Shown here: piece by piece, positions 1-64,000 of the stretch
Numbering within the stretch: position 1 is the first letter of the stretch
Layout: the number at the start of each line of letters is the position of its first letter
DNA from: Polytrichum commune
Taxonomy: Eukaryota; Streptophyta; Polytrichopsida; Polytrichales; Polytrichaceae
Assembly: GCA_950295325.1 (NCBI GenBank)
Contig: OX485803.1
Coordinates: 682,001 to 746,000 of the forward strand
Reading direction: 5' to 3'
DNA length: 64,000 nt
Notes under the pieces: generated by a model
The model's database searches: none
The model's input: only the letters and a program-made list of their open reading frames with translations
Told to the model about the DNA's origin: nothing
Made by a program: the position numbers and the translations under genes

Positions 1-1262
1 CCACCATACAAACAAGCGCCGCGGAATCCCACATATACGACCAAAATGGACAATTCATCGACACCATTACCAAGGAAAGACTAGAATGGCTATGGGCACG
101 CTTCTCCCAAAACACCCTAACCCGCCTAACCAACTCCCTACATCCTCCAATACAAACTTTGAAACAGAAATACTATGGCTCATACAAAGATACATTACCA
201 TACTCCCCAAGAAAAAACCTAAACACATACTACCCAACAATCAACATCATACAATACACCCGGAAATCACCAAATTACTTATAGACTCCTTCAAAATCAC
301 ACACTCATACTATTCCTCCCCACTGACGTGTCCCACACAACTCACACAATACCACTCCCCACACACCCGCGACATGCTATTCGGATCCCTAGGACATGCA
401 CAATCGTCCAAATGGAGTGGTAGGGGCCTAGCATTCCCAACAGACTATAGTACAACCCTACAAGCCATACATTGGGCCCGAATGGCCGCCAAAGAAGATA
501 CACAAACAAACACAATCCTCATAATTAACCACCAAGATTGGACACCACAAAAATTAACCCTCACCAAAGGAGCAGATATCCACGTCATCTCTACCATACC
601 ACCTCATACCATACAATATAAACCCACGCCAGAATGGCCACAATATTACCAATATACGGAACCATCACTTACATCCATCATATACATACACAACCAGCTA
701 ACCCCAACACTGCACCAACAATTCCCAAACAACCTAAATAGAGTCCTAAAAAGAATTACCAACACCCACATAGACATCCATCCCATTCAACCCACTCCCA
801 ACAATTATCACATTAAATTTTCCAAAACATGGAAAACCGCTCCCACAAACCACACCATCCCCCCCAACAACAACATAACACTACCCCTACCCCCCGCATA
901 CAACCACATACACCCCCTCAAATACCACCCACAACAATGCATATATACGGACGTATCCTTCATCCCACCTTCCAAAAATTCCGAGGGACAAATAGTCGGC
1001 AATATCGCGGGCTCAGGGGTATACAGTCCCAACAACAATACCCAAATAGCCGAAAGATTACCGGGATATCCCAATATTCTAAGAGTTGAGCTCAATGCCA
1101 TACTTATAGCCATAAAAACTATACAAACCACCCAAATAGACACACATATATTCACTGACAGCCTCAATAGCATCTACCTAATAAACAACCACATCCAACA
1201 CCCAACATCTCAACACCACCACCCTGATAAATTACTTATCGCAGCCATCGTTCACCAAATAT
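1..1262 (+). pseudogene. LINE ORF2 fragment: linker domain and RNase H, cut at both ends
   Basis: This is the C-terminal part of a non-LTR retrotransposon ORF2, open from about 86 and running out of the window at the left. It aligns by eye with the minus-strand LINE at 47849-54924: shared blocks include YYSSPLTCPTQLTQYHSP followed by FGS-G-A and AIHWARMAA. An RNase H domain follows, with YTDVSF (the usual YTDGSF has lost its glycine), RVELNAIL and IFTDSLNSIYLI, so the three acidic positions D, E and D are present. The LINE similarity stops near 1262, inside RNase H and before the last His/Asp motif. The reading frame runs on into unrelated DNA to 1351. The coding strand is very rich in A and C and poor in G, like the other copy. 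It is a dead fragment. Confidence 0.85.
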
Positions 1263-1559
1263 TATCTTGGTGTGTAGTTAGTTTTTTCATCCAGGGTTCC
1301 AGCTCAAAAAACACCCAGGGAAGACTAAATGAGTGTCAGATGTATCTTTAGTTTGTCACGATAAGGTCGATTGATAGATCAAAAGGGTGAGGGAATGAGT
1401 TTGACACTTAATTATCACAATTAATCCATTCTCATGTGACTTGACTTGTCACACACTTATCATAAATAAATTTATTCATTACTCAAACAATGACACATTT
1501 CTATACTTGTAAAAATTAGGACTTAGGGAATTTTGATAAAAGTCTAGTTACAAGTGACA

Positions 1560-1760
1560 GAAACCACGAACCGGGAACGAAGAGAGAAACGTCTGAAGCG
1601 GACCGGGCCAGAACAGTAACAGTCTAGTGTCAAGTCACAAGTAAACGTCTAGTCACAAGTATCCAGAGAAACGTCTAGTAACAGTGCCCAGTAACTAGTA
1701 ACCAGTAGCGAGTAACAGTCTTAGTGTCATAGAGAATCGTCTAGTCACATTAGCGTAAGA
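1560..1760. repeat. Degenerate minisatellite
   Basis: Variants of aacgtctagtcacaagt occur irregularly five or more times, for example near 1585, 1620, 1645, 1670 and 1738. They are interspersed with cagtaactagtaaccagtagc-like variants. Confidence 0.6.
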
Positions 1761-3464
1761 GAAGGGACGGGCTTTATACCTGCCCTGGATGGAACTCCCA
1801 ATCATTATGGGATAAAGGGGCGCTCAGCTCCCGCGCTCGCACAGCTTCTTCCTCTTGACTCCGCGCTCGCACACTACTCCTTCTCCTTTTCTGCGTGCAA
1901 CAGTGATTGCTCCCTCTTCCTCTGACAATTGCTTCACTTTCTCTCTCACTAAACTCAAAGCTCACAGGATTCTGTTGCTACTTTGTTGACTCAATCTCAT
2001 CCATAAATTCTACACATAATGCAATTACACCCCTTTCGCTGCGTTTCTTTGTTTCCATAGGACTTCGTGTACTGCTACAACACTAAATTCGATTAACTCC
2101 ATCCCTCTTTCTCTAACTTCCTATGTTCCCCGGGTAGAAAATTATGCTGACACAATTACGAATGGTCCGACAATCGGCTCGCTGCACCGATTTGGATACT
2201 CTACGCTCAGGCAAGATAGTTGGTTGAATTCTGCATTCCAGGGAATGTAATTTCGAACCCCCAGGATTCATCACATTAAATTCTACCCTCACTTGCTGTC
2301 CGTCACCTAAGTCAGGTTCAAGGTGATCTCCCAGTCATTATCCGAAAGTGAGAGGTACCAGAAGAATAGATAGAGTTCACACACTGAATTATTATAAGGC
2401 TTTCGTCGACTCAAATGGACATTCCCAACATGAGGCCATACCGTTATGGTCCATATATTAACTTGAAACAATCGAAAGTCTCGATTCAGCGCAACTGGTA
2501 ATATATTTTCTTTCACATAATTATATACTATTCTTTCTCTTACTTTGCACCATCTACATAGAGTCAGGCTGGGTAAAAGTAACTCCCTTCTCATGAGATT
2601 CACACTCCAACGAAAGCTTGAGGTTCTTTTCTCTCACTTAGTGGAGAAAGCTTCTCTCATTTAAAGACAATAATTTCATGGTCAAGCTCCGAACTGAACG
2701 TCTAATTCCCTTTCACAGGAAATTCCCAAAGGCCCCGGATTTCTCATCCGTAGAACTCAATTAGTATTGGGGTACCCAAATAATAATTATGCCTCTTAAT
2801 CAACGAATAGTTACCCCTCTCTCTGAGGATTGAGTCGAAGATTATTTCTTACATACTTATGGCGGGAACTCATATCCTTTTACACCGAGAATTCCAACAT
2901 TCCTCATGAAGTAACACTGGAAATAACCATCACACTTTGAGCCTATGGTAATTTCTGGATTAAGAAGCTTGACTTTCATACACACAGACACTTTTCATTT
3001 GATTCCACAAGAATTCACATCAGGACACACACTTACATAAAGCAAGTTACAATTAGGGAGTTACAGTTGGACTGAGTCATCCAGTGAATTATCTTCCCAA
3101 GGATTAAACTCACACCTCAAATAACTTACTCCCGTCACAGGAATAAGGTAACACACTTCCTCACTGGATTCTTCCCGAACTAGAGGAGATACAATTTGTC
3201 TTAATTAATTCACCACACACATCCACACAACAACTTCGTTTTTAGAATTCAGAACCTTAAGAGACTGTCCAAGAAATTTCTGTACGAGTCTGACTTCAAC
3301 ACATACATGAAATTTACACTTCTCCCATTCAAGAGTTTCACACTCCTGAATCGAATTCTACATGAGCAACAAGGTAATCAATTTCCACTTGCACAAACAA
3401 CGTGTACAAAATATATATAGCTGAATTTACAATCTGATATATTCAAAAAGTATGATTTACAATG

Positions 3465-4400
3465 GAGCTTAAGGGTTTCACACCCAGTGATTGGGAGAGA
3501 CTACAAAATCACTCTCTTCACGAGAGGAAGGTCTAACACACAAAAAAATCTCTCTCCCCTCTCCTCTTCCTCCTCCTTCTTATCTTCCTGTCCCGAAAGG
3601 TGGTGACTGCCTCTAGCTAGGATACCAAGTGCTTCTTTTAATTGTCACATGTGAATTTCATGACTCCTGATATCTTCTATACTACGGGCGGCTAAGTAAT
3701 ATTCTACCACACCTGCCTGTTTCCATTCCTGAGTGACTAATCACCTAGTTTATCACTGTTTTGTGAGTCTTGAGTGTAATTTGTCACTCACCTACCCTTC
3801 AAAGTCAAAAATCACCTATCCTATCCAAAAAATGATATCACATGGTGCAACATAGACCATGGATTCCTCCCAAGTCTCTCGACCAATCAGGCTTCACACC
3901 CGACATTCACACTCGTATCAGAATTGTCAAGCAATTAATTCTCATAGCAATTACACTTTCTTCTTTCAGAATTAGCAACAAGATTCACACGCACGCACAC
4001 AGATAACCCCCCTGCTTCAACGAAATGTACACGAGGTATATTAATAGAGCCTGGCTTCACACCCTGTGCTCACTTTTATTTATCAACGACCGAGTCCCTT
4101 ACAACAACGTTCTCTCTTCTCCAGAAGACTGTTGAGAAACCCTGATCAATGAACCTCTTGAATTTACTTCGAGATTTGCTAGAACATGACCAACTCTATC
4201 TTTGGTTTACTTCATTCACTGGGAGCATCAATACCAAGACTTTCGTTCATGTAATCATATCAAATGAAATAGAATTCACAATATTGTATCATGGAAATGC
4301 ACTTTTACATCACATAGGGCTTCACACCCAGTAATTATATTAGACTATGGTCTCCTTGACCAACAAGGGGAGAGCTACTCTCTTCACGAGAGGTAGGTGT
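3465..4400 (+). repeat. Diverged direct repeat pair
   Basis: A block near 3470-3540 (starting gggtttcacacccagtgat, then gagactac, then ctcttcacgagaggaaggt) recurs near 4318-4395 as gggcttcacacccagtaat and ctcttcacgagaggtaggt. Both are followed by thymine/cytosine-rich tracts. The spacing is about 850 bp, so this may be one duplicated unit. Confidence 0.5.
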
Positions 4401-4900
4401 TAATGATTTCTCCCTCCTCCATTCGCCTATGGTCTTTGCTGAGTCAAAAAACTTCCCTTCTCAACTGATGTGCATGCCCATAGCCAGATTCATAAGTCCT
4501 GCCCAATTAAGCACATGACTATGGTCTTTCACATACGACTCTCTTGCTCTAGACTACGGTTAGTGGAGTGAGAAGGAACACTTTCACAACATTTCCACTA
4601 AATAATCATTAATTGCCTAGTTTTTCATTGTTTCAAAGTTCTTACTCTAACTCTAACCCTAAATTGCCTAAAAAAAATGAACTTGTTCAATCCAAAAAAT
4701 TGTATCACATGGTTCCTTGTCCAACCAAAACTTAACTTTGGCTCATTCCATATACCACTTTACATCAACATTCACTTGCAATTGGACTACACTTGATGAA
4801 GAGCAAGTTACTAACACCATATGTGGCCAGGTCTAGTTGGCTACCAAACTTTGGACCATTGTAGAGACCACCCCTAGATCTCTTTATGTAGATAGAGCCA

Positions 4901-7900
4901 ATACAAATACACGTATGATGTTAAACCGCTAATTAATGCTATGTTGGCTATGTGGTGTGTGTTGATGTTACCTATGCATGTCCCATAAAAACTAGAAACT
5001 TATAGAAACTTATAGAAACTTAGGATAAATGATTGGGAAGCCAAGAAAATGTTAGGTGTTTTACCGAATTGATATAATAAGCTTAGGCATCAACCCAATC
5101 AGCATGGACAACCACCGAATGATATGCGGAAAGAGGGGTAAAAATCCGAGTCAACCCATAAACTCCCCGTTCACTGGTACTGAGCTTGGTGTGCTCCTCT
5201 ATGGTCAATTTTGTTGCCCATTAGAGGTGTGCCACACGCTCTGTTTGAACGCATGAAATCCGAGAAAAACTACAACAAGGATGCAATTTTGGAAGAGTAT
5301 ATCTGGTCCTTTTGTACTGTTGCAAACATCCTTATTACCTCCCAACACGAAGTCATGTTCACATTTACAAGCAAAACATATGGTAGGTGCAACTATTTCA
5401 GGTTTGTGACGTACCTATTGTGGGCACCTAAAATCAAGGGTAAAGTAGACATGAAGCATATGTATTTTTTTTATTTTTATGTGTGTGTTTGTGGGGGGGG
5501 GGGGGGAGTATATTTGAAGTACATTTGCTAACCCCCATGATTTTTTTGGTTTTTAATGTACTCACTATGTCTACCTAAATGTGGAAAATGTCCTAGGGTA
5601 TCGCTTTAAGGACCTTCTAACTTAAGGGCTACATGACACACAAACCAAGGGATGTGACCCTATAGTTGTGTGAGCCATCCAAACCACTCACGGTTTGAAT
5701 TAAGGCTCATGATCTAGTAAGAAAGGAAGTTAGTTGTTACGAATTAGATCAATATGGATTGGTTAGCATTGTTAAGACAATGAGACAAAACACGAAGACC
5801 CGGCACAACATCGAGCAGATGAAGGCATGAGTGGACAACATATACCTACAACACGGTTATGAGCTTGACCGTGTTGTTGAACACAAATAGGGATGCTAGT
5901 ATAGTGCTCATTTTAATGTTTCAAATGTGAGATGATGCCATTAATCATTTCTAATCTCATTTGGTTGCACATAACAAATGTTTTCAGTTATTACAAAAGG
6001 ATTCAACACTTGAATGATTTAATATTCTAATAGTCCATGGTTATAGACACCCTTATGTTCTCAAATTTCTAAAATGTTAGTACTATGCAATTTGAATAAA
6101 AATAATAAATACAGTACCAAATATAAGTCATGACCCCTATAGTCATGGGAATTTACTATATGTGACTTTATTACTCACATGATACTGCATATTGCTCATG
6201 TGTTATTGCTTAGCGCTCATCACTCATGTCTTCGTTTCCCTCCAACGAAACATTACTACTCTAAATATTGTATTTATTGTCACCAATTCTATTTGTCTTG
6301 CTCAACACTAATTCTAATCTTTTTGTGTAGTGTCACGAACACTAAATGTAAACCTAGCATTACTTGTCATTTCCTTCAACAGAAATTCGGGTATTATAGA
6401 TTAACAATGTTGCAATTATTGTCACTTACTAAGTGGATTTCATCCAAATGTCAATCATCCATGACAATACTTTGATACAAAAATGTTAGGATGCCTAATA
6501 TACCGAAATTTGTAAGTATCTCATTATAAGAATGTAAGTTAAGATGAAAATACTTAGAGACTTGCTATACATAGTGTCATTGAAAAAAATATCACAACGA
6601 CATATAATATCATATGACACAAAATACAATAGTTAGTGCAAGTGTTACACCCAATGTTACATTTGGTGGGAGCGTATCTATTATTACATGGGGTGACGCC
6701 TTTGTTGCTTATATTTATTTTGAACATAGGAGGCACGTGGCCACCTAACCAACTTTTTCATCAAACAGAGAGAAGATTTTACAGTCGAAAATCGAACTAC
6801 CAACCACTCCATTCAATTTTGAGTATTTCTCCACTATCATGTGATAGTTCAAGGGCATTTTGGACCTAATAACATATTTGTTCTCAAGATGATCTGGATG
6901 GACATGTACTAACAAGCTTGTTTATGGATAATCTCTTTGCTAACCACAATGGAAAAGTATGATAGGGCATAAACCCCGAAATCGTATCCAATTTTTATCA
7001 CATTTTTAACCATAAGTCTTCACTCCTCTACCCGTGTCCCAATGAACTAAAGCGATGGCATTAGACTCAGATACCTTAGATCCTCCGATATTGGCCTTCT
7101 CTTTCTTAACTTCCGACATATAAAAGCAGCTTCACATGGACTCGAAAGCTCAATGTATTGTTCACACAATTTTGTTCCAGATAATCTTCAAACTTTACCG
7201 AACAAAGGGTGGACATATTTCAATGAGGATTACAGCTATGTAGATATGGTAGATATGATAGCAGGATCGTTGTTGAAGAAAGCACCAATTAGTTCTAAGT
7301 GTTGAAATATCGTTGACTGTATAAACCTTCAAGGAAAGGAAGCTTTGGATTCGCCTTCAAACTTCCAATTTACTTTGGAAGCGAACATTGTCATCTTCGA
7401 ATTACATGTGTGTCGCAAAGCCATGGCCCCACCATGGACAAAGAACTATGTTAAAAACATGTCCTTAGATCTCAAAGACTAAGTTGGTGTCATTGGTGAT
7501 ATATCAAGGGTCATATCCATTGTAAATAAATTGATATGATTTCAAGTTCTAAGAGATTTCATAAGATGAGTTTACATGGATGTTGTGAAGTTGTAGCCAA
7601 AGTTTGTCCAAATTATGGGGTTTGACTCATATTATGAGAATAGTATGTTGTCATGCAGTAGGGAGACAAATCACATGCAATACATACTCGCTTAGCAATA
7701 TGTTTGGTAACAATGACAATGGTTATTATTTCTACGTTTACAATGTAAGCTTATTAATGTTAAATGGATGAGCATGAGTCATACTTACTGCATTAATTTA
7801 GTTTACAAGTTGAATATTGAGGGACCCAATGAATGTAAGTAATCAAGAGGCATTTTGATGTCAAGGGCAAGACCTTTTTTCCTTGCCCACAATTTTTGTT

Positions 7901-9264
7901 CTGAACCTGTTTTTTCAAACGTTTATGGACCCCACATGTGAGTCATGTCAAGTCTTAGCAATCACAACTTATAGAGAACCGACAACTGATCCTCGTTGAA
8001 AATGATATGTATGAAGATGTGTTGGATTCTAAAAATGTCCTAGAGATTGAAGAACCAACTTAGTGGAGATACAAATAAATAGCATTATTTGATTACAACA
8101 ATAATCTTGTGATCTCAATTTTAGCCCCCACATAGTATTAAACAAGGTATGTAGGCTTCATGTGGTCACTCTTCTTAATTGAACTCCTATGTTGAAGTGG
8201 TGTGAGGCAAGTCTTGTAAATGAGAAATAGATCTAAAGGATCTATGATTTACAATGACATTCAACTATATGCTCAAAACATATTAGACATTTGAAGTTCA
8301 ATAGTGGACATAAATGAGAGGGTGCCTACGATCACGTAAAGCGAGAAAGAAGATTTTGATTATAGCTTTTGATAAGTTTTGTATTTGAACTCGAGTTATC
8401 AACTTGAAATGGAAGTCTTTGCAGTTCACAAAAGTTGACAACTAACCATGTGAGTTGTAGTTTTGATTTTGGATAAGACAAAACCTAGAGAAACACTCAA
8501 GGAAGACTTAAAAAGGTGAATCTTTTATCATTTAATAGTGTCTTAGGCAAGCATAATCATGATGAATGTAGGTTGTTTCTGGTTATTTGGGGTTTAGACC
8601 AACAATTCACACAATTATTCAAAATTGAGGGGTTTATCATCTCTCAACAACAATACATGAAATTGTGGTTGTCACACACCTCACGTTATTTACCCAATAA
8701 ATACTATGGCAACGAGTCCATATTGATTGGACCTTGTGAATTGCTCAAGCATACGCACAACCACTCGGGGAGGGGAGGGGGGTCACTCCCTTTTGTTTAG
8801 TGGGAACATGTGAGAACACAAGGTATTTTTAGGAGGTGATATATTGGAGAAGGTAAATTTTGTGGATCCTATTATTATGTAATTTTCTAGCATTCACTAT
8901 TTTTTTGAGGACCCTATAGGTAAACTTGGTATTCTTCTATTTTCACATGGGCATATAGTAGTTATAAATGATAGGTTTAAATTTGCTAATGTCATGTAAA
9001 ATCTAACACTTACATAGACAAGATCAAGATCAAGATCAAGATCATAATTCGCACATCAACAAAGCTTGCACACAATTTAGCTTCCTAGTATGCACTCTAT
9101 TGATTTCAAGACACCCTCACGGAAATGGTGGTAAAATGCTTGTGTTAAAAAAACACATGCAAATGCTCCAAAATTTGTGTTTAAAAACACAATTGCATAA
9201 ATATATGTGGTAAGATTTGCTCCATCATGATGTGTCTCCATTCAAAGCCCAAATCGGAGTTTCT

Positions 9265-9299
<35 letters not shown>

Positions 9300-9597
9300 T
9301 GGAAGTTTATGTTACTCTCGCATTGGCAACCATCCAACTCTTAAATGATAATGTGTCATAGAGAAGTGGTAGAAAGAATGCATATGAATGATTGCAAATT
9401 CTAAATAAGGCCTTAACAACTCTAAGATCAGTTCTTTGTGATGCTTATGCATGTATATGTTGGTACTTCTCATACTCTCAAGATGTTTCAAGCCACATGG
9501 ATTTCATTATTGGTTATGTTCATGGTTTGTGCAAATTTATTGACCTCTCAACATTTAATTGATAGGTGCCTCCATTCATGCTTGTAGATGTAGTGGC
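4901..9597. other. No gene seen; AT-rich DNA with simple repeats
   Basis: No coding region can be supported. Overlapping ORFs at 5056-5256 and 5211-5531 are the longest open stretch, but I do not recognise them and they end in a homopolymer G tract near 5490-5507. Simple repeats include gatcaa units at about 9021-9046 and a GA tract at about 9267-9296. A 330-bp segment at 6330-6660 is repeated at 18040-18370. Confidence 0.5.
6330..6660 (+). repeat. Interspersed repeat, copy 1 (pairs with 18040-18370)
   Basis: The segment starts gtgtagtgtcacgaacacta and continues through aaatgtaaacctagcatta, catccatgacaata and acaaaatacaata. The same blocks in the same order and orientation lie at 18040-18370. 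I found no terminal inverted repeats or ORF, so the class is unknown. Confidence 0.7.
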
Positions 9598-9602
9598 CAC
9601 CA

Positions 9603-10561
9603 TGTCCCGCACCTCTCCATGAGGAGTGCCCAAAACACCATGGGCACAAGGGGGACCCTGGAGTGACACCCGGGACTTGTGGTGCCATTGGTGAGTGGGC
9701 CCAAGTCATCCTAGTGTGGGTGAGGGCCCCAGGCGTTGGGAACACCTCCCACCCACGGAGATTAGGAGGCACAAGGGTAAGGCCATAAGCTATGCGTAGC
9801 TTATAGCGTGTAGATTCTAGAATGCTCAAGAACACCTCAATCGGAGGTGTGAGCTAGGAGTTATGGCAATTTGAGTGGAGCGCTGTCTCGGGACAGCGTC
9901 CTAGGACAGCAGTGGCCTGGGAGTGGCTCCCAGGACTGCCAAGGTTTAAACATGCATAACTTCCTCAATACTTGCCCAAATGGGGCAAGTGAAGGAGTCC
10001 ATCGACATCCACGTGAAGCGTACATGAATATGGAGTGGTCGTTTGTTAGCATCAAGAATCACATAAGGAAGTTATGATGGTCTGAAGTTGTTGGGGTTTC
10101 TAGGGCCAGCGGCTAAGAGAAAATGTCTACTTGGTCCCAACTTTTGGTAGAGAGGCAAAAGGTTTCTTGACGGTGCTGTAGGGGCCCCGTCTAGAGTCCT
10201 AGAGGCTTATATGGGTGAGGTGGTATGGCCTCACCCACCCGAGCCCGAACGGCACGGCCTCCATGAGCTTTGGCCCAATGTGAGGGTATAGTTGCCTAGT
10301 ATGCTTCGGGTTGTTGTAGTGTTGCTCCGGCAACGCGATGATCAACATAAGATTGAACTTTCATGGATGGAAGTCCACATCTAAGAGTTGGTTACCGATC
10401 AAGGAATGAGTCCCGAAAGCAAAGTAGGAGGATTGGTTCCCCTCCTATGAGCTATAAGGTCCGGGGTAGGAGGAGCTTACCATTAATATGGCGGAATGCG
10501 AAGGGTTAGCGCTCGTGACGCTTGCTAGAAATGAAAATTGGCAAGATTGTAAAGGGGCTAG
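9603..10561 (+). mobile_element. R1 repeat copy A, main part (probable solo LTR)
   Basis: The element begins TGTCCCGCACCTCT and is preceded by the 5-bp sequence cacca (9598-9602). It runs to the insertion point of a T element at 10561/10562. Its missing last bases lie in reverse orientation at 39295-39313, where the element ends in GCGACA followed, on the element strand, by cacca. A TG...CA outline with a 5-bp target-site duplication fits a solo LTR of about 970 bp. Short ORFs inside it are shared with the other R1 copies only as DNA and carry no known domain. Confidence 0.75.
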
Positions 10562-11780
10562 TGTGAGCCCAAAAGGGTGCCCACATTTAGTCTTAGACCC
10601 TTGAAACGTTAGTTGATGCACTTTGAAGTAGCATGTTACTTCACAAAAATATAAAAAGAGTGAAATGTTAGTCTTAGAAGTACCATGTTGTAAGAGGCTA
10701 GGATGTGAGTTGTTATTGTGTTTTTACCTTCGGAAGGATTTGAGTGAATGAGGATAGGTAAGGAGAACTTGGATTGAGTAGTTAGTGAGTAGGCTAGTAC
10801 AAATGGATGGAGACAACCAAAGTGACTCAAGAGGCAAGTGCATTCGAATTGGGATGAATGGAGGATCACATGGAGCGCACAAGTGGACCACCTCATCATG
10901 GCCACTTAATGGGGAAGGCCCAAGGAAGAATGCAAGGTGGAGGATAAGCAAATTCTCAAAGCACCAATCAAATCACGAGTTAAGCATCGTGGTTTGAATT
11001 AAGTGGTGAGCGACGATTTGGGAAAGTAAGGGGAGAAAGTTATGGCGGCGGAAAGCGAAGGAGGCTAAGTTTGGGTTGAAGCATCCCAAGTTTGGTAAAG
11101 TGTGGTAGGTAGAAAGCCAAGGCTAGTTAAATGTTCGAATTAGGATCCTTGTTGATCATTTGAGGGAGGAAGGCTTAGAAGATAGGATTGGCGCCTACTA
11201 AGTAGGAGGAAATCTCAAGGGCTTATCGTGAGCCTTGAGGGTGCTCACCCCCTCAAGCTTACTATATAATCCCTCATTCTTCCCTCACTCATCCTCTCTT
11301 TCCTTTGTGCTCCAAGGCACCCCACGAGTTATAAGTGTGGGTGTGGGAAGCCATATTGGAGCACATGTGTGTGCTTAGTTTTTAGTTTGAGAGCCAAGGC
11401 TTGTTAGCCTTGAAGAGGGCTTGACCTCTTGGTAGAATTAGTGTTGACGTGAAGGATTTTAAAGTTAATTCATGATTCCAATTTGTGGTACTTTAAGTTC
11501 ATGTTTTGAATACACGTGGTTGCAAGTTCCATGTTTAAGAGTTGAGCACTTGATGTTGTGATGAGTGCAAAAATATACTTGTGTGGATTAGTTAGTCTTA
11601 GTGAAGTTAGGAAATTCTCTCTCCCCCTCTCCTCTCTAGGATTTTAGGATTTTAGGATTAGAGAAGAATTGTGTGATTAGAAAGGGGTTGTTAGTAGAAT
11701 TAGGGAAATTAGGTAGGAAGATTAGTTAAGGGCTTGAATAATTAGTGAGGTAGTTGGGGATTACAACTACAAAGTTGTGG

Positions 11781-12013
11781 GTTTATGAAGGAGCTGGGTT
11801 TATGAAGGAGCTGGGTTTGTTTAGTTAGAAAGTAAAGAGCTGGGTTTATGAAGGAGCTGGGTTTGTTTAGTTAGAAAGTAAAGAGCTGGGTTTATGAAGG
11901 ACCTGGGTTTGTTTAGTTAGAAGCTAAGAAGCTGGGTTTATGAAGGAGCTGGGTTTATGAAGGAGCTAGGTTTATGTAATTAGAAAGTAAAGAGATGGGT
12001 TCATGAAGGAGCT
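11781..12013 (+). repeat. Tandem repeat inside T copy A
   Basis: Units built on gagctgggtttatgaag, alternating with a longer form that adds gtttagttagaaagtaaa, repeat about nine times. Copy B keeps a shorter version (39453-39595, reverse strand). Copies C and D hold unrelated tandem repeats in the matching region. Confidence 0.85.
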
Positions 12014-12292
12014 TAGTAGATAGCCTACCTAATTAGCTCATAGACAAGTGGTTAGTTACATTATGCTAGTTAGTGTTATGTGTGGCTTTCACAAATAAAT
12101 GTATTTGAGATTGACTATAGAAGATAGTGTTTTTTTAACACTTGCATCCTCTCTTTAAAAATAAACCACGTGCACAACTTAATGGAGAATGTGGAGCACT
12201 CTCGCGATGGCAAGACAAAGGAAGCAAAGACCAAAGGTGCGAGGGAGAGATTGACATAAGTCACATAAGTATTTCGTAATACTTAAAGGCTT

Positions 12293-12505
12293 ATGTACGG
12301 TATGGAGACACCAAGTGAGACCTCTTATAGTAGCGATACGGAATACACAAGTGATAGTTCAAGTGGTAGTATAGAGTCAACGGCACGGACTCCATTTAGG
12401 AGAGGGATATCCTTAAGGGCTTGTGTAGCTAAAGCAGCCGGATGGACGTTAGAAGCAAACAAAGACAAAATAGCACCCGAGCATAAGGAGGTTAAAATAA
12501 CATAG
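12293..12505 (+). CDS. Small ORF in T repeat copy A, conserved core ISLRACVAKAAGWTLE
   Basis: This 70-residue ORF opens at ATG 12293, with a second ATG at 12302. It has a Ser/Thr/Glu-rich start, then the core ISLRACVAKAAGWTLE, then a charged tail ending in KIT and stop. The T copy D ORF (15819-15986, minus) shares the core and the tail pattern K-D-x3-PE-x-KE-x-K-x-T-stop. T copy C (42298-42462) shares the core. Between A and C, 11 of the 16 core codons differ and all differences are synonymous. Between A and D, 10 are synonymous and one is Arg/Lys. That pattern argues for selection on the peptide. A separate in-frame ATG at 12182 starts a run (MENVEHSRDGKTKEAKTKGAR) like the start of the copy C ORF, but here it runs into a stop. 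The function is unknown; a gag leader lying in the LTR is possible. Confidence 0.6.
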   Translation: MYGMETPSETSYSSDTEYTSDSSSGSIESTARTPFRRGISLRACVAKAAGWTLEANKDKIAPEHKEVKIT

Positions 12506-12708
12506 TTAACTTGTGCATTCTCCACATACGTATTGAAATCGTACATTGAGTTGTTAAAAGTGAAATTCCAGTTAAATCCAAGACCACTTGAAGGGTGAAC
12601 CTTGTACTATGGACTCATCCAAGTCCAAATCCAATACCGCGGAGGAATGTGAGCCCAAACCCACTACTCGGACTACGGACGCTCAAGGGTGGGGGGTTTG
12701 GCCTCACA

Positions 12709-13218
12709 ATGGGCGCTTGATAGAATCCTAGATCATACAACGAAGTTATGAATGCTTGAAGTTGCTAGGGGTTTCTAGTCCCACTGGCTAAGGGAAAATT
12801 ATCTATTTGGCCCCAACCCTTAGGACAGAGACAAAATGTTACTTGATGATGGGGTAGGGGCCCTGCCCAAAATCCTAGAGGCTTATATGGGTAAGACGGT
12901 GTTGTTGAGCAACCCCACCCCAAATATACTTGGCAACTATACTCCAGGTTGTTATAATGTTGCTCTGGCAATGTGATGATCAACTCAAACTTGGATTTTT
13001 ATGGATGGAAGTCCACATTTAACCATTAGCTATCTACTAAGGGGAGAGTCCCGAATGCATGCATAAGAGGGTTGGTTAGCAAGCTATAAGCTTGGAGGTC
13101 CGCAGTATGGGGAGTTAATCATGTATGTGTGTGGGATGTGCAAGTTAGCGCTCATGACACTTAAAAGAGTTACTAAGCAGTCAAAATAACTTAAGGGGCG
13201 CTAGCAAGAATTGCAACA
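12709..13218 (+). mobile_element. R1 repeat copy B, 3' half
   Basis: It aligns with 10060-10561 of R1 copy A, through aggcttatatggg, gttgctctggcaa, catggatggaagtccacat-like and ttagcgctcatgac blocks, and ends in gctagcaagaattgcaaca. Its 5' half is not upstream. It lies in reverse orientation at 40813-40944 and 42585-42912, beyond T copy B. This half supplies the collinear evidence for the inversion. Confidence 0.75.
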
Positions 13219-13715
13219 AGACCTTCATAACTTCGTCATTTGATCTCTGTTTCCATTGAGCGACCAATCCATCATCATTTATTCTTCACACTAATGTCAA
13301 TCAACTTACTACCTCCATGCGGATTAACATTCATGAAGTTATGGATGTTCTAGCCGTGGCAATCTTTCAAGCCATTACTAGGTCACTATTGTCCCATCAT
13401 AAGTCCCTTGGAATGTTGGGCGATGTCCCTATGTAGCCCCCGCCCTCAAATTACCATATCTCCTAGCTCATATCTCCGATTGGGGAGTTATGAAGCATTC
13501 TAGAATCCGGACACCATAATCTACTCAATGCTCATGGCCTTATCTTCGCAAGTCCTACTCTCCATGGGTGGAAGGTGTTTTTCAATGCCCCGGGCCCCCA
13601 TCCACACTAGGATCACTTGGCCCCTCTCACCTATAGTGCCGCAAGTAACGAGCGTCACTCCGGGGTCCCCCTTGTGCCCATGATATTGCAGGCATTCCTT
13701 ATAAAAAGATGTGCA
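13219..13715 (-). mobile_element. R1 repeat copy C, 5' half only
   Basis: In reverse complement it follows R1 from the gcacatct start block through cctaggatcacttgg-like and gggagttatgaagcattcta blocks to gaagttatgaaggtc, where it stops about halfway. It abuts R1 copy B tail-on at 13218 and a LINE reverse transcriptase at 13716. I could not find matching target-site duplications. Confidence 0.6.
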
Positions 13716-15250
13716 ACAAGCATAGAGTGTGGTTTTGATACTATTTGGTGAGGTATTAAAATGGTATCCTAGTTGATCTTTCTCTAGCCATGTAAGCAGG
13801 GGTTTTAAGATTATGATGAATAGATATGGGCTTAAGGTGCTTTCTTGGATGGTGCCCTGGCTAATTTGGATGGTCGTTGTTGTTGTGAAGTGTGCACCCA
13901 ATAATGAGGTGGTCGGTTTTGCATAGATATTATAGACTAGTTTGATGGTGTCTAGTGGTTTTCAAGGTCTTCCATTATGGACAATAATCGAGGGTGATCT
14001 ATGGGGCCATATGCGTCCTGAAAGTATATGTAGGTAATGTAAATATCTTTGGCTATAAATTTGGCGTATTCTAAAGCGGCGATGATTGCCTGGATTTGTT
14101 TAGCCATATTTCTCATAGGTTTAAAGCCATCCTAATTGTGGTAAAGGATTGTATGTTTTTTCACTTAATGTAATGAGGAGGGAGGTTAACATGCTTGTAA
14201 AGAGCTCGTAGATGGTGCATATGAGGGCTATGGGTCTGTAGTTTGTGATAATTGTAGGGTTCTTTATTATGGAGGAGTATGGTGTTGCTATGCTTCCATT
14301 CATTGGGTTTTGTTTTTTGGTGATAACATTGTAAGAAAAATTGGTACGTCATGTCCTGAAAGTTATTTGGTAGTGCTTTTAGGCATCACATGGGATACCA
14401 TCCAGTTCGAGGGGTTTGCCTTTGAATAGGTTGTCTTGTCTAGGCATGTAGGTTAGATGATTGTAGTGAATGATGTGGTTAGTAAAGGAAGTTTGGAGGA
14501 AATTATTTTCTCTAGTATGAAACCATCTTTGGACTGCTATGGGTATAGGCGGATAACTCACATACATTCCGGCAAGTGTTTGAACATAGGGAGCTTATCT
14601 TATGAATGACTCTTTTTGTGGGAAGTGAATGACATTTGCGATGGCCTCATGATGTTTGGCTAAGTTTCCATAATTATCTAATATGAGGCAATCGAGTGGT
14701 ATGGAATTTCGATGGTTGAAAATTATTTTATGAATTATTTTTGGTTTTTTACCGAGTTAGAGATTCATAATTTGTTATTGATCTCTTACAATTTTGGGAG
14801 GTTTCTGCAGTGGTTATACTTTATGCTGCGGCCTTGGCACCCTTGGTTGTGTTTGCAATGTTGTTTAGTTAATTTTGTTTGGCATGTGAGTCATTGATGG
14901 TAGGTGGTGGAATTGTGTTGGGATGGTTCTTTACTTCTTGACTTTTAGGCTTGAGGTACTAATTCTATGGAACTGGGAAACTAGTAGACATGATGGCATT
15001 TTTTATTAGGTGATAGGAGTTGAGACATTTTTTCATTGTTTTTGGAGTTTGCGAGAGGTTATGTTTTTTGCATATGTCTCTTTGTCTTGATTGATGTGGT
15101 CCCTTGTGTTGATTGTGTTGAATTCTCATCCATCTTGTCGTGTTTTGTATGGCTATGGCTTCATCAATTGATATTGTAACTGGAACAAGCATTTATGGGT
15201 TTTGCACGTCACTGTGGTGGCCATTAGTTGTTGTTCGCATACTCCATGTG
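13716..15250 (-). pseudogene. Decayed LINE reverse transcriptase
   Basis: Reading on the minus strand, several frames together spell a LINE ORF2. A linker is followed by KPLELDGIP, a region ending in NEWK, then NYRPIALICTIYELFTSMLT (RT block 2) and LIAALEYAKF with a degraded motif A (YITYIYFQDAYG). ISQGTIQESTLSPYLFIIIL follows (motif B), then LGYHFNTS and LYA. The similarity breaks exactly inside the catalytic YADD motif, where R1 copy C begins. Stops and frame changes are frequent. The family is close to the minus-strand LINE at 47849-54924, which has TIYKFFTSSLTSIL at the same place. The start near 15250 is uncertain. Confidence 0.75.
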
Positions 15251-15818
15251 TTTGTATATTTATGCAGCTACAAAATATATAGACTATCTTGTGTAGGGCA
15301 TGTGGGAACTTTGTAATTGTGACTTTTAGACATGTATTGATAGCCTTGAAGCATGACATTAAGGCCTCTAAGTATTCCATAATTTTGAAACCCTTAAATT
15401 GTGTCAATAAACATAAATTTTATATTCTTGTATTTTTAATTATTTGTATGACATAAACATGCAATTCATTGTTGTTGTTAATATATTACTATGTTTCTTT
15501 TGTACTAGACATGATTATGATTTCAAACCATAAACCCTGATCCTTTAGAGAATGTTTTTTCTCCTTGTTTTCTACATGTACTTCTTGTGAGGCTTGTCAT
15601 CAATAATACACTTTAAGGACTTTGGGAATTGGGATATTATTTACATAAAAGCAATATAAGGTAGCATTAACTATATGTCACCAAAAAGCCTCCACCCTTC
15701 AATTTCGTCCTAGCCCGAATGGAGAAGTTTATAATGACATGTAGAGATTTCTCTCTTTGTAACACAATGTATGATTCCAATCTATCGTTGGAATATATAC
15801 AACTTAACCAAGTCTATA

Positions 15819-15986
15819 CTATGTTTTCTTACACTCCTTAATCTCGGGTAATGTCACATCCTTGTACTTCTCTAAAGTCCACCCGGCCGCTTTGGCCACG
15901 CATGCCTTCAAAGATATCCTTCTTGTGAAGCGAGTCATTGCCGTCGACTCCACACTACTACATGAGTTCTCGTTTATTGATTCCAT
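15819..15986 (-). CDS. Small ORF in T repeat copy D, core ISLKACVAKAAGWTLE
   Basis: The ORF is 55 residues from ATG at 15986 to the stop at 15819. It starts MESINENSCSSVEST, then has TRR before the core ISLKACVAKAAGWTLE, and ends KYKDVTLPEIKECKKT. The copy A ORF has a matching SIEST element before the core and a matching C-terminal pattern, including the last Thr and stop. Core codons differ from copy A by ten synonymous changes and one conservative change. No signal peptide, membrane segment or known domain is visible. It may be the remains of a longer LTR-encoded protein; no product can be named. Confidence 0.55.
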   Translation of the reverse strand: MESINENSCSSVESTAMTRFTRRISLKACVAKAAGWTLEKYKDVTLPEIKECKKT

Positions 15987-16149
15987 GAATTACACAAGTT
16001 TAAGTATTGATAAATATTTGTCACTTATTGTAGTTTTCTCCTCACGCTTGAACCACTATATTGGTTTAATGAACTAATGGTTATCCCTAATGGAACCAAG
16101 CAAACTTCCTTTGTTCCCCTAGACTTTACTAGCTAATAGTATAACTTTC

Positions 16150-16750
16150 CCATTACTTCTCGGAATGTCCTGAAATTTTATCTGTAACTAGGGAGACAAA
16201 GCAAAAAACATCTCACCAATTTGTGAGCCTATCCCATTTTCTGTCCGACAGTTATGACCATTTTAGTGTGTCAGTCTACCCAGATTTCAGAATGTCATAA
16301 CTTCCTCTCACAGGCTCCAAAGAACTTCAAATTTTGGGAGCAATCACAAAAACTAATTGTTTATGACCCCCTGAAACTTCAAACTATTTTCATTTTCTGC
16401 CAAAACGTTATGGCCTTTTTAGTCTGCAATTCTTGAAAACACTTCAGAATGATATATCTCCTTCTCATCTATTTGGAATGACTTGAAATTTGTACCACAA
16501 CTAGGAAACCTAAGAACAAAGCATCCCTAAAAATTTCATACGTTTCCAAGCCTCTATCTAGAAGTTATGCCCATTTCAGCTCGAAAATGTAGGCGAAGTT
16601 CAGAATGTCATAACTGCTGCTCTAGTACTCCAAACATCCTCAGATTTTGACCATGTTCATATAAACAAGTTTTTTACTAACCCTCTAGTTTTCACCGAAG
16701 TATCTTCTTCTGCTCGGAAGTTATGTCCCTTACAACCTAGACTACTCAAG
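16150..16750. repeat. 155-165-bp tandem repeat inside T copy D
   Basis: Four diverged units begin with variants of ttcagaatgtcataacttc, near 16160, 16279, 16443 and 16599. Each also has a gaagttatgcccattt-like block. The array sits in the part of the element where copies A and C hold different tandem repeats. Confidence 0.65.
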
Positions 16751-17354
16751 AAATACCCAAGAAATATGAACTCAAGTACTACAACTTGAAGCCATAAAAT
16801 ATCATAAAATTATTCACACCAAAACTAATTCTAACAAGAGGTCAAGCCCTCTTCAAGGCCAACTAGCCTTGGCTTTCCAACTAAAAATTAAGCACACACA
16901 TGTGCTCCAATCTGGCTTCCAACACACCCACACTTATAACACGTGGGGTGCCTTGGAGCACGAAGGGAAGAGAGGATGAGTGAGGGAAGAATGAAGGATT
17001 ATATAGTGAGTTTGAGGGGGTGAGCACCCTCAAGGCTCACGATAAGCCCTCGAGATCTCCTCCTACTTTGTAGGCTCTAATCCTATCTCCTAAGCCTTCC
17101 TCCCTCAAATGATCAACAAGGATCCTAATTCAAACATTTAACTAACATTGGCTTTCTACCTACCACACTTTACCAAGGTTTGTCCTTCTCCTACTTAAAT
17201 CCACTCCACAAAAGCCTAATGCTTCAAACTAAGCTTTCTTCAAGCTTCATTCTTTTTATATTTTTGTGAATAATCATAAATCACCAAAACACCACTTGTA
17301 ATGTTTTACAAGTGTTAACAACCAATGTGGGCATCAATTTGGCCTCACACTATA

Positions 17355-19806
17355 TCATTCAAAGATTTATAATTACCCATAAGGTGCCAATAGAAACAAC
17401 AATTTACCATTATTTTGAAATTTTGCATGCCATATAATCCATTATAATAGGTAACAATTCCCCTTCCCCCCCCCTCCAAAAAAAAACACAATGTTATTGT
17501 ATGTATATACATATTCTAAGAGGAAGTAACGTCCACGAGCCATGAGTAGATCATACTAGACCTCATTGTAGGCTCTTGATCAATCACAAAATGTCAAGAA
17601 TAGTTCATTTTTAAAGAGTCATCTTGACCAACAAGGTGACCTTGATAACTACATCCACATATTACAATAGTATCATGACGGTTTCAACGATAACTGTATT
17701 ATTTGGAGATTTGTAGAAATTTTTGAAAAACATTGTCGATAAAAAAACAACAAATTTGAAAAGGAAAAGTGAGAACCTAGTAGAATATTCCACTTGTCGA
17801 AGTGGAACCATAAGAATAAGTAAACTATTCAACAACGACCTTGGGATTAAAATAATTTGGAAATATTAGGGTTGTTTGGAGGTCCCTTCTCATCTAATCA
17901 CTGCCTTTAAGAACTTCAATAGCATCTTCAGTCCATCTGACCCCGATCGTTGTTGCAGAAGAACTGTGAGTGCATGTCAAAAACCTCAAACATGACTCCT
18001 TGTGGTAGTCCCCCTCCTCATATCTAGGTTTGGCAATGGCACCCTTGTAGTGTCACCAACACTAAATGTAAACCTAACATTAACTGTCATTTCTTGTAAA
18101 AAATTTGGGCATCATATATGTATAATGTTGCAAATACTATTGCTTACTATGTAAATTTTCATCCAAATTTGAGTCATCCAAATTTCAATCATCCATGACA
18201 ATATTTCATTACAAAAATGTAAGGATGCAAGAGATACCAAACAAAAAGTGGATGAACTAGAAATAAGTTGAGATGACAATACTTGTAAACTCATTTATAA
18301 TAAGTGTGATTAGAAAAGTTACCACAGAGACATAAAATACCATATGACACTAAATACAATGTTTACAGTAGTTCTGGAGGTTGTCAAACCTAGTAACAAG
18401 GGGGCCTGGTTTATCATTAACTTTGATTAACAATGTACAAAGAAATAACTAAAAATGTTGACATGGGTAAAAGTGTCATCAAGTTCAAGACATTGCAAGC
18501 CAATATATGCCATGTCTTTGTTGCCAACTCTTGTGTGCTTCCATAACTTAAACGTCACATCTATTCAACACATTTGTAATATTCATATTGCAAGCCTGCT
18601 ATTATTAATTTATGGCGTGTATCCACAAGAGTTGTCACATAGCAAGCACGACCTCTATCCTTCAACCTTCAAACTTGTTGGATTGTCATAAGATGTTATG
18701 AACATAAGATTGCTCCGGTCAAATAGAAAGAACCCCAACTTTGATATGAGACAAGTAGTAAGGATGTGATATAGATAGTTAATTTTACGGTTTGCACGAG
18801 AAATGTATAATATGAGGTTGCACGAGGTGAACTATTTATGTGCTTAGACTTTTCCGGCTTAGTGTATACATCCTAACCTCCTTGATGTCAACCTCCATAA
18901 TGTCACTCCCTCATATCTTGAAACCCTAGGGATTGGACATGCTCAATAGGAAATGTCCCTCTTTGTTGTCACATTTTCTTTCCATACATCACATGTTTTG
19001 ATATTAAAATTATCCACCAAAGAATTCAAACCACATGCATCATCATTGTCAATATTATAATGTTGACTTTCTGTCATTCCTAATTGTCACATGCTACAAT
19101 GATCCTCTGTTAACACTACATGCCTCCTTCATATCCCGTGCACTTTGCTTGCCACAACCATGATATTAGGGAGGTTTGAGTGTGGTAGCATTTGAGGCTG
19201 AGGTGCTTCTAGATTCTAGAATCATGTGGGATGTGTACAATTCACCACTTGTGAGTAAAGTTTGTACAAAAGTGTCACCACATCGTTACGTCGTCGACTA
19301 ACATGCCAAATGATGACCAAATGGATACATTGTCAAACCCCTAGCAAGCCTCATCGGGTTAAAGTTATGTAGGGGATCGGTACCATGGGAGTGTGTACTT
19401 TTCATCCCCAATGTACTTTTACAATTCATATGACGATGTGTTTGTTTTTCTTTTTTCTCAATGTACATGTTAGGCTTTGTGGAAATGATTAGTGGTAGAT
19501 AAATGTGTCCCTAATGTGTTCTTACTTTCTTTTCTATGATTCTTCCAAGTGTTAAATAAGATATTTCGATTCAAACTTTCATTTAAGTTTTGAAGTCTAC
19601 TTTCATTCAATTTGGATAGGTTAGTTTTATGAAGTGGAAGATTTGCAAGCAATTTTAAAGATAGAATTCTACATTTTGCTTTTGCATCATAGAAGGGGAT
19701 GTTACATCTTTGTTGTTGTTTGGTCCCTGGTCTCAAGTGATGTGCATGGGATTTGCATCTGTCTTGTCTTACAAACTGCGCTGTCTCTCTCCAGGTGCAA
19801 GAAAGC
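17355..19806. other. Intergenic region upstream of the receptor kinase gene
   Basis: No coding region is supported apart from the repeat at 18040-18370. A mixed poly-C/poly-A tract lies at about 17460-17490. The promoter and 5' untranslated region of the gene at 19807 should be at the right end, but I saw no convincing TATA box at a fixed distance. Confidence 0.4.
18040..18370 (+). repeat. Interspersed repeat, copy 2 (pairs with 6330-6660)
   Basis: It starts cttgtagtgtcaccaacact and carries the same ordered blocks as 6330-6660, including catccatgacaatat and catatgacactaaatacaat. It has small insertions, among them a second catccaaattt unit. Confidence 0.7.
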
Positions 19807-34870
<15,064 letters not shown>

Positions 34871-35714
34871 GTCAATGGCTTCATGATGCCAATGTACAGA
34901 AATTCCACCTGGACGTTGGAATTTTTTGATGTGTGGAAATTTGCGTCATTCGGTTTAGGGGTTAGGGAAAATAACTCAACAACTCCATAAACTTAGGTTG
35001 TGCATGTAACTTGGACTCGAGGTTTAGGGTTTGGGCATTCCAAGAGACAATGTCTAATGTACAATACTAGCTTGAACCCGTATCATCCTAGCCTGTTGTA
35101 GTGCATCTGTGCATATAAATTATGATGTTTTAATGTGGTCCTATCATGGTCCAAGCCAACCCCCGTGGATGCCACCTTGTTGTTTCCATCCACTATTCTA
35201 GTATGAAGATGCATCATCCCAATATGTTACACCCATGCATATGAATAAATGTCTCACACCATTCATCCATTTTTAATGGTTGGCTTGTTTTGAAAGGCTC
35301 AACGCCGATGGCCTCATCACCCATGCCCCTCAAGCTTTTCAAGTTTCATGTAGTCACAATAGCTTGGGCTTGGCTTATTACAATTTTTCATATGACTAAT
35401 GAACCAGTGAGGTTTGAAGATCATTATGTTTTGCAGGTGTTTCCATACATTTATGAAGTGACATTTGTTTCACTTTTACAACAACTCTTTTGCTTTGACT
35501 CCATATGTGAAACCCATAAGTCCGTGATACATAGAATGGAGTACGATCACCCTACATTCAGGTCATATTAAGCGTCAAGTACTCATTTATGGCCCATTAA
35601 CCTCAATATTTATGGCACGTGTCAGCATGGGTTTGCCAAGATTTTCTCCAAATTGAATATAGGTAGAGAAGTGGTCAGTCAGACCTAAACAAATGGGAAT
35701 TGATAAATAATAAC
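34871..35714. other. Intergenic region downstream of the receptor kinase gene
   Basis: No gene is supported. The short ORF at 35290-35571 has no recognisable motif. The 3' untranslated region of the kinase gene should lie at the left; I could not pick a poly(A) signal with confidence. Confidence 0.4.
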
Positions 35715-37090
35715 ATATTTGAGTGAGAAGTAGGCAATTCATCAAGCAGTAGCAAAAAACAATTATAAATGCATAATTAATGAAGAATTAGAAAATTAAT
35801 ATACTCAAAATGAATAATCAAAATTTATATCAGAAACCTAACCAACTCCTATCATAGCCCCCACCTCTATATGAAGCCCATCCCCTAGAATGAATTCGTC
35901 TTAACAAAGAAACATTTAGCCTATAGAATATCTCTTTGGAAGGAAAGAAAGACAGATCCGATGTTGCCATTGGTGTGAATTGTGGTGTTGCTTCGTTTTT
36001 AGGTGAGTTAAATCTATATGTAATCTCAAAACGGGTAATAGGATAATGAGAGGGCCCCAACAATTATTGCGTCTTTCGAAAGGTGAACACCTTAAACGGG
36101 AGCGGACAAGCTGGTTGGCACCTAGCTCCCCCAGGGACAAACCCCTCGGTTCCCACATGGTTGGTTGAAAATATTTGGTTCACGCAGCTACCCCCGAGTG
36201 CTATGATTGCGTAGATCATAGGTGGTAGGGTGCACCAGAAATCAAGTGCTACGAAGGTTGCCCATCCAACTCAATACTGTTCCGGCCTTAAGCGGCTTAG
36301 TCTTGAAGTTCCCATGGGATCGAGGTTAAGGCCTTGGGTTTAAGCCGCCATACATCTCTTTGTATTTTCCATGCTTGCAATGGATGGGTCTACGTAGACA
36401 TCACAAAGCACTAGGCACAGTGCATTAGCTACATGATGTGCAAATAGTTTCTAACTTTTGTATATTAACATAAGAGACCATAAAACAAACACTAATGTCA
36501 AGAGTGGTCCAAGTCTTCTAATATGTAGCATGTCCCTCCATTTTGTATTGCAACATTGGTCCCACATTGAGGAAAATAGTCCATTATAAGCTTACGAAAA
36601 TGGACCTTATGTGACTTTAAAAAAAAATTAATCATACATTTATATGTAAGTGGTATATGGCAAGGATTGTAGTCACGAACAAACAATCGAAAGAAATATG
36701 TGGTGTTACCAAATTGTATATAGATATAGATTAGATATATTGAACATGTTATCTTCAATATATTTTCTCCCCATGCTAGGATGCCAGTAAGTTATGCATG
36801 TTTTGTGAGTATTTAGGGTAGAGGGTGCTTAAACCAAAACTTTAAGCACTTGCACATAATATGGCTATGTGCTTGATTAAAATTTTTGTATATTAGCCTT
36901 TGGGCTCAACATAGGTATAAAGAACAAAAAAAAGTCTCAAAAAAATATTTGATGAATATTTAAAGTCAAAACCATTAGATGCTTTAAAATAACCCCAGGC
37001 CCCGTGTATGACAACCTTGCATATGGTGAGGACCCCCACCTTCATTGCCTAGAAGCAACACAACATAGGTGGATATTAGAACCAAGCTAG
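35715..37090 (-). repeat. 5S-bearing interspersed repeat, copy 1 (pairs with 62500-64000)
   Basis: In reverse complement this segment follows 62500-64000 from ggcaatgaaggtgggggtcc, through a block coding QCGTN-AIQNGGTCYILEDLDHS in one frame, a 5S-like segment and cctcggttcccacatggttg-like DNA, to gatgaattgcctacttctcac. In the second copy the segment follows directly on a LINE reverse-transcriptase remnant, so this copy could be a 5'-truncated LINE tail. A Cassandra-type TRIM element is the other option because of the 5S segment. I did not find TG...CA ends or a second LTR. Confidence 0.7.
36227..36321 (-). pseudogene. 5S rRNA-derived segment
   Basis: On the minus strand it reads gatcccatgggaactt, then a taagccgctt block, then gaacagtattgagttggatg, then ggcaacctt, ending ggtgcaccct. 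These correspond in order to the GATCCCATCAGAACT, TTAAGC, AGTACTAGGATGGGTGACCT and TTGCACCC parts of plant 5S rRNA, including the intermediate element and C box of the internal promoter. It is too diverged to be a working 5S gene. Confidence 0.7.
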
Positions 37091-39289
37091 ATCAAAGCCC
37101 AACTAGTAACGGTGCACAAAGCAACATGGCCACCTCCATGATCCCACTTGGTTCAGTTGCAAAAGCGTATGTGAACCATCCGAACAGTTCACGAGTCATG
37201 GTAAAAACAATTAGTACTGTATTTTGTGATTTTTTGAATATCAACCTACCACCACCACCTTCTCCATTGTACATGGATGATCCAATATTTGCACACATGA
37301 TGAAGTGGAATGCAATGTGGTTTAAGTGCATTCCACAACTACACCTTGAAGCTTTTCATAATCAAGTCCGCAAATATCATACTTAACTATGTGTAAATAT
37401 GCATGGTTACTATATTATACTTAATCAAGTAAATTGTACACACTTGGAGCAAAGGCTAAATAAGATACCTGTGAAAAAAAATCTTTGTTTTTATTGTGCC
37501 CCGCGAAAAGCTATGCTCTGTGGACGATGTCAAGAATACGTGATTGCTTGATGTCATTTTGATCCACACGGTGGTCTTCCTTCATAGCTATGTCAACATA
37601 TTACCATGGCTCATGCTCAAGGGTCGACATTGGTTTAACAAAAGAGGAAGATCCCAAGGGCCCAGGGATGTGAAGTTTGTCATGTCCGCTCAGGTTTACA
37701 ACCAAGGTTGCAACATTCCTCACATGTGAGTACGGTACCTGCATGGCCAATTGGGCACTTAAGTGCCGAATAATTATTTTAATTATTGCAAGGTCATTAT
37801 GCAGTTACAACAATATTTTAATCATTATTCGACACCCATGAACAGTATTAACGGAAAATTCGGCATTATAACTGTAGTTTGTTATTTTTGTTACATTCAT
37901 CCCTCCTCTTAACGCTTTAAGCTCAAAAATACTGTGATTTTTGTAGACAATATGTTTTCATGAAATAATTCATAGTCTGAGGATGGGGTTGTATGTATGA
38001 ACAATTTCAATGCGAAAATTTAGTATAGAGGTTTATATGTGTAGAATAGTGTGATTTCATCTATTTTGGCAATTCATCCATGAATTTCATCAACTTTGGG
38101 CAGTGAGGCTTGTATTTATCACATATTTCGGCACCTCACAAAATGACTTATTTTTTGCTGAACTGGTCATGCAGGTGCGGTAATATTTTGTTATTCAAAA
38201 GCATTGGGAACAAATGACAACATAAAACACTAAAACCTTGTAACAATGAAACATGGGAGTGCAATCATGTGAGCAATGAGCAATGAGTGGTAATTTTTGA
38301 GTGGGGAAGGAGGGAAAATATTTGTAATTACACCCAATAGTATCTTATACTTGTGGTATTTTGCCACAAATTGTAAAAATTATGTTTATACTAATATGAA
38401 TGGAAATGAATTTAAATATTTTTGTTAGTTAAACATTCAATCCTTCAAAAATTTCAAGCACATTCTAAATGTTGAGTGTCATTTAGACTATTTTTTTAGA
38501 ACTCACATAGGTTTGAGAAATGAATTGATGGCGACATAGTGGAAGTAGCAAATTCAAATTCAGGGCATATATGGAAGTGTAAGAGAAATTGCTCACTTGA
38601 ATCAATGACCATTGATTGTGGTAAATTTCAAAGGAAGCCCAAGATCCAAACATTGCTACACAATTTGAAGTTATTATCATTTTGATTTAAGAGGAATTAT
38701 CACAACAAAGTTTTTTTAACACATGGGGGAGATGGGTATAAGGCAAAAATGTCAAATACACACACAACACAATGGCCATTTTGTGATTAATGAAAATGCA
38801 AAATCAAAGTCATACCACACATACTTGCACAAACACGTCCGTAACAATAAATTGGTCATAATTAGCCTAATCGTGAAGATTAATGCACTTATCCGCCTCG
38901 TCATATATGAATGGGTGATAAACAATTTGTTGATACCTACGGTGTGAGACTAACGTTGTTAATAGTGCATCTGGAGGCTAAACCTTAAAGCTAGGAGGAA
39001 GTATCACATCAAATTCTCTACATAATGGGATTGTAAATGTTAGACTTCAAGTGGGCACTTCTTAAGCTACGGATGTCAAACAATCAAGAAGATTTGGAGA
39101 AATGGTTGTATTTAGGTGCTCAATTGATTTTTTCCTTGCCACCTTCTTAACATGCTTTTTGTTTGATTTCACTAAGACTACATAAGCCATAGTTCCATAG
39201 TTCCATTTGAACTAGGAATTAGTATTACATCATGCAATGATGATAGGATGACATCAAACAATGAAGAATCTTCCTTGTATGCGACTAGA
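37091..39289. other. No gene seen; contains a possible TIR element
   Basis: An ORF at 37069-37386 (105 residues, with a PPPPPSP run) and one at 38723-38947 have no recognisable features. The only structure I can support is a possible inverted-repeat element at 37734-38179. Confidence 0.45.
37734..38179. mobile_element. Possible small DNA transposon with imperfect terminal inverted repeats
   Basis: The left end GGTACCTGCATGGCCAATTG pairs with the right end, whose reverse complement is CGCACCTGCATGACCAGTTC. The inside is AT-rich and has further tgccgaata/ttcggca inverted blocks. I could not define a target-site duplication, so the superfamily stays open. Confidence 0.4.
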
Positions 39290-39294
39290 TGGTG

Positions 39295-39313
39295 TGTCGC
39301 AACCCTTGCTAGC
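39295..39313 (-). mobile_element. R1 repeat copy A, detached 3' end
   Basis: On the minus strand this reads gctagcaagggttgcgaca, which continues R1 copy A after 10561 (compare gctagcaagaattgcaaca in copy B). It is followed by cacca on that strand (39294-39290), the same 5-bp sequence found before R1 copy A at 9598-9602. The element is thus cut in two by the inversion. Confidence 0.75.
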
Positions 39314-40812
39314 TGTGAGGCCAAACCCCCCACCCTTAAGCGTCCGTAGTCCGAGTAGTGGGTTTGGGCTCACATTCCTCCGCGGTATTGGATTTGGACT
39401 TGGATGAGTCCATAGTGCAAGGTTCACCCTTCAAGTGGTCTTGGATTTAACTAGCTCCTTCATAAACTCAGGTCCTTCATAAACCCAGCTCTTTACTTTC
39501 TAACTAAACAAACCCAGCTCCTTCATAAACCCAGCTCTTTACTTTCTGACTAAACAAACCCAGCTCCTTCATAAACCCAGCTCCTTCATGAACCCACAAC
39601 TTTGTAGTTGTAATCCCCAACTACCTCACTAATTATTCAAGCCCTTAACTAATCTTCCTACCTAATTTCCCTAATTCTACTAACAACCCCTTTCTAATCA
39701 CACAATTCTTCTCTAATCCTAAAATCCTAAAATCCTAGAGAGGAGAGGGGGAGAGAGAATTTCCTAACTTCACTAAGACTAACTAATCCACACAAGTATA
39801 TTTTTGCACTCATCACAACATCAAGTGCTCAACTCTTAAACATGGAACTTGCAACCACGTGTATTCAAAACATGAACTTAAAGTACCACAAATTGGAATC
39901 ATGAATTAACTTTAAAATCCTTCACGTCAACACTAATTCTACCAAGAGGTCAAGCCCTCTTCAAGGCTAACAAGCCTTGGCTCTCAAACTAAAAACTAAG
40001 CACACACATGTGCTCCAATATGGCTTCCCACACCCACACTTATAACTCGTGGGGTGCCTTGGAGCACAAAGGAAAGAGAGGATGAGTGAGGGAAGAATGA
40101 GGGATTATATAGTAAGCTTGAGGGGGTGAGCACCCTCAAGGCTCACGATAAGCCCTTGAGATTTCCTCCTACTTAGTAGGCGCCAATCCTATCTTCTAAG
40201 CCTTCCTCCCTCAAATGATCAACAAGGATCCTAATTCGAACATTTAACTAGCCTTGGCTTTCTACCTACCACACTTTACCAAACTTGGGATGCTTCAACC
40301 CAAACTTAGCCTCCTTCGCTTTCCGCCGCCATAACTTTCTCCCCTTACTTTCCCAAATCGTCGCTCACCACTTAATTCAAACCACGATGCTTAACTCGTG
40401 ATTTGATTGGTGCTTTGAGAATTTGCTTATCCTCCACCTTGCATTCTTCCTTGGGCCTTCCCCATTAAGTGGCCATGATGAGGTGGTCCACTTGTGCGCT
40501 CCATGTGATCCTCCATTCATCCCAATTCGAATGCACTTGCCTCTTGAGTCACTTTGGTTGTCTCCATCCATTTGTACTAGCCTACTCACTAACTACTCAA
40601 TCCAAGTTCTCCTTACCTATCCTCATTCACTCAAATCCTTCCGAAGGTAAAAACACAATAACAACTCACATCCTAGCCTCTTACAACATGGTACTTCTAA
40701 GACTAACATTTCACTCTTTTTATATTTTTGTGAAGTAACATGCTACTTCAAAGTGCATCAACTAACGTTTCAAGGGTCTAAGACTAAATGTGGGCACCCT
40801 TTTGGGCTCACA
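39314..40812 (-). mobile_element. T repeat copy B (LTR-like, 1499 bp)
   Basis: It runs from TGTGAGGCCAAACCCCCC to CCTTTTGGGCTCACA on the plus strand and is nearly identical to T copy A in the opposite orientation. The flanks on the plus strand are ctagc (39309-39313) and cccat (40813-40817), which are not duplicates. They are the reverse complements of the flanks of copy A, in swapped order. Relative to copy A it has lost about 550 bp, including the small ORF; the deletion joins a gaaggagctag block to gttaaatcc. It also has fewer tandem units. It lies in R1 copy B. Confidence 0.85.
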
Positions 40813-40944
40813 CCCATTCCATCGACATCTAATCTTGGCTTACTAAATGTCGATAGACTCCTCATTTTTCCCATTTGGGCAAATACTACGGAAGTTATGA
40901 TTGTTCTAACCTTGGCAATCTCGGGCCCCACTCTCATGTCACTG
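40813..40944 (-). mobile_element. R1 repeat copy B, middle part
   Basis: On the minus strand, tttgcccaaatggg and gtctatcgacat blocks match 9970-10010 of R1 copy A. It is bounded by T copy B on one side and T copy C on the other. Without the inversion it would join 12709-13218 through the 5-bp sequence atggg. Confidence 0.75.
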
Positions 40945-41644
40945 TGTGAGCCCAAAATGGTGCCCACATGTGGTGATTAACTCTTCGGAACCAAATTTAG
41001 TTTGACTTTGAGGTGTTATGATTATTTACAAAACATAAAAAGAGTGAAGTGTGGTGTGGATTTAAGTTTAGGCATTAAGTGGTGTTGTGTGATTATTTCA
41101 AGGTTGATTTCAATAAGAGGATGCCTTGATTGTGTGAGTAGGGGGTAAGGTGAGGCAAGGTGAGCTCCGCGGGTTAAATGCCCACTTTTGGATCCACTTT
41201 GTTAGTTTAGGAAGAAGGAAGCTTGGTGGATGGGGATTAGTCCCTACTTTGGAGGAGAGGGTTAAAGGATTGTGATTGGGGGATGCTAATCCTCTCACCC
41301 TATCCTCACCTCTCTCTCCCTCTCTCCCTCTCTCCCTCTTTGCTACTTAAGGTGTTTTTCTCTCATTTTCCTCTCTCTCCATCAAGCGCTCTCAAGGGAG
41401 CAAGTCCTTAAGAGCTTGAGCCACGTGTGTAGGTTATTAGTTTTAGTGAAGTTAATTAGTTAAGCTCTATCTCTCACTCTCACACTTGGGGTAAGCTATT
41501 AGGATTACACATAATGTTAGGGATTAGGTAGTTAAACATTTAGAATTAGGAGGTTGGGATTGGTTGGTTAGTTGAAAGATTATCTTGAGTTTAGTGGAAG
41601 TCTTAATTAGTGGTGTGGGGTGGCTAGTTTAATAGTTAGAGAAG

Positions 41645-42030
41645 CAGTTGGGAGCTGGTTTACCCAGATTGGGCTACATTCGGCAGCAGAGCTGCAAGCA
41701 GCTGGGAGTTGGTTTACCCCAGACTGGGCTACATTCGGCAGCAGCTGGGAGCTGGTTTACCCCAGACTGGGCTACATTCGGCAGCAGAGCTGCAAGCAAC
41801 TGGGAGTTGGTTTACCCCAGACTGGGCTACATTCGGCAGCAGAGCTGCAAGCAGCTGGGAGCTGGTTTACCCCAACTGGGCTACATTCGGCAGCAGAGCT
41901 GCAAGCAGTTGGGAGCTGGTTTACCCAGACTGGGCTACATTCGGCAGCAGAGCTGCAAGCAGCTGGGAGTTGGTTACCTAGACTGGTTACTTTCGGCAGC
42001 AGAGCTGCAAGCAGCCGGGAGGGCTTGGTT
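41645..42030 (+). repeat. About 55-bp tandem repeat inside T copy C
   Basis: Seven copies of a unit containing gctacattcggcagcagagc and agctggtttacccagactg lie head to tail, one of them shortened to about 42 bp. The three overlapping ORFs here (WELVYP, IRQQSCKQLG and similar) are artefacts of the repeat. Confidence 0.9.
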
Positions 42031-42297
42031 ATTAACACATACACATGAAGCTACAGTGGGTAGCTAATTAGTGGAAGTAAGCAAGGTGGCATTACTCATT
42101 AACTAATGGGTGCCAGTTGTAAGTAAGATAGCCTAGTAGGTAGACAACTTAATTAGCTCATAGATAAGTAGCTAGTCACATTAGGCTTGCTTGGCATGTG
42201 TGGCCTTCACTAGCAAAGTGTACTTACTATTGGTTATAGAGAATAGCGTTTTGCAACGCTTGCATCCTCTATATTAAATAAATCAAGTGCACAAGTG

Positions 42298-42462
42298 ATG
42301 GAGAATGTTAACAACTCTAGCGATGGCCAGACAAAGGAAGTCAAGACTAAGGGTGCAAGGGGAATTTCCTTGAGGGCATGTGTGGCCAAAGCCGCGGGTT
42401 GGACTCTTGAGAAATCAAACTCTACCATAAGCCAAGAGGCTAACATTAATAAAGCACGGTGA
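42298..42462 (+). CDS. Small ORF in T repeat copy C, core ISLRACVAKAAGWTLE
   Basis: The 54-residue ORF starts with ATG at 42298 and stops at 42462. It begins MENVNNSSDGQTKEVKTKGAR, matches the run that starts at ATG 12182 in copy A, and goes straight on into GISLRACVAKAAGWTLE. The Ser/Thr-rich stretch found before the core in copies A and D is absent, and the tail (KSNSTISQEANINKAR) differs. Eleven of the 16 core codons differ from copy A and every change is synonymous. It has no membrane segment or known domain. Confidence 0.6.
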   Translation: MENVNNSSDGQTKEVKTKGARGISLRACVAKAAGWTLEKSNSTISQEANINKAR

Positions 42463-42584
42463 ATTAAGATGACATGAATGCCTTGGGATGTGAAGGGAGC
42501 ATTTTCAATACACAAACAATACATGTGATTCTCAAAATCATCACCCGGACTAGGACGCTTAAGGGTGGTGGGTTTGGCCTCACA

Positions 42585-42912
42585 CACTGCTATCCCACCA
42601 TAATGCCGAGCATTGTCCCTAGATAGCCCCCCTTCAAATTGCCATATCTCCTAGCTCATATTTCCAATTGGGGAGTTTTTGAGCATTTTAGAATCCGGAC
42701 GGCATAAGCTATTGAATGCTCATAGCATTCTCCTCGTGACTCCTACTCTCCGTGGGTGGAAGGCGTTCTCAGCGCCCAAGGCCCCCACCCACACTAGGAT
42801 CACTTGGATCCTTTCACCTATGATGCCCCAAGTCTTGTGTGTCACTTCGGGATCCCCCCCTGTGCCCATGGCGTTGCAGGTATTAGTCATAGAGAGGTGC
42901 ATAAGACGAACA
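42585..42912 (-). mobile_element. R1 repeat copy B, 5' part
   Basis: On the minus strand it opens TGTTCGTCTTATGCACCTCT and follows R1 copy A from 9603 (cctgcaacgccatgggcac, aagtgatcctagtgtgggtg, gccatatctcc reversed). The flank is a T run on the plus strand, which does not match agacc at the other end of R1 copy B (13219-13223). Confidence 0.7.
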
Positions 42913-45790
42913 TTTTTTACTTCCTCTTTATTATGTTCAAAATTAATTAAGTTTAAAGTATTTGACTTCTTTGGTGATAACTGTTATTTTTAAGCAGAAT
43001 ACTAACTCATAAAATTGGTCAGATGTATGGACTTCTTCTAGTGCCTCCAAGTAATGATCTTCTAATTCCTATCATTGTTCAATTGCTTCACTTTCATCTG
43101 TATGTCATAATCATATGTACGTCACATTTATTCGTACATCACCTTCATCTATATATTTCATTCATCCCAAACCTATTATATCATCCCTTATGGAATCATT
43201 TTTCATCCAACCTAAAACATTATGGCTTCCTCTAAAATTCATACATCACTACCGCGATGGGGGGTTTGTTCAAGATATCTAACTTGCACTAAATTTCACA
43301 TTGGCCACCCTTGTTTGGATTGGCCAAGTAATGAGAGGGTTGGAGGTCAAGCCACCTTCCGAAGAATAGTATTCGGATAGGTGACCGTTTGCCACCCTCC
43401 AAGCCAACACTCTAATCAAAACAAAGCTAGAGCTTTAGCTCTAGTTTTAGTCTCTTATTTAATCTCATATTTAATATCCAACTTTATATCTAATTTTATC
43501 TTCAACTACCTATCTCTACCTCATGCCTTTAAGCCGTAATTGCTGCAAAATCAGAGAAGAGTTTAAGGTTAGAAAACTAATGTGACCAAAAGATTATGTA
43601 AACAAAGACTTATATAACCAACAACGATATAACCTAGAACTGCAACTAGTTGTAGCCTTCACTTTAGTGACAACACGTCCGCATGCAGTTCACTCCAACA
43701 TGAATCCATACAACAATAGCCTAACATGGCTTAGAAATTCTTTTATTCAACATTGATATGGTTTATAACCCATTTTGTTTAGCATTCATATTATTATTTT
43801 TCTAAGAATTTAACGCATCTATCTACATGGAAAGGGGGGAAAGAGAGAGCATCCTAACCGCAAGAAAAATGAGAGTGAACCCGTGCACTAATCTTCGCGG
43901 AACTACCCCCTTCCAACCACAAAGCCTTACCGGCCATAGATCTAGCCACGCCTACATCTAACAGTTAGCCTCTACGGCTGACTTCACCTAGCTATCCTTC
44001 TCTAAACTCCTAAATCCAACGGTCTACATCCGCCACCCTTTTGATCCAACAACCTTCATTTGCCTTGACGTCATCCGCTTGATGATTTATTCCTTCGACG
44101 TTGTCCTCCGCTCATACCTTCATCCATGCAACGCTTCATCCACTCGACGTCATCCTCCGCTTATGCCTTCATCCGCTTAATGCCGTGCAAGTCTTTATAT
44201 ATTAACTAATTGTCTCAACAAATGCTAACTAACATGTATTTGTTTAATTTCTAAGAACCAACTTCCTTTCTTACTTGATTGTGAGTTTAAATTCGAACCG
44301 CGAGCGGGTTTGGATGGCTTACAACTTCTTAGATATTGTGAGATTGTTCACATCATTTTAACTTAATAACAATCAATTACATTGCAAGTAATTGAAGACA
44401 TACTTATTATTGAAATGTTTTGGTTCTTAATTACATATCACAATATGGAATAGCTTTCTTTATGTTAAGAGACTTATGGTAATGAAAAGCAAATATGGTA
44501 AAATATGTGAGAGGGAAGCGGTAGAGTTATGATGTTTCTATAACAATTACATACTACACTCTTTCTTACTCTCTCTCTCATTATCTTCTTCTCTTCCTTT
44601 TAATGATTGCCTCCGTATCATTCGCACATGTGGTTTATTAATCTTACAAGAATCTCTCAATATCAAGGTTCCCTTCCTTGCTTTAGCAATTTTATAATCA
44701 AATTTCTCACCTTAAAGTATTTGCTTCCAATCATGCATCTATTCTCACCTCATGTGCGTATCTATAATCAATCCTTATACAATTTACTTCTCTTTCACTT
44801 ATACAAATATTCTCACCTCATGTGAGTTTCTATACATAGCACGCTTCAAGTAATAAGATGTCGCTTGATCATAACTTCTTGACTCAATAGCGTCTATGCT
44901 AACAATTACTTTGCCTCTACCTTGAGAAGCTATGGAGAAAGTTTGAGCTTGAAGCTCTTTACATTCAAAATGGTAAAGGTACAAAGGCCCTGGCTTTTGT
45001 AGCCTATCTCTCGTGAATAACGTGTGCGTACTCTAATCCTAATTCTATATCTAGTGAGAGATGGCGCCTAGCATGTGCCTCTCTCCTAAAATGCAATATC
45101 TTTTTTTCTTCTTGAAGAATGCCCACTAAAATCTCAATTTGGGAGTACATATCCTTCATCCTCAAAATATGGTAGATTGTAATCTAAAATAAACCTATGC
45201 ATTATGTAGATGTGTGGAGATTTATGGGAATTGCCAAGAATTAATTCCTTGGCCTTCATTTTCTTCCACTTCCCATTACTTTTACCTAGGTGGCCTATGA
45301 ATTATCTAAGTGGCCTGAGGATGATTAAAACAAACTAGAGCTTACTAATCCAAGTGTCTTTGAAGTGGCTCACATATCTTAATTGCTTATTAATACCGGG
45401 TGGCTCACTAATTTGAGGTGATCTTTCTAGTTTTAATTGGCTCATTAATTTTTGGGTGTGGCTCACCCACATCTAAGTCCCCCCCCCCCCCGCCCCTTAA
45501 CTAATCCTTGTCATTAATACCCGGCCTTAACCCCATGGCGGCTCTCTCATAAAGTCATGGTTTTCGTACCCTCGTGACTCAATGCCCTCTCACCCTTGGC
45601 CGCTCATGGTGTTTACTCTTTGGCGTTCTTTCTTTGTCCTAAGTCCCCGACTATGTCCTTCGGTGGTCCTTGGTTCTCCTTTTTTGTTCCAGTGTTGCCG
45701 GCTCTATCCTTGGTTATTCTTGGTGCTTCCTATCTGATTCCGTGTTGCTCCACATTATGTTGCTATTGAGTTTGTTTCTATAGCACCCTT
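42913..45790. other. No gene seen; one possible 5S-derived segment
   Basis: No coding region is supported. A C homopolymer of about 12 bases lies near 45479-45490. A segment at 43341-43400 resembles part of 5S rRNA. Dense catccgct/tccgcttatgccttcatcc repeats lie at about 44060-44180. Confidence 0.45.
43341..43400 (+). pseudogene. Possible 5S rRNA-derived segment
   Basis: The order ggtcaagccacc, then gaatagtattcggataggtg, then accg, then gccaccctcc resembles the GTTAAGC, AGTACTAGGATGGGTGACC and TTGCACCC parts of 5S rRNA. The ends ggttggagg and cctccaagcc can pair. The match is shorter and weaker than at 36227-36321. Confidence 0.45.
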
Positions 45791-45793
45791 TCT

Positions 45794-46160
45794 GTGCTTG
45801 AATCGCCTAACCCCTTTGATTGTTCTAATAATGATAAACATATTCTTCAACGGACATTTACATGTCAATATCTTCGTTTGCCTACCTACACACCGAAAAC
45901 TAGAAAAATGCACCATTCTACACCCACTCCTATCCCAACCAAGGTGGACAATACTACCACGTGTTATAATCACAGCAAGAATACGAGGCATTATCCACAC
46001 AAAAACTATTAAACACCTCCAAGACCTACACATCCCAAACTCCAAAATCCATAAACTAATGGAAACTTTTTCACAAATTGCTATAAAGTACCTAACACAT
46101 AATATTTTGAACAAAATTAAATTGGAAAAGAAACAAGCCCGGATCTCATTTGACTAAACT
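45794..46160 (+). pseudogene. LINE ORF2 C-terminal tail fragment
   Basis: One frame gives PRWTILPRVIITARIRG, then IHTKTIKHLQDLHIPNSKIH, then FSQIAIKYL. It aligns with GWKVDPLIVITAGARG and IPSMKQLKQTLKIPENNVK at the end of the LINE ORF2 at 47849-48349. The upstream part is frameshifted. Only the 3' end is present, as expected of a 5'-truncated LINE insertion. Confidence 0.75.
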
Positions 46161-46560
46161 ACCCACTAATTCTAAAACTTAAAACTAACATGAAACGCAT
46201 AGATCTGACACTAACCACACGGTTCACCTATGAAATTAGGCACTAAGCCATCCCGGCTCCCATGCCCACGTAGGCATGGGAACGAGGTGGTGAATGGACA
46301 TTACATGTCAATGAAAAAACATTGACATTCATTTTTCTTTTCTTTTTTTGGTTTTTACATTGATGAACTTGAAACAGATAGATAGATAGAAACTCCGGTC
46401 CCTGGGGTAGGGGCCGGCGTGAATAAAGTGTCCGTTCGTAATGCCAATAACCCGATGCCCACAGGACAAAGGGAAATTGGGGCTATACTACTCTCCCCTT
46501 TCGAGGATGGACACTATAGTAGTCAGAAACCGAATAAAGAAAGCTAGCTGCAGCTGGCAG
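46161..46560 (+). mobile_element. Probable LINE 3' untranslated region
   Basis: It follows directly on the ORF2 tail fragment. It holds a hairpin-forming catgcccacgtaggcatg, a short gatagatagatag tract and a GC-rich block (ctccggtccctggggtagg). The end near 46560 is a guess. Confidence 0.4.
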
Positions 46561-47434
46561 CCGTTTACTGTTGTTTTGTTGGTGTTATAAGGTGTGATTT
46601 TGTGGCGTTGGTGTTTGCCAAGTCATGTTTCCTCGGTTGGTTGAGGGAGGATGTTATCAAAGACTATGCATCAAGTTCGTTGTTTCAAGAGCAAATTTCC
46701 TAACCACTTTGCGTTCACACTTGAATGTTACTAGTTCTTGGGTGTATTTGGTTCTATCTTTGGTCCATTCTATGTTAATGTGGATGTTAACTGTAGTTAT
46801 GCGTTACTAGTTATTGGTCTATTTGGTCTTTTTTATTTTTGCTCTATTATATTTTAATGTGGATGTTAACTATAGTTATACGTTACTAGGTCTTGGTCTA
46901 TTTGGTCCTTTCAATTTTTGGTCCATTCCATTTTAATGTGGATGTTATCCATTCGAAGTTAATGTGGATGTTAACTATAGTTACACATATATAGTTACAT
47001 ATATTATATGTATCTAGTCAAGTATGTTTGTTTCTTAAATAACTTCTTTAATCACTAGCCAATTTTAAAATTTATTATTTTTTGGGTTACGTAACTTCTT
47101 TTTACACTTTAATTACTAATTATTAGGCAGAAAATGTGTCCAAGTTGCTTGAGAGCTATATTATTGAAAATTTTAATTATATATAGTTATGAACATGTTG
47201 CGTTCAACTTTTAATTAATTATTTTAGCAAATCAAATTTAAACCACTATGGTTAAGATATTTGGAACTACCAGTTGAAAGGAATCTTGACTCATAGTTGT
47301 ATGTAATATATAAGCCCTAGGGTTGGGTGGAACATGCCTCTTCAACCTCATTATTGTGATATTCGCCTTCGCATCTTTTGCTCTTGTGTCTACTTCATTA
47401 TTGTTTTTTGCTTTTGTAATTTGTTGTAAATTAC
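46561..47434. other. No gene seen; short tandem repeat
   Basis: Apart from three direct repeats of about 78 bp at 46727-46986, built on gttactag-ttggtctatttggtc and taatgtggatgttaactata, the stretch is AT-rich without visible features. It could belong to the 3' region of the minus-strand LINE. Confidence 0.45.
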
Positions 47435-47822
47435 CTCTAAGTATGTTTTTTGCAAAAACCGCTATTTATGTAAAAACGTTTTACCTCTAAGTATGTTTTT
47501 TTCAAAAACCGCTATTTATGTAAAAACATTTTACCTCTAAATATATTTTTTGCAAAAACCGCTATTTATGTAAAAACATTTTACCTCTAAGTATGTTTTT
47601 TGCAAAAACCGCTATTTATGTAAAACATTTTACCTATAAGTATGTTTTTTGCAAAAACCGCTATTTATGTAAAAACGTTTTACCTCTAAATATGTTTTTT
47701 GCAAAAACCGCTATTTATGTAAAACATTTTACCTCTAAGTATGTTTTTTACAAAAACCGCTATTTATGTAAAAACGTTTTACCTCTGAATATGTTTTTTG
47801 CAAAAACCGCTATTTATGTCTT
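47435..47822. repeat. 50-bp tandem array at the 3' end of the LINE ORF2
   Basis: Eight units of 49-50 bp carry tgcaaaaaccgctatttatg and aaaacgttttacctctaa. The gctatttatg block recurs at 47461, 47511, 47561, 47611, 47660, 47710, 47759 and 47809. It begins 27 bp past the ORF2 stop at 47849. The ORF at 47593-47883 is an artefact of the array. Confidence 0.92.
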
Positions 47823-47848
47823 TATTTGTTTTCTTTGTCTTGGCTCAT

Positions 47849-50800
47849 TTATTCTGTGGGGATTGCTTGATTGTTTTCTATAGGTCTCGTGTGTAGGAGG
47901 ATTGAGCTAGCGAATTGTATGGCAATAGTGTTTATTGCTTTGAATGTATTTTTAACATTGTTTTCGGGAATTTTTAATGTTTGTTTAAGTTGTTTCATTG
48001 ATGGGATGTGCATGGTTCCTCTAGCTCCTGCTGTTATGACTATAAGTGGGTCTACTTTCCATCCTTGTTGGGTGATGTCGTTAATTAATGGTTGGTATTT
48101 TTTGATTTTATTGTTGATTGTATCTTGTGAGAATCTATCATTAGTGTATGTAAATTCGATGGATTGTACGGTTAGGTTGGTGGTTGGGTGTGGTGGTGGA
48201 GTGCTTTGGTGCGGGAGTTCTTTTATACATAGAAGGTCAGGTTTGAGTCTAGCGTTGCAGTGACATCTTTGTTGTGTACATGTACATGTTAGAAGCCATG
48301 TTGGGACTGTATTTTCTTGTGGCTTGTTGTTAAATGTTCCTGCGTTCATGAGGGTGTAGCATCTTGACTTTTGTGATGATAGGATTAGTTTTCTTAATTC
48401 CCATACTGCTTTGTTATGTCTTTTGGTTCTTAGGGCGTGTATGTGATGTTGGTTGTATTTTAATAGTACGTGTAGTCATGTATCTGCATCTGGTGAGTTA
48501 CAGATTGGGCATGTAATGGATGGGAATCTTTCTCTGCCAAAGAATAGTTGTTTTCTAGCGTTACCCATATATTGTCCGGTACGGAATTTTAGGATACTAG
48601 TCTTTTATGAATCTGTTATTGTGGGGTTAGACCAGAAGTGATTAGATATTTCGTTGTCTATGTCTGGGTTTGTTGTCCATTTGTTAATGTTGGGGAATTG
48701 TATTGCCAATTTTTTTAGGTTGTTATCTCTATCGTGTTTAGTGAGGTATGTTTCAAGACATCGGACTGGGCCTTTGTCAGGTCTTTTGTTGGGTCCCGGC
48801 CATGTGTCTTTTTGGAAGTAATATGGTGTGGTATGTGCAAATTCATATGTTTTGGCAGCAAATCTATATTGTTTTTTAGTGCCTTGCTTTGCAAGTTGGT
48901 CAGTTTGTTCATTTCCGTCAATGTTTATGTGTGCTTTTACTTTATATATCGTAGTGGGTTGTGTTCGGTTTTTTAACATTTCAACCATAGATGTTAGTAT
49001 GATTTTGTCAGCATGGTTATTATGATGAGTTGGGTGTTTTATTTGTGTGTTGATTACATATAGGCAGTTTAGACAGTCTGTAAATATGTGTGCAGATTGT
49101 TCGGGTATTTGGTTGTGATTATTTTGAGGGTTTTGTATATGGCCATTAATTCGGCTCTAAAGCTGGTTTGTAGGCCGGGCAGTCTTTTTGATATACATAT
49201 GTCTATTTTCGTTGGGTTATAGATACCATATCCAGTTTTTTCTTTCTTCCAGTGCCCGTCATTAGCTTTCATGGGTGGGATAAACGAACCGTCGGTGTAA
49301 TAGCTATATTGTGGTAGGAATTTTAGTGTGTGTTGGGTTTCGTAGTTTGGTATTGGTGGTATGGGTGTAATTGATGGGTTATTATGTGGTGGGTAGAGTA
49401 GTTTGTTCCATTTACTATTCTTGTTTACGGGTGTATTGTTTGGTGTGGGTGGGGTTGTTTGTATATGGTATTGTGCTATTTGTAGGTTTTCTATTGTTGT
49501 TTTGATTGTGTCTATTTGGTTGGGAGTGCCAAAATTATTGTGTTGGTGGTGGATGCAGAGTATATGTATTGCTAATGGTTCTATTTGTGATTTATTGAGG
49601 TTTTGAGGGTTTATTGGTACGTCGTATGTAATGGTATCTGCGGCGAAATGGGCTAGGACATGTGTGTCTGGGAACGGTCCTGTATGTGGTGAGTAGTTTT
49701 GGTACCAATTTGTGTCTGGTGTGACTATTAGTGTGACGGTGTCTGGGTCATTTCTGGCTGCTAGGCGTGCCCAATGTATTGCTTGTTGAGTCATTTCTTC
49801 GTTTTGTGGGTGGGCATAGCCAATTCCGTGTCATTTGTATTGGAAAGCGGTGCCTATTGATCCAAATTTTTTATTTCTTGTGAATGGTGAGAAATATTTT
49901 GTAATATGTGTAGAGCATGTTATTGGTGAAGAGAAGTAGGAGTGTAAAATGTTAAATGCTTTTGTAATGGAGTCAAGGAGGTTCTGTGGGAGAGTGTATG
50001 GAGATGTTATAAGTGGATCTTTTTTTGGTATTTTAGAGTTATATCTTTGATATAGCCAGACTACCTCAGTTTCGAATGGTTGTGGGGGTGGTATAAGGCC
50101 GTACATCCTGTAGGTGTCTTTGTTGTATTGTTGTCATAGCCAATTTAGTCTGGTGGTTGGGATGGTTATGAGATATCTCCCTGTGTCTTCGTATATGTAT
50201 GTTATTTCGTTTTGTGTTTGTATAGTATGTTTCGTTGTATTATTAATGTCTCTTTATGGGTTGCATTCTATTATTGATATTTGGGTGTGTGGTGTTATTG
50301 TAGGTGGTGGTATGAATCTTAGGTCTTTGGTTTGTATGGGGTATGTATTAGTTTGTTGTAGTGGTTGTGTTGTTGTCTTGTATAATATTCTTTTAGTAGG
50401 TTTATGTTGTGTTCGATTACTGAGGGATGGTTTGGTGGGAATAATTTTTTTTGTGGCATCCATTTGTAGTATGTTGTGTTGTTTTGGAGTGACCATTGGC
50501 ATAGGTATGTGTTAAATTTTTTTGTTATTTTATATTTGTCTTTCGTTATATTTGCTTTGTGGTTTAGTATGTTGTGTATGGGGAATTTGATTGGGTTATT
50601 TGTTATGTTGGGGGGTGGGTTTGGTTGTTGGGGTTGTTGTGTTGGTGGCGGGTGTAAGGGGTTGTCCAAGATTCTGGGTAGTAATTCTCTATTATCTGAT
50701 ATGTATTTTTCTTGGAGTGTGCGGGCTTGTGGGTGTCTATTACATTGGATTGGACAGTATTGGGTACAACTTTGTTGGCAGAAAAGTTGTTCTGCTATGT

Positions 50801-52817
50801 GTAGTGCGGTTTTAATTAGTTTTGTCGGGGTTTTATAGTAGGTTTGAAAGTCTGTTGGTGACATTAAGTGTGTGCCATTGGGAAGGGAAATGTGTTTTAT
50901 TTTTTGTATGTTTAGTGTTAGGAGTTTTTATAGTAGTTTAAGAGATAGTTCTTTGTTTAGTTGTGGTAGTACGACTGTGGCCTGGGATTTCCATTCTGTT
51001 TCAAGTTCAGTTGCATGGAGCTGGAAATTTGTTTCTATGCTTTTGAGGTGAGCTCCTCCTTCTTTTTTCATAAGAAATAGTGTTCGTGTTGTAGGTGATC
51101 TTGTGCAGTCGTGGTATTTGATTCTTTGTATGTCTTCTGCGCCTCCATATTTTGCAAAGATATGTTGTATAAGTCCTTTGTAGATTATGCCAAGTCTGCC
51201 GGGATCATTAAGTGCATTTCTGAGTTGTTCGTTAATACATCTTAGGTAGGCATTTTTTAATGAGAAGGCTTCTAGTCCAAACAAGTCGTGTGGTAGTTGG
51301 ATTATTATGTTTGCTGTACATTTAGGTAGACCACATATTACTTTTTGGATTCCTATAATTTTTTTGTCTAATTTTTTGATAGCTGGCATTGAGTATGGGA
51401 CTGCATAAAAGCTATATGATATACCGGCTCTGATAACAGTGTCTACCATACTTATTTTTTGTTTGATTGTAGCTGGGCAGTGTGTTAGTAGTTTGCATTG
51501 GTTTATCATTTTGGTTGTGGTGATGTGTGTTTGGAGTTTCCATTTTAATGATGGTACTAATTGTATGCCTAAATATACGTATGGTTCGTTTTGGTGTAGG
51601 ACGGGTAGTGGTTGGTTTCTGTAGTGGATGTTTTGGGCTTGGATTTTGGTTTTGAATATTTCAGGTTTTATTTTTGATTTGTTTGGGCATCCCGTGATGG
51701 CGCATTTTAGAACTCCCAGATCCATTCCGGCCCATTCGCAGTATTTGTCTAGTTTGTGTAATTGGGTCTGTATTGATTGGAGATTGCTTGTGATGGCTGC
51801 TAGATCATCTGCGTATGCTGCAGAGCTGATTGTTAGTTTGGATATACTGAATGTGTACCCATTATTCTCTCGTTGTAGCCAAATGCGTTTTTTAAATCGA
51901 TATATAATAGATAGTTGTCTTGTTTGTAAATCTTGCGTCGTCTAGTGCTGCTATGAGGAGTTGGAGTTGTCTGGATGTGCTTCTTTCTGCTCTGAATCCT
52001 TCTTGGCTATCGTAGAGGATTTGGTATTTTTCTCCACATGCTGATAGTATGGATGTAAGGGAGCTCGTAAAGAATTTGTATATTGTGTTTGCAAGTGCGA
52101 TTTGTCTGTGGTTTGTTAATTTTGATGGGTCTCCTTTTTGTATAGTAATATTGATAGACTTATTTTCCATGAAGTTGGTATTTGTTTTCGTCTGTAACAG
52201 TGGGAGAATAATAAGAAAAGTATGTTGTGGAAGCTTTCGGGCATGTTGGGAATTTTGTCGGGGCCGGGTGTTTTGTTGTTTGCTATATTCTTTAAACACA
52301 TATCGTATGTTGTTCTTTCAAAGTATTCATGTAGTAGAGCTTTAGAATTTCGTCTTTTTTCGATGACAAATCCGTTTAGGTCGTGCCATGGGTATTGTCT
52401 AACACCACATGTGCATTTTGGTGTGTGTTCTGATTGGTGGTAGCATGTTGGTACGGTGGGTCTATTGCTAATAGATTGTTGGTTGCGTATTTCTTTGGCT
52501 ATATCTGTGGGGTTTGTAAGTACGTTGTTGTTTACGTCTGTAATGTAGTCTAATGGGGGCATTTCTTGGTTTGTGAAGACTCTTTTGTTGATTTTCTTGG
52601 GGCTTTTGTCGTATAGTAGTCTGTATTTGGATATGGCTTTTTTAATGCATTCTTGGGTGTATTTTGTGGTAATTTTTCGGGCATGTATATGTGCGGTTTT
52701 GGCCATTTGGCCTAGTGTTGCTATCCATTCAGGTTGATTAGGTTCTTGATTGGGGGGGGTGGGATGGGGGTTTGGGTATGGTTCCTTAGTTCTTCGATTA
52801 TGGGGTGTGTTTGTCAA
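47849..52817 (-). pseudogene. LINE ORF2, reverse transcriptase to C-terminus, broken
   Basis: The order on the minus strand is as follows. RT begins with NNKTPGPDKIPN (52817-52116); after a frameshift come LTNHRQIALANTIYKFFTSS and YIDLKNAFG (motif A, near 51880). Motif B is deleted, and YADD is at 51815-51804. The thumb with YVYLGIQL and a long helical region follow (51725-50928). Next are a Cys-containing segment (50864-50319), a linker domain (50106-49400) with YFSSPITC, FGSIG and AIHWARLAA, and RNase H with YTDGSF, RAELMAI, IFTDCLN (reached by a frameshift near 49095) and DGNEQTDQLA. A CPIC finger-like segment near 48500 comes next, and a C-terminal domain with VITAGARG (48349-47849) ends it. 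In-frame stops lie near 48605 and 48480. Confidence 0.85.
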
Positions 52818-52854
52818 TTTGGTGTGTTTTTTATCAGGTAAATTGCTTTCCTAA

Positions 52855-54924
52855 TTAGGTGGTAGGTGGAAAGATAGTTTTTCCATTTCTTGGTAGAAAG
52901 CCTCCTTGTTGTGATGTACGGTTTGTGAGGTCTGGGAGAGGTGGTGCACTGCATGTATCTTGGATTTTGTCGGAGATTTTTTGTATGATATGGTCAAATT
53001 TTGTGCATGTTGTTTGCCATTGTTCATTTGTTAGTTGGTCTTGTATTAGGGTGTTCGTGAGTTCATTTAGCTGTGGTGCATTTTCTTCAAAGAATTCTGG
53101 TTTGAATTTTTCGATGTTTATCTGTGGGATGGGGTTTAGGATCCTTGGGGGTTTGTCTGTAGTTGGTGGTGGACAGCGGGCTAGTAGTGTATTTGGTGGG
53201 ATGTGTAGTGTTTCTGGGGAGTGGTCTGAGTTGAGGTTGTGGTCATTGTTTATGGTTGATGTGTATATGTTATTATTGGATGTTTTGATGTAATATCCAT
53301 CTATTAGGCTGGTTTGGTTGTAGTTTTGGCCTCCTTGTCTAGAGTATAGGCTGTTTGTTTGGATGTATGTAAGTTGTAGATTGTCTGTGAATATGCGCCA
53401 TTCTGTGTCTTCTGCTTGTGGTGGTGTTGTGGTGTAGTCGTTTTGTCTTCCAATTAGGGCTATGTCCCTGTTAAAGTCTCCGCATAGTATGTGTATATGG
53501 TTTGGGTGGTCAATAGTTTGTTGTGTTATATTTTGTTTAATTAGCAGTATGGATCCTATGTCTTCTTCGTGTGATGGCATATACATGTGTATTATTAGCC
53601 AGGGTTGTAGAGGTTGGTTATGTATTTTTATTATTTGTAGATATGGTGATATTATAGCTGGGGTAGGTATTTTGGTGATATTACCTGGGTATGCGTATTC
53701 TTTATTTATGAGTGTAAGGAGTCCACCTCTTGCAGGTGTATATGGCCTTCTTTGTTGTATGCATCTTGTTAGTGAGTGTGCATTATTAAATATTAGTTTA
53801 CATTGTGGGAATAGATTTTGAATGGATTTCGTGGATTTGGTTGCCGTTAATTTAGTTTCTTGTATGGTAATAATTGTTGGTTTGTTTGGTGTATGGGATA
53901 TAAGTTGATGGAGGTTTGGTAGAGCTGTGTTTAATGATGAAGCGTTCCATGTGATTATGTGCGTGTTGTAGTTTGTTGTATGATTTTCTTGAGGGTGTAG
54001 GGTGGGTGTGGTGGGTGGTGGTGGGGGGTGTGAGTATTCGTGGAGCGGTTCGTTGCATTTTAGTGCTTCTGTAAGTAATTGTAGTGGTAAAAAGGAAAAT
54101 TTGTCTGACATTGTTTGTATGGTTAGTGGTGTATTACTTTGTTCAATGAAATCATATAGTTCTTTGTGGATGGTGGTGGGTGGGTTAATAATGTTTTGGT
54201 TTGTTTGGAGGAATTGTGTATATGGGTGCATGGTTATGATGTGTCTTTCCGGTGGGTTTTGGAGTGAAGCCATACGTTCTAATACTATTGTTGTCCAATC
54301 TGGTTCTGGGGTTTGTATTAATATATGGTTACATGTTTCTATTATTGGGCTAATTGTGGTAATAAGTGCGTACAATATGCGTGGGGGTGGGTGGTGTTGG
54401 TTTCTATAAATGTATCTTGATAGGTATGGGTAGGCAGTAATTGTGTCTTGGTGTTTGGGGTGTGTTAGATTTATTATAGGAGAAAATTGTTTTGCTAAGT
54501 GTTGGTATTCGGGTTGTAATTTGATGGTGCATTCCATGAAGTATATTTTGCATCTGTTTTTATGTGTGCATGGGTGTGTTTGGAGGATATTGGGCATGGG
54601 TCCCGGGTTGGTTTCAATGTCTCCACTAAGTAATATTAAGAAGTGTAAGGAGAATGCTTGGATAATGAGGGGGTTTGGTCGTTCTTTATGTCTTTGTCTC
54701 TTATTATTGTTTATTGTTTTATGGGCTTGTTTTGTTATGTGTCTTGGGTGTTTAATGGTTCTTTTTTGTGTTTGTTTAATAGGTGTGGTTTTGTGTAGAA
54801 TTCTTTGTCTTATTTTGTTTTTTTGGTTTTGGACGAGGCCGGTAGGCCGAGTCCGTTTTAGGTGGTTTTTGTGGTTTCTATGTTGTGTTTTTTTCGTTTT
54901 GTATGTTTGGAGGAGTTTGAGCAT
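52855..54924 (-). CDS. LINE ORF2 N-terminal part: 2A-like motif and APE endonuclease, 689 aa
   Basis: This open part of ORF2 starts at ATG 54924 here, but the frame stays open upstream, at least into the duplicated unit near 55190. Residues 21-38 hold the basic motif LKRTRPTGLVQNQ. Residues 92-109 are SLHFLILLS followed by GDIETNPGP, a canonical 2A-like motif. Residues about 320-590 are an APE-type endonuclease: ITWNASSL, IQETKL, GGLLTLI, LCGDFNRD, SLIDGYYI and SDHSPETLHI carry the expected Asn, Glu, Asp/Asn, Asp and His positions. The endonuclease would nick target DNA for target-primed reverse transcription. The frame ends at a stop before RT. The coding strand is A/C-rich and G-poor. Confidence 0.85.
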   Translation of the reverse strand: MLKLLQTYKTKKTQHRNHKNHLKRTRPTGLVQNQKNKIRQRILHKTTPIKQTQKRTIKHPRHITKQAHKTINNNKRQRHKERPNPLIIQAFSLHFLILLSGDIETNPGPMPNILQTHPCTHKNRCKIYFMECTIKLQPEYQHLAKQFSPIINLTHPKHQDTITAYPYLSRYIYRNQHHPPPRILYALITTISPIIETCNHILIQTPEPDWTTIVLERMASLQNPPERHIITMHPYTQFLQTNQNIINPPTTIHKELYDFIEQSNTPLTIQTMSDKFSFLPLQLLTEALKCNEPLHEYSHPPPPPTTPTLHPQENHTTNYNTHIITWNASSLNTALPNLHQLISHTPNKPTIITIQETKLTATKSTKSIQNLFPQCKLIFNNAHSLTRCIQQRRPYTPARGGLLTLINKEYAYPGNITKIPTPAIISPYLQIIKIHNQPLQPWLIIHMYMPSHEEDIGSILLIKQNITQQTIDHPNHIHILCGDFNRDIALIGRQNDYTTTPPQAEDTEWRIFTDNLQLTYIQTNSLYSRQGGQNYNQTSLIDGYYIKTSNNNIYTSTINNDHNLNSDHSPETLHIPPNTLLARCPPPTTDKPPRILNPIPQINIEKFKPEFFEENAPQLNELTNTLIQDQLTNEQWQTTCTKFDHIIQKISDKIQDTCSAPPLPDLTNRTSQQGGFLPRNGKTIFPPTT
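54598..54624 (-). other. Canonical 2A-like motif GDIETNPGP
   Basis: The nine residues fit D-V/I-E-x-N-P-G-P and follow a leucine-rich stretch (SLHFLILLS), as in known 2A sequences. In those, the ribosome skips the Gly-Pro bond so that two proteins come from one frame. Cutting here would release a basic leader from the endonuclease-RT polyprotein. Activity is inferred, not shown. Confidence 0.85.
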
Positions 54925-54951
54925 GGGTCCCAGGTTGGTTTCGGTGTCTTT
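54925..54951 (-). other. Degenerate upstream 2A-like motif KDTETNLGP
   Basis: It lies in frame with ORF2, directly before ATG 54924, after SSLHFLIPLS. It is part of a tandem duplication of about 330 bp: the 2A motifs are 327 bp apart and the preceding LKxxRPTGLxQNQKNKIRQ motifs are about 335 bp apart. The key Pro before Gly is Leu, so ribosome skipping is unlikely now. Confidence 0.8.
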
Positions 54952-56701
54952 GCTAAGTGGTATTAGAAAGTGTAGGGAGGATGTGTGGATATTGAGAGTG
55001 TTTGAGCGTTCTTCATAGGTTATATACCATTGTTTTTTATTCTTGGTATTTAATTGGTGGTCTAGGTGGGTTATGTGGTTTATGTGTTTGATGGTTCTTT
55101 TTTGTGTTTGTTTGTTATGTGCGGTTTTGTGTTGGCTTCCTTGTCTTATTTTGTTTTTTTGGTTTTGGGCGAGGCCGGTCGGCCGAGCCTGTTTTAGGTT
55201 ATTTTCATTGGTATTTTTTTTTGTGTTTTGTTGTTTTTGTGTATTGTTTGGATGGAGTGTGGCAGTATTATGGGTTGTTTGTTTTTCTGTGTGTTTTATT
55301 AAGATAGTGTAGCTTGGGCTAGGTGTATTGGTTAGTTGTTTGGTACCTTGTGTCTTATAAGGTTTTGATTTTTTATATAGAGTTTTAAGGGGGTATTTGT
55401 ATTTTTCCGTTCCTTGGGGTTTTTTGGGTTTTTATTGTTAGGATTTTTGTGTTATTTTGTGTGTTGTTTGTGTGGTTGTGTTATGAGTTGTTATTTCTTG
55501 ATTATATTTTGTGTTATCTTTTGTTTTTCTTATGTTTTTTTGGTTTTTATGTAGCTTTGTTTGGTGTTTGTTATAGTTAGGTGGGGTGTGTGTCCTTTTG
55601 TGTTTATTTGTTTGTTTTGTTTTATTGGTTGAGGTCAAGTTAGGTGTTTTAAGTATATTTGTTATGTGGTGATGGTTTATTATTTTCTTGTTATAAGTTT
55701 GTACATGTGTTGCTTTATTTGAGTTCTTATTTTGTGTATTTGCTGTTTTTGATTTGTTTGTTTGGTTTTGGGCGAGGCCGGTTAGCCGAGTCCATTTTAT
55801 TTGTTGTTTTTTTTCCACATTTTTTGGGTGTGTGTTTTGGTGTGTCGTAGTTGTCATTTTGCATTTTTTTGTATGTAATGTTGATTTTGTTATTTTGGGA
55901 AGGTTTGTTTTTTTGGTTTTGTGTGTATTATGATGTGTTATCTGTGAATGTGTTTGATTACTTTTTGGTATGTTTGGGGATTGATTTACTTTGATTGTGT
56001 AGTGATTGTGTGTTACTTTTGTAGTTTGGGCGAGGCCGGTAGGCCGAGCTCGTTTTAGGATTGTGCATGTTAATAGTTTAGGGGGATTGATGTTTTTTGG
56101 CGGTATTTTTTATTTTTGTATTTTTATTATTGTTGGGTGTGTTCTTTTGTTATGTTTGTATTTTCTTTGTTTTTGTGCGAGGCCGGTAGGCCGAGCCCGT
56201 TTTAGGTTTGTTTTGGGTATATTTTTCTTATCTTTGTTGTTTATGGTTATGCATTTTTCTTCTTTGATTGTTTGGGGTTTTATGTGGTTTATTGATTTTG
56301 TGGTTGTGGGTGTTGTTTTAGTTTTCCTTTGTGTGAGGGCATTAGAAAGTGTTGTTCGTTTTTTGTGTTTTATGTTTTTGTGTGTTTGTTTAGAGATTTT
56401 GGGGTTTTTGTTTTTTGGATTTTTGGGGTTATGTGTTGTTACTTTTTGTTTTGTTTGTGCGGCAACGTTAAGAGGTGCTATTTCTTTCTTGTTTTTTGTT
56501 TGTTCTAGGTTTGTTGGGTTTGTTTTTTGTATAGCTTTTTTGTTTTTGTGTTGTGCTTTTGTTTTATCATTGATGGTTTTACATATCCTAGGTAGGAGGT
56601 ATATCGTGTCTTTTTTGGGACGGGGTTTTATTTGTTTTTGTTGGGTGTGTTTATTTTTGTTTTTGGGTTTTATGTTATTTGGGGTTGTGTGTTGTTTGAG
56701 C

Positions 56702-56705
<4 letters not shown>

Positions 56706-56740
<35 letters not shown>
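56706..56740. repeat. GTT microsatellite
   Basis: About twelve gtt/ttg units lie in a row. On the LINE strand they give a poly-Asn run inside a low-complexity open frame (56904-56110). That frame is probably open because its A/C-rich sequence has few stop codons. Confidence 0.9.
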
Positions 56741-57435
56741 TTTGTTTTTTGTTTTTTTGGTTTATGGGCGAGGTTGGTAGGCCGGGTTCTTTTTAGGTTT
56801 TTGTTTGTCATTATTTTTATTAGTTTTGTAAAGTTTTTTTGTTTGTTTGTTTGGGGTGGTGAGGTGTATGTCTTTATGTGTTTTGTTTTGTTGATTAGGT
56901 TCATTTTAAGTGTGGATGTTGGGTATTTTGTAGTATGATTTTGATGATTTGTTATATTTTTGGTGTTACTTTGGTTGGGTATTGTGTTTTTTGAGTTTGT
57001 TTTTTGTGTGTATTTGTTGTTGATTTGTTGTGTTCATATTTGTTTTGTTTTTGGGTGAGGCCGGTAGGCTGAGCCCATTTTATGTTATGTAAGTATTTCC
57101 TAATTTTCTTTTGATGTGTATTTTGGTGTTTTGTATTTGTTGTTTTATAGTTTTTTGTGTGTAGGTTTTGTTTTGTTGTTTTGGTTTGAGGTTGGGTTTT
57201 TCTTGTTTTTGTTTGGTTTGATATGTTTTGTTTTTGTTTATTTGTGAGAGCATTTAGGAATGCTTTTTGTTTTATTTGTGAGAGCATTTAGGGATGCTTT
57301 ATTTGTTATTTGTTTCGTTTCTTTAGCATTTCCAAATGCCATTGAGTTTTGATTTCTTGATTTCTTGATTTCTTTTTTCTTTTTTTGTGTGAATACACAT
57401 TTTTTGTAGGTGGGCTATGTGGTTGTTTTTCCAAT

Positions 57436-59577
57436 CTAGTTTTCTAATTGTGGTTGTGTTGGTGCTAGAATGGAGTCAAGCGCCTTTGTTGTCATATTAA
57501 CCGCTTGTGATGTTAGCGCTAGCTGTTTTATGATTTCCGCCAGTTGAGTTTTGACGTGTGTTGTCAAATTTCGGGTGATTCTTTCTTCACGTACATCTGC
57601 CTCTAAAGACACCTCTTTTTTGAATTCACCCATTTCTTTGTGTATTTCGGCTGTGAGCTCGGTTTTGAGCTCGATTATGAGTTGCCCATTTCTTTTATCC
57701 ATGGCCGTTTCAACCAGTGCATCTAGATCATCCCGTGTGATCACGGCACTTTTTCCTTTGTTTTGTGGTGCATTGCGAGTTGCCTCAAGTGTATCCACAA
57801 TTGCTGTGGATAAGTCACAAAAACCAAGTTTTTCTTGTTCCTCTTTGGTGGGTGGTATTGCACCTTGTAAGCTTTTTGGGTGAGGTGTAAAACTTACATG
57901 TTTGCCAAAGATTTCTACAGTCTTGCCTACCCATTGTCTATAGACAATGGCGTTGAGGCATTGTACATTGGCCAAGCCTTTGTGAAGATCACCTACTTGC
58001 CCTGGAAAGTAGAAAGATGCGACATTTAACCCACCCAATACTGCTTTGATGGACTCCTTCGTATCTTCAACTTTCTTCATTTTGTGAAGACCATATAGGC
58101 ATAGCATGGTGGCATTCTTCTTCTTGATTTCTTCTTCGGTGAGCCCTTCTCCGTGGCTCCTTCTCTCCGCTTTGGCTGCTTGTGGTGTGATTACCTGCAT
58201 GAGTTCTTGTTTGTATGGAACAAGATATTGAATGATTATGTTTGCTTGTGTTGGCGTGGTTGAGATGAGCCATCCCCATGTTTCCTCTTTGACCTTTTGC
58301 ACGCTAGCAATCTCATAGTCATATCCACGTCTGAAACTCTCAATTAGAACATCTCTCTGAAGCTCACTAGTGGAGATGAGGTGTAGTTTGGGGTTCTCAA
58401 TTTTTGTAGATAGCAAAGTGTTTCTAGCTATTGAATCACAGCACTTACAAATTTTTCCTAGAGTTTGGGTTTTGTCTAGTGTCAAGATACAGGGGCGTAG
58501 CCCCTTAAGCATGCCAATGCCATCAATTTTAGGATTTTTGAGATGAATCTTAATGGTCCCCGTCCAAAACTTGATTTTGTTATTTCTCTCTTTTTCTTTG
58601 CATGGAATGTAGATGGGTTCCGCTAGTCCTATCCCCATTTCTATGCTCATATGTGCTAGTCTAGTTGTTGCCATGGTGAGTATCTCGTTATGAGTGTAGT
58701 CTGTTGATGGTCTTTCAAAAAAGACAGCTATGTGATAATCAAAGGACAGCCTCGTACCTGGATCAACTTCTGTTTCAATGGGTAATTGGGTTAGGTTGAA
58801 ATGTTGCCCACCTTTCCCATCCGGCCTCTCTAGTGGGTAGAGTAGTTGCTTCACATGTGGGAATTCAATCTTGAAAAGTTGGCTCATCTCATCTGCTTCC
58901 TCCTCAGATATGCCCATTCCGATAAGGTCTTCCTTCTTCGTTGATGGCTTACAATCTTTGGTTTCTACCCCTTCATCGATAGCGAGCTGCTCCATGGCCA
59001 CGATCCCAAGCCAGAAGTCTCTCGGAATATCTTTCAATCCGTTTGTAAGCTCCGCATTCTTCTTCCGTTTGCTTGAGTTGTTTCCCTTCTTTGCTTCTTG
59101 TGTCCTTTTGTTTTGAGTAGTCTCTATCAACATTGTGTCTTCTGTGTCTTCCATGTTGGTGTCAATGGGGCTCCTCATGATGGCGTCATGAACTGCTTTG
59201 CCTCTGCTTGCCATCTGTTGCACACAATGATTGCTAATGTTTTGGTAAGTTTCTAGGGTAGTGCTTTTATCTCCTCCTCCTTTTTGCGCGTGCAATCGGG
59301 CTTTGTAGAGGAGATTAGAGCTTTTATTTGTTTGTTTGTAAGTAATACATATCTTATGAGTTGTTATTGGGAGGTTTGTAGATTTGTGTGCTAATTTGTT
59401 TGGGGGTATGCTATTATGTTGAGGGCAAATAAATTCCATGGTGCTCTTACTTATTGATTTGATGTGCGTGAAATGATGGTAAGGGTTAGGGAGCTTACCT
59501 GATACGCTGGTTTTGTAGTCCGATGTCGTTGTTGTAAGCTCTGCTCTAAGTGATTTGGTGCGGAATGGCCGTTGCAT
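57436..59577 (-). CDS. LINE ORF1 candidate, up to 713 aa, no recognised domain
   Basis: A long intact frame lies upstream of ORF2 on the same strand, where LINEs carry ORF1 (an RNA-binding chaperone). Possible starts are ATG 59577, 59439 (residue 47) and 59214 (residue 122, MASRGKAVHDAI). The last is attractive because acidic, protein-like sequence begins there. Visible features are a Lys-rich KRTQEAKKGNNSSKRKKN near 160-180, a possible KICKCCDS Cys cluster near 380, and a C-terminal region about 630-705 (IELKTELTAEIHKEMGEFKK and on) that looks coiled-coil. I see no zinc knuckle and no certain RRM. Base use is ordinary, unlike the A/C-rich ORF2. It could instead be an unrelated gene next to the LINE. 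Confidence 0.6.
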   Translation of the reverse strand: MQRPFRTKSLRAELTTTTSDYKTSVSGKLPNPYHHFTHIKSISKSTMEFICPQHNSIPPNKLAHKSTNLPITTHKICITYKQTNKSSNLLYKARLHAQKGGGDKSTTLETYQNISNHCVQQMASRGKAVHDAIMRSPIDTNMEDTEDTMLIETTQNKRTQEAKKGNNSSKRKKNAELTNGLKDIPRDFWLGIVAMEQLAIDEGVETKDCKPSTKKEDLIGMGISEEEADEMSQLFKIEFPHVKQLLYPLERPDGKGGQHFNLTQLPIETEVDPGTRLSFDYHIAVFFERPSTDYTHNEILTMATTRLAHMSIEMGIGLAEPIYIPCKEKERNNKIKFWTGTIKIHLKNPKIDGIGMLKGLRPCILTLDKTQTLGKICKCCDSIARNTLLSTKIENPKLHLISTSELQRDVLIESFRRGYDYEIASVQKVKEETWGWLISTTPTQANIIIQYLVPYKQELMQVITPQAAKAERRSHGEGLTEEEIKKKNATMLCLYGLHKMKKVEDTKESIKAVLGGLNVASFYFPGQVGDLHKGLANVQCLNAIVYRQWVGKTVEIFGKHVSFTPHPKSLQGAIPPTKEEQEKLGFCDLSTAIVDTLEATRNAPQNKGKSAVITRDDLDALVETAMDKRNGQLIIELKTELTAEIHKEMGEFKKEVSLEADVREERITRNLTTHVKTQLAEIIKQLALTSQAVNMTTKALDSILAPTQPQLEN

Positions 59578-61159
59578 GTGCTTGGTAGAGGTGTGGAGTG
59601 TTTGGAGGAGTTGTGGTCCCTAGTGTTTACGGTGGTGAGGCGGGCTTGGCAAGATTAGTATGTTGACAGTGTGGTGCTCATTCTTTCAACCCGGTGTCAT
59701 TGCCCAACAACAAGACGAGTCCCCAGCTCTTTCAGTTTAGGACTAGGGTTTAACGAATGGGCAACTCTTACTATCGAACAGACATGGGTCTGCCTTGCTA
59801 ACTTCCCTTTCCTGGAGCCAATTAAATACGGAACAGAATCGCCCTCAACGTATGTAACCTTCCCAGTCTTGGGTCACCGGGAACTACTACGGACAGTGAG
59901 AGTATGCTTGATTGGTGTTGTTAATGCTGGGTCGGTGTTGGAACATAGAGTACGATCAGTGGCAACAGTTGGTGGTGTAGTCAGATTTGATGATGTAGCT
60001 GATGCAGACCTGCATCTACTTGAATGCAGTTGTCCGTAGTGAAGCTGATGAAGGCAAGGGTAGTGGTTCAGTCAAAGGGCGTCGGCAATGTCGGTCGACA
60101 TGCACACACATACAAGTTGCGGTCTGTGGTACGGGGACTGAACAGGGTCAGCGCAGATCTCTAGTCTGCAACCTTTCCTTGTCTGTATCAGCTTCGATCA
60201 GCCTTTAAGCTCAATGAGCTTTGATTGTAGGGGCTACAATCTGCAAATAGAGCTACAACTGCATTAGTGATGCCCGGGACCAGTTTAGACTAGCAATCTT
60301 TGATTAGCATGTTGTGGACAGCGGACTCTTCAGTCGGCGATGCCACCCTTAGTCTTCATAGTCTAACTACTTCGGTGACCTCACTGGTCACTACGATCAG
60401 AACTGCAGTTGCTTCAACCGGATCTATAGGCTGCTATGCTCAACTTCATCGATCACTTCGGCTTCCACGATCAGATCACGTAGACTGTGTTGACTAAGCT
60501 ATCAAGTGAATCCTTGCCTAGGGTGTTGCCATCTGTGACAACAGAGGAGCGACTGCAAACTTGGTCAGATATGCATACAACCAAGATTGTGAGCACTCGG
60601 ATTTGCTAGCAATCACTTTAATCTGTCGAAGCCGATCTGCAAGCACACCCTTTGACGCATACAACCAAAGCCGCACACTCTGTAAATGCCCACATGAAGC
60701 GTGCACTCTGCAGGCGCACACTCCGCAACGCACAAATCTTCCACTGGTCTACTGAGCCCAGCCTCAGATTTGTTGATCCCAGCCTCCGCCAGCTCCACGG
60801 CTAAATTTGCAAATACTTTCCTGCGAACTGCAAGCGATCTGTCAAACAGAAAACAAACAAACGGAATGGGATCACCCTATGCGCCTGTTTTCGTACAGAT
60901 CTTCCACTGATCTACTGAACCCAACCTCCGATCTGTTGATCCCAACCTCCAGCAGCTCCGCGGCCAACCCTGCAAATACTCTCCTGCGGAATGCAATCAA
61001 TCTGTCAATCAAGCGGACTAGAATCACCCTCTTCGCCTGAGAACACAAGCGATGCTTACTACGCCAGAGTTCCTCCGCGCTTCCTCACATAACTCAGAGC
61101 TCCGCTCTCACCATTTTTCCCCACATTGAACTTGAAACATATTTGAGCAAGATCGACGG
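59578..61159. other. Region upstream of LINE ORF1; tandem duplication, no gene supported
   Basis: ORFs here (for example 59671-60039 and 60701-60910) have no recognisable domain. Two direct repeats of about 163 bp, 60738-60900 and 60901-61063, share cttccactg, tactga-cccagcctc, gatctgttgatccca-like and caaatact-tcctgcg blocks. The region could be the 5' untranslated region of the minus-strand LINE, with repeated promoter units, but nothing proves it. Confidence 0.4.
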
Positions 61160-62490
61160 GGATTCTTTGTATTTGTTTTAACACATTGGTTGCCATTATT
61201 CCCTATGATGAGGATGTTGTTCTACTCTCAAAGACATTTGGACAAGTTGTATGAGTTTTGCACTTCTTCTAGCCTTTAAGTCAATTTATCAAAGACCAAA
61301 ATCATGATATTTGGCCACAACAAAAAGGAAATTAAACCAAGAGAGTTTACCTAGACAAGGACCAAATGGAGATAACCCTTGAATACAAATACCTTGGGAT
61401 TGATTTTTATTCACATGGTTACTTTGAGCCATCTAGTAAAAGATGAAGAATCGTAGGTACAAAAGCCTTGATGGACATTTTAAGAAAAGAACCAATGGAA
61501 GGAGCCACATGTTGGGAACTCAAATCCCATCTATTCAAGGCTTTGGTACTTCCAACTTTCACATATGGCATTATAATTTGGGAATGCGACTTGAAAAACT
61601 CTCATTGGAAGGCTTTCGAGAAAGGCACAAAGATGCATATGATATCTCATGTCAAATTATGTTCTACGACTACCTATCATACTTTGTTGGCCAAATTTGG
61701 AAAATTCCCCATTGAATTACATGCTTTCAAGTTCACTATAGGCTTTCAACAATGGCTGGCCCACCTATCCCCCTCTTGGTTAGTCAAGAAAGCACACTCG
61801 TTTTTTTGACACCTAGCACAAATCACCAATCATGTGGGAGACATCATGACGTCTATCTCACTGGGACACCCATGACAACCCAACCACATAATTTTTTTTT
61901 TAAAAGATATCAAAGAGGTTTTCTTGCTAAAAAATGGAACTCCTTCCATCTCTTAGGGAAGAAACTAGATTACCTCCACCTCGAGGATTTTCTCAAATAT
62001 GAATGTGAATGATACTTCAAGAAACCATTGTTGCCACCAAAACGCAAGATAATTGCTGCTAATTGCACCTCGAACCATAGGCTAGCCACTAAAATTAAGC
62101 AATGGACGACTATCCCATCTCTAGAGGCACCAGACTATGCCACTTTGGCTCTTGTATTGCTGTAGTAAATGAGGCACATTTTGAGTTGGAATTTTCCCTA
62201 TATAAGCTCATTAGAGATAACTTTTCATCACTATTTGAAAATGTGGTCCTAGAGAGCCTCGAGTATTTCTTCAATTGGACCACCGAGTTGACATTAGACT
62301 CTCTCTCACACCAAGGTTGTTGCACTTTGCCGCTCTTGAGAATTAGTTGCTTAAAAACCATCTTGATATACTTTAAATCCCATTAGCCTTTCCGACTTCT
62401 TGGACTTTAAATCAAATTCATTTCAATTCCATTCACTCTCTTTTCCAATCCTTGTAGAACCTTTCCAAACACTATAGCACTATGGTTTTT
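61160..62490 (+). pseudogene. Second LINE family: reverse transcriptase C-terminal fragment
   Basis: A degraded catalytic motif reads YDEDVVLLS, and LEYKYLGIDFYSHGYF (the RT thumb start) follows. Then 61468-61809 stays open with LPTFTYGIIIWECDLKNSHW and IELHAFKFTIGFQQWLAHL, and 61900-62012 continues with EVFLAKKWNSFHLLGKKLDY. Stops interrupt it before and after. The sequence and base use differ from the A/C-rich LINE, so this is another family. The 5' end is missing. Confidence 0.75.
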
Positions 62491-62499
62491 GTTCAACTT

Positions 62500-64000
62500 T
62501 GGGTCTAATACCCAACTATGTTATGTTGATTCTAGGCAATGAAGGTGGGGGTCCTCACCATATGCAAGGTTGTCATACACGGGGCCTGGGGATTATTTTA
62601 AAGCATCTCATGGTTTTGACTTTGAATATTCATCAAATATTTTCTTGAGGCTTTTTTTGTTCTCTATACCTATGTTGAGTATCAAGCACATAGTATATGC
62701 AATAGCTTAAAGTTTTGGTTTAAGCACCCTCTACCTTAAATACTCACAAAACATGCATAACTTACTGACATCCTAGCATGGGGAGAAAATATATTGAAGA
62801 TAACATGTTCATTATATCTAATCTATATCTATATACATACTTGATCTAATCCTATTGTATGGACTTCCAACTCTACATACAATTTAATAACGCAACATAT
62901 TTCTTTCGAGTGTTTGTTCTTGACTACAATCCTTGCCATATAGCACTTACATATAAATGTCCGATTTATTTTTTTAAGAAGTCACATAAGGTCCATATTC
63001 ATAAGGTTATAATGGACATTTTTCCTCAATGTGGAACCAATATTGCAATACAAAATGGAGGAACATGCTACATATTAGAAGACTTGGACCACTCTTGACA
63101 TTGGTGTTTGTTTTATGGTCTCTTATATTATACAAAAGTTAGAAAATATTTGCACATCATGTAGGTAATCCAGTGTGCCTAGTGCTTTGTGATGTCTACG
63201 TAGACCCATCCATTGCAAGCATGGAAAATGCAAAGAGGTGTTTGGTGGCTTAAACCCAAGGCCTAAATTTTGATCCCATGGGAACTTCAAGGCTAAGCCG
63301 CCTAAGGCCAGAACATGATTGAGTTGGATGGGCGACCTTCGTAGCACTTGATTTCTGGTGCACCCTACCACCTATGATCTACCCGATCATAGCACTCAGG
63401 GGTAGTTGCGTGAACCAAATATTTTCAACCAACCATGTGGGAACCGACGGGTTTGTCTCCGGGGGAGCTAGGTGCCAACTAGCTTGTCCGCTCCCGTTTA
63501 AGGTGTTCACCTTCCGAAGGACGCAATAATCGGTGGGGCCCTTCTTATTCTTCTAATGCCCGTTTTGAGATTACATATCGATTTAACTCACCTAAAAAAC
63601 GAAGCAACACCATAATTCACACCAATGGCAACATCGGAGTTGTCTTTCTTTCCTTGCAAAGAGATATTCTATAGGCTAAATGTTTCTTTGTTAAGACAAA
63701 TTCATTCTAGGGAATGGGCTCCATATAGAGGTGGGGTCTATGATAGGAGTTGGTCAGGTTTCTAATATATATTTTAATTATTCATTTTGAGTATATGAAT
63801 TTTCTAATTCTTCAATAATTATGTATTATGCATTATGCTATAAAATATAGATAATATTATATAGTATATAGTATAAAATACAGTATAATACAGTAGAAAT
63901 ACATAATATACATATTATATAATTTATATAATTTACATATATATTATATTTTTGTATTTTTTTTTGGCTAATGCTTGATGAATTGCCTACTTCTCACCTG
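62500..64000 (+). repeat. 5S-bearing interspersed repeat, copy 2, running out of the window
   Basis: It matches 35715-37090 in reverse complement over its whole length, starting at about tgggtctaatacccaactatg and ggcaatgaaggtgggggtcc. It contains the 79-residue frame at 62859-63098 (QCGTNIAIQNGGTCYILEDL), which is conserved with 36498-36758 (minus). It follows a LINE RT remnant without a visible break, so it may be that LINE's 3' part. The AT-rich part at 63770-63960 is longer than in copy 1. Confidence 0.7.
63272..63366 (+). pseudogene. 5S rRNA-derived segment, second copy
   Basis: It reads gatcccatgggaacttcaag, then gctaagccgcc, then gattgagttggatgggcgac, ending ggtgcaccct, in the order of plant 5S rRNA. 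It corresponds to 36227-36321. Both copies share the same departures from 5S, so the 5S part belongs to the repeat and was not gained twice. Confidence 0.7.

Follow-up and report, generated by a model that had tools for sequence, protein, structure and literature searches.

The question raised by this locus of Polytrichum commune is why two solo long terminal repeats (LTRs), standing in opposite orientation on either side of a receptor kinase gene, carry flanking 5-mers that fit each other rather than themselves. The window, i.e. the whole stretch of 64,000 nucleotides that was analysed, corresponds to C1:682001-746000 on a contig of 77.9 Mb (C1) in an assembly of 407.8 Mb and 64 contigs; tRNA and Rfam searches across the window returned no matches. 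The left copy, T_A (10562-12708, plus strand), a solo LTR of 2147 bp from a retrotransposon that is probably of the Ty3 type, has GCTAG on its left and ATGGG on its right, and the right copy, T_B (39314-40812, minus strand), a solo LTR of a short length variant (1499 bp), has in its own orientation ATGGG in front and GCTAG behind. The sequence-only reading had taken these flanks as target-site duplications (TSDs) exchanged by an inversion of the 26,605 bp in between (12709-39313), and this account holds: every 5-mer stands where it had been placed, and flipping the segment gives both T_A and T_B perfect 5-bp duplications. Homologous copies in opposite orientation, T_A (+) and T_B (-), are thus present one at each breakpoint, and each retains both termini. 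It is very likely that ectopic homologous recombination between these inverted solo LTRs flipped the segment. Besides the exchanged TSDs, the inversion is backed by the repair of two copies of an older repeat (R1) on flipping, by the order found in paralogs with empty T sites, and by the strand of the kinase gene. The cause would then be homologous crossing over and not an error of assembly, as far as the assembled bases allow such a judgement.

The repeats interrupted at the two breakpoints support the flip independently of the T flanks, as had been claimed. R1_A, most of an older LTR of another family than T, occupies 9603-10561 on the plus strand and ends in GCTAG; its left TSD, CACCA, lies at 9598-9602 (+), and the mate appears as TGGTG at 39290-39294, where the right TSD and the last 19 bp of R1_A (39290-39313, minus strand) have been carried by the inversion to the opposite end of the segment. 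On flipping, R1_A therefore gains a CACCA duplication of its own. R1_B is likewise divided, with its 3' half at 12709-13218 (+) separated from the 5' half; the middle of R1_B lies at 40813-40944 (-) and its 5' part at 42585-42912 (-). When the segment is flipped and the T copies are taken out, the halves join collinearly, and R1_A and R1_B align end to end with 676 of 932 ungapped columns identical, the joined R1_B being short by one base at the site of T_C. The latter is a diverged LTR nested in R1_B (40945-42584, plus strand), and it served as a control together with T_D (15676-17349, minus strand), a diverged LTR of the T kind; both have the normal duplications ascribed to them (CACTG at 40940-40944 and 42585-42589; CTATA at 15671-15675 and 17350-17354).

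The 5' end of T has 943 matches in the genome (29-base pattern with two positions free), and since many copies occur in same-strand pairs about 9.4 kb apart, T is an LTR. The pairs, the TG...CA ends and the 5-bp TSDs are criteria of LTR elements generally, not of Ty3 elements alone. A 2.9-kb piece within one full-length copy encodes in succession a protease, a reverse transcriptase and RNase H, the aspartyl protease match being just below the Pfam cut-off. This is the order of Ty3-type elements, in which the integrase follows RNase H, and with the order read through RNase H, T is a young family, probably of Ty3-type retrotransposons. R1 also occurs in pairs elsewhere in the genome, about 6.1-6.3 kb apart, and is another LTR family, older than T.

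The order before the inversion can be read from relatives on the same contig, since the locus is part of a local segmental-duplication array on C1. The best relative of R1_A found, L093, lies about 170 kb upstream (C1:521819-523772), and there the sequence of window positions 9094-10561 (95.4%) runs directly into the reverse complement of 39313-38995 (96.9%), with a single GCTAG at the junction and T absent; R1_A is continuous in this paralog and contiguous with the piece that in the window lies at the far end. Breakpoint 1 was tested by this one paralog only, and breakpoint 2 by three. In L094 and L096 the reverse complement of about 14.1-12.7 kb, and in L095 that of 13.4-12.7 kb, continues directly into 40813-40944 and 42585-43015 (95-100%); T_B and T_C are absent from all three, and the bases at the empty T_B site are CCCAT in L095 but, with one substitution, GCCAT in L094 and L096. 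The paralogs thus join the flipped order base to base without T, so that uninverted relatives with single target sites present the ancestral order, and in comparison with them no base has been gained or lost at either junction.

The strands in the array point in the same direction. Where paralog matches to 13.3-15.7, 31.0-34.9 and 37.2-39.3 kb are strong, they are on the opposite strand throughout the array: the region 13300-15676 has five other matches of 94-98%, all five on the minus strand, and the strong matches end at the edge of T_D. The right flank outside the inversion (42913-45500) has four other matches on C1 (95-97%, two of them halves of one copy), all on the plus strand. A weak match to the 13300-15676 region (76%, an R1-like stretch) lies on the plus strand at C1:821886. 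L093 and L094 delimit a single stretch at about C1:521.8-589 kb, which is not one simple unit, as the kinase occurs twice in it and the partial matches form two sets; its strong matches to the inverted segment are all opposite in strand to the window.

The receptor kinase gene (20291-34867, plus strand) has scattered exons, and, in agreement with the sequence-only reading, its kinase exons (31020-33277) lie inside the flipped segment. Two kinase-domain exons were recognised by Pfam (31020-31241 and 32188-32451) and a third just under the cut-off (33026-33277); the likely last exon (34541-34867) matched no kinase model, and a tentative first exon of the LRR type (20291-20533) had an LRRNT_2 match below the cut-off. 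The best PDB matches of the kinase are proteins which we take to be plant receptor kinases. As far as its exons are recognised, the gene was moved whole. Eight copies of its last 3.9 kb were found at C1:403-854 kb among the 40 that were scored of 51 candidates; seven of them are on the minus strand and the window copy alone is on the plus strand. One of the paralogs, at C1:600465-604337, is 99% identical to the reversed copy. The minus strand also carries a further partial copy, at C1:2.58 Mb.

Since the R1 insertions are common to the paralogs read and the insertions of T_A, T_B and T_C are not, the probable sequence of events is R1, then duplication, then T, then inversion. R1_A and R1_B would have inserted first, on either side of the receptor kinase gene, and a segmental duplication would have followed; T_A and T_B would then have inserted in opposite orientation into R1_A and R1_B of one unit of the array, and a crossover between them would have reversed the 26,605 bp in between.

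How unusual exchanged duplications are was judged from a census of 78 T LTRs besides T_A and T_B. It comprises 38 of the best 40 matches to the 5' part of T_A (the other two being T_A and T_B; 40 of 1492 candidates scored) and, from the first 100 of the 943 places, 40 of the 91 that are not among these matches, all on C1. Matching 5-bp TSDs are present in 30 of the 33 other solo LTRs (exceptions L043, L075 and L077) and in 17 of the 20 other full-length pairs (exceptions L073/L074, L017/L018 and L026/L027), which is why exchanged duplications can be called rare among the T elements read; five LTRs of the census were unclassifiable. Not scored for duplications were L017/L018 (3' end not found), L026/L027 (tandem), L033, L034 and L088 (partner LTR outside the sequence read) and L069/L070 (palindrome). 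Of the 51 other elements for which both ends were located, 47 have normal duplications. The flanks of L043 are ATGGC and TAGGC, and a pattern search for its partner found TAGGC before a T start at four places, including one on C4 of the common G type; the 3' end of this candidate was not found within the 1 kb read. A length mismatch alone was rejected as a sign of exchange, as L050 and L049 have 2181 and 1607 bp and matching duplications.

Among the other explanations, the one that survives best is that the ancestral order is that of the real chromosome, the segment having been reversed by the assembler between near-identical inverted LTRs. Both breakpoints fall exactly within inverted repeats with an identity of 99.8% over 1.35 kb, the array at this locus is repetitive, the paralogs read show the other order only, and such an error would leave the same picture in the window and the paralogs. 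It is nevertheless distinctly unlikely, because the repeats of 1.5-2.1 kb are shorter than ordinary long reads (their use is deduced from the contiguity), the contig extends over 78 Mb, and there is no N in 295,874 bases read at 96 loci (partly overlapping, most at LTR edges), nor in the window; the normal duplications of most other T elements also argue against it.

A crossover inside T would be expected to leave T_A and T_B chimeric, and they were therefore compared in alignments of 39 and then 80 LTRs, both copies included. T_A and T_B share 99.78% of their bases over 1350 bp and 98.6% over the final 139 bp; T_B is without about 650 bp of T_A and has 2.6 instead of 3.6 tandem units of 46 bp. 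The first 1215 bp are identical, but this carries little weight, because there is hardly any variation in that part of the family (at most nine differences from T_A and T_B among the 80 aligned LTRs, except for L079 with 67), and also because the first 40 copies were chosen by their likeness to the 5' part of T_A. The 3' part of T_A has six private changes, compared with at most two in the 38 other aligned copies, which is weak evidence because its nearest relative elsewhere is 99% identical. The gap of about 650 bp was considered as unique to T_B and rejected, as L082, which is also 1499 bp long, has the same kind of gap and a normal GGCCG duplication. From the copies in these alignments, the crossover could not be placed within T_A and T_B.

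That the exchange point cannot be placed gives some room for another route to the inversion, by template switching or by end joining at breaks inside the LTRs without homologous crossover. End joining normally leaves a scar, whereas the breakpoints here show neither loss nor gain of bases and both T copies are complete at their termini, which makes such a route very improbable. Transposition of a hybrid element, the other model discussed for the inversion made by the transposon Galileo (PMC2775673), requires a cut-and-paste element, whereas T is an LTR element. The possibility that there was no inversion and that T_A and T_B, as truncated or mutated copies, have flanks alike by chance is practically nil, given that the probability of two reciprocal 5-mer matches arising by chance in a given pair of copies is about 1e-6, that R1 becomes continuous as well, and that L093-L096 refute it.

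Homologous recombination between T_A and T_B being the preferred explanation, it matters that the census contains a second exchanged pair, the only such case among the 51 further elements that were located at both ends. The full-length element L073/L074 (C1:13848598 to about 13859800, plus strand) is flanked by CCGTG and CATAC, and the solo LTR L075 (5' end at C1:13902976, minus strand) by CATAC and CCGTG; this exchange predicts an inversion of about 41 kb, if the flanks are read in the same way as those of T_A and T_B. With the 5' LTR L073 as the reference for phasing L074 and L075, L075 agrees with L073 and L074 differs at the right-hand sites 1586, 1601, a 335-bp block and 2058. Of the left-hand sites, 1358 places L074 with L073, which is the expected grouping, but 1022 places it with L075, which contradicts a single switch; the sites private to L075 (14 and 2139) and to L074 (1385 and 1395) are uninformative. 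The right-hand parts of the LTRs are thus exchanged by four markers and the left-hand parts are equivocal. If site 1022 is set aside as a conversion or a later event, the switch falls at about 1358-1586 and overlaps the tandem tract. A LINE reading frame interrupted at this pair runs on across the site when flipped and then matches over 165 residues at 59% (210 bits), compared with 145 residues (196 bits) in the present order, so that the gain on flipping is modest.

With exchanged pairs of 26.6 kb and about 41 kb now known, it is conceivable, although rather doubtful, that the T family repeatedly makes local inversions of gene size, with crossovers in or near the tandem tract in the middle of the LTR, and turns single units of the kinase array where T is dense. 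The case for such repetition is weakened by the equivocal left-hand sites of the second pair. If the observed rate of exchange held, several further inversions would be expected among the 943 T LTR starts. Exchanged 5-bp duplications among solo LTRs offer a cheap genome-wide test for inversions. Inversions between inverted repeats are usually inferred from a comparison of chromosomes or species. In this genome the derived copy occurs together with uninverted paralogs whose insertion sites are empty, and the signature is present at both ends, which allows the event to be placed in order and verified at the level of single bases. A single reversed unit in a kinase array that is otherwise on one strand is also a natural case for effects of orientation on exchange with neighbours.

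Among the titles and abstract openings listed by the literature searches, none names a plant solo-LTR inversion with exchanged duplications; papers on rearrangements in rice, maize and wheat (for example PMC3060143, PMC2773423 and PMC7156093) were covered at that level, and no priority is claimed. The passages considered from PMC2672092 add nothing on exchanged duplications. Recombination between LTRs in plants is reviewed in PMC7251063, and the present case shares with those described there that it is an ectopic LTR-LTR recombination in a plant; the passages considered concern the removal of elements, whereas here different elements in opposite orientation recombined and reversed the DNA between them, and the word "inversion" is absent from the main text of that paper. 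The closest parallel is inversion 2z3 of Drosophila buzzatii, which was generated by Galileo and, according to PMC2775673, likewise has copies in opposite orientation at both breakpoints, exchanged TSDs, and single target sites in the uninverted arrangement. Galileo is a DNA transposon of the P superfamily with long terminal inverted repeats and 7-bp TSDs, whereas here solo LTRs with 5-bp TSDs are concerned; its ancestral order came from other chromosomes, and here, for an inversion of 26.6 kb, it comes from paralogs in one assembly; and the chimerism of the Galileo copies was shown by 53 variable sites, whereas here it is partly shown, in the second pair only (PMC2775673). Both the mechanism and the signature of exchanged duplications are already known, and the T_A/T_B pair is a well-documented new case of them.

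T insertions are dense around the window, on contig OX485803.1 (C1): 15 of the first 100 listed T LTR starts fall within C1:393745-936180, a 0.54-Mb region that surrounds it, and the next 3 Mb beyond hold none of the same 100. The region has about 10 T elements against 0.6 expected from the remainder of the listed C1 stretch (P ~1e-9, a value that is not blind, as the region was chosen on account of the inversion finding). At C1:403-854 kb there are also at least seven further copies of the receptor kinase, 85-99% identical to window 31020-34900 (best 40 of 51 candidates), and among the matches scored all seven lie on the strand opposite to the window copy, the closest being C1:600465-604337 with 99% identity.

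Elsewhere on C1, a palindromic insertion of two T LTRs arranged tail to tail is found at C1:12621474-12625294 (L069/L070), with 99.66% inverted identity over 3821 bp. Both LTRs are truncated in their 3' parts, each outer end is an LTR 5' end, and GGGGA flanks the palindrome on either outer side. At C1:13976960-13994350 (L076-L078), a minus-strand LTR lies within a full-length T copy, and the 391 bp after this LTR match exactly the host sequence past that copy's 3' end, making the locus an inverted duplication of the element end together with its host flank. The solo T LTR at C1:46300128 (L043) has the unlike flanks ATGGC and TAGGC, and a pattern search for TAGGC before a T start found no exchange partner.

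The window also carries a LINE (non-LTR retrotransposon) at about 47.8-59.6 kb, with minus-strand motifs and endonuclease and RNase H matches. Its 2A-like motif reads GDIETNPGP, with a degenerate version, DTETNLGP, lying upstream (54598-54621 and 54925-54948, minus strand), and RPTGLAQ-like motifs recur in the same frames. Odon 2013 reportedly already describes the occurrence of 2A in non-LTR elements.
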